This document shows positions 1 to 64,000 of a stretch of DNA of 64,000 nt, piece after piece; the first letter of the stretch is position 1, and every line of letters begins with the position of its first letter. The DNA lies in contig JAHQIW010000945.1 of the NCBI GenBank assembly GCA_019055375.1, forward strand, positions 83,650 to 147,649. The letters run 5' to 3'. The stretch comes from Parelaphostrongylus tenuis (Eukaryota > Nematoda > Chromadorea > Rhabditida > Metastrongylidae). Both the position numbers and the translations under genes were made by a program. The notes beneath the pieces were generated by a model, which was not told where the DNA came from, did no database searches, and worked only from the letters and a program-made list of their open reading frames with translations.

Positions 1-3000
1 GGTTTTTTGCTGTTCAATTCAGGGTTTCTTTCTTCAAAAAACAAAACTTCAAACAAAAGTATCAGTTTGACAATTTGAGTTTTTTCATGCGCTCACATGC
101 TTTTCGTGCATAGACTTAGATTCAGTAGCGGGCTGTTTAGGGCTGTACAATGGAAATGGTAAGCTTAAACTTGCAGAACGATAGAGCAGAGCATCTTCTA
201 CATCTTCTATGCAAGAAATCTAGAGACCCTCGCAAAACGGACAAAAATTCCTATTTAACTAACGATATTACGCTCGATTACGTATACTCGATTCGGTGTA
301 AAAATTTAAGAGCATCGAAAAGCTTTTTTGGAAGGTAAGTAGCTTTTAAAATCACCGGATTTCAACTTTCGAATAATTATGGAAGGCCAACACAAAAATC
401 ACTGTTCAAGAAGGAGGGCTACAGAAAATGGCCTTGATTAAGGATACGAACTTCCAAATCCTATAGATTTAACGTAATCTATTTACCGGCAACATGATCA
501 CCACATGAACCCAATGATAGGTTTGTTGTGAAAAGATTGGATGCATTCCATTCAGAAGAACGAGCTGGCGATAAAAGACGTCCGTGAGGTTACTTTCAAG
601 CTGGATGTAGTCTTTGAACTATTTTTCTGCAAATATAGCTTCACGACGCAGAAGATGACTATTCGGCGGGGCAATATCAAGACTACGCTGTAGATATGGT
701 GTCGTTTTTCTTCAAAATATAGCCAGTCAACTTTACAATGTGAGTTCGAATGTTATCTCGGTAAGATCGACACAAAGTCATTTCGGGCGCTTGTCTTACG
801 CTGCTGCGGTCAACTCTATGGTTGTAAAGTGCCGAACGTCTGCACTGATTGACTGCTCCTTAACAAGCAGTTTTCAAAACAGCAGGTGGAGAAGTGTTGT
901 GCCTATGCTGTCGAAGAAGGACTTCGAAGATGTTCACGAGTGCAACGCAGTCGTCAGTCGGTTAGTGCATAAGGCCCACCGAGACATCAGTTTGCACCAG
1001 CCCATTCCATCTTATTATCAAGCGATGGTTCAAAGCTCCTGAACTCAAGCGGCTTAGAGTTGATCGATAGTGGTGACGTGGTAAAAATTTCTACGGCCGC
1101 CACTTGCGCAACTCTCTAAATTATATCAGCAAAGCATAGGCGAACATATGTAACGCTAATCTATTTTGATTCTTGGTTGATTAGAGTGCAGCACGTATGA
1201 TCCTTTATATCGTGCCAAAGCTGCTGTAACATTCTCGAACATACCACAGCCTTTCAGCAATAACCAACTCTTGAAACCAATTGAAGCAATAAGGCAAAAA
1301 AAGTTATCAAACATCCCAGTGTGATGGTCGATCGTGAACTGTCACTCTCATATTATTCTATTTCAGTTTTCTCGTGAAGTTTTCGAAGAATATTGAAGAC
1401 AGTTTTTGATAGGATATTTTCAATTCAGTGAACTACCAACCTTACATCGATATTATTATCATTTTAGAGTTCTTTCTTTCTTCTGTTTCATTAGAAGATC
1501 CGACAAATGGGTACTTTCCGGTAGGGTGGCACAAAAGTAGGAACCGATCCGTTTTATTAGACAAGAACTTTCCATAGATGTGTTACTCGTCGCTTAAGAA
1601 CCTAACTTTGCCTAATGCCGTACGTGACTGCATTCTGAAAAGACCCTTTGAAGTGCTTCAACGAAAAGATTTACATTTGTGGCTCACACGCTCTTATTTC
1701 TCGCAGTACAGAGCTCTTTCGCTAGATTATTGGTAATCAATCGATAGCGTCGCTTTCAAGAATATCAACAATACGTTTAGTTCCTGAAAAGACCACTTCT
1801 GTGCAGTGCAGCACTAAAAATAATACCACTTCATATAACCCATCACGTGTTTTTTAGCCAATTCAGGAGTAGTGGGTGAAGAGGCAGGCGCTGTTAAGAC
1901 GACGATCACTAAATGTCGCCGATGCTATACACATGTGAAGTGCTATTTTGGTTTTTCAATTAGAAATTGTTTCTCCGCCTCGAAATAAACTTTGGATAAA
2001 ACGTATGGCTCTAAAACTGACAGGTTTTCTGTACAAGTTCATGTGTTTCTAGTGTTAGTTCAATTGAGCGACCCATGTAAAACAACCCGCAACTAATGCG
2101 TAGGCCAGCCGGTAAACATGCTCGCCCACTATGTGGAACACGATGTTATCATCCTTACTACACTTCAGTGAAATGGTCATTCCCAGAAAGTAAGCACAGC
2201 GTTGGAAGAATTGAAACTTACACTATCGAATGAGTGCTAATAGTCTAAAGAGCAAGCTCTGTTCAGCGAGGCGTAAAACACAAGGATTTTCTTTCTCCCA
2301 CTGCTCTATCAAAAGAGCTTTTCCAAAAAGCAAACACATTTTAAGTTGCTTGAGAATTTTGCTAGTGAAAGCGCAATAGCAAACCAAGGGACGAATTTTG
2401 TCCAGCGAAAAATAAGCAGTACAAGAATGAAAAACATATGATCATGTGAAACATAATGTAATCTTGAATTTCACAGCGTCATAAAAGGGTGTTTTGAGAA
2501 AACGGACACGTAAGGCTTTAGTCAAAGATTCAAGCTCTCGAATGATTACGAGCATTCCCATGAAAAAATCTTGTAGAGCGAACTAAGTCGGACATTCCTT
2601 TGTTCCCTTATAACCGAAAGTTACCAAATTGTAAGTAAGAATACAGAATAGAAAAAATGACATTGACTACATTAGTAGTTTGTCGCAACGGTTGCAGCGC
2701 AAATTGCAACAGGGAAGAAGATCCGGTGATGTCATGGGAGGCTGCCGCAGCGATTGAGATTCATAATCGACGAAGATCATTGACAAGGTCCTTAAAGTAG
2801 AGGCTGGAGTCATTGAGCAAGAAATGATTAGAGATCATTGCTCTTCAGGAGATTCTGGAGTGGGTGGTGGTCATTCATACATGTTTATGATCGTGTTTGT
2901 CCACGTTTGATCGGCGATTTCTGGCGGAAATTTGCAGCTGATAATAACTTATTTACAAAAAAAGCGGCAATAGCACATTAAACGCAAAAAGTTTATGGTA

Positions 3001-3660
3001 GTAATGACGAAGGAAGGCAATCTCGACTAGATAGGAGATGTCTTATTAGAAGAAGCAATACCAATCGTCACTTAATTCTGAGCGACTCGTCCACTAAGCT
3101 ATCCTTTTGGATGCTATATTTACAGAGATGATCTACCACACTTTTTATGGCATTGACTGCCAAATACCCTTGTGATTGAGTATACTTCTTTTCCACGTTA
3201 CACGATTCTGAGTTTCATTCTACACTTCCCTATAAATTGGCATTGGGATCGTTAGGCTGTGCGTTAAGCTTTCGTGTAACGCAGGAGGCAGATGCCAACT
3301 TCACAAGGCTTGATGCGAAAGGAGTGTGGCAGACTTTCAGCGAAGTTCGAACTTTTAATGTCACTAGTACAGATTTTAATATTGAAAAATGAAGATTAAG
3401 ATGAATTAGGTTTCAGTAAGAATACAGATAAAGATAACGCCAAAAGTTCCTTTAAGACCAGTAATTCTGAACAGTGGAATCTAGATAATTACCTAAAGAT
3501 CGCATTTTGAACTGCGTTTGAACATTCGCATGACATTTTTGTGTACTTATTTTAATATCTTATCTTGAAAGAAAATTTCCGTAACTACCATCACAAATAA
3601 GTAAATCGCCAGATGATTAAATATATCTTCATTTTGCTTTTCAGGAATTAATACTCGAAA
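1..3660. other. Noncoding stretch, no gene recognised
   Basis: Both strands are densely interrupted by stops; the longest open frame is about 100 codons at 740-1042 and resembles nothing I know. Around 1690-1840 there is a degenerate copy of the dispersed 'ATCGATAGC' repeat seen at 26560-26960. Positions 2385-2620 match a second dispersed repeat also present at 60050-60260. I see no tRNA, rRNA or ribozyme core here. Confidence 0.5.
2385..2620 (+). repeat. Dispersed repeat, copy 1 (partner at 60050-60260)
   Basis: Collinear short matches with 60050-60260: TTTTGTCC followed by AGCGAAA or AACGAAA, then GAATGAAAA, GTGAAACATAAT, a TCACAGC block, and a shared ATGAAAAAATCTTGT near the right end. 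No coding potential is evident. The order and spacing are similar in both copies, which argues against chance. Confidence 0.5.
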
Positions 3661-3664
3661 TTTC

Positions 3665-3814
3665 TAGTATTTTGACTGCACTCTTCGCAGTGTTAATATG
3701 TTCTATATATGAATAAGAGATTTGAGTGATGAGCAAGAAACGACCTCAAGCGGAAATCGAACTCGCGCTTTATCCTATCCGGAGACGCGTGCTCTACCAC
3801 TACACTATCGAGGC
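3665..3814 (-). mobile_element. tRNA-derived SINE with 3' stem-loop
   Basis: Read on the minus strand, 3814-3743 is a 72-nt tRNA-like domain with a seven-pair acceptor stem (GCCTCGA with TTGAGGT, including G-U pairs), an A-box-like D arm (GTGTAGTGGTAGAGCAC) and a B-box-like T arm (AGTTCGATT). The anticodon stem pairs poorly, so it is not a functional tRNA. It is followed by a unique linker and then AACATATTAACACTGC, a loop, GCAGTCAAAATA at 3671-3700. That terminal hairpin (ACTGC with GCAGT) recurs at the ends of other SINE copies in this window, so I call this a SINE rather than an isolated tRNA pseudogene. Confidence 0.7.
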
Positions 3815-4149
3815 ACATTTGCGTTACCACTCATTCACCATTTTCATTTTGTCACCATTTTTGCTCACCGCTCAATCTCTCTCAGTTGTAATTGGTGCAA
3901 AGGTAATGGCGGTTCATGCATTCTTACAATTTGCTGTTTGATATTGTGATGAATAGTGAATGTATGTAGTTAGGCTGTACATTATTCCGATAGACATTTT
4001 TAGCTTTACGTTTCACTGCTTATTGCACTTTATTTGCTGTTCATTTTACTATTTTTATAGACAATGGGAAGGATTATCGTTGGTGAAAAAGCAATCACGG
4101 TTTCACACCTTGAGCTAGAAATGGGTTATAAAACAGTAGAGAAAAATTT

Positions 4150-4265
4150 CAACATTGACAAAATATAGCCAATAATGTAGAGTTTTGTGCAAAGACGCTT
4201 GCATCAGGCGGGATTCGAACCCATATCTCACTTTTTCCCGGAACGAATGCTAGCCATTGCACCAC
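4150..4265 (-). mobile_element. tRNA-derived SINE (SINE1), 3' truncated
   Basis: The minus strand reads GTGGTGCAATGGCTAGCATT (A box), then GGTTCGAATCCCGC (B box), then a linker containing TTTGCACAAAACTC and ACATTATTGGCTATATT. The same order occurs in the complete copy at 44131-44299. The terminal CACCGC hairpin is missing downstream. Confidence 0.7.
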
Positions 4266-4384
4266 AAACGCTCGTTTTGCACAACAATCTTTCTACGCTA
4301 CAACGCGTTATCTGTCAACAGCCAACCGTCGGTGGTCTGGCGGGGAAGCCACTATCGGCACTAGACCCACTTGTGCTGACAAAT

Positions 4385-4475
4385 ATTGGGTATTAATAAT
4401 CAATCGAAATTCATTTTATTTGACGTCTTTTGCGGTGTTATGATGTTACAATATACTCAAAAGTGTATACATTAT
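4385..4475 (-). mobile_element. SINE1 tail-only copy
   Basis: The minus strand gives GAGTATATTGTAACATCAT, ACACCGCAAAAGACGTCAA, then ATAAAATGAATTTCGATTG. This matches the tail of the complete SINE1 at 44131-44299. The 3' half of the hairpin is mutated (GACGT instead of GCGGT). No tRNA-like head is visible upstream, so the copy is 5' truncated. Confidence 0.65.
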
Positions 4476-5929
4476 TTTATATTTTAATAGTCCATGTTTA
4501 CTATTTTTTTATTTTTTTTATATTCATTATCTCATATTTTGATCGCTCAGAGATTTACGGTCTCAAACAGCTACTACTATTGCACTAATCTTACGTTGAG
4601 GCATAGATGAAAACAGCAAGTTGCTGTAGCATGTGAGCTCCTTGCATCGCATTCGTTTTGCGTGACATTTCACCAGGAAGGCTCAACACCATATTTTAAC
4701 CAGCTACAACGACATACGTCCGAGCTAATGACAGTCCAGTACCTGCTACTTTTTGCCGTAATAGTATGCAAGGATAGATATTATTAAATACATTTCTTAT
4801 GAAAAAACAGCAAGATTTTTTGATGTCTGTTTGAAATAGTTGCTCCGATCAACAAGTGGGTTCGCAGAACACTATGAGAAATTACTCTATGTCCCGTTAC
4901 TACTACAGGTCCACATCCCAGCGGTGCAATTGAATTTGCAAGTCTTTGTCTACCCTTAAAAAAGTTATGTAAATGATGGCGCATTCGGCAGTGTGAAACT
5001 TTGAAATATCTCTTAAATGCATGCAAAGCTCTTGCACGGGAGTGGTCTAACTCATCAATAACTTCATATTTACCACCATCTGTGAATGGTCTGAGAAATC
5101 AAACAAAACAGATACTAATTATATCTTCTCAACAGTCAAATAAAGTCCTCACTTCGCGACACAATTGTAGCCAAATAGAATGCATTCTCTTTCAACACGA
5201 CAGAAATCAGAATGATCACATATTTTCAGCCGTACATCAATATTATGGATCTACCAGTTCCCACATGAATCACTCTGTTTTCACAAAATGAACAAGGCTA
5301 CTCACATATTTGGGATTCAAATGATTGATACTGCAGCTGTCGTTTGTACTGATTGGTTGCAGTAGACGGCATTTTCATAGCTTATCACACAGAATTATCA
5401 TTTTGAATTTGGTCATTCCCTTTGTCAAAAGGCTGCTAGATAAACAAACTCCAAATGTCAATGGGCCGACTGTATAAATCCACTAAATCGAGTTCCCACC
5501 TCTTAACACTCGTTGCGCAAAAAATTTTCTACACAGAATTTTATTACTGGATGTCGATAGACTTTTCCTGAGTCTTTTCGAGGTTTAATATGGTCAAAGA
5601 CTTACATATACTTCGGCAGCACCTCCATACCGTCAAGTGGCCCATATTAGAGATAGAAAAGTTCCAGGACGTCCAGACACATGAAATGTTGTCTGAGTTA
5701 TTATACAACCGATGGCTTGTGGCGTTTCACAATTTATAAAAATCTCGCCCGTTTATTATTGTTTTTAGACACTCGTTTTGATACTTCAATTTATGGCAAA
5801 TTTTTCTCATTCGTTTTCAAAGTTTGACATAGTCAGTGGCTTACGAACGTCTCGGAGGCATCGCCATTTTCAGTGCCACGCGTCCCATAGTGGAGATGAG
5901 GAGAATAAAGCATGTTCACTTGTATCACC
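4476..5929. other. Noncoding stretch, nothing recognised
   Basis: AT-rich sequence without recognisable coding, RNA or repeat signatures. Two open frames overlap on opposite strands around 4784-5291 (80 and 96 codons), but neither shows a known motif. Confidence 0.45.
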
Positions 5930-6622
5930 TGTCATTCCGTTAATCACCGAGTGACTCGAGAAAGCACCAGCGACACTTTCATTTTTCCCCATCGCGTGTG
6001 AGAGTACCCCAGTGGGTCCTCCGCCCTATAGGGATTCACTTACCTTCATATCTTTTGTCTAGGTTTTGCGTGAAGAAACCGGATCATTGGATTGGTGGTC
6101 TTTCTGAAGGCGCTTGATATCTCGAGGAATCCAGTCAGTATCGGCTCTCGTACATCGTTTCTCGTTGAAGCGCATCACGTGTCCGGTCCAGCTTATTTTC
6201 GCTGTCTCTGTTTCCATTCAAACAAAGGCTTTCCTCAAATCGACGGAAGTGAGACAGAGCGGTAGTTTGTACTCTCCTGAAACTTTAGTGAATCTTGCAA
6301 TCGTGTGGATGTGGTCTATAGCTCTAAATCCTTTTTGGATCTCTGCCTGTCTGCAGAGCTGTTTTTCGTCCAGTGTTCTGTCAATCCTGTTCAGAGTGAT
6401 TCGAGTGACGAATTCATATACTATGGTTGCTCATGTCGTGAAGGTCTCCCTTTTTGAACAACATCATGGTCTTGCTGGTGTTCCATTGACTGGTAGCCTT
6501 GCATTCTGACAGGTAGCGAGTGAAGATCTGAACCAGGGAGTTAATGACTGGCGAAAGGTTCTTCAGGTGTTTTGGTCTCCTTTCCACGAAAAATTGAATG
6601 ATGCGCTGAGGAGATGATGGAT
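5930..6622 (-). mobile_element. RTE-clade retrotransposon fragment A (internally deleted)
   Basis: The minus strand encodes pieces of the RTE ORF. 6622-6414 gives RT palm-upstream sequence ending in FKKGDLHDMSNH, equivalent to FKKGDLHDIGNYRP in the other copies. 6400-6200 covers the FRKGF and FIDL region. After a deletion near 6195 the sequence resumes in the C-terminal region (HVMRFNEK, then the WATL block) and ends at 5930 with the family 3' end (GACAGGTGATAC). Stops and frameshifts interrupt it. It meets fragment B head to head at about 6624, with the two 3' ends pointing outward. Confidence 0.85.
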
Positions 6623-6625
6623 TGC

Positions 6626-8215
6626 TGTTGAAACGATGTGGATTAATGCCGGCTTTGACCATCTTCATTGCTTACGCTTCAACAACGAGCTATGCCAAAG
6701 ACGAAGCTGAAGCGTTCTGTGTGGACCTCAAAAGAATCTTCAGAGAGCAGGATTAGACCAGAACGCCTGAAGAACGTGACGCCAGTTCTCATCAACACCC
6801 TGACTCGGCTCTTCACTCGCTACCTGTCAGAATGCAAAATCCCTATTCAATGGAAGACAAGCAAGAACGTACTGTTGTTCAAAAAGGGAGACCTTCACGA
6901 CATAGGCAATTATCGCCCAATCTGCTTGCTGTCCATTGACTATGAACTCTTTACTCTAGTCATCCCAAACAGGATTGACAGAACTCTGGACGAAGGACAG
7001 TCATGTGAACAAGCAGGGTTCCGAAAAGGATTCACTATATAATCCATATCCACATGTTCACAAAACTCATTGAAGTGTCACGAGAGTACAGATTACCGCT
7101 TTGCCTCACTTTCATCGATTTGAAGAAAACCTTTGATCAAGTGGAAACAAAGACGGTCATAGCGGCTCTGGACAATCAAGGCATTTATACTTGCTGCATA
7201 ACGATCGTTCGTGAGCTATATACAGTCTTCATCACCAAAATAACGCCACTCTACAACAGTATTGTAATCGTTGTAAAAAAGAGAGCTTCGATATGGCGAT
7301 GCTGTTTTGCGGAAATTATTAACTGCCACCCTCCAAAAAGTCATGCGAACAATAGAATGGGAAGACGTGGGAGTACTGACGAACGTCATTTTTTTTCTCA
7401 TCACTGATAACATCGTCCTCATAAGATCAAGCATCAGCCAAGCGGGACGAATTTTGACCGCTTTTGTCAACTATTGTGGAAGGATTGGCTTTCAACTATA
7501 TCCAACTGAAACAATGTTTATGAAGAACGGATGGGTTTTGAATGCTCCATTCACGCTTAACGAAACAAGCATCTCCGAGTGCTCTATTTACGTCTATCTA
7601 GGTCGTGAATTCAGCATGATGATTGACCTATCTCCAGAATTGAGCAGAAGGGAACGAACGGGTTGGAGGGCATATAAGAAAATCGAAGACATAGTGAAGA
7701 GGACAAAGAACTTCCAACTTTGTGCCCACTGTTTCGGCAGGGCGATTATCCCTGAGCTAACGCATGAGCAGAAACGTGGTCGCTACGCAAGCAGTATGAA
7801 GATCACTTAGCACTATTGAACACGCACTTGATGGGTCAATGCTAGGAGTATCCCTCAACTGGCAGATAAGAGAAATGATTTGAAGTTCCAACCTAAGTCA
7901 ACGACCGAGGATCAAATACGCCGTTCTACAGACCAGGATACCGAAAATAAGGTAGGCCGGACACGTGATGCGCTTCAACGACAACCGATGGATGAAAGCC
8001 GTTCCCGACAAGATTTCTCGAGAGATCAAGCGCTCTACAGGAAGATCACCGACCCGATGATCTGATTTTCCTCACAAAAATTATGGAGGAAAGATACGAC
8101 TCGAATGCCTAGAGCGAGTGGGACCCAGTGGGCTACCGTTGCACGCGATAGGAAAAAATGGAAGTGCTGGTCGTGCCCGATCAAGTCACTCGACAATCAT
8201 TTAGCAATCTGCTTG
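6626..8215 (+). mobile_element. RTE-clade retrotransposon fragment B (internally deleted)
   Basis: It begins inside the endonuclease domain (6626-6750, equivalent to 12130-12255 in copy C), then jumps at about 6751 directly to the RT region (RIRPERLKN at about 6745), removing roughly 950 bp. The RT part includes FKKGDLHDIGNYRP (6886-6927), EQAGFRKGF, then after a frameshift FIDLKKTFD (7110-7136), where the first catalytic Asp is kept. The box usually read as FADDI has become ITDNI (7398-7412), so the second catalytic Asp is lost. The C-terminal region (ARDRKKW) is at 8140-8165. Several stops and frameshifts make it a dead copy. Confidence 0.85.
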
Positions 8216-8286
8216 CTGTCTAATTCAGTTTCCTTTTCATGAATGGCAGTTTTCATGAATGGCAGTTTCCTTTTCATGAATGACAC
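8200..8286 (+). repeat. Short tandem repeat at the end of RTE fragment B
   Basis: The unit TTTTCATGAATGGCAG, with an optional TTCC spacer, is repeated about three times (8228-8285). It directly follows the RTE 3' region and a 16-nt CAATCTGCTTGCTGTC that also occurs inside the RTE ORF (about 6920). The duplication may have arisen during insertion or repair. Confidence 0.6.
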
Positions 8287-9150
8287 AGAGGGCGGGTTGG
8301 GCGAATCTACTTGCAGTCTCAGAAAAACTTGAGCGATTGCCTTCGCTGACTGACTGCGAGAGATTGTTGGGATTGTGAAGCGAGCCATATCCATGCCTCT
8401 TGATAGCCTGCATCACCATCCATTCGGCTACAGCTCCATAGTCTTGGGTAGGACCACTAAAATTCGTCGGAAGCCGACCGAACATGATCCACTTTGCAAA
8501 GTCTGTCATCACCACTTTGATATTGGAGCACACATCCCTTGGCGAAATTGAAATGAGTGCTGAAAACATCGCGAATAGATTGTCTAATGTGCTGAGTATT
8601 CAGCCATTTAGTCCAAAAAGGCGGCCTACCTGACAACAGCGGTGTGTTCATGACGAGCATCGACCCACAGGTTGTCACCTTCGTTTAAAAGCACGTGAAA
8701 CTTGAGTAACGTAGATAGAAAGTTTGTGACAGTTACACCATAATTGCCTCGATATGAAACATGAATTAGTTGAAAAGCTGGGAAGAAATGATGGGAAAAC
8801 GATTCGACATGCCAACAACAAGAAGTTCACTATGAGCTTTATCAGCTTCTTCGCCCGTTCTAAGATCGACAGCTTTCTAAGATAGAGTCTCTGTTCGACC
8901 AAATAAACGAGAAATCGACCACTTCCAAGCTGTTATGACCGGTAGAAGATTGACTACTCCATAAACAACTCATCACGCATGAGGATTTTAGGCAACAAAT
9001 CGATAATTTGTTCGTACAGCAGAATATCCCTAATAAATGAAATTTTGCTGATATTCGTCCTAATCTTTTCGGGACCTCGCACCCAGTCCTCTGCATCTCT
9101 CACCTTCGGCACGACAACGCTGGACTGTCTGCTCCACCTCCGCTACATCT
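8230..9150 (-). other. Unassigned cluster of open frames
   Basis: Four overlapping minus-strand open frames (110, 73, 75 and 78 codons) tile this stretch. The longest contains SNIKVVMTDFAKWI, faintly reminiscent of the MTD box of MULE transposases, but the flanking residues do not fit. It may be a decayed transposon gene, or it may be chance. I do not assign a function. Confidence 0.2.
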
Positions 9151-9429
9151 TTGATCTGCAGCTTGGGAACTCATTTAAATACATTATTGCATTATTCCAA
9201 TTGTATTGTTGACATGCCGTTTGTTTCGAGTGCTATTTTGAGACCATTTTCAAAATTTTAATGTGTGTGATAATTATTTTTGCGCCATTCATGTGATATG
9301 TTATGAACAACTTATACAGCGCAATCCAAAATAAATACTCGTCAGATATAGTGAATTGAGCGTGGTCTTTGAAAAAAAAAACACTCGACACGAGAGGTAT
9401 AATATTTCAAAAATACCAGACAAGAGCGG

Positions 9430-9660
9430 TCGAGTGTTAAACACTGCAGATCTAGTGACTCATTTCACTTGACGGCACGTGTAAATTGTGCGTTGTCGTC
9501 TACTCTCAATAGGGTTCGTGTTACCATGATGAGATTGACTAAAGACGATAGGCCTGCCAAACTTGCGAGGCTGTCAAGGCCGAAACATATATGTTAAGCT
9601 CTGCAAGAGCCCATACACAGACCACATAACATGGTTTCTCTCAAAAATAATTAGCAGATG
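9430..9660 (+). repeat. R1 repeat, old copy with hammerhead relic
   Basis: Read on the plus strand it aligns with the minus strand of 46335-46660. Shared landmarks are GAGCGTGGTCTT with ACTCGA just upstream, the ribozyme-like stretch at 9553-9603, then CTCTGCAAGAGCCC and AGACCACATAACATG. A further truncated relic (CCCGACTTACGAGGCTGATAC) lies at about 9752-9772. Confidence 0.6.
9553..9603 (+). ncRNA. Decayed hammerhead ribozyme (R1 family)
   Basis: The usual CUGANGAG has become CTTGCGAG (9562-9569), so the core is broken. Stem II remains (GGC ... GCC) and GAAA is intact at 9582-9585. Stem III is ACATA with TATGT, followed by UUA. It is recognisable only by comparison with intact R1 copies. 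Confidence 0.5.
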
Positions 9661-10470
9661 TATGATTACTGATTTCTTCCTAATTATAACAGTATAATAC
9701 ATTTACCTATACATATTTTTAGGAAATAACAACAATAATACAAGTGAAATGATGATAGGCTTGCCCGACTTACGAGGCTGATACATTCAAGGTGTTCCCA
9801 CGCTGGGGGTTAGAAATGCAGAGGACATTGGTCTACGGTTTCGAAAAGCCACCATTTACAATTGTTTCTCCTTTGTTTACTGCAATGCCGCACTTCAAAT
9901 AACGATATAAAAGCTAAGGAAATAAGTAAACAAAGTAGTAAGAAGTAGTAACAGATTAAAACTGGAGAGTGATTGGAATTCTACTAGCATTCTAACAATA
10001 ATCCTCGAAGAGAACTCTTTATTTCCGACGATTCGCTTCGACATGGTGGATGTGGAGCGCGCTTATCAGCTGCTGCTATTGTTTGTCCCTAACGAAGTTG
10101 AAGAATGCTTCTTGACAAAACTATAATCACAATATAAAGAAAATGCTATCAATACATTTATAAATCAATAGCTAAAAAAAAGGAGGCCGAACAAATGTGG
10201 CGATGGACATTCGTTTCTTTCGGTACATGTGGAATCGAGACGTTCACTAAATTCAGCAATGCTAAGTGGTATGGAAAGCCTGGAACCTTTGCCATGACTT
10301 GAACTCGTGCTCGACCTTTTCCGAAACTCTTGCTAACTGTTGCACTACCGGAGCTGCTGTACTGCTTCAAAGATACCAGCTGGTCATTTGCTTGAGTGTT
10401 CGAAAAATGAGCCTCTGAAGGGATAAGATGGAAGAAATATGTATGCAGGTTGCATTTTTTAGCTTCGTCT
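9661..10470. other. Noncoding stretch with small repeat relics
   Basis: Positions 9795-9850 (GGGGGTTAGAAATGCAGAGG and following) match the reverse complement of 60360-60410, so this is a dispersed repeat fragment. A minus-strand open frame of 123 codons (10158-10529) overlaps the SINE that follows and shows no known motif. Confidence 0.4.
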
Positions 10471-10680
10471 GAGCTTAGCATACAGGGCAGTAGCTGGAGG
10501 TGCTCTACATCGCACGCAACGTCGATCATTTGATCTCAGGCTCTTAGCTCGTCAAGCCATTATCCATTCCTCTGGAGTCGGACCACACATTTCTAGGAGG
10601 ATAGCAGCTCTGACCTGATGCATCAGTAGGTCACCCGAAGTCATTGTAAAAGCCAAATATGCATTCACGAATCTTCAATG
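10471..10680 (+). mobile_element. tRNA-derived SINE (SINE3), diverged copy
   Basis: The tRNA-like head at 10471-10550 starts GAGCTTAGC and pairs with a terminal GGCTC. It carries a weak A box (GGGCAGTAGCTGG) and a B-box region (GATCATTTGATCTC). The tail (CTCTGGAGTCGGA, then GATGCATCAGTAGGTCAC, then AGTCATTGTAAAAG) aligns step by step with 11014-11220. Confidence 0.55.
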
Positions 10681-10904
10681 AAGCTGAAAACTGTGTTCTT
10701 TGTGGTTATAAGGTGGAACAAATGTAGAGAAAGTGGTAATCTGAATGACATTAGCATCAGAAGACGGGAATGGGTGGCGCAGACGACGCTGTAACACTAC
10801 ATCATTTGTTTATCTTCGTTTTGAGTGATATAATAGATATTCGGCCTTTATAATAAATCAAGAGGCGTACCGACGTATCGCCACATAAGTACTATCTTCC
10901 CACA

Positions 10905-11010
10905 TAAGTCTGGTACCAGGTGAGTGACTCCGGAGCCGTGAACACTGAATCGCACCATTGACCTTGTTTGCGACGCCCATCATCTTTAACCATTGCGCCA
11001 CATGAGCTCT
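10905..11010 (-). mobile_element. SINE3 copy, inverted partner of 11014-11220
   Basis: The minus strand reads AGAGCTCATGTGGCGCAATG and onward, with an A-box-like start, a GGTCAATGGTGCGATTC B-box region, and CGGCTCCGGAGTC at the start of a truncated tail. Its 5' end faces the 5' end of the next SINE3 copy with only three bases between them. Confidence 0.55.
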
Positions 11011-11013
11011 TTT

Positions 11014-11220
11014 CGGGAGCATTTGGAGCAGTGGTTAGAGATGATGCGCGCTGTGCATAAAATCGGTGGTACGATCTCGCGCTCACAGCTCTCTAATCCC
11101 TTCATCCATCCGGAGCCGATAAATTGCTGTCAGATTTGTTGACAGGATAACTAGCACTGATTGGATGCATCAGCACGCCACCACGAGTCACTGTAAAGGT
11201 CAAGTATTCTCTTAATCACC
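11014..11220 (+). mobile_element. tRNA-derived SINE (SINE3)
   Basis: The tRNA-like head is 11014-11095: GGGAGC pairs with GCTCTC as an acceptor stem, TTGGAGCAGTGGTTAGAG gives the A box, and GGTGGTACGATCTC the B box. The tail is TCCGGAGCCGATAAATTGCT, a linker, GATTGGATGCATCAGCACG, then GAGTCACTGTAAAGG. The same tail occurs on the minus strand at 37615-37832. Confidence 0.7.
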
Positions 11221-11849
11221 TCAAATAAAAGTAACAATTAAAGACGATTGCTTGGCGCTTTTCTCAGAAATTGAATAACTCTGAAAGCTTTACCCTTTAT
11301 ACAATTATAGCATTCTTCAGGCAGAATGTTATTTTTTCACCTATTATGTGAAGAGCCACAGACCTCCCTTAAGGGATCCCGTCCGGTTAGTCGCGAGGGC
11401 ACGTGGCGTGATTCCAGGTAGTCGACAAGGGGATAAACGCGAACCAAAAGCGACCGTGTGCTTCCCAGAGACGCAGATGGATTCAGGGGATGAGCTCCCT
11501 GCTTCTGGAGCACCAACTTGACAAAAACTCTATTTCTACGAGTCAAGTCGGCCAAAAGCCTGCAATCAAGCGGCTGGGAAGAACATGGGAGGCGGTTAGG
11601 AGTCGCCTCCAACAAACAAGCTCCTCCCGATCCTCCGAGAGAGACTGGCAAGCTACTCGTGAGTACCCAGCCCCCACGTTTAGAGCCTGACAAGCTATAC
11701 GTTGGGTATCAAAATGCTATAAAACAGTAACAAATATGGGCCTCAGTCCCCTGACCCCAAAGAGACCCTGGTACGGCAGCGCCAGGTAGGACGAGTACGG
11801 AGAGGCTGCTAAAATCTCAGGGCCGAACTAGGCTGCTTAGATCAAAACG

Positions 11850-12620
11850 GACTAAAATAACGATCTGCACCTACAATGCAAGAACCCTTGCTCACGAATC
11901 CGCTGTAGAAGATCTATTGATCCAAGCAAGAAGAATAGGTACGATGTCATTGGCTTGACTGAGACAAGAAGTCGCCATCCTTTTCACGCTGTTTATGACA
12001 CCGGAGAAGAAGTGTTCTCTTGGTACATGTGGTTGCAGATGTGTCGGCGGCGTTGGCGTCCTCGTCAAATCGAATTTGACCGTGAACATTGATTCGTTCG
12101 AACAACTAACAACCCGTATCGGAAGATTACGGTTGAAACGACGTGGTTCTATGCCGGCTTAAACAATCTTCGTTGCCTACGCACCAACATTAAGCTATGA
12201 CAAAGACGAAGTCAAAGCGTTCTATATGGACCTCGAAAAATTCTTCAGAGAGGATCACACATTCTTCAAGGTTATTGTCGGAGACTTTAACGCAAAAATT
12301 GGACCTGGAAGAACGTCTGAAGAACGCCGCATAGGGGCCAGCGGACTAGAATAGAATGAACAGGATGAGAGGCCGTCTGAGATCATCATGACGACTCAAA
12401 CCATCCATGGTAACTCGCAATCCAAAAGCCTCTTTCTCAGCGATGGACGTGGAAGTCTTCCAATGGAGAGTACCATAACGAAATAGAGCACATCTTAGTG
12501 AATCGAACGTTTTGCCTGAGCGATGTCGCTGTTGTTCCTAAGTTCTACACGGGATCAAACCATCCCCTCCTTCGCGCAACGTTCCGTTTTCAAAGGAGAG
12601 GAGAGAAGGCCGCTAAATTC
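11850..12620 (+). pseudogene. RTE AP-endonuclease domain (broken), copy C
   Basis: This part of the RTE polyprotein nicks target DNA. The frames give ICTYNARTL near 11862, GGVGVLVKSNLTV at about 12045-12085, MDLEKFFREDHTF, and VIVGDFNAKIGPG at about 12272-12310, where the GDFNA box carries the catalytic Asp/Asn pair of exonuclease-endonuclease-phosphatase enzymes. An in-frame stop interrupts the segment before the final block, whose GSDH box reads GSNH (about 12553). Frameshifts after ARRIG and stops near 12350 make it nonfunctional. Confidence 0.8.
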
Positions 12621-12808
12621 AATCAAAGAAGTACCAGAACTATCATAAACTGGGATTTTTTCAAATCATTAGTCGGCTCTTGGGAAGATACCGTTGTCGA
12701 CAACATCGTTGAAGTACACGATCGACTTGTTGAATATCTTCACGTTAGCGCTATGAAAGCCGAGAGTCCTAAGGTCACGAAGAGACTCTTGCCTTAGCAG
12801 ACACTGGA

Positions 12809-14695
12809 GCTGATACGTTAACCTGCAGTCGCACGAGCTACAGGCAACCAAAGCCTTACGTCCGAACTTGCGAAACGCTGCAGAAAAGCGATTGAAGAAG
12901 ACCTCAAAGAGAGAAGAGCAGCAGTTATGGCAGAAGCTGCAGAAGCTGGAAAGAGCATTCGCAGAGCCCAGCGAGGCTTCGCTAACTATAAGACCAAGAT
13001 GATTACACTCCGATACCCTGACGGGAATCTTACAGCTTCGAGAGGGGCTATGGAGAAAATCATCCACCAAAACTACTCGGATCTCTTCGCTAGTCATGTC
13101 CTCTTGCCGACATATAAATTGAACGAGGATGATTATATCGCCCCAACCGTCCTCCCTTCCGAAATCCGACATGCTATATCGTCGGTGAAGAACGAAACAG
13201 CACCCGGTCCAGACAGAATTAGGCCAGAGCACCTGAAGAACCTGCCGCCTTTTCTCATCAACACCCTGGCTCGGCTCTTCACTCGCTACCTGTCAGAATG
13301 CATAGTCCCTATTCAATGGAAAACCAGCAAGACCGTATTGTTCTTCAAAAAGGGAGACCTTCACGACATAGGCTATTATTGTCCAATCTGCTTGCTGTCC
13401 GTTGTCTATAAACTCTTTACTCGAGTCATCCTAAACAGGATTGACAGAACACTGGAGGAAGGACAGCCATGCGAACAAGCAGGGTTCCGAAAAGGATTCA
13501 GCACCATAGACCACATCCATACGATTCAGGACTCACTGAAGTTTCACGAGAGTACAAGCAGCCACTCTGTCTCACTTTCATTGATCTGAAGAAAGCCTGC
13601 GATTCATCGGAAACAGAAGCGGTTATAGAGGCTCTGGATAACCAGGGCGTCCCTACTTGGAACATAATAATCCTTCGCGAGCTCTATAAAGGTTTCACAA
13701 CCAAAATATATCCATTCTACAACAATACCACCACTGACGTAAGAAGAGGGGTTCGACAGGGCGATACAATTTCGCCAAAACTATTCACTATCACTCGACA
13801 AAACGTCTTGCGAACATTAGAATGGCACGATATGGAAGTGAAACTTGACGGTTGACAATTAAAGCATCTTCGCTTTGCTGACGATATCGTTCTCATAACA
13901 CCAAACATCAGCCAAGCGGAACGAATGTTGAACGATTTCGAAAAAGCCTGTGGAAAGATTGGTCTTCAACTAATTCTAACGAAAACGATGTTCATGAGGA
14001 GCGGATGGATTTCGAATGCCCCATTCACGCTCAACGAAACGACAATCTCCGAATGCTCCAGATACGTCTATCTTCGTCGGTAAATCAACATGGTGAACGA
14101 CCCAGTTCCAGAGGTGAGCAGGAGGAAACTAGCGGCTTGGGGAACGTTTATGAGCATCGGAGATGTAGTGAAGAGGACAAAAAACATTCGACTCCGTGCC
14201 CACCTTTTCAACTCGACAATTATCCCTGCCCTAACATATGCAGCAGAAACGTGGTTGCTACGTAAGCAGGATGAAAGATCACTTGGCGCTGTCGAACGCT
14301 CAGTCGAAAGTTTGATGCCAGGAGTATCCCGTGTCTGACAAATAAGAGGAACGATCCGAAATTCCGACCTACGTTAAAGATCAAAAATCTGAGACGCCGT
14401 CTTACACGCCAGGATATCGAAAATAAGGTGGGCCGGACACGTGATGCGCTTCAACGATAACCGATGGACGAGAGCCGTTAACGACTGGATTCCTCGGGAC
14501 ATCAAGCGCTGTACAGGAAGACCACCGACCCGTTGGTCCGATTTCTTCACGAAAGCGATAGAAGACAGATATGATGCGCAGCGAATCCCTAGATCGAGTA
14601 GGACCCACTGGGCTACTCTTGCGCGCGATAGAGAAAAATGGAGGAGTTGCTGGCATCCGCTCGAGTCACTCGACGATCAACGGGACGATTGGTGA
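12809..14695 (+). pseudogene. RTE reverse transcriptase and C-terminal region (broken), copy C
   Basis: The RT copies element RNA at the nicked target. The longest intact piece is 12927-13589 (220 residues), covering KTKMITLRYPDG, GPDRIRPEHLKNLP, FKKGDLHDIGYYCP and EQAGFRKGFSTIDHIHT. A frameshift then leads to FIDLKKACD (13578-13604), which keeps the first catalytic Asp. RRGVRQGDTISPKLF follows. The RFADDIVLI catalytic box (13870-13896) is kept, but a stop (LDG*) lies just before it. The C-terminal part has SKIRWAGHVMRF (about 14420) and ARDREKW. It is interrupted by several stops and frameshifts. Confidence 0.88.
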
Positions 14696-14715
14696 TACAG
14701 GTGATATGTGAAGAA

Positions 14716-15140
14716 ATAAGTTTTCCAGCGCTACAGGTCGACGGTTAGATCATCATAAGTGTGCTGTGATTTCCTCAAACTTTCAGTGCGAACTTGATCT
14801 TCCTAATGTTCTGTGAAGGCTCTGTTAGCGAAGTAGGGGTATTGTCGTGAATAACGGAAAAGGCGCCAACGCTGATTCGATTTATCGCTGCTCCACCAAT
14901 CCTTTCTTTCTCAAAGTTCAGCAAGCAGGTAACAGACTTATCTGAGACAGCCAACTTATTTCGATCATGCTAACGTTCTACCTCCACTACTTGCGCTTCG
15001 TATTATCGAAACCCATGATTTGAGCCAACTGCTCGAGATTGCCTGTCGTCGTTGTGGTCTTCGCCTTCTATGTCGGTCGAGTTAATACACGGGGCGCTTG
15101 CTGATGACACCGATTGTCCACTGATTATATTTTGTTTTTG
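14716..15140. other. Short noncoding stretch
   Basis: No gene is recognised. The minus strand around 15040-15070 contains GGCGAAGACCACAACGACGA, resembling GTCGAAGACCACAGCGGC at about 45500, so a relic of the R4 repeat may be present. Confidence 0.35.
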
Positions 15141-15144
15141 ATCT

Positions 15145-15310
15145 AACTGAGCTTATTATTTTCGCTGCCCTCTAGGAATGACATAATGGTTCAAAAGCAC
15201 ATTTAAGAAACTGAGTGAATGCAGAACATTTGATATTGTGAGGGAGTTGAACCCAAGTTTCACCCATCCGGGAGTGCGTGGTTCCACTGCGCCACTAAAG
15301 CCAGTGTTCT
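15145..15310 (-). mobile_element. tRNA-derived SINE (SINE2)
   Basis: The minus strand reads TTTAGTGGCGCAGTGGAACC (A box), CGCACTCCCGGATGGGTGAA, then TTGGGTTCAACTCCC (B box). A tail with TTTGAACCATTATGTCAT follows, ending in a degenerate form of the shared terminal hairpin. Confidence 0.65.
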
Positions 15311-15424
15311 GCTACCTGTGTTTCTTTGATAAAATATCATAGTTGCTAGCTTCCAACTTTGAGTGGGTCTGATCAGACTTAGCTATGCTGATTGCCACAC
15401 ATGATATATAATCTAAGTAAATTC

Positions 15425-15590
15425 ACGTTTTTATGACCTATTAGCAGTGATATGATGTTCTAAACGTACATCTAAAAGTCTAGAGTGGTATGTAGGACAT
15501 GTAATATCACATGAGAGTTTAACCCACATTTCATTCATAATAGGAGCGCGTGCTACTACTGCACCACCAATGCCACCTCTGTGCTACCAT
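15425..15590 (-). mobile_element. tRNA-derived SINE (SINE2), second copy
   Basis: The minus strand gives GGTGGTGCAGTAGTAGCACG (A box), TGGGTTAAACTCTC (B box), CATACCACTCTAGACTTT, then AACATCATATCACTGC at 15437-15452. The 3' arm of the hairpin is mutated. It lies in the same orientation as the previous copy, about 120 bp away. Confidence 0.65.
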
Positions 15591-15624
15591 TATTTTTCGA
15601 CGTAAGCATCGTACTTGTTGGATC

Positions 15625-15715
15625 CTCACTTGAACACGTCAACCACTCTATACTTCCAGATGTATATTCATAATATCACACTTCTGCTAAAAAGCAGTAA
15701 AAAATAATGCGTTTG
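15625..15715 (+). mobile_element. SINE2 tail fragment with intact terminal hairpin
   Basis: ACCACTCTATACTTCC, GATGTATATTCATAATATCA, then CTGCT-AAAA-AGCAG (15684-15697) followed by TAAAAAATAATG. It matches the tail of the 54615-54800 copy. The head is missing. Confidence 0.6.
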
Positions 15716-16094
15716 ATTTACATTCGCCTATTATGCCGATTAGTGTTCACCAGACCAAACATGTTAAGGGTTAAGAGCAAGCAGCTACGATAGTTTGTAT
15801 CGAAAAAAATGATAGCAAAGTGTGGATCGATACTGTAGAGGTAGCACGCGCTTTCGGTGTAAGTATATCGTGTGTCCAACTTCTACCTAATGCCAAATGT
15901 TTTGCATACTACTCTATAGCTTGAGATGTACTTGGCTAACTGGTTGCGCAGTATTACTCTAGAAGAAAGACTTTCTTTGACTCTTTTGATGAGCACTCGA
16001 TGATATTTTCGTGCACAACTCATCGCATGCTATGGGGTTGATATATTAAATATATTGGCTAACGTTTCATCACGTGTCTTCTTCTCTAAAATTG

Positions 16095-16770
16095 ATGATA
16101 TGAGTCCATGGCCCACAGTCCTTCGTTTTCACTGTGGTCTTTGTCCAAACTGCCGATAAGTCGGATCTTCTGCGATTCTCGCAAGTTGAAGACTACAGCG
16201 AGAACCAATAACTGAGGGCTCATTAATTTAATTGTCAGCTCTGAGGAAGACGAAACATGCTGAATTGTGAGAAGAGTGAAATATACATATCATCGTAGTA
16301 CTATGTGTTATATTATGCAAGAAACGGTCAATGTTTATTTTACAGCCATTTGACAATCTATGCTCTAGGATTTCGATAACATAGGGAATATCGTAGAGGT
16401 ACTTTTGCAGCTTGGATTATTATGTAGGCGGCAATGCTTCAGTGTGCTTGTAGTCAGAGGTGCTCTTATATTCTTACGGCTGTTGATCCGCTGTCTCCTC
16501 ACGATCGGCCAAGTTACACACTTCTTGGGATGGAAAATTAGTACCAGATAGTATGGAAAGCTTAATTTGGTTTAATTGGATACATCGATAGTGTATAATT
16601 GTCGACCATACACGTTATTTGATCATCTCTACACTGCGTAATTAGGTCGAAGTTGTATCGCATACTAAAGTGATTAGCGGTCGGTGGTCTTTTCCCTCAT
16701 CTTTTTGTCAGCTCAACTGCACATCGTAGATCAGGTAAGAACTTTGTGCGGATTGGTGTTAGGTGCAGCA
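16095..16770 (+). repeat. R4 dispersed repeat, copy 1 (partner 45410-46030)
   Basis: Collinear matches with 45410-46030 are spaced almost equally over about 600 bp: CTGCCGATAAGTCGG with CTGCGATTCTCGCAAGTTGAAG, the CTGAGGAAGACGAAACAT block, GGATACATCGATAG, ACTAAAGTGATTAGCGGT, and CTGCACATCGTA. The CTGAGGA ... GAAACAT block at 16230-16252 looks like a hammerhead core whose stem II has been lost. No protein is apparent. Confidence 0.55.
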
Positions 16771-18334
16771 CATAGTGCTGTCATTTGAATTTGATACAGA
16801 TCTCATCTACTGGACCACAAAGCATCACTTTTATAATGGCCGTGCTTATATAAGGTAATTACCAATTGTGGTTATTCCAGCTGGGTGGCGTCCTACTTCG
16901 GTGATGCGACTCGATGCGATTACGAAGATCTATAGCACACTCTGCGAGTCATCGTCATAACTTCGAGCACAACCGGCATCAACCCCAGCGTTGTGCTTAT
17001 TGTTGGACCGCTGGCCAAGATGGTATGATGCCTTTCTGCGGTCATTGCTTTTCCATTTTGTCTTTTGCCCTGTCAGCTTAAATTAGAGTGACTGAATTAT
17101 TATAGCTAAGCTTTTCACTACGTCACAAAATTTTGATTTCTACACAAGTTGGACTAACGTCCGCGTTTTAACAAGTGGTATCATCGCTGTACGACGTTGT
17201 AAAACTTGCAAAAAAAAATGCGAGACTTGACACTTATGAGATCCACTTTTATGATTGCAGTTTTTTTTGTTGCGATGTGAAACATTTTTTAATAAACATT
17301 CTCTTTTGTGGTAGTTTTCTGCATTAGGCAGAGAAGTTCGGATTATGTCCTCTCTTTGTGCTAAAATAGTGGTCTCTTAAGGATGTGGAGTCAAAGTTTA
17401 AGAAGATGAAAGCGCCAAAAGATTAGATGACTATGAGCTTCTTAGTAGGCGGATGTGAGTTTTATGAAAAAGCGATCATGATGCCTTTTAGCAGTGGAAT
17501 GATTTTACAGATATATGTCTAATAACGTAAGCGATGTGTAAAACTTTGAAAGTCAGACACGGTCAGAACCAGCATATCACCTTCTCAGGGGTTGCATACT
17601 GACCATTGTACGTGCGACGCTTGTTCTGCCATGACTCTTTCTGCTGCCCTCTTTCTTTTAATAGTGCTCCACTAATAAAGGGCCTGAATAAAAAAAATTT
17701 TAACTGATTAGACATACAATGTAATATGAGTACTCACTTTACCACAGTGAAGGCATGTAGGTGTAGCAACTGATTCTCTCTCATTTCAACATTATGACGG
17801 AGGTCAAAACAGTCGAATGTCTTATAAATGCTAAGCGGTTTGACTTCTATATGTGATTTGATTTTACCATGCTTTGTCCATCAAATATATCAATCTACGC
17901 ACATAAGAGATAAATAGCTGTGTAATTAACGGGTCAATGAATACCTCCAGCCTAGCAGCAATCAGTCCAGCCTTCTTTCGGGTAACAATCTGTTACCATG
18001 ATTTTTTTGCGCGAACAAAGACGCGCTTTGCATATCGAAAAACCTGCACAAAGCGTTATGTAGTGCAAATGTACTTCGAATTCCACCGCGATGCACGAGA
18101 GAAATCTAATCTGGTTCACTTTAGTCATTGTTCAACATCGAACGCTTCATGCACCATGTTTAACACTGTGAATAACGCAAAATGAATGCTAGAAGAAAAT
18201 ACCTGCTGAAAAATGCATAAGCAGAGCACGAAGGTTTGAAAAATGGCTGCAATTACTGGCTCAAAGGAAACTTTTGTCTTCGATTCCAGTAAATGCAAGT
18301 CGATTTTTTTCCTGACAGGGCAAGATAATGCAGA
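16771..18334. other. Noncoding stretch, nothing recognised
   Basis: No recognisable coding frame, RNA gene or repeat. One 82-codon open frame (17937-18185) has no familiar motif. Confidence 0.45.
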
Positions 18335-19500
18335 CTATGCTCAATGCACGTAGTTTTCAGTACAATTTCGCACTGACTCGTGGAACCTCTAACCGTCCGG
18401 AGTCAACGAACTGGATTTATGGACATCTTAGACCGCATGAATCACTTCAACCACGCAGCAATATTCATCGATGTTTCGCTTACAAGAGACCACCTCTTCC
18501 ACGAGCTAATTAAAAAATCTTTTGATCAGAGGAAGTGGAAGCAGCCATAAAAGTTATGAACAATCAACGCGTTCCTACCCGACACGAAAACCTCTTCATA
18601 AGCGATGTAAACATTTCACAACAAGAAGCTAATCTTATAACAAAGGTACAGTGCGAAAACGAAAAACAGTGATTGAGGTATTACACATTCATCGTTTTGC
18701 CTACGAGATCATTTTTATGCCATAGGAGTCAGCAGAACAAAACAAATTTACAGATTTCGGCAGCCGAAAGATTGATCTTCTCGTAATTCTTACGAAAACC
18801 ATCTCCAAAAAAAAAAGCGATTGTTTCGTCGTCTCCACTCGTAGTCATCAAAGTGGGCATCTGTGTGCTCCATTTACATCGATCTAAGGCAGGGGGTGAA
18901 AATGACGAAAAATATCGCTGCAGGGATGAAGGAGCGCGGCAGGAGAACCTTTAAGTAGGTATCGATAAAAAAATGAACAGTCTCTTCCATCTCTTTACGT
19001 TCTTGACTCAACGGTTCTTCTTGCCTTAAGAGGCGGGTTAGAAAGCTTATTACTATGTAAGCAAGATAAAAGGCTCAACTCAACATTAGTATACGTATAG
19101 GAGAAAGAAGGAGATGTTAAAAGTGCCCCACACCTTGCAAGCAAGAAAGCGGTTTTGAAAATCTAACCTACGTTAGCGATGGAAAAATGGAGGCGCCATT
19201 CTTCACACAAAGCTATTGGAGACAAGGGTGTGTCAGAGACGTAGTGCGCTTTGACGGCGTAAGATAAACAAATGCCGTTACAGACTGGATTCTTGGAATG
19301 TGGACTGCACAACAGGAAGATCAACGGCTCGACGATCGAATTTAGCCCTGAAACTCCTGGAAGAAAGATATGAAGTATGATAGGTCATGAAAGCGAGCCG
19401 AACCGAATTAACTAGTCTTACCTGCAACTGGGAAAGGTGGACCCCTATCACTTGAGCCTACTTGATCCACTGCACGATTAACGACACGACAGATGAGACA
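18335..19500 (+). mobile_element. Highly decayed RTE-clade relic D
   Basis: Scattered blocks line up in order with the RTE ORF. ATATTCATCGATGTTTCG (FIDV, about 18461) and AAATCTTTTGATCAG (KSFDQ, about 18513) match the first RT catalytic block. GTGGAAGCAGCCATAAAAGT then ATGAACAATCAACGCGTTCC matches VEAAIKVMNNQRVP. ATTCTTACGAAAACCAT fits LTKTM. Near the end, GTAGTGCGCTTTGACGG (VVRFDG), ACAGACTGGATTCTT (TDWIL), GGAAGATCAACG and GAAAGATATGAA (ERYE) match the C-terminal region. Stops are frequent. It is far older than copies C, E and F. Confidence 0.7.
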
Positions 19501-21599
19501 GTTGAAGTGATCGTGGCTTCATAAATTGGTTATTAAACGTCTTAAGGTGTCATAAAGGCTATAGTGGTAATGACTATCAGAACATTTATGATTCTTGAGA
19601 GCATATGATACATTGTCCTAAAATAGTGATAAAAAATAATGTTATTGACTTCGACATACATTTATACCTCCTGTTCTCTACAGTATAACGTGTACAAGAG
19701 CTGTTCAGAGGGTATAGCTTATCAGAAAATGAAATATTGCAATACATTTTCCTGACAGTTGTCTCTGTCCTTCTGACTTTCTGTCGGCAACTATCTTTTT
19801 CTCTTCGGAGACAAAGTGCATCACTTTTATACAGAAATTTTCATAATTTTTTCAGTGAGCATTAACTTTCCATAATTAAATACTCATACAAGGGCTTGAA
19901 AAGTAGTAATTTCTTTGCACTGTTCGGTTCTTTAAGTGAGCCCTTATTGAACTGTGGCAACCAAAAGAAAATTTCGTTTCATCATTAACGTGCATTTTAA
20001 ACTCAACTAAGGCTTTTGAATGGATTTTCGCTAGAGTTTCAGGAGTCATTCTATATCTTGCCAAGCAATTTTGACAATACATAATTTATTGAAATTTTGA
20101 GCTTGTAATTTATTTGGGGTGAAAATGTATCATTTCTATTTCTTGCTATTTTTACTTGCTATCAACGAAAGTGCGTTAACTCTTCTCGACACGAAGTAAA
20201 TACGTCTGCGCATGTCAGACGGTGGGTCCCGCAGTGATAGTCCTAAATACGCGCTTCGATCGACAGGCGGTGCGGCGTCACTTGAATCAGTTACTCTCGT
20301 GGCTCCGTCAAGACTCGTCAGGCATCTAGCTAAGAAAACGTGAACGATCTGATGGAATCGCAATCCATCTCCCTGATCAACGGGTAAATCAATTTTTTTT
20401 TAGCAGTGACTGCCGATTTTTCAAACAGTTGCGGTGGTTCACATATCTGAAATTTCCTTGATTTTATTTCATTCAAGTAGGGAGCGCTAATTATTGAAAC
20501 TAGCAATTCCCGTTCTTTTTGTGCTTACTTTTGTTGTGATGATGTTTCTCTTTTTGTTTTTATCTTGTTCCTCATATCTCATCCCTGTGTCTCAAAGGAT
20601 AATTCCATTTTCCAATCAGATTCATCAGAAGGCGGTTTCCTGCTCGCTAATGCGCCATTAAATGATGCCACAAAAGTAAACTCTTCTAAGTTTCTACTCG
20701 CTGAAAACAGAAAAAAAAGCTTTCCCTTGGAATTGTGGAAGACTGCACTTTTGGTGACCTATTGGCTTGTTCGCTGTACAGCTCTACTAAGCAAGGAAAG
20801 CGAATTTTCTTAATTTAATGGCCTGGGCTAAAATCAACGAAGGCTGTTTCGCTTGACACGCCCTTGAGCTTGCTGAGGTATGGTTTTTTTTGAATGACGA
20901 TGAAATTTTATGAAGATGTGTTTGCGTTCATGGAAAGCACCTATTTTTGTCAAATTGTTAAGTATGCATCACTACGCGCCGGATTTCACGATATCTCACG
21001 ATAAGTTTAGATGAATTTGCAACAGTTACTATCAGAGCTACATTATTATTTGAAGGTTCTTCTCGCTTTACAAAACTTGCCTCTTAGAAATTTGGCAATT
21101 ATCTGAAAGCTCAAACCACTGCGATTCCAACATTATGTTTGATTTCTGGGAAAACCTTTTCATACCGTTGTAGCAGCAAAAATAAAATTGTGCTCCATAC
21201 TCAGTTTGCTTTATTTGCTCAGCTGGGACTTGTACTTCGCCAAACTCTTAATGATTGATCGATAGTCTAAATGTCGAGGATTTCGATGCACTTTTTTGAA
21301 AGGCTATCATAATATGCTACAAAGGCAATAAGTAGATTGCATATCACGCCTAAAATGTCACCACGCTGTTTGAACATCGCAGGTGGTTTATTGGTAATCA
21401 TAGGTTGAATTTATTGTCAGAGGCATCTTATCATTGCACAAAAAACGAAATATTACGAATGAACCTTTCATGAAGGTTTCTGATATAAGGAGTGACTAAT
21501 TCTCTCAAAATCCGTTTGCCAACGGTAATACCACGTCCTTGTTAACCAATAAACAAACTTTCAACCCCTATTGTGCATTTGTATAACCTGTCTTGCGAA
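19501..21599. other. Noncoding stretch
   Basis: No gene is recognised. Around 21175-21290 a copy of the 'AGCAGCAAAAATAAAATTG' / 'ATCGATAG' dispersed repeat is present (compare 26560-26960). The open frames of 60-82 codons lack motifs. Confidence 0.45.
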
Positions 21600-21616
21600 A
21601 ACGTAGGTTGATAGCA

Positions 21617-22513
21617 TCACCTGTAACACCTGTCGTCCCGTTGATCGTCGAGTGACTCGAGCGGGTACCAGCAACTCTTCCATTTTTCCCTATCGCGTGC
21701 AAGAGTAGCCCAGTGGGTCCTCCTCGCTCTAGGGATTCGCTGAGCATCATATCTTTCTTCCATCGCTTTCGTGAAGAAATCGGACCAACGGGTCAGTGGT
21801 CTTCCTGTAGAGCGCTTGACGTCCCGAGGAATCCAGTCTGCAACGGCTCTCGTCCATCGGTTGTCGTTGAAGCGCATCACGTGTCCGGCCCACCTTATTT
21901 TCGATATGCTGGCGTGTAGAACGGCGTCTCTGATTTTCGATCGTTGACGTAGGTCGGAACTGCGGATCCTTTGTCTCATTTGCGAAAAACGGTATACTCC
22001 TAGCATCAACCTTTCAACTGCGCGTTCGATAACTCCAAGTGATCTTTCATCTTGCTTACGTAGCGACCAGGTTTCTGCTGCATACGTTAGGGCAGGGATA
22101 ATTGTCGAGTTGAAAAGGTGGGCACGGAGTCGGATGTTCTTTTTCCTCTTCACTACATCTTCGATGCTCTTAAACGTTCCCCAAGCCGCTCGTTCCCTCC
22201 TGCTCAACTCTGGGACTAGGTCGTTCATCATGTTGATTTCACGACCTAGATAGATGTAACTGGAGCATTCGGAAATTGTCGTTCCGTTGAGCGTGAATGG
22301 GGCATTAGAAACCCAACCGTTCCTCATGAACATTGTTTTCGTTAGATTCAGTTGAAGACCGATCTTTCCACAGGAGTTATCGAAATCAGTCAACATTCGT
22401 TCCGCTTGGCTGATGTTTGGTGCTATGAGAACGATATCGTCAGCAAAGCTAAGATGGTTCAACTGTCGACCGTCAATTTTCACACCCATTTCATCCCATT
22501 CTAATGATCGCAT
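21617..22513 (-). pseudogene. RTE reverse transcriptase palm and C-terminal region, copy E
   Basis: A 298-residue frame. LSFADDIVLIAPNISQ is the second catalytic block with both Asp residues kept. LQLNLTKTMFMRNGW and YIYLGREINMMNDLVPELS follow. The C-terminal region has ALTYAAETWSLRKQDERSL, SKIRWAGHVMRFNDNRW, TRWSDFFTKAMEERYDAQR, and THWATLARDREKW. The frame is continuous to the end of the element. The break lies upstream, so this fragment cannot work alone. Confidence 0.88.
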
Positions 22514-22758
22514 GACGTTTTGTAGGGTGGAAGTGAATAGTTTTGGCGATATTGTATCGCCTTGTCGAACCCCTCTTCTTACGTCAATGGTGATATTGTT
22601 CTAGAATGAAGATATGTTGGTCGAGAAATCTTTATAAAGCTCGCGAAGGATCATTATGTACCGAGTAGGGACGCCCTGGTTATCCAGGGCCTCTATAACG
22701 CTTCTGTCTCCACTGAATCGAAGGCTTTCTTCAGATTGATGAAAGTGAAACAGAGTGG

Positions 22759-23532
22759 TTACATGTACTGTCGTGAAACTTCACTGAGTCTTGTAAATGT
22801 GTGGATGTGCTCTATGGTACTAAATCCTTTTCGGAACCCTGCTTGTTCGCATGGCTGTCCTTCGTCCAGTGTTCTGTCAATCCTGTTCAGGATCACTCGA
22901 GTAAAGAGTTCATAGACAACGGACAGCAAGCAGATTGGGCGATAATTGCCTATGTCGTGAAGGTCTCCCTTTTTGAACAACAATACGGTCCTGCTGGTTC
23001 TCCATTGAATAGGAACCTTGCATTCTGACAGGTAGCGAGTGAAGAGCCGAGCCAGGGTGTTGATGAGAACTGGCGGCAGGTTCTTCAGGTGTTCTGATCT
23101 AATCCTGTCTGGACCGGGTGTTGTTCTGTTTTTCACCGACGATATAGCATGTCGGATTTTGGAAGGAAGGACCGGTGGAACGACATATTCGCCCTCTTTC
23201 AATTTATATGGCGGTAAGAAAACATGGCTAGCGTAGAGATCCGAGTAGTATTGGTGGATGATTTTCTCCATAGCCCTTCTGGAAGCTGTAAGTGTCCTGT
23301 CAGGGTATCGGAGTGTAATCATCTTGGTCTTATAGTTAGCGAAGCCTCGCTGGGCTCTGCGAATGCCCTTCCTAGCTTCTGCAGCTTCTTCCATAACTGC
23401 TGCTCTTCTCTCTTTAAGGTCTTCTTTTATCGCTTCTCTGCATCGTTTCGCAAGTTCGGACGTAAGGCTTCGGTTGCTTGCAGCTCGTGCGATTCCACGT
23501 TGACGTATCAGCTCGAGTGTCTGCGGAGACAA
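22759..23532 (-). pseudogene. RTE reverse transcriptase, N-terminal half, copy E
   Basis: A frame of 257 residues: a basic linker (AKRCREAIKEDLKERRAAV), TPGPDRIRSEHLKNLPP, the FKKGDLHDIGNYRPICLLS block of RT motif 2, VILNRIDRTLDEGQPCEQAG, and FRKGFSTIEHIHTFTRLSEV. It stops at 22759-22761 (TAA), just before the first catalytic block. That block reads FINLKKAFDSVE, so the catalytic Asp of FIDLKKAFD is Asn. In copy C the same positions read EYKQPLC and FIDL, so both are changes from an active ancestor. Confidence 0.88.
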
Positions 23533-23601
23533 GCGTCTCTTCGTGACCTTAAGACTCTCGGCTTTTTTAGCGTTAACGTAAAGATATTCAACGAGTCGAT
23601 C

Positions 23602-24662
23602 TTATTCTTCGTCGATGTTGTCGACAACGGTATCTTCCCAAGAGCCGACTAATGATTTGTATACATCCCAGTTTATGGTAGTTCTGGGACTTCGTTGTTT
23701 GAATTTAGCGGCTTTCTCTCTTCTGCTCGAAGATCGGAACGTTGCGCAAAGGAGGCGATGGTCTGATCCCGTGTAGAACTTGGGAACAACAGCGACGTCG
23801 GTCAGGCAAAACCTTCGATTTACTATGATGTAATCTATTTCGTTATGGTACTCTCCATTGGGAGACTCACACGTCCATCGCTGAGAAAGAGGCTTTTGGA
23901 ATTGCGAGTTACCATGGATGGTTTGGGTCGTCATGATGATCTCAGACAGCCTCTCACCCTGTTCATTCCATGCTAGTCCGTGGGTCCCTATGTGACGTTT
24001 TTCAGACGTTTTCTAGGTCCAGTTTTTGCGTTAGAATCTCCGACAATGACCTTGATGAATGTATGATCTTCTCTGAAGAATTTTTCGGGGTCCATATAGA
24101 ACGCTTCGACTTCGTCTTCGTCATAGCTTGATGTTGGTGGGTAAGCAGCGAAGATGGTCAAAGCCGGCATAGAACCACATAGTATCAACCGTAATCGTCC
24201 GATACGGGTTGTTACTTGTTCAGACGAATCAATGCTCACGGTCAAATTCGATTTGACGAGGACGCCAACGCCACCGACACCTCTGCCATAGCATGTTCCA
24301 GGGAACAGTTCCTCTCCGGTGTCATAGACAGCGTGAAAAGGATGGCGCCTTCTCGTCTCAGCCAGGCCAATGACGTCGTACCTTATTCTTCTTGCTTGAA
24401 TCAATAGATCTTCTACGGCAGATTGTTGAGCAAGGGTTCTTGCGTTGTAGGTACAGATCGTCATTTTAGTTCGTTTCGATCTTGGCAGCCTAGTTCGGCC
24501 CTGAGATTTTAGCAGCCTCTGCGTACTCGTCCTACCTGGCGCTGCCGTAACAGGGGCTCTTTCGGGGTCAGGGGAATGATGCCCATATTTGTTACTGTTT
24601 TTGGCATTTTGATACCCAACGTGTAGCTTGCCAGGCTCTAAACGTGGGGGCTGGGTACTCAT
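23602..24662 (-). pseudogene. RTE AP-endonuclease domain, copy E
   Basis: The first 224-residue frame (24662-23988) starts MSTQPPRLEPGK. It contains TICTYNARTL (residues about 68-77), an IGLAETRRR block with the metal-binding Glu, GGVGVLVKSNLTV, and VGDSNAKTG, where the usual GDFNA reads GDSNA. A frameshift at about 23990 separates it from 23934-23602, which carries WTCESPNGEYHNEIDYI and YTGSDHRLLCATF (the GSDH catalytic box). The domain would nick target DNA to prime reverse transcription. The frameshift makes it a pseudogene. Confidence 0.85.
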
Positions 24663-26559
24663 GAGTAGCTTGCCAGTCTCTCTCCGAGAGGCGGGAGGAG
24701 CTTATTTGTTGGAGGCGACTCCTAACCGCCTCCCATGTTCTTCCCAGCCGCTTGATTGCAGGCTTTTGGCCGACTTGACTCGTAGAGATAGAGTTTTTGT
24801 CAAGTCGGCGCTGCAGAAGCAGGGAGCTCGTCCCCTGAATCCACCTGCGTCTCTGGGAAGCACACAGTCGCTTTTGGTTCGCGTTTTATTCCCCTATCCA
24901 CCACCTGGGGACGCGCCACGTGCCCTCGCGACTAACCGGGCGGGATCCTTTAGAGAGGTAGGTCCGTGGTTGATAGCATATCTTCCACAATAAACACCTC
25001 TAATGAAAATGTGAAGGCAATTGGAGTACATAGCCTAGGTCAGTGTAGAAAGAGCGCACGTTCATCATTTCGTGGAGTGCTTTTCCGTTATCTTCACCTA
25101 GTTCAGCTCCTTCGAAAAAAAAAGGGCTTTCTACTTTTTTCGACATCTCAGTGATCAATCGATAGCATAAATTGCGACTATTAATGGTACGCACTTTGCT
25201 TAAATATGCATTTTTGTTGTGCTGCAGCAGCAAAAATAAAATGACATTTCTTCTCCAAAGGGTGGGAATCGCTGAAGATGCTCAGTAGGTATTACGCCTT
25301 TGTAAATTGTGTCATTTGCTCCTCATGACGTTTCACGTAGCTATTGTAAATCGTGCTCTCTATGAGATCATTGTACCTGCAGCCTACTACGACGATTTGG
25401 GAAAGACGCTTCATCTAGTTCTATGAGGTTTTCGTAGTCATTCGAGACCCTGGATCAAAAAAGTTTTAACAATTTATTTGTTTTCAAGATAGCTTCAATA
25501 CCGCATAGCAATAGCGAAAATAACAAAAAGAAGCAAGAAGAGTAAAGGCAAGAAGAAAATTGGTTTTCTCATTCAGACATTTCTCGCTGGATGAAACCCT
25601 TTCTCTAAGCTTTTAGTTTCGATTCGACAACTCAAATCTTGGTGATTATGAGTTGATCCATTATTGGTCTTCTCGAAAGTTTGAGAGTGTATGGCTAAAG
25701 AGATTTGATGCCCTGACTCTTCTAGGCGCTAAAAAAGAAAACCGATGAGATGGCGGCTGTCATTGAAGAGCCTCGTGTAAATTGATAAAGCAGATTCAGG
25801 TATTGATTACCATCAATTACTTATCTGCATTGTTGCGTGATTTCATAGCCGTTTCACATATTCCAGCCCCTTGTATGCACAAAAACCAGCGAATATTTCA
25901 CTCCTTTGTCGAATATGCTATTTTTGTCGTTTAGTGTGACAGTGTGAGCACGGGTACGCCTCTTCGAATTAAAGGGTAAGGTAGCCATCCAAAGACAGCA
26001 AATGTGGCTCACAAGGAGGAGTCAATCAGCTCTCTAGAAGGTATTTCGTCCAGCTCAAGTTCTTCTTCATTTACTTATATGCTCTTTCGATTTTAAGTTA
26101 TGCATCTAAGTATTTATTTGCATTGAGCTTGTTTTCAGAAAGATGCTTTGATATTTATCCAATTGCGCAGTTTTATTGCCATATTGCTCCTAACCTCATC
26201 TTAAATCGCAAAAGATCCCATGCGCTGCAAGGACACATAGAACTGTCCCATTTCGAAGGACTTATAGAATACTAGTCAAGAAATAATTTAGCAAATTTTT
26301 TTTAGTTTCTCATATTTTGAGTGATTCACCCATTGAGGAGACTCCCTTGTGCATAATCCGCAAAAGACATTAGCTTGAGCTACTTTTCGAGAGCATGATG
26401 GTGTTGAAAAGTCAACTCGAGAGGTCGCGAAGAGCCTAATACAATCCAGTTTGATAGTTCCCCTTTTGACTATTTTGTCCGTACTTTCCCGTTTCCCGCG
26501 CAAGGATTCAACCCCTTAGAAAAGAAGCAATTTTTAGATTTTTCTTCCAGGTTTCAGTA

Positions 26560-26960
26560 ACCATTTAATAGCTTTAATCAAATTCTTTTGAATAATACTT
26601 TCTATTTTCAAAATCACTTCATTGCTGCTCTGTAGCTGCAAAAAAATGTGTTTTTCATTCAAATATTTCTGTTGAGCGAAGAATTTTTTACAGGCCTTCA
26701 GTATTCATTCGATAGCTTAAATCTCGTTGATTTCAATAGTAATATTCTCTTATTGATTATTCAATCACTCACAAACTTTTTGTTGTAACAGCAAAAATAA
26801 AATTGTGTTTCTCATTCAAACATTTCTCGTTCAACAAAACTTTTCATTTACATTTTTACCAACTATCTGATAGCTTGAACTCCGCGACTCAAAGGATCTT
26901 ATCGGTCATTAAGAAAATTTTTTCTAGTCAGTTGCAAAAGCCAAAAAAAGGTATATCTTC
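26560..26960 (+). repeat. Dispersed repeat, two or more tandem units of about 155 bp
   Basis: Two units share TTCATTCAAATATTTCT or CTCATTCAAACATTTCT after a CTGTAGC or GTAACAGC plus AAAAATAAAATTGTG head (26630 and about 26785), followed about 90 bp later by ATTCGATAGCTTAAATCTCG or TATCTGATAGCTTGAACTC. The copies are about 155 bp apart. Related single copies occur at 21175-21290, 25110-25250, 49930-50080 and 51600-51740. Confidence 0.55.
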
Positions 26961-27164
26961 ACACAGCGCGACATTGGCACCAAATCACCGCGTTTTGTCG
27001 GTATGTGAATAGAATTTCGCGACATGGTTAGCAAACTATAGGACTTTTCCAATGGCAAATTTGCAAAATAAATCTTCCTCCGATTGTAGCCAAGCCTAAG
27101 ATGTCCTTTTCGAAATTGGAGCCGACATTCAAACTACCGAAGATCACTAAAGTCCGAAGGAAAA

Positions 27165-27310
27165 TCTTTGTTAAACGAGAAATCTTTGGATGAGAAACAT
27201 AATTTTTTCTTCGCTGTTACAGCGCAATAATAATGTCGTTATGAAAGCATGACAAACCATTCAAATTCTTTTGTTTTCAGCTATCGAATGACTATTAACT
27301 CTTGAAAGTA
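27165..27310 (-). repeat. Inverted copy of the 155-bp dispersed repeat
   Basis: The minus strand gives CGCTGTAACAGCGAAGAAAA, then ATTATGTTTCTCATCC, AGATTTCTCGTT, matching the unit at 26785 onward. Confidence 0.45.
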
Positions 27311-29814
27311 ACTAAAAAACAACGTCATATTCACGAGTTCAAAACAGGGTGCGGATAATGGAAATGTACAGAGCTCCGTGTGAATAAATTAATTTACTCA
27401 CTGAATTGTCAATGCATGATGTAAATTTGACGTTAACCAATAATTGGGGTGACACCTGCTCATTGAAAAACAAGAAATGGTCCTCATCAATGTTCTGCCA
27501 CAAATTTCCAACTTAGATCCAGTTAGGTACGGTAAGATGACAATTAAGTTTTAAGCGGCCACAGTCAGTTTTTTTTGAATTTCACGGTCATAGTATCACA
27601 AGTCTGATTAGTTTATCTAGCAATAATGACGCCTAGGTCGGCATGTTGAAAGAAGTGTATTTAGGCTTACGCGCTCCTCTGCAGCGGTTCTTATTGCTCC
27701 ACAGAACTATTTTACGGCGTATTAGGTACTGAGCCGTTAATTGATTTAGAAAAAAATGTCTCATTTCTAAATTTGACTCAAACCGACGTATAGGTATGAG
27801 ACTGCACTACATTGAGGAATTCGAGGGTTGTGCATTTTTAACGATCAAAATTCAAAGTTGTATGCTCAGCTATTATAAAAAACTTTCTTTCCTCAGTCAT
27901 AGCGTTTGTTGGGCCCTGCCTTTGCATCCGCTTTTAAATTTCCTTCCGATGTGAATGGCAAGTTCTCATGTTCAAGTTTTTGTCAACTGGACTAGTACTC
28001 CACAGAAAGGTGGAAAGCCAAAATAGCCTCACATAATAGGGTAACCCAGGAAGTATGATTTATTTTGTGCTTAAGCCTGTTATAAAAGAATCTCTTCCGC
28101 GATTTTGTTGACAGCTTTTTTTGAATTCCTCGCAACAAATTTTCAACCGTGCACATTTATCTGGCCATGTAATCAATAGCCTCACGCAGTCAAAAACAAG
28201 CAACTTCTCTTATTTCACCAAAACAATTCTAATTTTCTCAATATCTCGACTTTATTTCCCCATGAGCATAAAATTTTCAATGCTGAGGTAGCTGTATAAT
28301 ATGTAGTATATCATCTAGCAGAACGTACTGATGCCTACTTATTCGCCTCCAATAGTCTGTTCGTAAATCTGATTCCTAGTTCGTATTCACAGTAGCTTCA
28401 AATCCGACCATTCCTTGAGAAATCTGGATTTTTTTTACTAAACGTTGATTGCATCTTTAACGCCATAAAGCAATCCGTGTGCTATGAATCTATGATGTTC
28501 GAACACTCTCATCACTTCTATGACCAAAAAATCGCCTTGAATTGCTGAAAACTTGGCACATTCGCTAATGGTCTTGATAACTGAATAGCCGTCACGTGCT
28601 GTGTTGATCCTAGAAGTGCCAAACGTTTGCTTGCAAGTATGTTCATAGAGGCGCTTCTAATGATGCGTTAGTTAGCGTGCACAGAGAGGTTGTAGAATTG
28701 ATTTGCCTTAGAACGAACTAATGGCTGCCGTGCAACCAGCTCTCAACACATCAATTTGAAATGTCTCGTACAAGATTGTTTTGGTTTCCTCAGGTTACAT
28801 TTCTCGTCTACGTGGGTATTGCAAAAAGCGAAGCATATCGCAATTGTTGAGGTGAAATAAAAACGAGTTCTCATTGCTTGTGGAGTCGTACTTCGTAGTG
28901 CTTTTTCTTTGAAGGATTAAACATGACACAGCAGCAATTTATGCAATAATACTTGACCTGAAAATAGCAGAAGAGGCATAGCTGTTTTGCGAACACTTGA
29001 GCTTCGTTCACTTCAATAGCTCGCACGACTTTTCATGCCTCGTGTTCCAATAACAGAGTCTGTGGGAATCTTGAAAGAAAAGTGTCCAACTTATTGTAAT
29101 GCTTCGCTTTGATGAATCGGATGATCAGGGTGGTGAAATCAATGTCCACCCATTGCTGAACGAAGTGAAAGACCACCCCGTCGTTTTGATTTCTCACAAG
29201 ATGAGCAAAAATGACATGGTGGAAGTTGACTTTTGCATTTCACTCATCGAGCGGTTTCAATGATAAGACGACTTCTATTTAAGATGTTGGAGAAAATCAC
29301 CTTCAGTAAGAGACGGTAGAGTGTTATCATTTGAAGAATTGAAAACCAGACAGATAAGTAGAAGCTAGAGGTTTGAATTAAAAAGATCGCGTACTTTGTT
29401 TTCCATACATATCAATTTTTTGGTAATATTGACTGTCCTATTGGTATCCGTCAGGCCAAACATTTCAAGAGTGTAAGAGAACTATATAAGCAAAAGATGT
29501 TCAAAAGGTGAGAGGTGATGCTTGCATTTCGCTGAAGAGCCTTACTGGTAAAATAGTTTATATTTTAGATAGCAGCCGGAGAAAATCACCGTGTCGAAGC
29601 AACCGGTTTAACAGTCTGGGCGGCACTCGCTAGCAGTGGGCTATGCGTCTCTGTGCGAAACTGTCGTTATGCTTGGACTCTCTTGCAGCAAGCGTCTTCA
29701 CTCCACGCAAGCGTCTCGGTAGGTGATAGGGACCGTGACAAAACTGAAAGTTACAACAAAAGCAGAGGAGAGCACGCCATGGGTATGGACAACGACTTAC
29801 TAGAAAGCTGCCAC

Positions 29815-30215
29815 TATCGACACCACTATCATCATCACTATCACTAATACTGTCAGTATCACTACCACTATCATTGTCGCTATCATTATCATTTTCACTA
29901 CCATCATTGTCACCATCATCATTATCAATGTTATCGTTACTATCATCACTATCACTGTCATTATGACTATCATCGTTATCACTAATCACTATCACTATCA
30001 TCACTGTCATTGCTATCACTACCACTATCATTATCACCATAGTCGTTATCACTAATCACTTTCACTACCATCCATACCACTAACATCACTATCACTGTCA
30101 TTATCATCACTGTCATCATCATCACTATCACTTTCTCTATCGTTATCACTATGATTATCATTATCACTTTCACTAGCATTATCATTGTCACTATCATTAA
30201 TATTATCACAATCAT
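29815..30215. repeat. TCA/ATC-rich minisatellite
   Basis: About 400 bp of degenerate (ATCACT)/(ATCATT) triplet and hexamer repeats, for example CACTATCATCATCACTATC. Both the open frames over it (DDSD-rich and hydrophobic MIVV-rich) are products of the repeat, not genes. Confidence 0.9.
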
Positions 30216-31497
30216 TATTGAATGAAAGTATGATTCAATTTACCAGCTACAAGTTCGACTGTTCGTCAATGGAATGTCTATGCATTGAATGGAATGCACT
30301 GTGCAAGTGCCCTTATCAGAGGTCACAAGCAGCAAAAAAGGGTGGCAATTACTATCTCTTTCGTAATTAGTAGCATTATCGAGAGCATGATCATTATCAC
30401 GATCACAGCCATTTCCATTGTTATCATTTAGCGATGTGGTCTTGCCGTTGAAACATATGAAATGTAGATAAAATATGGAAGATATAGATAATCTCTTTGC
30501 TGAGAATATCTCTATAGAAAGTTTTCAATTAAATTCCATCATCACATAATGAAAATGCTCTCTGAAAACCATCTGGGTTCGTCTCCCGCATCACGATTTT
30601 GTCTGGAGCCTGCCTTTTCACGAGACCCGCCGCCTTTTTCACGGGGAGCAACGCCGCCATAACAGTAACTGAGGAGATTCGACGTGACGCGGTGTGGGAC
30701 GAAACGTTCCACATGCTTCTCGTCGTGTTAAGAAACAGAGATTGTCTCTCATTGAGCGAATATATTAATCAGCCGGTGTGGGAAATACGAGCCGGCTGTA
30801 TGAGTTACTGCGCAACGATTGACCGTAGTGATTACTTGCAAGTGAACACATTAGTAGTGAAGAATCAATCTATCAAGTAGAAAAAAATTATTCAGACGAA
30901 TAACTCCTATGTGCGCGACGTCGCGTTGGTCGCTCGTGCGAATCTCAGAGAGGCAGCGTCTACACATCGGTCGCGCTTGCAAATGCAGCCTGTTTTGTTT
31001 GAAGACACGACAACGCCACTGCAGTAGCTGGTGAGACGCGACGTCGCGTAGCGTGCTACGTAGAATAGCACGTGTCTCCAAAGGGATATTGATATCTCCT
31101 CTACTGGTGGAGAACAGCACAGGCTGATCTGTGAATCTATGTTTTTGAAAACATAAACCATAACCCTTTGAAAGAGGGCTATGAAAAGATATGAATGAGA
31201 CTAAACACAAATGAAGCTCGTAAGTAAAATTTCTTGAAATGTGTCTCACAAACGGTTTTGGTGTGCATTACGCTGACTGAATCGAATTACGAAGCTATGG
31301 TAGAGCTCAGCATCGATACTCTTATAGAAAACATAGCCGAACATCTTTTGTTTGGTATGAATCTGAATTAAGATGAAAAGTAATGACGTCAGTGGCAATT
31401 ACAGTTTATCTGCAATTGAACTGGTAGAAAAACAACAGTGTTTTCACTCGAAGAGGAAGAAATGTTTAGTACCGTATTACAGATGTACAAAAATCAA
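30216..31497. other. Noncoding stretch with a GC-rich block
   Basis: No gene is recognised. From about 30905 to 31100 the sequence becomes CpG-rich and contains the 12-nt perfect palindrome CGCGACGTCGCG twice (30914-30925 and 31037-31048), followed by short hairpins (GTGCTA ... TAGCAC; ATGTTTTTGAAAACAT near 31140). It may be a small transposable element. Confidence 0.4.
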
Positions 31498-31890
31498 TTA
31501 CCACACCACATAAGGATGGAATGGATATTTTTTTGCATTCATGTAGATTCGAAGGTGGACATCACAAAAAATTGAATGCCTGTCTTGTGTTCGACCAACT
31601 AAGGTCAGTATAGTTCTGTAAAAAACATCAATTTCATCAAGTCTCACACCGTTATGTTGGTTTTTAGGAGTACCCACAGAGATATGATTTTTGCTCTTTA
31701 TGCAGTTCGCCAAAAATTTGCTGACCACAAAGGGGCCGTTTGGCAGGAATTCAAAATTGTAAAGTTCAGCCATCTCTGTACTGAATAGGCAATCTACATC
31801 AATGTTTTGTCTAGCTGCTGTTACCGAGATAAAGAAAGTAAGGAAAAACCAATCGATTTTCACTAGCGGGTGCTGCGAATTTGAGAGCTT
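31498..31890 (-). CDS. Possible exon of an unknown secreted protein
   Basis: The minus strand stays open for 222 codons from 32166 to 31498. Within it, KIDWFFLTFFISVTAARQ (about 31872-31819) looks like a signal peptide with a charged start, hydrophobic core and AxA-like end. It is followed by about 105 residues with three cysteines (DVDC, ANC, FCD) ending PFHPYVVW. The codon where a start is expected is GTG, not ATG, so the real start may lie on another exon or have been lost. I do not recognise the family. The upstream half of the frame (31890-32166) is repeat-like, resembling 40060-40235, and is probably not coding. Confidence 0.28.
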   Translation of the reverse strand, partial: KLSNSQHPLVKIDWFFLTFFISVTAARQNIDVDCLFSTEMAELYNFEFLPNGPFVVSKFLANCIKSKNHISVGTPKNQHNGVRLDEIDVFYRTILTLVGRTQDRHSIFCDVHLRIYMNAKKYPFHPYVVW

Positions 31891-32165
31891 CGGTGAAGTC
31901 GCACAGTTGACTCTAAGAAATGGTAGCGCTGGAACACATGGAAAAGGCCGAAGTAGATTGAGCAATATAATGTGGAAGAAATTCAGTAGTAGAGCTGAAA
32001 CCTTCACAAAAACCAATGAAGAAGCGGAGACGATAGGATTCGAGCTCCAGCGGGGACGAAGGCTAAGGGAAACGAGGGCGCACAGCTGTGGACAATCGAC
32101 TAGAGTCAGTGGGTTTGAAGAAAAAGCAGCCGTTGAAATTTTAGCCAAACAAAATTTTTGTGTCA
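31870..32165 (+). repeat. Repeat pair member (partner 40060-40235)
   Basis: GCGCACAGCTGTGGACAATC, ACTAGAGTCAGTGGGTTTGA and ATTTTAGCC align with GTGCACAGTTG, ACTCGAGTCACCGGTTTTGA and ACTCTAACC at 40137-40197. Translated on the plus strand, both give a TRVxGFE core (STRVSGFEE, LTRVTGFEG), so an old shared coding exon is possible. Confidence 0.4.
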
Positions 32166-32308
32166 TTTTTCTTTAGCCAGGCGAATCACAAAAGAAGCTG
32201 ATGGCGAAGCAGCCGTCATTTTAATTTTTCGGCTAATAGCAACTCTGTTGAGAGTGGGGCGAAGTCGAATCAGCTTCCTTATTAGTTAAAAACAATCTTA
32301 TAGAATGG

Positions 32309-32390
32309 TATACATATATATATATACATATATATATACATATATATATATAAATATATGAATATATATACACATATATATGCCATATAT
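32309..32390. repeat. TA/CATA microsatellite
   Basis: An alternating TATATA/TACATA run with interruptions. Confidence 0.9.
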
Positions 32391-33065
32391 TGAAATGGTG
32401 ATATTCACGATGATGTGTTATCCCCAAAAATACATCTCCCCCCCTGTTATAAAGTAACGTTGACAAGTAGAGCGTGTGACTCTGACAAAGCGGGCGCTGC
32501 CACCGAATCGTACGTAGGCCACTTATATAGAGACTTTCCTATCGAATAGTCTCTATTTGATCTATCACAAGACTTCTTCACCTCAATAACTCGATAGACA
32601 ATAACACGTCAATACTTATACGCCGACCAGTACAAGAACCAAACAGTTGCATACGTACTCAAAGAAAAATCAAAAGCTAATATAGAGCGATCCGAGATGT
32701 GCATATGGATGTGTCGAGGGTAGGCTACATTCGGCGTGACCAACCAATTGAGCGATCGGCTCGGCACCGGCGGCATCGAGACTGACCATCACGGCGACAG
32801 TCGACCATCGCGTGCTCACACTACCAACACGCTTCTCCTATCTTCCGTATTAATTTTCTGTTTAACCTAAGTTGTCCTATTTGTCATCCTCCCATTTGGG
32901 TTGAGTTCTTGCCTTCACAGCACGTCATCAAGCTTAGCCACTCTATAATCCATTTCAGGTCTATAACTTGCTCAATGTAGTATTGATAAGCCTATATCTG
33001 CTGCTTGATTGTTGAATGCCCGTGACCGTTCTCATCCCTGACATATGAGCTGCTTATTCATGTTG
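32391..33065. other. Noncoding stretch
   Basis: No gene is recognised. A small hairpin (AGAGACT ... AGTCTCT) lies at about 32528-32554, and the block 32690-32800 is GC-richer. Confidence 0.4.
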
Positions 33066-33210
33066 TTTTGAATGCCGTATTTGTGTAGTGCAGCGAAACG
33101 TTGGGGCATAACTCACTTGACATTTGTATTTTTAGTTAAATTGAGTGCCGTATTTGTATAATGCAGCGAAATATTCGGCCTAAACTTACTTGACATTTGT
33201 ATTTTAAGTT
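33066..33210 (+). repeat. Tandem duplication, period 73 bp
   Basis: Two units share TGCCGTATTTGT, GTAGTGCAGCGAAACG (or ATAATGCAGCGAAATA), then ACTTGACATTTGTATTTT. GCCGTATTT starts at 33074 and again at 33147. The GCAGCGAAACG ... GGGGCAT stretch resembles the 3' half of a hammerhead, but no CUGANGA precedes it. Confidence 0.75.
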
Positions 33211-33366
33211 GTACCGTTCGTACAAACTGGTGTATTGAGTCAATGTTAGAGATCTTACTGAATAATCATTATTTTGTGTATAATTTTGGCTGTACACACA
33301 TTACTGTTTCAAAGTTACTGTTACTTTAGTGTTAGTTTTTGTCTGCGTTGTAACTAATGATATGAA

Positions 33367-33388
33367 GGTTTAATTACCCAGGTTTGAG
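33367..33388 (+). other. SL1 spliced-leader-like sequence
   Basis: The 22 nt starting GGTTTAATTACCCA match the nematode SL1 exon at 21 of 22 positions; the only difference is G for A at position 15. The following bases are TTGCACGG, not the GT splice donor of an SL RNA gene, so this is not an SL RNA gene. It is more likely the 5' end of a reverse-transcribed, trans-spliced RNA. Chance is very unlikely for a 21/22 match in 64 kb. Confidence 0.75.
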
Positions 33389-33690
33389 TTGCACGGATCG
33401 AACAACTGACATATCCATCTCGAGGAAGGCTTTAGACGTTTCTATATTGAGGGTTTACAGCGAAGTTCGGGAACAGTCGAGTGGAAGAATATAGGCAGTT
33501 GTTTGTGAGGCAGTGACGGAGGAACTGCTGTACGAGTATTAGTAACACCCAGCGCAAAGCTGACCTTACCGACTTTTCCGGCAATCGATGAACCAGCACT
33601 ACACGGAATTCTTGTCCTGGCGTTCTCCGAAATTGCTAGGAAATTTGTTAGATCAACAATATGCGGTGTTCATGAATAGAACGAAAATCC

Positions 33691-33990
33691 TCAAAGTCCA
33701 ACTATATCAAGTACATAGAGAGCTTTAGTCTTCATCCTGGCGGCAAATGTGCGATTAAGTGGCAGAAATACGTTACAGCTCGCTGTACTTTGGAAGAGTA
33801 TCTTGATATTATACATATCATTCCACAAATATCGCCTATGGTTTGCCATCTGCTTCATCGTCTGTTGAAAATATTTCTGAGCGTTGAACTGGGTGCCTTC
33901 ATATCTGCGGTGGTCTATAAACAGTGCACAGTCCACCGCACCGAGGACTATGTGGAATTCCAGCGCCGAGGAAGCCTGTAAAGAAGGTAA
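33691..33990 (-). pseudogene. Possible PIF/Harbinger transposase relic
   Basis: The minus-strand frame reads FHIVLGAVDCALFID, then YEGTQFNAQKYFQQTMKQM, then ANHRRYLW and ILFQSTASCNVF. Harbinger-type transposases have a GaiDgthi block with the first catalytic Asp, a Y-N-RKgyfSiN-Q block, and a later GS.HDs.vf.nS block. The first two can be traced here. The third has lost its Asp. No TIRs were found. It could be chance resemblance. Confidence 0.35.
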
Positions 33991-35084
33991 ACTCCGAATT
34001 CATAAATTATATCTGTCGTTTTGGCATTATCGTAGTCACTAGGTGCAATGTGGTGAAGCATTTCCGAGATGTGTGAATGAGAAAACCGTACGATTATTTT
34101 GTGTTCATCCATTTCTCAATCGTTTAGTGACAAAGTCTTTTTTGCTCTTCCATTTGAATTTGAGTAGTCAATCGAAAGCTCAAATTCAAATCTTGAAGAC
34201 TGCAGCATCACAGCTGTTTTTCGAAAAGCCCCGTAAAAGTGCTGTAGCAACGTAGATGGCCACTGTTCTCATTCATCAAGCAATTCTTTCTCGGCTAAGA
34301 TTTTCAGATGGCCTTTTGACATTTTCTAGTAGTTATTCGCCAGTATTATTCCGGCTACCTTGAGATAAGTTTAGCTTGTGAGAAGATTTCCATATATCGC
34401 TGAAAAAGCAAAGAGAAGACGACGTTTAGCATTTTTAGGCTTAAGCACATGTTTCATAGCGCTCTATCCAGTGAAAGGAAAATAAAAATATAACGCTATA
34501 AAACGGTAAAACAAGTTTTTTTTTTACAGCAACGTTATGGAAAACCTGTGTGAGTCATCAAATTTATTGTCACTGCAAGAGCATATTTTGAGGGACTCTT
34601 TGTAATACAAGCAAACGATTTGAATCGCAGAGATTTAAGCTACTGAATGACAACTAGAGGCCTGGAAGAGAACGGTTTATGCCCTGTCCTCAAGGAATTG
34701 ATAACTTGAAGTGTTCAAATTATATCGAGAAAAATTGTCCCACATCTAGCTAAATACCAGTCATATGAGCAGGTAGTACGGCTTACTTGACGTGTTGTCA
34801 TGTGATATTAAGTCATTCGGCCTTTTAAGCAATATATTACCTCAGTAACTGATAGCGCTACGATACGATTGCACCACACCTCATTATTAGATTTTATTCT
34901 CCTCGTGACAAAATCTCGCTTTCAATCCGTTACAGAAGCGCTCCCGGGTATCTCGAGTATTGTTCCCGACCGAAACTCATTGAATAAATAACACAAAACT
35001 CACAACAAGATTGCGGCAAGTTATGAAAACGATATCAAAGCTTGGAATCTTTTTCTGTAAATATAGTTAATTTTTTTGTCAGTT
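33991..35084. other. Noncoding stretch
   Basis: A degenerate dispersed-repeat copy lies at 34130-34255 (AGTCAATCGAAAGCTCAAAT, GTGCTGTAGCAACG). Nothing else is recognised. Confidence 0.4.
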
Positions 35085-35765
35085 TCGGCACTAGAGCAAA
35101 AAGACTAAATTCATTGATCAGATCAAAAATGCTATTCATGTATGCGACATCAGCCTCAACACATTTCTGCCATCAGTCAGACAACTAGCTAATGTCACTC
35201 TCATAAAACTCGTCGTAAATGAGTTCAATGAAAGTTGCCAGTCTCTGCCTCAAATGATTGATCTTTCAAAACTTTTTCGTGCTCCGAAAGTGCTCGAACG
35301 ACCCGATGAGTCAGACGGAAATATCTCAGGACTGTACGGCGGATAATCCACCCACTTTCAGCTTAGTTCGGTCATCTTTGTCTTTGTCAATTTGACGACA
35401 TACTGTCTTCCGTTGTCTTGAAACAGGATGTGACTGTGACGACCTCGATGTGACAGGGCCCACTTACAGTGACTCAGCTTTTCACAGTATCTCATGGCGA
35501 TGATTATCTTTCCGGCTAGATAACAAATCCTAGTGAGTTTTCCTTCAGTTCTTTCGATGACGGATTCTCAGTCAATTTTGCGTGGCGTCCGAAGCGCAGC
35601 TGATTCCTCAAATTAGTGATGCCGACGCCAAATCCAACAAAGAAACAAAGCGCTGTTCGCTTGGACACAAATGCTGGAGCCCTTTCACTGCTGATGTTCT
35701 CGAAGGCGATCTGTGCATTGCGTCTCAATTCGTACTCGTAACAAGGTACACTGTGATAAAGGCTT
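35085..35765 (-). pseudogene. Mariner-family transposase relic, internally deleted
   Basis: A cut-and-paste DNA transposase of the mariner type. The minus strand encodes the N-terminal helix-turn-helix part: CYEYELRRNAQIAFENI, VSKRTALCFFVGFGVG, then LRFGRHAKLTENPSSKEL, equivalent to the family's RSGRPSKL block (35516-35760). After a deletion of several hundred bases it resumes at 35450 with DNGRQYVVKLTKTKMTEL (the second-Asp DNARPH-like block) and WVDYPPYSPEIFPSD (the YSPDLAPSD third-Asp block, 35345-35305), then RKSFE. Stops and frameshifts follow. The first catalytic Asp region is missing. No terminal repeats were identified. Confidence 0.78.
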
Positions 35766-37614
35766 CGTTAAGCGACCATGATAAGGCAAGTGTGCACAAA
35801 TTTGGTGCCAAAGGGAGCTCCCGAAATTCTGCACGAAGCGGTTGTAATTTGCGGCCTGAAAGATGACAGAAATGTATTCAGCTTGGCGACACATATTTTG
35901 AAAAATTTTGTCAAGCGATTATGACTGTTTCTAACTAACTAATTTAGTGTTTGTTTTTTTAATACCAAAACTCACGAGAAGACCTAATATTTGGAGGCCA
36001 ACGACAAACAACTAGTAAATTGTGGTACCATATATGTTACAAAAAAAACTGCCAATTTCTCGCAGCCCAGTATGCACTCAAGAATAAAATGACTAAAATG
36101 AAGCATGAATTTTTCATATGAGCACGTGCAGCATTGTTTTTAGTCCGTTCAAGCGAGCACTTTATCTATAAACATCGAACTAAATTCCAATCCATGTATG
36201 CGCCTATTGGACTTAAATAGGCTATGTACGTGGCTACTTGGATGGCTCGTCTTCTGTAGCAGTGCATGCCCCCACATAGTTGCCAATCGTTCCTCTCTCA
36301 CGCAACTGTCTTCCATGGTGTTGAAATGCTTCAAGCTGGTGCCGTACGTGCGGCCCATTCCGTCAGTTCAAACTCGCTGCTATCTGCATATGCAGAAGAA
36401 TGACTTTACTTACAAACACGTCCGCCCAACGTGAGACGGTGGCACGGCAGCTCTGGAAAAGATTTATATTTATGTCAAAGTCCCAAAAAGTTTGCTGGGA
36501 TGGGTGTGCTATCATCGCTCATATGCTCACCTCATATCAACATTTTTCTGCGAGCCAAACGCAGCACTCCCTTAATGTAAGGTTCCGTGCTGGTGGTCTC
36601 GCCATTAACTGACAGACAAAAAAACAATAGTGAATTTCATCAGAAGCTGATTACATATCGAATTTATATTATAATTGATACGACATATATCCACGTTTGA
36701 TTGTGAAGGTAAAAGTACTTTTGGCGTTTTCTTCGTATTTTCGCATTAGTCCTTTGCTCGTGCATTTCGTCTGCTTTGCGAACGTAGGAGTAGACTTTCT
36801 AAATAATGAGGATAGATAAGCTGGCGATGCTCTGGCACTACGCTGATTGATTTCCACAGAGTGTTGGTGGGGTCGACTAACTCCACGCTGAATATCACTG
36901 CACTTGGCTGCTGGCCTCCTTTGCAGAATTGATCACTTTGCGATTCAACATTCACCTATTAAGTTTCACCTGATTCGTTATGGTGTTTGACTGAAATGAA
37001 TGAATGCCTTGACTTTGCTAAGTGGTGAAGAAGGAACGTGCCGAAGCGTCGACGGCCATTGAAGAGCTTGTCGTCAGCTCAACAAGTAGAACAGGTGCTG
37101 ATTACCATGCCTCATTAATGTTCACAGTCATTTGAATTCATTGTCGTCTCACATAATTACAACCGTTTGAAGGTTTTTAAACAAGCGAATCTACGTCCCT
37201 TCTTAGTTGATTATGCTATTTATTGGTTTGTTATGGCGACTCTGTGAACGCCGGTGTGGCTTTTAGGATTGAAGGATAAGGTACCACCAAAGGCAGCAAA
37301 GATTTCTTACATGGAGGAGCCAATCATCTTCCCAGGTGGCATTTCGTCTATCTTATATCCTTTTTCAATTATCTGTTTTTTCGCTTTTAGTTCATTTAGT
37401 TTGTTGCTGAAAAGTTGCCCTAACATTTGTCCGATTACGGAATTTTTGTTGTTATATTCTTCATAACCTTATCTTCCATTCCAAAACATTCCGTGGGCTG
37501 CCAATGAAGAAGAGTTTTGACCCTCTTTGAAGAGCTGATAGAATAAATGGACAAAGCTCTCGACGTTGACCAATTCGTGAGGGAGGAGCCAAGCATTCGT
37601 CTTCAACTTTCAAC
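35766..37614. other. Noncoding stretch, nothing recognised
   Basis: Only short open frames (62-78 codons), without familiar motifs. No RNA gene is evident. Confidence 0.4.
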
Positions 37615-37832
37615 TTCGTCTGTGGTGTTAAATGCTTACGTGATCTGCACAATGACTCACGATGAACTACCACTGTATCGAATCAATCTGCTTTACCTTT
37701 CGACAAGTTTTAGTAGCAATTTAACGACTCCGGACTAATGGGTGATTTGGCGAGCATGAGCTCTAGGTCAAACCATCGACCTTCTGTGCGACGCAGAGCA
37801 CCTATAGCCACTGAGCCACATGCGCTCCTCTG
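37615..37832 (-). mobile_element. tRNA-derived SINE (SINE3)
   Basis: On the minus strand: GAGCGCATGTGGCTCAGTGG (A box), GGTCGATGGTTTGACC (B-box region), then TCCGGAGTCGTTAAATTGCT, GATTGATTCGATACAGTGG, and GAGTCATTGTGCAGATCACG. It aligns over its whole length with the plus-strand copy at 11014-11220. Confidence 0.7.
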
Positions 37833-39404
37833 ACGGTGTAGTAATCAGGAAATGAGCTATCAAATTTCTTGTAATCTCTCATGTTTTAAGTGTTTCACCT
37901 GCTAAGGAATCCTTTTATGTACACGCGCAGAGGACATCAGCTTGAGCTACCTTGCTGGCTCATGATATTGTTGAAAAGTTGAAATAAGGAAGAAAAGCCT
38001 TTTCAGTTCTGCAGTCCTTCTCTAAAAGTCGTTTTTATTTTTGCCCATCTTTTCTGCTAACCATCCTTCGTTTATACTCCACCAAAGAGCATCCAAACAT
38101 AAATTTGTTATGTTTTTGAGCAATAATTATTAGCCCTAGTCACTTTTCGACATAATAATGCACTTCACCTTTTTTCTTCTGCCATCGTATCTAATCGGTT
38201 GTGGTCGAATTTCAAGAGCATCGGGCAGTCCTTTTTTGAAACAGTAGGAGTGCTCTTTCTGAACCATAAGGACGAACTCTGCTTTGAACTGACTGTAGAT
38301 GGACCACAAAGTGGAAATTCTGAAGAGCTGGTAGCAACACGATAGTTGACTTCTTATATTTTTACAAATTTTCAAAGAGTATTATTTCAAGATTAGCAAT
38401 CCTGCACGTATTTTTTCATAGCTGGTGGGAAACATCGATTTAAAACTGGAATACGACTCTCTAGAAGGTCCTCCGTCAAGTTTTTATCTTTATCACTAAA
38501 GGAATTGTTTGCCAGTAGCTAGTAACACTACGATTTTCTAAATTTCTGACAGAGTTTTTTTTCCGAAGCTGCACTATACGGCATTTATGTTTGCATTCAC
38601 AAAAATGCTGGTCGATAGAAATTCCGACAAAGCTGTTAGAAGTATCACTAGGTCTTTGTGTGAAGACTCCTGTGATTTTCAATTGTTTTATTGATAAAAT
38701 AAATTTTGTTTTGAAGTTAACAACTATTAGTGAAATTGAATGCCGGCCAGAAAAAATACATTTTTATCACTGGGCAATGATTCAACCATGAAAATTTGAA
38801 TGAATTCATTCCTCACCATTTTCTTCCAAGAAAAAAGGACTCTGATAAGTGTTTCTCTTTGCTTCCTTAATTTTTCTAGAAGTTGTGTCCTTTAAATCTG
38901 AAGAGCCTTCTTGTTTTTTAACATTATTCTTACTCAAGTTAGTTTACTTAGTTTTGTGAAAGTTCATATAATAGTGATGTGGCCAATACTATTTCGATAT
39001 AGGTATATAGGTCTAACAGACGTGAGACGTCAACATAACGTATTGCTACGGATGTTATGTGAAGTAATGAATCTGATCATTTCGGCAGAATTGACTTTAG
39101 AGCCAATGATAATAACAAGTATAGGTTTAGTTGTGTTTTGTTTCATTTCTGGCTGTTTTTGAAATAACACCTTCTAGGTGAACAGACATGATTCCGCAGT
39201 TCAGTTGTTTCTTACTGTAATAACAGTAAAAGTGGAGATATTTGAAGTCTTTTTTTGCTTTAAATGCGCTAAAATTGTTATGCAATTTTATAGGCCTTAA
39301 AAAGACAACTTTCGTGCACGAAAAACGCCATTTGCAGGAAGCTTCACTTTTCGTGTTCAATTTTAAAAAGCCCGCCGTCTGAAAAGGAAGACTTTTTGCA
39401 TTGA
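37833..39404. other. Noncoding stretch, nothing recognised
   Basis: An 83-codon open frame at 38911-39162 is hydrophobic at both ends but matches no family I recognise. The rest is AT-rich. Confidence 0.4.
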
Positions 39405-40001
39405 ATTATGAATGGAGACAAGAGGTCGATCTGCATTTTGACAATCCGAAACGCAAACGATTATGGACCAACACCGCACAACCAGCAAAATCGACTGCAA
39501 AGCGGAATGCTTATGGAAGGAAGATTAGACGTGCATTTGGTGGGATCAGATAGGCGTACTCTACTACGAGCTCTTAGAATTTGGTGAAACGGTTAATGCA
39601 GCACTTCATCATCAATAAATAACTAAAACATACCATGAATTGCAAATAAGACTATCGGAATGGACCGCAAGACACGACAAAGTGATTGTGCTGCATAAAA
39701 ACGCTCGACCTAGTGTTGCAAAACTGATCAAAATGCTTTGCAATAGCTTATATGGAAGGTATTAGAAGTTTCACCTTACCCGCTTTGCTTTCCTGAGACT
39801 TCGCTGCCAGATTACCACTTTGTCTGTTGTAAGCCACTTCAAATCACCAAATTGAAACTACAAATTAACAAATATGAAAAAAATTCTGCTAAACTTCAGG
39901 AACTTTTTGCAATTTTACTTACCAAAATTCTTCTTCGATGGCATTCACAAATTGCTGAAGAATTGAGAAAAGTTATTTCATATGGTGAAGAGTATATTTG
40001 A
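39405..40001 (+). pseudogene. Mariner-family transposase relic, C-terminal two thirds
   Basis: The plus strand reads GDKRSICI (from the GDEKW first-Asp block), then by frameshift DNPKRKRLW (39440-39466), AKSTAKRNAYGRKI, YYELLEFGETVN, and RLSEWTARHDKVIVLHKNAR (39640-39710). HKNARPSVAK stands in place of HDNARPHVAK, so the second catalytic Asp is lost. The YSPDLAPSD block is scarcely traceable. The end (RWHSQIAEELRKVISYGEEY, stop 39999-40001) matches the family's GI-kL--RW-kvI---GeYf terminus. It is a different lineage from the 35-kb relic, judging by its DNPKRKRLW block. Confidence 0.82.
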
Positions 40002-40059
40002 ATGAATTTTTATTCAAAAATAACTATGGGATTATACAAACATCTCCGAGTATTCTGTT

Positions 40060-40235
40060 GGATCGATGTCCCACCAAAGAAAATTTGATTCGAAAGATAA
40101 CAGCGAAAACGAAGATCACAACTAGGACGAATGACAGTGCACAGTTGACTCGAGTCACCGGTTTTGAAGGTAACGAAGATGCTCAGACTCTAACCGAACG
40201 AATGAGTTTGATTAAACGACTAAGACACTACGAAA
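40060..40235 (+). repeat. Repeat pair member (partner 31870-32165)
   Basis: It shares ACTCGAGTCACCGGTTTTGA and flanking blocks with 32100-32160. It sits immediately downstream of the mariner relic, so it could belong to the mariner 3' flank or to an unrelated repeat. Confidence 0.35.
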
Positions 40236-42299
40236 TTTGCTCTATACTTTTCTATGCTTTTTGTGCTTCCAGCGAACTATACACGTGATAAGAATGAAGG
40301 ATACTGTCAATTATTGTGGAAGCAGACATTGGTACAGCTCACTCATTATGAAGCTCGTACTCGTAGACTATATAAGGAAGACAGCATCAATGATTTTAGA
40401 AGAACTTGAAGGACGCATACGACCGCGAATAAGATGTCGGGTGCCTTGCGAGGTTGGCAGCAAATGCTAATGTCGGAACAGTTTAGAAAGAATTCCATTT
40501 CAATTCTAATTTAATCTCATGTTCAGTCCTCGTAAAGGATGCCATAAAGCAGTGAACTGCAAAAATTGAACCACAGGGCAATCTTCAGCCACTCTATATG
40601 TTTTTCAGCACATATTGAATGCACGCTCACGCTGATTAATGCATCGTAGAGAATTGTGGTCGCCATACTTACATTGATCCTTCGTTTCAAACTTCCAACT
40701 ACCTCTCCAGCTTTCCCAAACTGTTGAGCTTAATTCTTAGACGACGGCGTGCACTATTTTAGTGCACGATTTTTCAAAGGCGTCTTATACCAAACACATT
40801 ACTTTCACTTAACTTTTAGCAGTCGTTCGGTAGTTGAGAGAAGGACGTTCCTACTCTACGCTCAGATTCCGTGAAAATCTTCTTAGTATACTGTACCATA
40901 CAAACGATAATTTACACATGTAGGCACCGTTTGATCGGCTACATTTTCTGCTTGACTTTATGAATATAGTACAGCATGAATATATCATAATATAGTATAC
41001 ATAGGCTTGTTTATGTGGCCGTGTACATTCTAAACTGCGCTTACTATTATATCAATATAAAGCTTAATCAATGAATCACACAGGAGGAACTTCTATAAAG
41101 CTTACTTAGTGGGAAAACGCCCATACATGACTTGAAACTTCTATTTGTTAACGAGAAAACCGCTCCGGAAAAGAAGCGTCTTAACTTGTTTTGAAACCAT
41201 TTTGTCCTATTTCTTCTGTTTTTTGTACTCATTTGATAGCTGGAGATTCCCAACTCTTAAGCTAATCTTGGTTTCTATGTGTCACGCCATAATTTCTTGC
41301 ACACTATTGTTTTACCCAGTTTTTTTTTTGTTTGCATATGGGCTTATTGACAAAAGACTGTGATAAGCTAGAAAATGTTCCAGTGGGTTTGACTATAAGA
41401 TATAAAAAGGTACTCGTTGCTCGCGTTGATTAGTTCAGAACGAAAATAGGTTTAGGCCATCTAGCAAAATCATGCTTTATGAATTACGGATTTTTTTTTT
41501 GCAAATTTTGAAGCACTTCAGCGCGATTGTCATCTGGGAAGAAGACCGATCTGACAAGAAAGGAAGAATTCAGATGTTCACTGTATTTCAGGTGATTCTG
41601 TCAACCAAAGTAAAGCATATTTTGGTTGCATAACTCATCTTGTTGGGTCGTGGCGACTCCAGCACATTCTTTGTCCGTGCCTTCATTTTGACACAGTCGT
41701 TCGCTATGGCGATTTCACCACAAGCACTCACGATTACCGACGGTTGCCACTCTGAGCCTTATGGATAGTATTGAGTTGCGAGAGTTGTCACTCGACGTGG
41801 AAGACAGAAGCGTCGTTATTTTTGTTACCATTTTAAAACGTGCGTTGAATCCTGTTATGGTCTCTCTTGTCGATCTCACCACTACTACCCATATTTCGTC
41901 AATCCTACTCATTGTACGACGTGCACATTAGTATTTCGCCTTCGATGTGCATCTCTTTAGATCGCAAGGGCGAGATAGTCTTCAACGATATAATTTGCAG
42001 CCCGGGTTAGCATCGAATGTATTGGGTATATTTTGTAAACCATCATTCATGTGATTTATGGGGATTTGGAGAATTTTTGACATGTTTGAGTGGCCAGTAA
42101 ACGTATAAGGAAATACTGAGTTGAAAAATTAAACAAGCGTTTCTGCTTCATCAGTTGAAGAGCGGCTTTTCTATAGTTCCATACTGCAAACGTTTTTCTC
42201 TTCTGTACATCTTTTCTTTTCGATTTTTTTGATGTTCACTTAGCGTCTATATACCTCTCCTTTACCTTTGACAAAAGAATCACCGATTATGACCGAAAC
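40236..42299. other. Noncoding stretch, nothing recognised
   Basis: Short open frames only. No repeats or RNA genes identified. Confidence 0.4.
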
Positions 42300-42302
42300 A
42301 GA

Positions 42303-42456
42303 ATATTTTTTATTTACCCGCTCTTAGCGGATGTGAGATGTTACAGGTATATCCAATGGTGTTGGGTGGTTCGTAAGATTTTAACATCAGGCGAGAATCA
42401 AACCTGCATTTCACCCTTTCCGGGGGTGCGTGCTTAACCATCTGCACTACTGAAGT
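42303..42456 (-). mobile_element. tRNA-derived SINE (SINE2-like) with terminal hairpin
   Basis: The minus strand gives CAGTAGTGCAGATGGTTAAG (A box), CGCACCCCCGGAAAGGGTGA, GCAGGTTTGATTCTCGCC (B box), a linker, then TGTAACATCTCACATCCGC, loop TAAGA, GCGGGTAAATAAA (42310-42352). The hairpin TCCGC/GCGGG differs in sequence from ACTGC/GCAGT and ACCGC/GCGGT of the other copies but still pairs. Confidence 0.7.
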
Positions 42457-44130
42457 CTGTTTTGCAATCACTCCTCCTATGCTACAATGTCGAAGTCTTG
42501 CACACCACTCAACACCATTGAAGAGACACCGATTTTGATTGATTTTTCGTCATCGTTATGGATCATAGATTGATCTATGCCTTTCATTAAGCGAATAAAC
42601 GTAATATATCTTCATTATGTAATTTCCGGCATTTCCGTCTGATTTTATTGTGCTTCAGTCGGCACTATTGGTAAATTGATATCATCTTTCAAGGTCGTTG
42701 TCTAAGCACAATAGAAAGTTGTTGGCCACAGATTCGTTTGTACTGGCTACTGGATAATGCATCGATACCGAGACCGTATTTTTGCTCAAGAAGCACCAGG
42801 ACAACATTGTTCTGACGCTAACATGTGTTTTTTTAGGTTGAAAAGGCCAGGACAACAAGATAGGTGGTGTTTCCGCAAAAACTGACTTACTCCTAAAATT
42901 TCCTAGTCTTCATGATCGGTAGACGCTAGTGCTTTTGTATAATTGCGGAGACATCCGACTAAGTAATCGTCCGATCTACTAGTTTCAATTTTCAGCGCCG
43001 TATAATCACACATTATTAAACCCATGATGTAGTACGTCAGGTTATTCTTAGCTTGAATCCAAATGTTTGATACAAAAACTTTCAAAGGTAAAAAATCCAA
43101 AGTTATAAGGAAATTTTTAATTAAAATGCAGAGGTCACAAGAGTAAGCAATCTATTGAAGAGCGTCAGTGTATGACTTTGTGCGAACTCCGGCTCGCTCG
43201 CTTGCTTTCTTTTAGAATGATAAATATTTAGCAATAAAGAAGGAGAGATATATGTCTGAGGAAAATATCGTTCTAAAATCTGTCGTGGTGGATTAGCAAG
43301 CTCTTCAGATTGTAGTCAAAACTTCATTGCAATCAACAAAATTCACCACCAGTTCAGGCAAGGTGACCTAAAGAACCAAAGCGTTTTTTGTGGGTTCCAT
43401 GTGACCTCTCGAAGAATCATGTTCTCTTAGAAGTGTGAAAGTCTTCTCGCTCCTGTCATAGAAAATAGTATGTGTTAATTAATTTCGCTGCTCCATTATG
43501 CCCTAAAAGTTACTACTGCTGATGTGGAGTTATCACATTTTTCTTGGAGAAAAAGATGAAGAAGACCGTAACAAACTGTGTTCCGAATTGGTCTTAGAAT
43601 TCGAAGGTGGCTACGAAGTTCAGCTACCAGTGATGCAAATCCACATTCATGATGATATGCACGTGCCTGCTATATTCAAATCTGACAAATCCAACGAGCA
43701 TCTCCTATAAATTGAAAAATTGTCGCTTCGTAATTCGTAGAAAATATGCCGCAGGAGTCCGCCACATTGGAATTACTGAGGCCATCTGTTAGAACGTGGG
43801 TTATCTGCTATGTCACGAAAGGGCGTTCCATTCCGGAATTACTGCCACTTCAAATAAATATGCAACATTCTTGGTGTTGTTTTGAACCTAAACACGTCCA
43901 TACTATATTCGGAATATAATCATGAGTAAGAAGGATTTGTAGTTTTTATGTTATTCATATCTGTTTTAGCTCTACAGAACTGTGGTTCTCGATGTGTCAC
44001 GATTTTGTGGCCACTGCTGAAGGTGCACATAAAGATCAATACTATCCTATGCTGGAGCTTGAGATTCCTCACATCGACAGTATTCTATAGTGCTTACAGT
44101 TTTTCTCGACTTACAGCTCGAACCAGTAAT
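42457..44130. other. Noncoding stretch with one short unknown frame
   Basis: The frame at 43522-43710 (62 codons, GEKDEEDRNKLCSELVLEFE and following) has a protein-like acidic composition, but I do not recognise it and see no clear splice context. Confidence 0.3.
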
Positions 44131-44299
44131 ATACCCAATAATGCGTCGTGGTGCAATGGTTAGTATATGCTCCAGGAAAGAGAGAGATCAGGGTTCGAAT
44201 CTCGGCTGACGCAAATGTTTTGCACAGCACTCCACATTATTGGGTATATTACAAAATTATACCACCGCAAAAAAGCGGTCAAATAAATAAATTTCGATT
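44131..44299 (+). mobile_element. Complete tRNA-derived SINE (SINE1) with target-site duplication
   Basis: The element is 169 bp, flanked by GAACCAGTAAT (44120-44130) and GAACTAGTAAT (44300-44310), an 11-bp target duplication with one mismatch. The tRNA-like head is 44143-44213: GCGTCGT pairs with the GACGC end, the A box is TGGTGCAATGGTTAG, and the B box is GGGTTCGAATC. An 18-nt inverted repeat, GTAATATACCCAATAATG (44126-44143) and its exact complement (44234-44251), brackets the head. The tail is CCACCGC, A6 loop, GCGGTCAAATAAATAAATTT. Confidence 0.85.
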
Positions 44300-44710
44300 G
44301 AACTAGTAATGTTTTATTGTGACTAAACCTTGCACTGTTTAAGCTGGCGTATCGAGTGACCATAGCAATCGTTGCTCCCTTTTTAATGTTAGCGTGGATC
44401 TCGGATATTCAGCATAATTTCTGCTGCTTATGTAATGAACTATACAACGTTGTGTTTTATAGGTAAGACACATTTAGATAGTTCTCTTTTCTAAAAAGAA
44501 AATTATGCAACTCGTTAATAGTTGATCTACGGTTTTTTTGTGATGTAAGGAGATATGTTTGAAATATAAATATAATTTCAAACTTCCAGATTGAAACTCA
44601 AGGAATTTTTGCGTGGTCACACTTTGGTTGTTGTTAGATGTCAACGAAGGTAAAAAGTACTAGAGCGTTTTTCTTTGGATCAAATATGTGCCGAGAAGGA
44701 GATTCGTCAA

Positions 44711-44784
44711 TACACACACACACACACACACAACACACACAAACACACACAACACACACACACACACACACACACATACACACA

Positions 44785-44839
<55 letters not shown>

Positions 44840-44867
44840 ACACCACACACTCACTACACGCACACAC
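44711..44867. repeat. CA microsatellite
   Basis: About 157 bp of nearly pure (CA)n with a few single-base interruptions. The open frames over it on both strands are artefacts. Confidence 0.95.
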
Positions 44868-45409
44868 TTTTCCGTAACTTAGAGGGATGAAACGTTAGTG
44901 TAATCACAACGTGAGATCGAATCTTAATCGTGTACTGAAGAACACTTGCAACCACTGCAACCACCGCAAACGTCCGCTTACGCTCCAAAGGACCTTCAGT
45001 GGTCTAACACAACTCTGACATCTCCTGCTTCAGATTTTTTTTGTGTATGGCCAATGAATGTTAGTGAGTTGCTACTTCCCGAGATCCTAATTTTTTTTTG
45101 CAAAATCCTGTATCGATCAGAGTTTCTCGCTGCCAGAGCTATCACAAATCTCTCGTTGCAAAAAATTGGCTTTTGATTGGCCTGTTCGTGGACCGAACTG
45201 GTGGCTGGTGCGCTTATCCACACCGTCAAAAAAGTCTTTCTTGAAAACCGGCGACGTGGGGCTGTAGCCACACGTGTCAACTTTCGAGTGGTTAATAACT
45301 GTCCCAAGAAAAGTTTCTTTATAGCAAATGAACTCGGTTTTTGCTTTGCCAACACCTAATGAGAATGAACGTTGTTCCCTAACATTTCGATACGTTCATG
45401 TTCTTTAGA

Positions 45410-46030
45410 TTATTCGAGTCCACTGCCCACATTAATTCGTTCTCCTTGTAATCTTCGTCCTCATTGCCATCGAGTCGAATCCTCTTCGAATTGTCGGAAG
45501 TCGAAGACCACAGCGGCAACGAACGACGGTAGGCAAATTATCAAATCATCGGCGTTGAAGGAATTGAAATTCGTCGAAACATTAGGCGAGTAAAATTTGT
45601 GTATTAACCTCGTGAACTATGCTCAATTCTGCAGGACATGCCAATGTTTTTATAAGCGTTCGAAAAACTGTCCTCCAGAACCTTATGAAAAATCTTGGAT
45701 ATTACCTATCTGGCAGTTGACAGAATCTGTTGAATTTGTAGTTAGCGGTGAGTTTAAGTTCTTAAGGCCGTTAGTTTCATCTTGCTCTCATTTTTAGCAA
45801 CGCCACCCACCTTTTGGGGGAGAAAATTGATAGCGATCAAAACGAATTTCGTCTGGATACATTAATAGGCTCGCGCGACTGTCGGTCATATAAATGCATT
45901 CTGCCTGCATACTTATGCCGAATTTATAGGGTATCCTAAAGTGATTGACGGTTATTGCTCTTCAATTCCCATAAGTTCTTGCCTCTTTCTGCACATCGTA
46001 ATCCGTTAGAGATTTTCTGTGTATTTCATA
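45410..46030 (+). repeat. R4 dispersed repeat, copy 2 (partner 16095-16770)
   Basis: It contains GCCATCGAGTCGAATCCTCT, GTCGGAAGTCGAAGACCACA, a TTGAAGGAATTGAAATTCGT block followed by CGAAACATT (45558-45586), GGATACATTAATAG, CTAAAGTGATTGACGGT and CTGCACATCGTAATCC, in the same order and spacing as copy 1. The 73-codon frame at 45372-45593 falls inside the repeat and is probably not a gene. Confidence 0.55.
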
Positions 46031-46054
46031 ATTAGTAGAGCCCACATCTAAATT

Positions 46055-46330
46055 GGTCTGTTATGGGATCTTGTACACCCCGATAGATGTGTTTTTTGGC
46101 CTTGCAGCCTCGTCAGTAGGGAAGGCCCTTCGCCTATAGCTAGTCCTCTCGGGGACCTCTACGTCCTCCTATAACGAGCAGGTGACGACGAACGATTTAC
46201 ACAATTGCCGTTAAGTGAAATAAATCACTAAAACTGCAGTGTTTGACACTCTATTGCTTTTGGATGGTAATTTTGAAATATTGGATCGCTTGTTTTGAGT
46301 GTTTTCTCAAGAGCACATTCAAAATTAAAC
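46055..46330 (-). repeat. R1 repeat, tandem copy 1
   Basis: It shares with 46335-46660 the ribozyme block, the GATCTTGTACACCCCGA / CTCTTGTACAGCCCGA start, the AGTCCTCTCGGG / CAGTTCTCTCGGG segment, and a TTGAGTGTTTTCTCAAGAGC segment near the end. It is more diverged than its neighbour. No open frame extends through it. Confidence 0.7.
46077..46123 (-). ncRNA. Hammerhead ribozyme, R1 tandem copy 1 (damaged)
   Basis: The minus strand has CUGACGAG (46116-46109), then stem II GCU-GCAA-GGC with a GNRA-type loop. The GAAA box has become a run of A with an extra base, so G12 is lost. Stem III and the UAUC/UCGGGG part of stem I are still visible. It is likely inactive. Confidence 0.65.
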
Positions 46331-46334
46331 ATAT

Positions 46335-46660
46335 CTCATAATTATACCTTTCCTTCGAGTGCTTTATAAGACCACGCTCAAACTTCAATAGATCCTTTCA
46401 TTATTATTTGAGTCAACATGTCATGTGGTCTGGTAAGGGCTCTTGTACAGCCCGAGACACGTGTTTCGCCCTTACAGACTCATCAGCTGGGCAGAACCCG
46501 TCGTTTGTCGATCTTTTTATAGTCAGTTCTCTCGGGTGCGTTACACTCCTTATAGAGAGTTGTCGACGACGTACGTTTTATACTCTATGTCAAGCGAAAT
46601 TTTCACCTAACAAAAGTATTTTCGCACTCGATTGCTAGCTGGCTGATATTTTATCTCCAT
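46335..46660 (-). repeat. R1 repeat, tandem copy 2
   Basis: It includes CTTCGAGTGCTTTATAAGAC, CACGCTCAAACTTCAATAGA, ACATGTCATGTGGTCTGG, the ribozyme block, GGGCAGAACCCGTCG, CAGTTCTCTCGGG and ATGTCAAGCGAAATTTTCAC. All these recur in the 51-kb copies. Confidence 0.75.
46450..46492 (-). ncRNA. Hammerhead ribozyme, type I, intact core (R1)
   Basis: Minus strand, 43 nt. CUGAUGAG core (46486-46479); stem II GUCU-GUAA-GGGC with a GNRA tetraloop; GAAA (46467-46464); stem III ACAC with GUGU; cleavage triplet GUC; stem I GCCCAG with UCGGGC, where four G-C pairs and one G-U form and one A-C mismatch remains. All conserved core positions are present. Self-cleavage is predicted after C17 (46456). Stem I is perfect in the related copy at 51395-51437, supporting the fold. 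Confidence 0.85.
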
Positions 46661-46666
46661 CTAACA

Positions 46667-46925
46667 GCAAAAATCTATCGACTGAGAGGTGGTGATGGTA
46701 CAGTTTTATAATACACTGTGCCATCACCACATACGCCTCCTTCCTTGCTTCAATGCAGAGCTGAATGTGGGACGGGGGTCACTGATGAGGAGGACGAACC
46801 TCCGAAACACCGGTGTATGACCCTGGCGTACCAACCCCTTTTTGAGCTTAAATCATTCTTTTTTGGAATTATATGAATGTTTTTTGGGGGTTTCAAAAAC
46901 AGTCGATCTTTTGAATTACCATTAA
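46667..46925 (+). repeat. R2 hammerhead-bearing repeat, copy 1
   Basis: It starts ATCTAACAGCAAAAATCTAT. A TGGTGATGGTACAGT ... ACTGTGCCATCACCA hairpin follows, then CGCCTCCTTCCTTGCTTCA, the ribozyme, TTTTTGAGCTTAAATCATTC, and CAAAAACAGTCGATCTTTTG. The same order occurs at 55480-56025 on both strands. There is no coding frame. Confidence 0.8.
46775..46824 (+). ncRNA. Hammerhead ribozyme, type I, fully intact (R2)
   Basis: Stem I is GGGTCA (46776-46781) with TGACCC (46818-46823), plus a G-U pair. The core CTGATGA is 46782-46788. Stem II is GGAGG (46789-46793) with CCTCC (46799-46803), closing loop ACGAA. GAAA is 46804-46807. Stem III is ACACC with GGTGT (46807-46816), and the cleavage triplet is GTA (46815-46817). 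Every conserved hammerhead nucleotide is present. Cleavage is expected after A46817. The palindromic stem III with no loop is like the minimal hammerheads that work as dimers. Confidence 0.92.
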
Positions 46926-49900
46926 AAAACTTATTGAGTATACTCTGAAAGTTTTCGACGATATTTATCCTTTCCGTCCACATCAAAGACCCCGGATGAG
47001 GCACTGCCAATTGAGCAGACTCGATTCCCAAAAGATTCTGTTATAAGGATCACATCGAGACTTTCTTACGTTTCAGTAAAGTCTGTTAAGGATACCGTAT
47101 GTTCCTTTTTCTCATCTTTACTGATTGCAAGAAGACGCTTGGAAAGAAAATGTAGATCCATCTGATAATGAGCAATAACCGACTTTTGTCAAAATTTCAG
47201 CAAATACATATAACTTTTCCATCGGTCCCTCACCATGCCCAAAAAAGGATTCAACAAGGCGACTATATCGCCAGTGCTATTCAGCGCCGCACTACAGTGG
47301 ATAATGATTCGTTCTATTTGTATGAAAAGGAACACGTATAGAAAGATTCCTATAAAACCTTTGTTTTGCAGTTGGCACCACCACCTTTCCGAACACTGCC
47401 ATTGAAGCAAAGACGATGCTCATTGAATTAAATGGAGAGAAATAAAGGTTTGGACTACGCATAAATAGGGTAAGGACTTAGTGCTAGGAAAATCTATGGT
47501 GCGAAAGTAAAAAAATTGAGCTTGATGGTTCAATGAATACAGAAAACACCTTTTTTGTATACCTTGTGCGTTAAATGAAATGGAGAACATCATGAAGGAG
47601 GAATGGAATGAAAAGGAGAACATCATTGGCCACATTTGAAACTTTCGTAGAAATTATCGGTCAAACAGCAACCGACGGCATTACAGCAACTAAGACAGTG
47701 TTTCATAATTTATTATGGAAATAGAAAAAATACATAAACCTTTAATATTCACAATAATTGGTTCAAATAAATTTGAGAGAAAGGCAAGGCGAGGATCTCC
47801 ATAATACATTGGGTAACACATGAGGCAACGGAAAGGGTTATCAAAGCGATCTCAGGCTCCAAGTTTTGCTCGTATCTCGGCACACAAGTAGCTACATCTC
47901 TCATCCTACCCTGACACTGGAGTGAATTAGTCATTAAATAAGGTTAAATGATGTGTCATCAACAGTTTTCAACACCTATGAAATGCCTATAACCTTGTGC
48001 AAGTTGTAAAGATTACTCTTACAACGGAATAAAGATATAAACACGAGTAGCAGAAGAGAATTCCTATGAAATGAATTGTATTTGTAAGCTTTTACAGATA
48101 TGAATTCGACCATAATACAAGGATATATATGAGGAGGACGAAAATTCTCAAGAAGCAGCCGAATTCTTTATAAGAAGGCTTGTCGTCTTCGTGGGTGATC
48201 GATGAGAGTAAATGGAGTCAATGAATTGCTGAAAATGCATAGTATGAAGAAGGGTCATAGCCAAAACAAACGGAATAAACGAAAAAAAAGAACGGTTATG
48301 CAAAGGATCACCAAAGTAGTAGTCCTAGATGCCCGTGCTCACACGAGAAGAAGTGAAGGCACCTATTGATAAACCCTTAGATTGACTGAACACAACGTAT
48401 GCCAGCTTTTGAGCGTGTTGGCACCTAATAAGAGCCCTTTTTCGATCTTTGTCAAGCTGCTATTGTGTGAAGCAGAAATTTTTCTCAACCGACTTTCTGA
48501 CTTCTGTCAACTTACAGACGTGAGCCGATTTTGTTGACTTGCCAGATGTTCGTGTAATAATGACAAACTTACGGCATGCAGTTAACAAGCTGGATTGACT
48601 GAACGCAAACGTTACTACGCACGTTCTTCGTCGAAAAAAAAAAGTTCCACCATTCTTTCACAACAAGGTGCATATCTTTCAGTGCATAAATCGCTTCCCG
48701 TTTCCAATTTTGTCGTCGACTTTTACTTTCAAAATCGCGATGTCATTGATCAAGTAGTGTTTCTTGGAGCATCGTATCAGTGCTGCCTTTCCAGCTTGCG
48801 TATTATGGGAGACAGCGATGACGACACAAATGGCATGATACAGCGCAGTGTAGAGGAAGTAGAAATGTGACTTGGTGTTTGGAAATTAGCTTATGAAAGC
48901 ACGGAAGTCGCGATCATCACGCTGCACTGCTAAGCACGAAATTGATAGTATAGTAAGTGCGAACGCTCTTAAGATGAACATCTTTTCCGTCTTGTTTCAA
49001 ACAACTTCAAAATACCTTGTTTCTGCAGCACGGCAATCGCTAGTAGCAATGCATGGGACGTTCTTAAGCATGTCCCGTTCTTTAAGACGTATTAACTGCT
49101 TGTTAACCTTTCCTTTTTCCAAACTGCCATGACAGACGTTAGATCTATGCAGTTTGGACCAGATACCTTTACAGCCGTAAAATCACATCAAAGATATCTA
49201 TTCAAAAACAACGAGAAAGAGAGAGAGAGAGTCAAGTAATATGCGAGTAGTAACGAATTAATCAGTTCGTAGTGTTAAGATGAAGTACAAGAGAGTGTGA
49301 TCAACTCAGAGCATCGTAAGCACGCAAGAAGATTGAGGTGACCATTCACATTTACCTACGTACAATGCCTGATGACAGCATGACCGCTTGCGATAGTCAT
49401 GTCCTATTTGAGGGTCATTTTGATGCATAAGGCTAGAGCTGTACCATCTGAACTGAATATTGAAAAAAGGAGTTTATGAGGAGAGTTTGAGCTACACAAG
49501 CGATGGAAGGGCTAGATTTATTTTTGTTGATGTTGGTGAAGATATTCAATACACGAAAAGAGACAAAATTCATCAATCGATCAGCTTTTCTACCGAATAT
49601 TAGCTTTACCAGATCGTAGAAGAACATAGCAAAACTCCCTTATTAAAAATGGTTTCTTGAAGAAATCTTTTTGGTAAACAGGATATCCCACTAAACTGTT
49701 GGCAATTAGTTAAAGGCAAAATTCAATGCAAAAAGAACAATGTACTTGGTTTTTTTCTAATGAGACCTTCTTATAACGCTGTATCGATAACAATAAAACT
49801 GAGTTCAAGACGCCAGCCGCATTCTTGCGCGTATATTTTACTGGATAGAGAACTTTCCTGGATTGTTAGCGATTATTTGGTAGTAATTTTCGGCATCTTA

Positions 49901-50985
49901 CAAAGTGCATTCGTTTTCTAGAGAGACTCTTTCGTAGCATTGTAGCAGAAAAATGGCATTGCATTTCACACAAGCGCATTTTCCGCAAAACATAGTTTTC
50001 TTAGTGATCATTCGATAGCGCAAATCTCAGCAATTCCAGCAACGTATATGTGTTTCTTGAAAAAAAATCCTCTCCCTGCATTTTAGCGGATGAGTTCGAA
50101 TCACAGAAAAAACATACATTGTTGGTAGCATAGGTGTGTAGGTGGCTGTGGATTGATAGGTGGCGCGTTTTCAATGTGCAGTGAGGTTCTTGTTATCAGA
50201 ACTTGAAATTTATTTCTTCGAAGAAATTCCATAAATAAAATATATACCTGATTCTACAAAATCTCCTTTACCCGTCCATATGCTTTTTGTATTTAGGCTT
50301 CTGCTCCTTTAGCTTGAGCTATTCAAGAGAGTTTATTGGCACATCAAAGTGGAAGCAGAAAGCATTTGTCCACAGAACGATAGAACTAAGCCTGTTTTAC
50401 AATTAAAATACGAAATACCCTGAAGATCTTATTAAACGAGCGAACAATTTCAAATAAATGACAGGAAATCCGGCGCAACGCGCCTTGAACACAATTTTGA
50501 CTTCCCTGCTATAGTGCTGTAAGAAGTCCTTTCTAGAAAACTGGTACATTTTAGAACTCTTCAAAATTTCTTATCGCCAGTGTTTCAGCGCTGTTGAACG
50601 GTCTTCTTAGAAGGAGAAATTAATATAAATTTTGATTCCAAAATCTATGCTTTCGAGTGATTACAAAAAAAAAACATTACTGGTAAGTCTTTCTCAATAG
50701 GGCAGGATTTTCTACTCAAAGACTTTCATCCAAACTATGTATGACTATTCAAAAGCTTAAATCATTTTAAACTCAAAGACCTACCAGATTATTAAAAAAG
50801 GATTCTTACAGCGCTGTAGCATTAAAGATTAGATTCTGCTTCACATGCAATACGCGCTGTCGCGTTTATATTTCGCTGGATACAGCTTTTCCAGAAACAG
50901 CTGTGAACCACCGAACAACGCAAATCTCGGAAGTTACAAAAGTATACGTGCTTTTTGTAGAAGGACCTCTTAGAGCGGTGCAACG
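46926..50985. other. Noncoding stretch
   Basis: No gene is recognised. There is a short GA run at 49212-49231 and copies of the 155-bp dispersed repeat at about 49840-50080 and 50680-50960 (GTGATCATTCGATAGCGCAA; GCATTGTAGCAG). Open frames (for example 48595-48870, 91 codons) lack known motifs. Confidence 0.4.
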
Positions 50986-50989
50986 GATA

Positions 50990-51190
50990 ACTTGAAATTG
51001 CTGTCTGGTAAGGGCTCTTGTACAGCCCGATACATGTGTTTCGTCCTTACAGATCCGTCAGTCGGGCAGAACCTGCCGTCTTTCAATTTTTCATTAGTCA
51101 GTTCTTTCGAGAGCCTGCTCTACCTGCAGAGAGATATAGAAGACGAAAATTTACATCCTATATCAAGTGAAATTTTCACTTAACAAGACT
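50990..51190 (-). repeat. R1 repeat, inverted-pair left arm
   Basis: It carries the ribozyme block, GGCAGAACCTGCCGTC, TAGTCAGTTCTTTCGAG and ATATCAAGTGAAATTTTCAC. It is mirrored by 51195-51560. Confidence 0.75.
51025..51067 (-). ncRNA. Hammerhead ribozyme, R1 left arm (one core change)
   Basis: The minus strand has a perfect stem I (GCCCGA with UCGGGC), GAAA, a short stem III and a GUA cleavage triplet. The core reads CUGACGG instead of CUGACGA, changing conserved A9, so activity is probably lost. Confidence 0.75.
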
Positions 51191-51194
51191 TTAG

Positions 51195-51560
51195 CTGGTA
51201 TTTTATCATATTGTACCTTCGTTTCGAGTGTTCTATTGAGACCAGCTAAAGAGCAATCGAGGTACAACACTCTGTGTTAGGTGAAAATCTCGCTTGACAT
51301 AGAGTGTAAAACGTTCGTCTTCGATATCTCTCTGCAGAGAGAGCAGGCTCTCAACAGAACTGACAAATAAAAAAATCGAAAGACGGCGGGTTCTGCCCGA
51401 CTGACGAGTCTGTAAGGGCAATACAAGTGTATCGGGCTGTAAAAGAGTCCTTACTAGACCACATAACATGTCGGCTCAAATATTATTGTAAGGATCTATT
51501 GAAATTTGAGCGTGGTCTTATAAAATACTCGAAACGAAGGTATAACTGGAAATTGTTCTG
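51195..51560 (+). repeat. R1 repeat, inverted-pair right arm
   Basis: Plus-strand order: TTAGGTGAAAATCTCGCTTG, AGAGAGAGCAGGCTCTC, ACGGCGGGTTCTGCCCGA, the ribozyme block, CACATAACATGTCGGCTCAA, and GAGCGTGGTCTTATAAAA. It is the reverse complement of the 46335-46660 layout. Confidence 0.75.
51395..51437 (+). ncRNA. Hammerhead ribozyme, R1 right arm (GAAA box damaged)
   Basis: Stem I GCCCGA (51395-51400) pairs perfectly with TCGGGC (51432-51437). The core CTGACGAG (51401-51408) is intact and stem II is GTCT-GTAA-GGGC. The GAAA box has become AATA, so activity is probably lost. The cleavage triplet GTA is kept. Confidence 0.75.
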
Positions 51561-52369
51561 CATTCGAGATCTATCGCAGGACAGAATTTATTCGACGAAC
51601 TATTAGCAATCAATCGATAGTGTAAATTAATCTTATCCCATAAGTGTGCTTGTTTTCTGAGAAGACTAATTTATTACACTGTAGCAAGGAGGGCAAGAAT
51701 ATGCTCTAAAAACTTAGCGCAATGCTTGTCGACTGAGGTGTGTTTTCGCTGTGGATCGATAGCGCGATCAATAGAGCGCGCAGGCCCGATTAACATGTGC
51801 AGTTCGACTCTTGCTATTGAATTTGATGTCCCACGTTTGAAAATAATTTTAAATTAAATTTATGACACTGGTGACACTGGTACTTGATGATTTCCTCCAA
51901 ACCTTGATATGCTTTCCGATCTTCCACAGAAAGATAAGCGTAACGAAAGCATGTGTTGTGTGTGAAACATAATTTTATTTTGAAGGCCAGAGCTCTACAA
52001 AGAGGTCATCTTGGAAAACAAGTGTTTTCTGGATCCATAATGATTTAAGCTTTTGAACGAATATCAAAGGTACGCCGAAAATTTTTCGTTCAACAAAAAA
52101 AACCACCTTAAACAGACCTTTCCGACAACGAAATAGTACCCAAAAATAAAGGCAATTCATAATCTTTTGAAATAGGCGAACCGAAAGTAAGATCAGCAGT
52201 CGCAATGACTAACGATGAATTTATCGGTATCACCAAGTTTTGCTAGATAGAATTCTACATGCTGTATAACTGTTTTAGTATTTAAAATTGATTCCAGAAT
52301 TAAAAAATGTTGAAATATTGAGAAAATTAGAACTGAATCTTCATAGGATAAGGTGAGCTGGAGTTCACA
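51561..52369. other. Noncoding stretch
   Basis: A dispersed-repeat copy lies at 51600-51740 (CAATCAATCGATAGTGTAAA, ACACTGTAGCAAGG). Nothing else is recognised. Confidence 0.4.
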
Positions 52370-52399
52370 AAGTGACGAGCAACCACTTCCTCCAAATCA

Positions 52400-53800
52400 A
52401 GTTGTACATTTGAGATTGCGCTGTGAAAAATCACAACTTATTAGTTTTCAAATAAAAGAGATAACTACTTATTTCTAACAAAGATCAAATCGGGAATAAA
52501 TATTGCCAACAAAGTTTACTTCACGAAGAAATCAAATACCCACTTTAAAGGTCCATGCACTGCGTTGTGTGTAATACCCGTGCTGCGAGACTGTGTGAGC
52601 CCATTTTCTGCCCACCACCTCTGGAATACACGTTCGACATAAACTAAGGAGAAATAACACGACACCTAAGAGAGGAAAAATGTGAAGGCGATTTTGAGCT
52701 TTCTGGGCATAAATCACTTGGAACTAAAAAACAGAAGTATCTTGGCGCATAATGCACTCACTTAATGCATACCGCTTCCTTTCTGTTTCTGCCTCATTAA
52801 TACCATGTGAGGAGCAAGTTACCGAGAACAGCAGGTAGTCTTGCTTTTGGCTAATCAAAATTTTGCCTCACTGTCTATTTCACAGTGAATACTTTTCAAA
52901 TAAATCATCAGAATGAGTGAGTGTTTTAGTAATACACAGCTCGTTGTTTTCCTTCTTAGCGCTGTGTATTTCATAGGGAAAAACACTCTTTGCAAGCCTT
53001 GTGAAGGCTTCACGAAGTCGGAGAAATCCGATGAAAAGCGCACTGGACTTCTGAATAAAAAAGTGTAAATAGCGAACTAATCACAAAGCAGAAGAACTTA
53101 TATATGTAAATCAGGCACCCCCAAAAATTTCATTGATATATTGGCCACTAGCATGCCACAGATCAAAGCAGATTGATTGGTAAGAACAGTTCAATGTACA
53201 CATTTTCGTTTTTTCGTTTTTGCTTTTGCACTTAAAACACTTTTCATATTTTCCTATCTTTAAGTTCAGTTAGCTTTAGTAGTGAGAGGGCTATAATCAC
53301 GAATATTCGCAACTAAATTTTCTTACAGCTATGCTTGATACTGATCACTTTGACAATCGAATCTCCGAGGAAAGTGATCACGGATCAGGCACCAAATATG
53401 TGTGAAAAAGAATATATAAAACCGAGAGCGAAATTCATTTCGAATCATTTTTGATTCCAAAAAGGAAGCAGTGAAATAAATCATTTTATTTAGTAAGAAA
53501 ACTGTTAGTATCAATTCATAAAGTAAGAGAAATAAGAGATAACCAAAATTTAGGTTATTGACTGCCTTCCTGCTATGAGGATTGTACAATGGAGGCAATA
53601 TAAAGTCAAAAACTCTCTGCCGATACTTCAAAAAAAGTGACCGTCGTTGATAAGGATGCGCTGTGCTTTTACCGAATTTGATTTGATTCGAGCTACAAAC
53701 TGGCGACCTAAAAACAGCACTTTTCACAAGAGAACATTTTTTTGCGATTTTTTCTGGAGTAACTTAGCATTTCAGCTATCGGTTCACGTAAATTTAAAGT
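52400..53800 (+). repeat. Long dispersed repeat, copy 1 (partner 58700-59860)
   Basis: Blocks match in order: AAAGGTCCATGCACTGC with AAAGGTCCACCATTCC; TTTTCTGCCCACCACCT with TTTTGTGCCCACCGCTT; CTTCCTTTCTGTTTC with CTTCCTTTCCTTTCTCC; TTTCACAGTGAATACTTTTC with TTGCACAGTGAAAATTTCTC; GTACAATGGAGGCAATATAA with GTACAATGGAGTCGATTTGA; and AAACTCTCTGCCGA with AAACTCTCTGTTGA. No transposase or RT is visible. A 72-nt hairpin with GAGTGTTTT/AAAACACTC and AATACACAGC/GCTGTGTATT stems lies at 52917-52988. Confidence 0.6.
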
Positions 53801-54399
53801 TTCGTTGCTCATTACGCAGAAGCATAACAGACACTATTACGCGTTTCTTTGAAAACGATAAAGAGCCGTTGATGCTACCTACTACATATAAACGATTACT
53901 ACGAAAGAAAGATAGCCTGTGTAGATAAGATAGAAGTTTCTCAAATTTTCTCATACATTGCGAGAAAATAAAGAGCACGATAGACAGAGTATACAAGTAT
54001 TAGTGAACAAAAACAAACGGAATGACGCTTATCGGAACTTTGAAGAGTTTCCTTTCCGCCAATGCTTGTTAATCGCTAAGTGCCCAGTTTGGAAAAGGCC
54101 AAAGCCGGCCATTTTCATTGACTGCGAGGTCAAGAAAATATAGGATTTCGTTGTGTGACTAAAGGAAATAACCAATTGAGGACACTGAGTATCTCAATCT
54201 GGTTAACTCTGCTGTGTTCTTCACGCTAGATGATCTCAACAAAAGTTAAGAGTCCTCTATAGCTTATTAACGGTATGAAAACTGAATGAAGCTAGTGAAC
54301 CTTGGTAAACAACAGGTTAAAGAAAACTAACGCCGATGTTCGCCTTGACGCAATTCAAGATGGGTGTAGTTTCCACGTCTGTTGCCGAAAGATAGAGCG

Positions 54400-54550
54400 G
54401 AATTTGCACGAATTACATTGCGTTAGGTGGTATGCTAAGAAATTCGACTTAAACATTAGATGAACCCGCGTATTCACTCGTTCCGCCGGCGAGTGTTACC
54501 ATTATACCTAAGGCCAACGCCTTACCACCACTCGTTCTTCGTCATATCCT
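54400..54550 (-). mobile_element. SINE2-like copy, inverted partner of 54615-54800
   Basis: The minus strand gives TAGGATATGACGAAGAACGA, GTGGTGGTAAGGCGTTGGCC and CGCGGGTTCATC, aligned with TAGGATATACCGAAAAAGA, GTGGTAGCAGAGCGGTGGCC and CACGGGTTCAAC of the plus copy. Confidence 0.55.
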
Positions 54551-54604
54551 AAAGTAGCTATTAGCAGCCACCCATTAAGGTGTTTGATCCTGTAAACGCA
54601 TATC

Positions 54605-54800
54605 TACGATAGGATATACCGAAAAAGAGTGGTAGCAGAGCGGTGGCCTCGGTGGAATCATGGTAGTAGGCGACGACGGTGCCCTTGAGTACACGGGTTC
54701 AACTTGCGCTTGAGGTTGAGCGCTTTGCGTACTACTCAATACTCTTGGATGTATATTTGTACATCATGACACTGTTAATAAGCAGTAGGAATAACATATT
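54605..54800 (+). mobile_element. tRNA-derived SINE (SINE2) with terminal hairpin
   Basis: A-box region GTAGCAGAGCGGTGGCC, B box ACGGGTTCAACTTGC, then GCGTACTACTCAATACTCTT, GGATGTATATTTGTACATCA, and the hairpin CTGTT-AATA-AGCAG (54772-54785), with one wobble pair. It is head to head with 54400-54550, about 55 bp apart. Confidence 0.65.
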
Positions 54801-55479
54801 CATATAACTGATCAAGAAGACAACTTGAACTGAAAATTTAATACTTTTTTAGTAAACATTGTGCTCAATATGCAAAGCCTCAGTCATAAAAGGCATTCCA
54901 AAGTTTCCATATCAGTGTTAGAGCTAAATATTGCTTCGAATTTTAGTTAATATCAACAGAAAGACTGAGTCAATGCTATTAGCCGTGAATAACGATCAAC
55001 ATATCTCTTCTATCCAACTCAGTAAATATATTTCAGGATGCTTAGTAGCTTACGAGCACAGATGGGAGTTGAGGCATAACTTACGAGTAAAGGTGGGAGT
55101 TGAATCCAGCAAGACTGAAGGAAGATACTTCCCCTATACCATGAAAGCCATCCCTTACCATTCTTTCTTCAACACTATAATTCCGACCACATAAACAGCA
55201 AGCTTCAACGTAGGCCATGACAAGACAGCTTCCATAGGTCATAAAACACCAGTAACATTAGAACTAACATTATTTTCGCTCAAAAAAGGACAGCGGATCG
55301 TAAATGTGTGTTTGCGACATTGACGCTCAAACATTTGATACGACTCTTCTTCTGAGATATTCCTAATTAGCAATTTTATACTTTCGCTAGAGACCGCAAA
55401 TTTACATCCCATCCCAGCAAATAGGACATTTTCTTTGAAATCTTATACGTAACCAAGCTAAAGAGTTCCATGATGTATA

Positions 55480-55695
55480 ATTCCAAAAAAAAAGAATGAT
55501 TTAAGCTCAAAAACGAGGTTGTTACGCCAGGGTCATACACCGGTGTTTCAGAGGTTCGTCCTCCTCGTCAGTGACCCCCGCCCCACATTCAGCCCTGCAT
55601 TGAAGCAAGGAGGGAGGCGTATGTGGTGATGGCACAGTGCACTATGACACTGTACCATCACCACGTCTCAGTCGATAGATTTTTGCTGTTAGATC
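55480..55695 (-). repeat. R2 hammerhead-bearing repeat, copy 2 (inverted)
   Basis: The minus-strand copy of the 46667-46925 layout: ATCTAACAGCAAAAATCTAT at 55695, the TGGTGATGG hairpin, the ribozyme, then GAGCTTAAATCATTC. A further minus fragment, from CAGTCGATC to the CACCGGTG stem III, occupies 55708-55818 and abuts copy 3. Confidence 0.8.
55529..55578 (-). ncRNA. Hammerhead ribozyme, type I, intact (R2 copy 2)
   Basis: The minus strand has stem I GGGUCA/UGACCC, core CUGACGA, and stem II GGAGG with CCUCU (one terminal G-U) closing loop ACGAA. GAAA follows, then stem III ACACC/GGUGU and cleavage triplet GUA. All core bases are conserved. It differs from 46775-46824 by the N7 base (C for U, allowed) and the G-U pair. 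Confidence 0.9.
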
Positions 55696-55818
55696 AAAAC
55701 TAATTCAAAAGATCGACTGTTTTTGAAACCCCCAAAAAACATTCAATATAATTCCAAAAAAAAAAGAATGATTTAAGCTCAAAATGGGGTTGGTACGCCA
55801 GGGTCATACACCGGTGTG

Positions 55819-56025
55819 CCATCACCACATACGCCTCCCTCCTTGCTTCAATGCAGGGCTGAATGTGGGGCGGGGGTCACTGACGAGGAGGACGAACCTC
55901 TGAAACACCGGTGTATGACCCTGGGCGTAACAACCTCGTTTTTGAGCTTAAATCATTCTTTTTTTTTGAATTATATTGAATGTTTTTTGCTGGGTTTCAA
56001 AAACAGTCGATCTTTTGATTTAGTT
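55819..56025 (+). repeat. R2 hammerhead-bearing repeat, copy 3
   Basis: The plus-strand copy, joined at its start to a partial inverted copy through the CACCGGTG palindrome. It contains the ribozyme, TTTTTGAGCTTAAATCATTC and CAAAAACAGTCGATCTTTTG. The 102-codon frame at 55816-56124 runs across it and is not a gene. Confidence 0.8.
55873..55922 (+). ncRNA. Hammerhead ribozyme, type I, intact (R2 copy 3)
   Basis: Stem I GGGTCA (55874-55879) with TGACCC (55916-55921); core CTGACGA (55880-55886); stem II GGAGG/CCTCT with loop ACGAA; GAAA (55902-55905); stem III ACACC/GGTGT; triplet GTA, cleavage after A55915. It is identical in sequence to copy 2 through the ribozyme. Confidence 0.9.
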
Positions 56026-56126
56026 CCATTATGTTTATGGTGGTTGAATACAAGAGAGGGTGAAGGGAGATTAATTCAGCCTGCAATAAATCCCAGGACC
56101 GACTATCTATTTACCTCGGCATAGTT

Positions 56127-56622
56127 TGAATAAATGAGTATCTTCTTCTGTTTAGCCGCTCCGAGGTGCTATTGATATTATTTATTGAATATCAGCGAAG
56201 CATATAACAATACAGTTAATAATGCGGCATGAATATTACAACAGTCGTGGTGGCTTACGTTTCGGCAAGTTTCGCCATGTTCAAAGCCGCTTAGATGTTT
56301 TAGGTATTTCAATTAATCATTGAAGACCTGCCACTTGGAGTCTGTGCTATAGTGAGACTTTCTATAGCTGTAGTCTCACTATAGCAGTGGGTCTCACTAT
56401 AGCACAGACTCCAAGTGGCAGGTCTGCAATGATTACTTAAAATACCTGAAACATCTAAGCGGCTTTGAAGATGGCGAACCTTGCCGAAGCGTAAGCCGCC
56501 ACGACTGCTGTAATATTCATGCTGCATTATCAACTGTATTGTTATATGCTTCTCCGATATTCAATAAATAATATCAATATCACCTCGCAGCGGCTAAACA
56601 GAAGAAGATACTCATTAATTCA
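56127..56622. mobile_element. Near-perfect ~496-bp palindrome (fold-back element)
   Basis: The two arms mirror each other about 56374/56375. For example, GAGTATC at 56136-56142 matches GATACTC at 56607-56613, and GACCTGCCACTTGGAGTCTG from 56325 matches its complement ending at 56424. The arms are about 230 bp with scattered mismatches, and the central loop is about 34 nt. There is no open frame of note. ATTAATTCAGCC occurs at 56070 and again at 56615, possibly part of the insertion footprint. Confidence 0.85.
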
Positions 56623-57409
56623 GCCGCTGATTATCACTTTGCTTCTTCACATCGCACCAATTAACCGCTGCTCTACTCCATTTTTGGCTGTTCACCATGT
56701 GATCGAAAGTTGGTGTACTGAGATTTCCTTACTGAGGCTATGAAAGGGTTTGAGCGAGTAGACTGGAAGGCAATTCGACCTCTTTTGGGTTCTAAAAAAG
56801 TCGCCGTTATGCAGACCAACACTGCGCCAAAAAGATTGTTGTTGAATACCTCGTATTTACTCTTTGTTAGGGTACTTGTTAGGGTACCAGCATATTGAAA
56901 GACCACTAAGAACAGCTGAGTTGTCTCCCATCTTTTAAGACTACTGATTAGAGCTGATAACAGAGCGGCGAGATGGTAAGAATAAACTACTTCAAATCAT
57001 ACCTGTCCAGTTGAAGTATGAGTGAGTGCTCATCACCTTCCGAACTGCTGCCCAACGCTTTTGAGCATGATTCGAACGTGTTAGATACCCGCACGACATG
57101 CAATTGAACATTCTGTTCTGGAAACGACATCGTGAAGACCAACAAACAACAGATGGACACATTTAACCCTATAACAGCCGCAGTTAATCACCGTGCTCGT
57201 AAATTTATAATATTTATTCTGAACATTTTTTTCGTCTTAACTTCTTTTCACTTTTGCAGAGTTTTAAAAACATTCCCAGAAGTCAAACTCGCTTTCAGAC
57301 TCACTGAGATTTAAACTATCCAATGGTTACCAAACGTTTAGTGATGAGCTGCTCACAGACCCTGGCTGAGTAAAAAAGCATATCAAATTTGTGACATGAT
57401 TCATTTCCA
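56623..57409. other. Noncoding stretch, nothing recognised
   Basis: Short open frames without motifs. Confidence 0.4.
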
Positions 57410-57500
57410 ACAATGTTTTTGCACATCAATCTGCATTATTGGGTATCGTATAAGATCATTCCACCGCAAGAGGCGGTCAAATAAATGATTTTCGATTGAT
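57410..57500 (+). mobile_element. SINE1 copy, 5' truncated
   Basis: TTTGCACATCAATCTGCATT, ATTGGGTATCGTATAAGATC, then the hairpin ACCGC-AAGAG-GCGGT (57463-57477) and CAAATAAATGATTTTCGATT. It matches 44215-44299. Confidence 0.75.
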
Positions 57501-58699
57501 AATTTTATCTTTGCTGTTAAAGGGTACTAGGAGGACCTTAAGTCTAACTTCACTTTTTCACTCGCAACTTGAAAAGGTTTTAGTGATCTTACAGCTACAA
57601 CAAACTGCTCCATCTATAGCTTTGATGGATTTCATGACAATAGGAAAGAGACCATGATTACTTTTTATCAGAATATACTTTTATCATGGCTATGTTTACA
57701 AGGAAGGACAGCCACCACAAATGAGGCACTTCTCTCTGTAGTTATATTATTTCTATTCTTTAGACGAAAATACACATTTGCAACGAAGTCTATCACACCC
57801 CCAGATGGGAGAAGCAAACCAAATCGACAATTTAAGCTACGGATCATTTTCATAATTACTAAGCCCTAAGACATTACCTTTTATCTGTGCTTTGAAATAT
57901 GATAAAGAGCCGGATAGTTTTCCGCCACGATAAGGTTCTGAGCGAGTAGCCATATCGTTTCAAAGAAACTAGTAAGTGATGTATATTTCTCGCTTGCTCA
58001 TTATTTCGGGCGCACCATGTTTACGCGCAGGTGTACACATGTTCTTTTGAAAACCAAGGGCTAGCAGTGTGGTGGATTTGCTGTTATATGAAGTACATAA
58101 AATTTGGCGCCGCACATTTTCTACAAGATATTTTAGCCAGTAAAAACTCTGCAGATTATTAATGTGCAATGCAATTGTATTTTGTACAAGTTTCGTATAA
58201 TCTATAACTGTATATTGCGTGCGCTGTATACGATTATAGGCATTGCGGAAGTAAAGGTAATTTGATACCAGGTTTTCATAGTCCGGAATTTGTTAGAATC
58301 ATTATGAACTCATAGCGATGATTTCTGTGAAGTTACTTATCACTGAACAGGCCTTATGATGAGAACAAGACGCGGCAGGTAGTCGAACAATGCACTCCGA
58401 GTGAACGAAGGTATTTTTGTGAGAAATATTTCGAAATATCTTGCTGACACGTTGGTTGTGCGGCCATCAAATCTATTCCACTGTAAAAACAATCTATTTT
58501 CAGACCATCAAGACGAAGACACTTATTTTGTAAGCGAAGCCACCACCATGCCCATACTGCGATCTATTGCTTGGCAGTTCCAGGGCCAACAAAACATAAG
58601 ACAGCCCTTTCATACACTAAATCGACTCCTAAAGGTGACGACTTTCATAACTCAACATGATTTTCTGATCATAAAAGAGGTGAAGGAGTTTAAACCTTA
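57501..58699. other. Noncoding stretch with one unknown frame
   Basis: A 115-codon plus-strand frame (58401-58748) has no motif I recognise, and its end overlaps the long dispersed repeat. Confidence 0.35.
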
Positions 58700-59860
58700 T
58701 AGATTCATACAAAACGTAAAGGTTCGACTGCATATATACGCACATTAGTGGGTATGGCAAGGAATGTGTAACGAGGAACTGAAACTCTCCAGCTGTCGAT
58801 ATGCATACGAAAAAAGTGATGTATTTCGAAGAACGTTTTCTACAAAGGGAAAATCAAACACTCACAGTAAAGGTCCACCATTCCTTCCAGTGTACTGTCC
58901 TGTTGCTGGATTATGTGAATCCTTTTGTGCCCACCGCTTTCCTCTGAAACATCAACTCAATTGGCGTAAACTGAAAAGCAATAACATGACAGCCGTGGGA
59001 GAAGAAACTGAAAACGGTGTCAAGAGGGGTGTTGTAACACGTGATGTATTCATTGTACAAATGAGAGTGGTATTTTGGAGAGTATCACAATAGCTGCTTA
59101 GGCAAATTTCGACTGTAGTCCTCAAAAATGTGTGCCCTTTGAAATTCTTCTTAGGCTGCCAGCTTACTACCTTTATGCCTCTTTCTCTCAAGAGTTCCAA
59201 CACTAGGAAAACATTGATCAATTTCAATGGTAAGTTTATTATATTAGCACGTGTCAGCGCTTCTGTGATATATTATTACACGTTCTGACAAAGAAATAAA
59301 AGCTTTATGAGCCCAAAAATAATCAATGGTTCCATTCCTTCAGAATAATATATCTAAAATTGGAAGACAGAAGTAATGTGGACTATGAACAGACTCAAAT
59401 TAACGCACGCCTCTTCCTTTCCTTTCTCCTTCACTGATATTAGTTGAGCAATTTACTGAAGACGGATTTCTGTGTGGTTTTGATGACTACGGCAAATTTC
59501 ATCTCGATGTTCTTTGCACAGTGAAAATTTCTCAAACTATTTCCTACTTAATCGATAATTTTCTCATATTAGAACCAGTGGTTATTCACGCTAACGCTGC
59601 GTTTTGAAATAGAAATGATTGTCAAGTAACTAAAAATTATACCAGAGTTTGCCTTCCCATTATAACAACAGTACAATGGAGTCGATTTGAAGTCACAAAC
59701 TCTCTGTTGAGACAAACTAGATATGAATCTGATTTTGCTGTGCATGAATTGCAAGCGATAATTAACGAGAGTTGGCTGCTTTCGTGTGTTCCACACTACT
59801 CGTCTGAAAAAAGCAAAATATCCACCTCACGTGAATCTAAATACTGAATTCTTCAAGGAG
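58700..59860 (+). repeat. Long dispersed repeat, copy 2 (partner 52400-53800)
   Basis: Same block order as copy 1, but about 340 bp more sequence lies between the GCCCACC block (58938) and the CTTCCTTTC block (59410). Either this copy has an insertion or copy 1 has a deletion. Frames of 109 and 91 codons over it lack motifs. Confidence 0.6.
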
Positions 59861-61438
59861 GCTTAGAATTTTCAGTTTACTCAGCAGCTCCAATCATACG
59901 TTTGGTTTAACAAATTCGTCAACTATTATGCTCATCAAATTGGCGGGAATGGTGACTAGCTGGTTGAATTGCTTTTCCAAAAATGTGAACGTATTTAAGA
60001 GTTCTTCAGTATTTGTGGTATCGAACGATTACCAGCAGTCTAAGGGAGGAGTTTTGTCCAACGAAATATAAGGGAGAATGAAAAGAGGCGTGGTCGTGCG
60101 AAACACAATTTTGTTTAGGGTCTCACAGCACTCCAGAACGGTGTTTTGTAAAACCTGTCACGCACGGCTCTACTCAGAGATTTGTTTTCGAATGATTGCT
60201 GACACTCCTATGAAAAAATCTTGTTTAGCAAATGAGGTCGAATATTCATTTGTAGCCGCCTAACAGAAAAGTGCGAAAAAATTTTAATGATTTAACAGTA
60301 ATGCTATAACGCGCACTGGAAGATGAAAGGTCATAATACTCAAAAGTTCAAGTACTAATCCTTTAGGGACCAAAGACCAAATCCTCTGCATCTTTAATCC
60401 CCTGCGTGTTGCGTCTAACAATGGCGTCCAACAGCTCAACACACTGGGAGTTAGAGACTCACTGAGTTGGGTTCATGGTCTCTAATGGGCTAGTGCAACA
60501 TTCTTACAATTTGATTAGGTATAACTTCAATCTTTCCCATTTTCAAAGCTGCTTACCTAAAGGAAACTTATTTGTAGATGGATTCCCTTACGATCTATAT
60601 TAATGTGGAAGGCAAAGACGAAGACAAGAGCATCGAAGCAAACGTTGCAAAACAGATGTAGAAAATTAACACTTATACTTTGGGAACTGATATTGACATA
60701 CCGGCAGACAAGGCTGACTGCTGGAAGTGCCGCTCCTATCACGCGTCTGTGAAGAGGAAAGGGAAGTTGACTGCGACTGAATACCCTGAACATAAATCTA
60801 ATTATATTGTAACTTCAAATTGCCGCAATAAAGTGATAATTATATACAGTTGGTTTTCTTCCGCCGCAATAAACTACCTCACAGCCATACAGAAACGAAT
60901 GCCGACCCGCTGTGGTTTGCAAGTGGATGCGAAACTTTTTGGGCTGGAGTGCTCCACTTGCTTTCAATACTACAGCTGTGTCACGATACCTAAGAATCAA
61001 AGTATCGAATTAGCAAGAACTTAATTAGTCGTAATGCCAAATCAATCGATACCAACCTGAAATCTCACTTGGATATTAGTCCAGTAGGAAGAAACGAAGT
61101 GGGTAAAAAAGAAATACGATAAGGACTGACACAGCGATTGTTGACTGACGAGTAAGGAAAACCTCTTTAACTGTATAAAAACCATTCTGGACACGAAGTA
61201 GTCGCCGAGCATTGTACAGCTTTACAACGAGACTCATATCGACGTAAAATATGGCCACGTAGAAATAGGCAATGGAAAAATGGAAAGGAATTGAAATAAT
61301 AAGGCTTCAAATAGATTATACATTCCGATCGGTTGTCAGCTTATCGCGGTCCAACGCCAGGATGTGCTCACAAAACCAAACATTTTAACCCTTTGAGAAC
61401 CATGTGGAACGACGTCAATTCTCGTCAGCTACTGTAAT
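59861..61438. other. Noncoding stretch with one repeat copy
   Basis: 60050-60260 is the partner of 2385-2620. 60360-60410 matches the reverse complement of 9795-9850. The 114-codon frame 60680-61024 shows CWKC and four further cysteines but matches no family I can name. Confidence 0.4.
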
Positions 61439-61880
61439 GGCCACGGACGTCCCTCTTTGAGGGATCCCGCCCGGTTAGTCGCGAGGGCACGTGGCGCGTC
61501 CCTAGGTGGTGGATAGGTGAATAAACGAGAACCAAAAGCGAGCATGTGCTTCCCAGAGACGCAGGTGGATTCAGGGAATAAGCTCTCTGCTTCTGCAGTG
61601 CCGAGATGACAAAACACTATTTCTACAAGTCAAGTCGGCTAAAAGCCGGCAATCAAGCTGCTGGGAAGTACATGGGAGGCGGTTAGGAGTCGCCTCCAAC
61701 AAATAACTTCCTCCCGTTCCTCCGAGAGATACTGCCAAGCTACTCGTGAGTACCGAGCCCCCACGTTTAGAGCCTGGCAAGCCATACGTTAGGTATCAAA
61801 ATGCCAAAAACAGCAACAAATATGGGCCTCATTCCCCTGACCCCGAAAGAGCCCCTGGTACGGCAGCGCCAGGTAGGACC
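61439..61880 (+). mobile_element. RTE 5' UTR fragment, inverted against copy F
   Basis: The plus strand from GGCCACGGACGTCCC to GCGCCAGGTAGGACC matches the first ~440 bp of copies C and E, including the GGAGGCG ... CGCCTCC hairpin. It stops abruptly and continues as the minus-strand C-terminal region of copy F. Confidence 0.88.
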
Positions 61881-62382
61881 TTTCGACTGCGCGTTCGATA
61901 ACTCCAAGTGATCTTTCATCCTGCATACGTAGCGACCAGGTTTCTGCTGCATACGTTAGGGCAGGGATAATTGTCGAGTCGAAAAGCTGGGCACGGAGTC
62001 GGATGTTCTTTGTCCTCTTCACTACATCTTCGATGCTCTTAAACGTTCCCCAAGCCGCTCGTTTCCTCCTGCTCAACTCTGGGGTTAGGTCGTTCATCAT
62101 GTTGATTTCACGACCTAGATAGATGTAACTGGAGCATTCGGAAATTGTCGTTCCGTTGAGCGTGAATGGGGCATTAGAAACCCAACCGTTCCTCATGAAC
62201 ATTGTTTTCGTTAGATTCAGTTGAAGACCGATCTTTCCACAGGAGTTATCGAAATCAGTCAACATTCGTTCCGCTTGGCTGATGTTTGGTGCTATGAGAA
62301 CGATATCGTCAGCAAAGCTAAGATGGTTCAACTGTCGACCGTCAATTTTCACACCCATTTCGTCCCATTCTAATGATCGCAT
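61789..62382 (-). pseudogene. RTE reverse transcriptase palm, copy F
   Basis: A 197-residue frame with LSFADDIVLIAPNISQ, LQLNLTKTMFMRNGW and YAAETWSLRMQDERSL, whose last ~30 residues come from the inverted 5' UTR sequence (61789-61880). It has no C-terminal region. Confidence 0.87.
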
Positions 62383-64000
62383 GACGTTTTGTAGGGTGGA
62401 AGTGAATAGTTTTGGCGATATTGTATCGCCTTGTCGAACCCCTCTTCTTACGTCAATGGTGATATTGTTCTAGAATGAAGATATGTTGGTCGTGAAATCT
62501 TTATAAAGCTCGCGAAGGATCATTATGTACCGAGTAGGGACGCCCTGGTTATCCAGGCCTCTATAACCGCTTCTGTCTCCACTGAATCGAAGGCTTTCTT
62601 CAGATTGATGAAAGTGAGACAGAGTGGTTACATGTACTGTCGTGAAACTTCACTGAGTCTTGTAAATGTGTGGATGTGCTCTATGGTAGTAAATCCTTTT
62701 CGGAACCCTGCTTGTTCGCATGGCTGTCCTTCGTCCAGTGTTCTGTCAATCCTGTTCAGGATCACTCGAGTAAAGAGTTTATAGACAACGGACAGCAAGC
62801 AGATTGGGCGATAATTGCCTATGTCGTGAAGGTCTCCCTTTTTGAACAACAATACGGTCCTGCTGGTTTTCCATTGAACAGGGACCTTGCATTCTGACAG
62901 GTAGCGAGTGAAGAGCCGAGCCAGGGTGTTGATGAGAACTGGCGGCAGATTCTTCAGGTGTTCTGGTCTAATCCTCTCTGGACCGGTTGTTGTTCTGTTT
63001 TTCACCGACGATATAGCATGTCGGATTTCGGAAGGGAGGACCGGTTGGGGCGATATAATCGTCCTCTTTCAATTTATATGACGGTAAGAGGACATGGACT
63101 AGCGAAGAGATCCGAGTAGTTTTGGTGGATGATTTTCTCCATAGCCCTTCTCGAAGCTGTAAGATGTCCCGTCAGGGTATCGGAGTGTAATCATCTTGGT
63201 CTTATAGTTAGCGAAGCCTCGCTGGGCTCTGCGAATGCTCTTCCCAGCTTCTGCAGCTTCTGCCATAACTGCTGCTCTTCTCTCTTTGAGGTCTTCTTTT
63301 ATCGCTTCTCTGCAGCATTCGCAAGTTCGGACGTAAGGTTTCGGTTGCCTGCAGCTCGTGCGATTCCACGTTGACGTATCAGCTCGAGTGTCTGCGGAGA
63401 CAAGCGTCTCTTCGTGACCTTAGGACTCTCGGCTTTTTTAGCGCTAACGTGAAGATATTCAACGAATCGATCGTATTCTTATCGATGTTGTCGACAACGG
63501 TATCTTCCCAAGAGCCGACTAATGATTTGAATACATCCCAGTTTATGGTAGCTCTGAAACTTCGCTGTTTGAATTAAGCGGCTTTCTCTCCTCTCCTTGA
63601 AAAACGGAACGTTGCGCGAAAGAGGCGATGGTCCGATCCCGTGTAGAACTTAGGAACAACAGCGACATCGGTCAGGCAAAACCTTCGATTTACGAAGATG
63701 TGGTCTACTTCGTTATGGTACTCTCCATTGGGAGACTCCCACGTCCATCGCTGAGAAAGAGGCTTTTGGAATTGCGAGTTACCATGGATGGTTTAAGTCA
63801 CCATGATAAACTCAACAGCCTCTCACCCTGTTCATTCCATTCTAGTCCGTGGGTTCCTATGTGACGTTCTTCAGACGTTCTTCTAGGTCTAATTTCTGCG
63901 TTAAAAATCTCCGACAATGGCCTTGATGTATGTATGATCTTCTCTGAAGAATTTTTCGAGGCCCATATAGAACGCTTCGATTTCGTCTTCGTCATAGCAA
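61882..64000 (-). mobile_element. RTE-clade retrotransposon copy F, truncated by the window edge
   Basis: The minus strand from the endonuclease (GDFNAEIRPR-like, about 63905) through RT to ERAVER near 61880, where the last ~280 bp of the element are missing. Between 61890 and 62640 it is nearly identical to copy E. It shares with E the TAA at 62628-62630, the TAG at 62470-62472 and the FINL change at 62604-62606, but has its own indels (about 62558). The 5' end lies beyond 64000. Confidence 0.92.
62628..63005 (-). pseudogene. RTE reverse transcriptase, N-terminal half, copy F
   Basis: A 125-residue frame: GPERIRPEHLKNLPPVLIN, FKKGDLHDIGNYRPICLLS, EQAGFRKGFTTIEHIHTF, then the nonsense codon before FINLKKAFD. 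The upstream frame is broken near 63050 and 63310. Confidence 0.87.

Follow-up and report, generated by a model that had tools for sequence, protein, structure and literature searches.

Is the 50-nt stretch at 46775-46824 a genuine hammerhead ribozyme, and, if so, what kind of element carries it and which enzyme moves that element? We addressed this question in a 64,000-nt stretch of Parelaphostrongylus tenuis DNA (the window, here always that whole stretch), together with genome searches covering 481.5 Mb in 5105 contigs. The site lies in a copy of one of two repeat families, here named A and B, and the features of that copy, including two start sites of reverse transcription (RT), are as follows:

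46659-46924, + strand: family A copy, about one full circle; BLAST match to the 270-nt unit at 46659-46914, arc 112..101
46689-46730, no strand assigned: self-complementary hairpin inside the family A copy, 81% to its own reverse complement
46775-46824, + strand: type-I hammerhead of family A; descriptor match, and match of a home-made covariance model at 46772-46827 (27.4 bits)
46873, + strand: equivalent of RT-start site 1, +56 after the cleavage site; the minus arm's outer end (55476) corresponds to this position
46914-46924, + strand: RT-start site 2, +97 to +107 after the cleavage site; right end of the copy 46659-46924

The hammerhead reads GGGGUCA CUGAUGA GGAGG ACGAA CCUCC GAAA CACCGGUG UA UGACCCU, where stem I comprises 6 bp and one G-U pair, stem II comprises 5 bp, and stem III is the palindrome ACACCGGUGU (ACACC/GGUGU), formed without a loop. 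The original prediction, made from the letters alone, had given these letters, coordinates, core nucleotides and all three stems correctly. The site has the features that define the type-I class, namely the core CUGANGA, GAAA and NUH, three helices and an opening at stem I, and its cleavage is predicted from the sequence to fall after A46817 (46817/46818). A strict type-I descriptor identified three sites in the window (46782 on the plus strand, 55880 on the plus strand and 55571 on the minus strand) and none on either strand of 100 sequences simulated from the window with a first-order Markov model (6.4 Mb in total), which bears out the earlier claim of an intact type-I hammerhead and confirms the hammerhead at 46775-46824 as real, beyond chance. 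A looser hammerhead pattern, which is a weaker test, matched six times in the window against a mean of 0.75 in shuffles, and one shuffle in 100 reached six.

A covariance search with the Rfam model, which had been proposed as a check, failed: RF00163 missed 46775-46824 even at E≤10 over 45000-48500, where the sole hammerhead reported was 46450-46492 on the minus strand (29.6 bits, cut-off 34), and at gathering thresholds Rfam reported zero hammerheads across the whole window. Because the stem III of RF00163 has 4 bp and ends in GUC, this miss was not taken as disproof; since Rfam had failed as a test of this site, a covariance model was built without family A. Based on 19 other hammerheads of the same genome, this model recovered 46772-46827 with 27.4 bits and an E-value of 4e-5, so that the covariance check succeeded in this form. 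The 19 sequences were drawn from 27 distinct hammerheads outside family A, eight being dropped, mostly as near-copies of family B; the 27 belong to 42 distinct hammerheads that a pairing filter, applied to 196 candidates, had retained (stem I at least 5 of 6, stem II at least 3 of 4, stem III at least 2 of 3). In the window, the model produced eight matches with E-values no higher than 0.002: family A accounts for three and family B for five, several of them with altered core letters. As the 19 sequences include the window hammerhead 46446-46496 and other family B members, only the three family A matches are independent of the model.

Folding predictions suggest how such a ribozyme might work. 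Taken as a single strand, 46770-46832 (63 nt) showed no stability beyond that of its shuffled versions, 45 of 200 of which did as well (z -0.84), and its minimum free energy structure is not a hammerhead; for one 50-nt strand of the family A hammerhead, a misfold is predicted at -18.0 kcal/mol versus -14.0 for the hammerhead fold. For two strands, the predicted minimum is a nested double hammerhead in family A (-51.5), and likewise in family B (-33.5). Together with the palindromic stem III, these predictions back the earlier suggestion that such a hammerhead may need to dimerize, and they support a requirement for dimerization in family A. Further palindromes serve as stem III in hammerheads of this genome (CACGTG, CGTACG, CAGGCCTG and CACGCGTG), and a perfect palindrome occurs in 15 and is absent in 17 of the 32 distinct strings that are the short-stem-III cases among 100 listed matches of the loose pattern. 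More hammerheads were observed at loci L022, L024, L026, L039, L040, L046 and L047, several with a stem I like GTGGTA/TACCAC or GTGCTA/TAGCAC and a stem III like CGTACG.

Across hammerhead families, stems I and II vary on both sides with 90.7% paired cells, a value that is partly due to selection by the pairing filter and whose shuffles are uncorrected for that selection; by our estimate, chance candidates passing the filter are rare, and the outer C-G pair of stem III is imposed by the search pattern. These data bear on the reading that the hammerhead is a passive relic and that an uncut linear multimeric transcript serves as template. Tandem arrays could indeed derive from linear multimers, and the accessible text on the Anolis Penelope element describes hammerhead mutants of its RNA that still insert in vitro, as well as RNA-seq ends that were unseen at its cut site (PMC11167929). 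Against a relic stand the pairing with both-sided changes, under the selection caveat just given, and the palindromic stem III; on these two grounds we argue that the ribozyme is maintained, and we regard the relic reading as unlikely.

By its sequence, family A appears to be a 270-nt noncoding mobile element that bears a hammerhead and has thousands of copies in the genome. Its unit length comes from tandem copies, including six hammerheads in a row in contig C72, from which five units were read; family B, with a unit of 320 nt also taken from tandem copies (L009), has its own hammerhead and adjoins family A in the window. One unit of L076 and one of L009 served as the references for A and B, respectively, to which older copies align worse, with blurred ends. 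GC content is 0.444 in family A and 0.447 in family B. A 35-nt core of family A, allowing at most 3 mismatches, matched 2465 times in the genome (1287+1178) and the reversed pattern 0+0 times, and the loose general hammerhead pattern matched 6311 times versus 907 in the control. Among 100 core matches listed, same-strand neighboring hammerheads lie 262-274 nt apart in 23 of 24 cases and 539 nt apart in the other. Aligned to a query of five units, genomic copies correspond to arcs of a circle, ranging from less than 0.25 turn to five or more turns, and 53 of 121 arms are longer than one turn. Of the features of metazoan retrozymes, short tandem repeats (150-450 bp) that each bear a type-I hammerhead and a GC content below 50% are found in family A, whose 270-nt unit is too short for a reverse transcriptase. 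The earlier proposal of a retrozyme-like element is supported by the 270-nt tandem units, the 44% GC, the approximately 2500 core matches, the type-I hammerheads and the target-site duplications (TSDs) described below.

The window holds further copies of both families:

55476-56025, both strands: second family A insertion, a head-to-head (-,+) pair whose arms end at +59 (left) and +108 (right)
55464-55476, + strand: left TSD of this insertion, AGTTCCATGATGT
56022-56034, + strand: right TSD of this insertion, AGTTCCATTATGT, 12/13 identical to the left
55526-55581, - strand: its minus-arm hammerhead; covariance model 22.8 bits, strict descriptor match
55870-55925, + strand: its plus-arm hammerhead; covariance model 24.0 bits, strict descriptor match
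46336-46652, - strand: family B copy, 320-nt circle, 87% to the reference unit
46446-46496, - strand: family B hammerhead; RF00163 29.6 bits, and 65.6 bits in our own model, which includes it
46024-46345, - strand: diverged family B copy, 66%; hammerhead at 46074-46126, 29.0 bits
51003-51545, both strands: family B head-to-head insertion; TSD ATAACTTGAAATTG / ATAACTGGAAATTG at about 50987-51000 / 51542-51555
51021-51071 (-) and 51391-51441 (+): hammerheads of 51003-51545 with altered core letters, found by the covariance model
9378-9624, + strand: diverged family B-like copy; hammerhead-like 9552-9603, 21.3 bits

The copy at 46659-46924, whose match to the copy at 55806-56031 extends to 46924, has a single arm that terminates at site 2 and lacks a clear TSD at a score of at least 9; as a single arc without a detectable TSD, it may be old. 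Along 46024-46924, minus-strand family B copies are followed directly by this plus-strand family A copy, an arrangement that is possibly a chimeric head-to-head insertion from two RNAs or a set of nested insertions; a TSD was found there neither for the family B copies nor for the family A copy. Elsewhere in the window, a near-palindromic element at 56127-56622 (232-nt arms, 93% complementary, 32 nt apart) adjoins the second family A insertion and looks like a MITE or foldback element. Pieces of open reading frames with reverse transcriptase lie at 21617-24701 (-), 61789-63068 (-), 12414-14265 (+) and 6659-7810 (+), and they look like RTE-type LINEs. Two matches to a tRNA model, at 42383-42456 (-, 43.8 bits) and 3742-3814 (-, 33.1 bits), may represent either tRNA genes or repeats of tRNA origin, and an (AC)n microsatellite occupies 44712-44867.

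The mode of insertion was read from 75 insertions (31 of family A and 44 of family B) taken from chosen loci and the window, with arms within 60 nt joined; twelve of the family A loci (L079-L090) had been chosen for close (-,+) neighbors in the match listing. Both strands are represented in 42 of the 75, all 42 being (-,+) with hammerheads facing outward, and 33 are of a single orientation. The same order is seen in 32 of 32 two-strand insertions after removal of the 12 loci picked as pairs, and among the 100 core matches listed there are 16 (-,+) and 0 (+,-) neighbors within 600 nt. The ends from which priming would have proceeded form two clusters downstream of the cleavage site, at distances of about 60 and 105-117 nt. 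Within intervals of +45..72 and +92..115 for family A and +52..78 and +100..127 for family B, which were set from the same data with insertions under 80% identity left out and which cover 19% and 17% of the respective circles, we found 49 of 53 (A) and 38 of 43 (B) primed, outer ends, versus 14 of 56 (A) and 3 of 43 (B) other ends.

The two sites, about 45-53 nt apart in both families, are distributed one per arm in 32 of the 33 pairs with both ends in the intervals (p 4e-9), in 24 of 25 without the loci picked as pairs, and in 27 of 28 with narrower intervals; the exceptions comprise 9 of 42 pairs with an end outside both intervals, and locus L034, which uses site 2 twice. TSDs scoring at least 9 flank 36 of the 75 insertions versus 0.5% with shuffled flanks (one of the 36, L052, sits in an (AT)n run), and 39 of the 75 have none at that score. 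Their median length is 12.5 nt, and they overlap primed ends by a mean of 3.2 nt (n=57) and the 7 other ends by -0.6 nt, against a simple null of 0.69 that was not measured identically. Inner ends are scattered, lying within 5% of the circle of each other in 0 of 35 pairs (at least 85% identity). Median arm identity is 97.4% within one insertion versus 92.1% to other loci; both arms need not share one template, since only 27 of 68 arms find their best match in the partner arm. The window insertion 55476-56025 displays the full signature, with two-site arms, the (-,+) order and a 13-nt TSD with one mismatch.

The genome also contains Penelope elements with the enzymatic equipment that the short units lack room for. 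For the GIY-YIG domain (PF01541), 150 matches were scored of 1723 candidates, with open frames of up to 902 aa. The element at L091 (C406:46000-52200) fits the Penelope-like element (PLE) class, having RT and GIY-YIG in one frame, a pLTR, inverted copies and a tail on one of them: its 893-aa frame matches RVT_1 at 1e-11 and GIY-YIG at 2.4e-7, it has a 99.8% identical inverted arm and a 105-bp direct repeat, which is the pLTR, and a 12-nt TSD was read by eye. The near-identity of its arms and its long open frame suggest that this insertion is probably recent. The most similar named relatives belong to Ancylostoma, Necator, Haemonchus and Nippostrongylus, and Angiostrongylus contributed matches that were short but strong; these relatives point to a strongylid nematode. 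Penelope-like RT and GIY-YIG pieces at L029 (2347-3201), spotted by eye in the list of open frames, adjoin a family B copy.

Among the GIY-YIG matches listed, neighbors within 6 kb comprise 20 (-,+) and 0 (+,-) pairs and one pair each of ++ and --. Ten Penelope pairs were picked as close pairs among these matches, none being dropped afterwards, and in all ten the arms end at +56..72 and +104..125 after a hammerhead-like motif, one site per arm; with L091, whose arms end at +67 and +113, the rule holds in 11 of 11. Flank strings of 8-13 nt are shared by the Penelope pairs, a figure given without a chance level. The motif itself (L091, 5510-5541) is hammerhead-like, with CTGAAGA, one additional A ahead of stem II and hardly any stem III; its minimal core is identical in 22 of 22 sampled Penelope copy ends, and it was reported neither by the same-genome covariance model (R1) nor by Rfam at E≤1.

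Families A and B match these Penelope elements in their two RT-start sites and insertion architecture. In addition, family A is co-linear with the RT-start region of the L099 Penelope (score 38, null 20.7, sd 3.8, 0 of 400 shuffles) and more weakly similar to that of L091 (p 0.0075), and it resembles family B (score 35, null 18.1, sd 3.2, 0 of 400 shuffles); family B gave no significant match to the Penelope RT-start region (p 0.16 for L091, 0.065 for L099). In their insertion scars, both retrozyme families and the autonomous Penelope elements share start sites, orientation rule and TSD size. We infer that Penelope is the enzyme that moves both families. It is very probable, on this evidence, that families A and B are retrozymes that parasitize Penelope and insert through reverse transcription started from both strands of the target, and we hold with equally high confidence the joint reading of family A as a metazoan-type retrozyme in a nematode that a resident Penelope-like enzyme inserts.

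A LINE, such as the RTE-like elements of the window, might move the retrozymes instead, with twin priming as the source of the inversions. LINEs produce twin-primed inversions, and RTE-looking frames are present in the window. For hammerhead repeats of Nematostella, the accessible text of PMC4918200 likens insertions with 15-bp TSDs to those of LINEs. The two fixed internal start sites, one per arm, speak against this source, matching Penelope in place and, for family A, also in sequence; initiation at two adjacent internal sites is described as a PLE feature (PMC11167929). We consider a LINE highly unlikely as the mover. The model put forward for Penelope in rotifers (PMC3846280), snap-back self-priming of a cDNA on an antisense template, would also give head-to-head pairs, and the palindrome ACACCGGTGT lies at the inner junction of the window pair 55476-56025; however, this route expects near-coincident inner ends, which none of the 35 pairs has within 5% of the circle, it gives no reason to expect outer sites that differ, and the 3.2-nt mean overlap of TSDs with primed ends (n=57) counts against it as well, leaving it a very remote prospect.

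A reading of the inverted pairs as DNA transposons of foldback or MITE type, with hammerheads in their terminal repeats by chance, is scarcely credible: head-to-head arms with TSDs do resemble terminal inverted repeats, but the reading is disfavored because the termini of the two arms differ in sequence, the two outer ends being different in 32 of 33 classifiable pairs, and also by the scattered inner ends, the several tandem units that arms can contain and the 33 of 75 insertions of one orientation only. Genomic inverted duplication was rejected, as TSDs flank both arms jointly and (+,-) pairs number 0 among the 75 insertions, and also 0 within 600 nt among the 100 core matches listed.

Under insertion by a Penelope-like enzyme, the cycle would run as follows. 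A genomic copy would be transcribed by read-through, and two palindromic hammerheads would join at stem III and cleave in dimeric form, as the fold predictions suggest. The monomers would close into circles, to which the arcs and the constant length of tandem units point, linear multimers being possible. The enzyme, presumably Penelope-like, would bind an RNA module 55-120 nt downstream of the hammerhead and make a staggered break of about 12 nt, consistent with the TSDs seen, and both target 3' ends would prime reverse transcription, each at a different one of the two RT-start sites. The two cDNAs would be extended around the RNA over anything from part of a turn to several turns, in line with the observed architecture, and their presumed joining would yield a head-to-head (-,+) insertion, or a one-armed copy if a single end were extended. 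More generally, it seems probable, taken as a whole, that animal retrozymes of this type are Penelope satellites carrying a copy or mimic of the RT-start module, and that Penelope inserts by double-ended target-primed reverse transcription, with each strand of the 12-nt staggered break primed at a different RNA site. If true, one rule explains the head-to-head pLTRs, the tail on one copy, and both the dispersal and the tandem arrays of hammerhead circles.

The inverted architecture and the Penelope link go beyond the original prediction. New here, as far as genome sequence can tell, are two retrozyme families that appear to bear the Penelope scar, with a near-strict rule of one site per arm; a literature search that mostly covered papers free of subscription found this insertion pattern unreported for retrozymes. 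LINEs or PLEs have been proposed as the movers of animal retrozymes (PMC7229834, PMC7761336, PMC11722881), the case for PLEs resting on co-occurrence and shared hammerheads (PMC7229834, PMC7761336), and the scars described here are structural evidence for PLE mobilization. The mover of animal retrozymes is now directly testable with one purified protein and one 270-nt RNA, and the one-site-per-arm rule offers a concrete model for the completion of Penelope integration.

Several known systems resemble families A and B in part. The metazoan non-LTR retrozymes described by Cervera and de la Pena in 2020 (PMC7229834) likewise have type-I hammerheads, units of 170-400 nt, tandem dimers to multimers, GC below 50% and TSDs of more than 4 bp, and in some species their hammerheads need to act as dimers; in the copies described here, by contrast, a head-to-head arrangement is frequent and each arm uses one of two RT-start sites, and the strings 'nematod' and 'inverted' are absent from the main text of that paper. 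The newt satellite 2 hammerhead acts as a dimer with an elongated helix III (PMC6155905), dimeric action being predicted here as well; the palindromic stem III described here lacks a loop, and its repeats occur as dispersed insertions flanked by TSDs. The Sm-alpha SINE-like elements of Schistosoma (PMC8490949) are, like family A, small and, in the case of family A probably, nonautonomous worm elements with a type-I hammerhead, but they belong to a flatworm, and head-to-head two-site insertions are undescribed in the accessible text. The PLEs share with families A and B the head-to-head inverted pLTRs, the tail on one inverted copy, the short TSDs, the two RT-start sites and the upstream hammerhead (PMC3846280, PMC11167929). 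In rotifers, Penelope elements have head-to-head pLTRs, a tail on one of them and TSDs of 8-10 bp (PMC3846280), and the Penelope protein of Anolis cleaves the two target strands, extends both of them and initiates at two neighboring sites inside the RNA that delimit the PLE tail (PMC11167929). Unlike PLEs, the units of families A and B fall well below the length that a reverse transcriptase needs, and only family A has an RT-start region that resembles the Penelope of this genome; the sites lie about 45-53 nt apart versus 30-40 bp for the optional PLE tail (PMC3846280, PMC11167929), and the hammerheads of both families have a longer stem III than those of PLEs.
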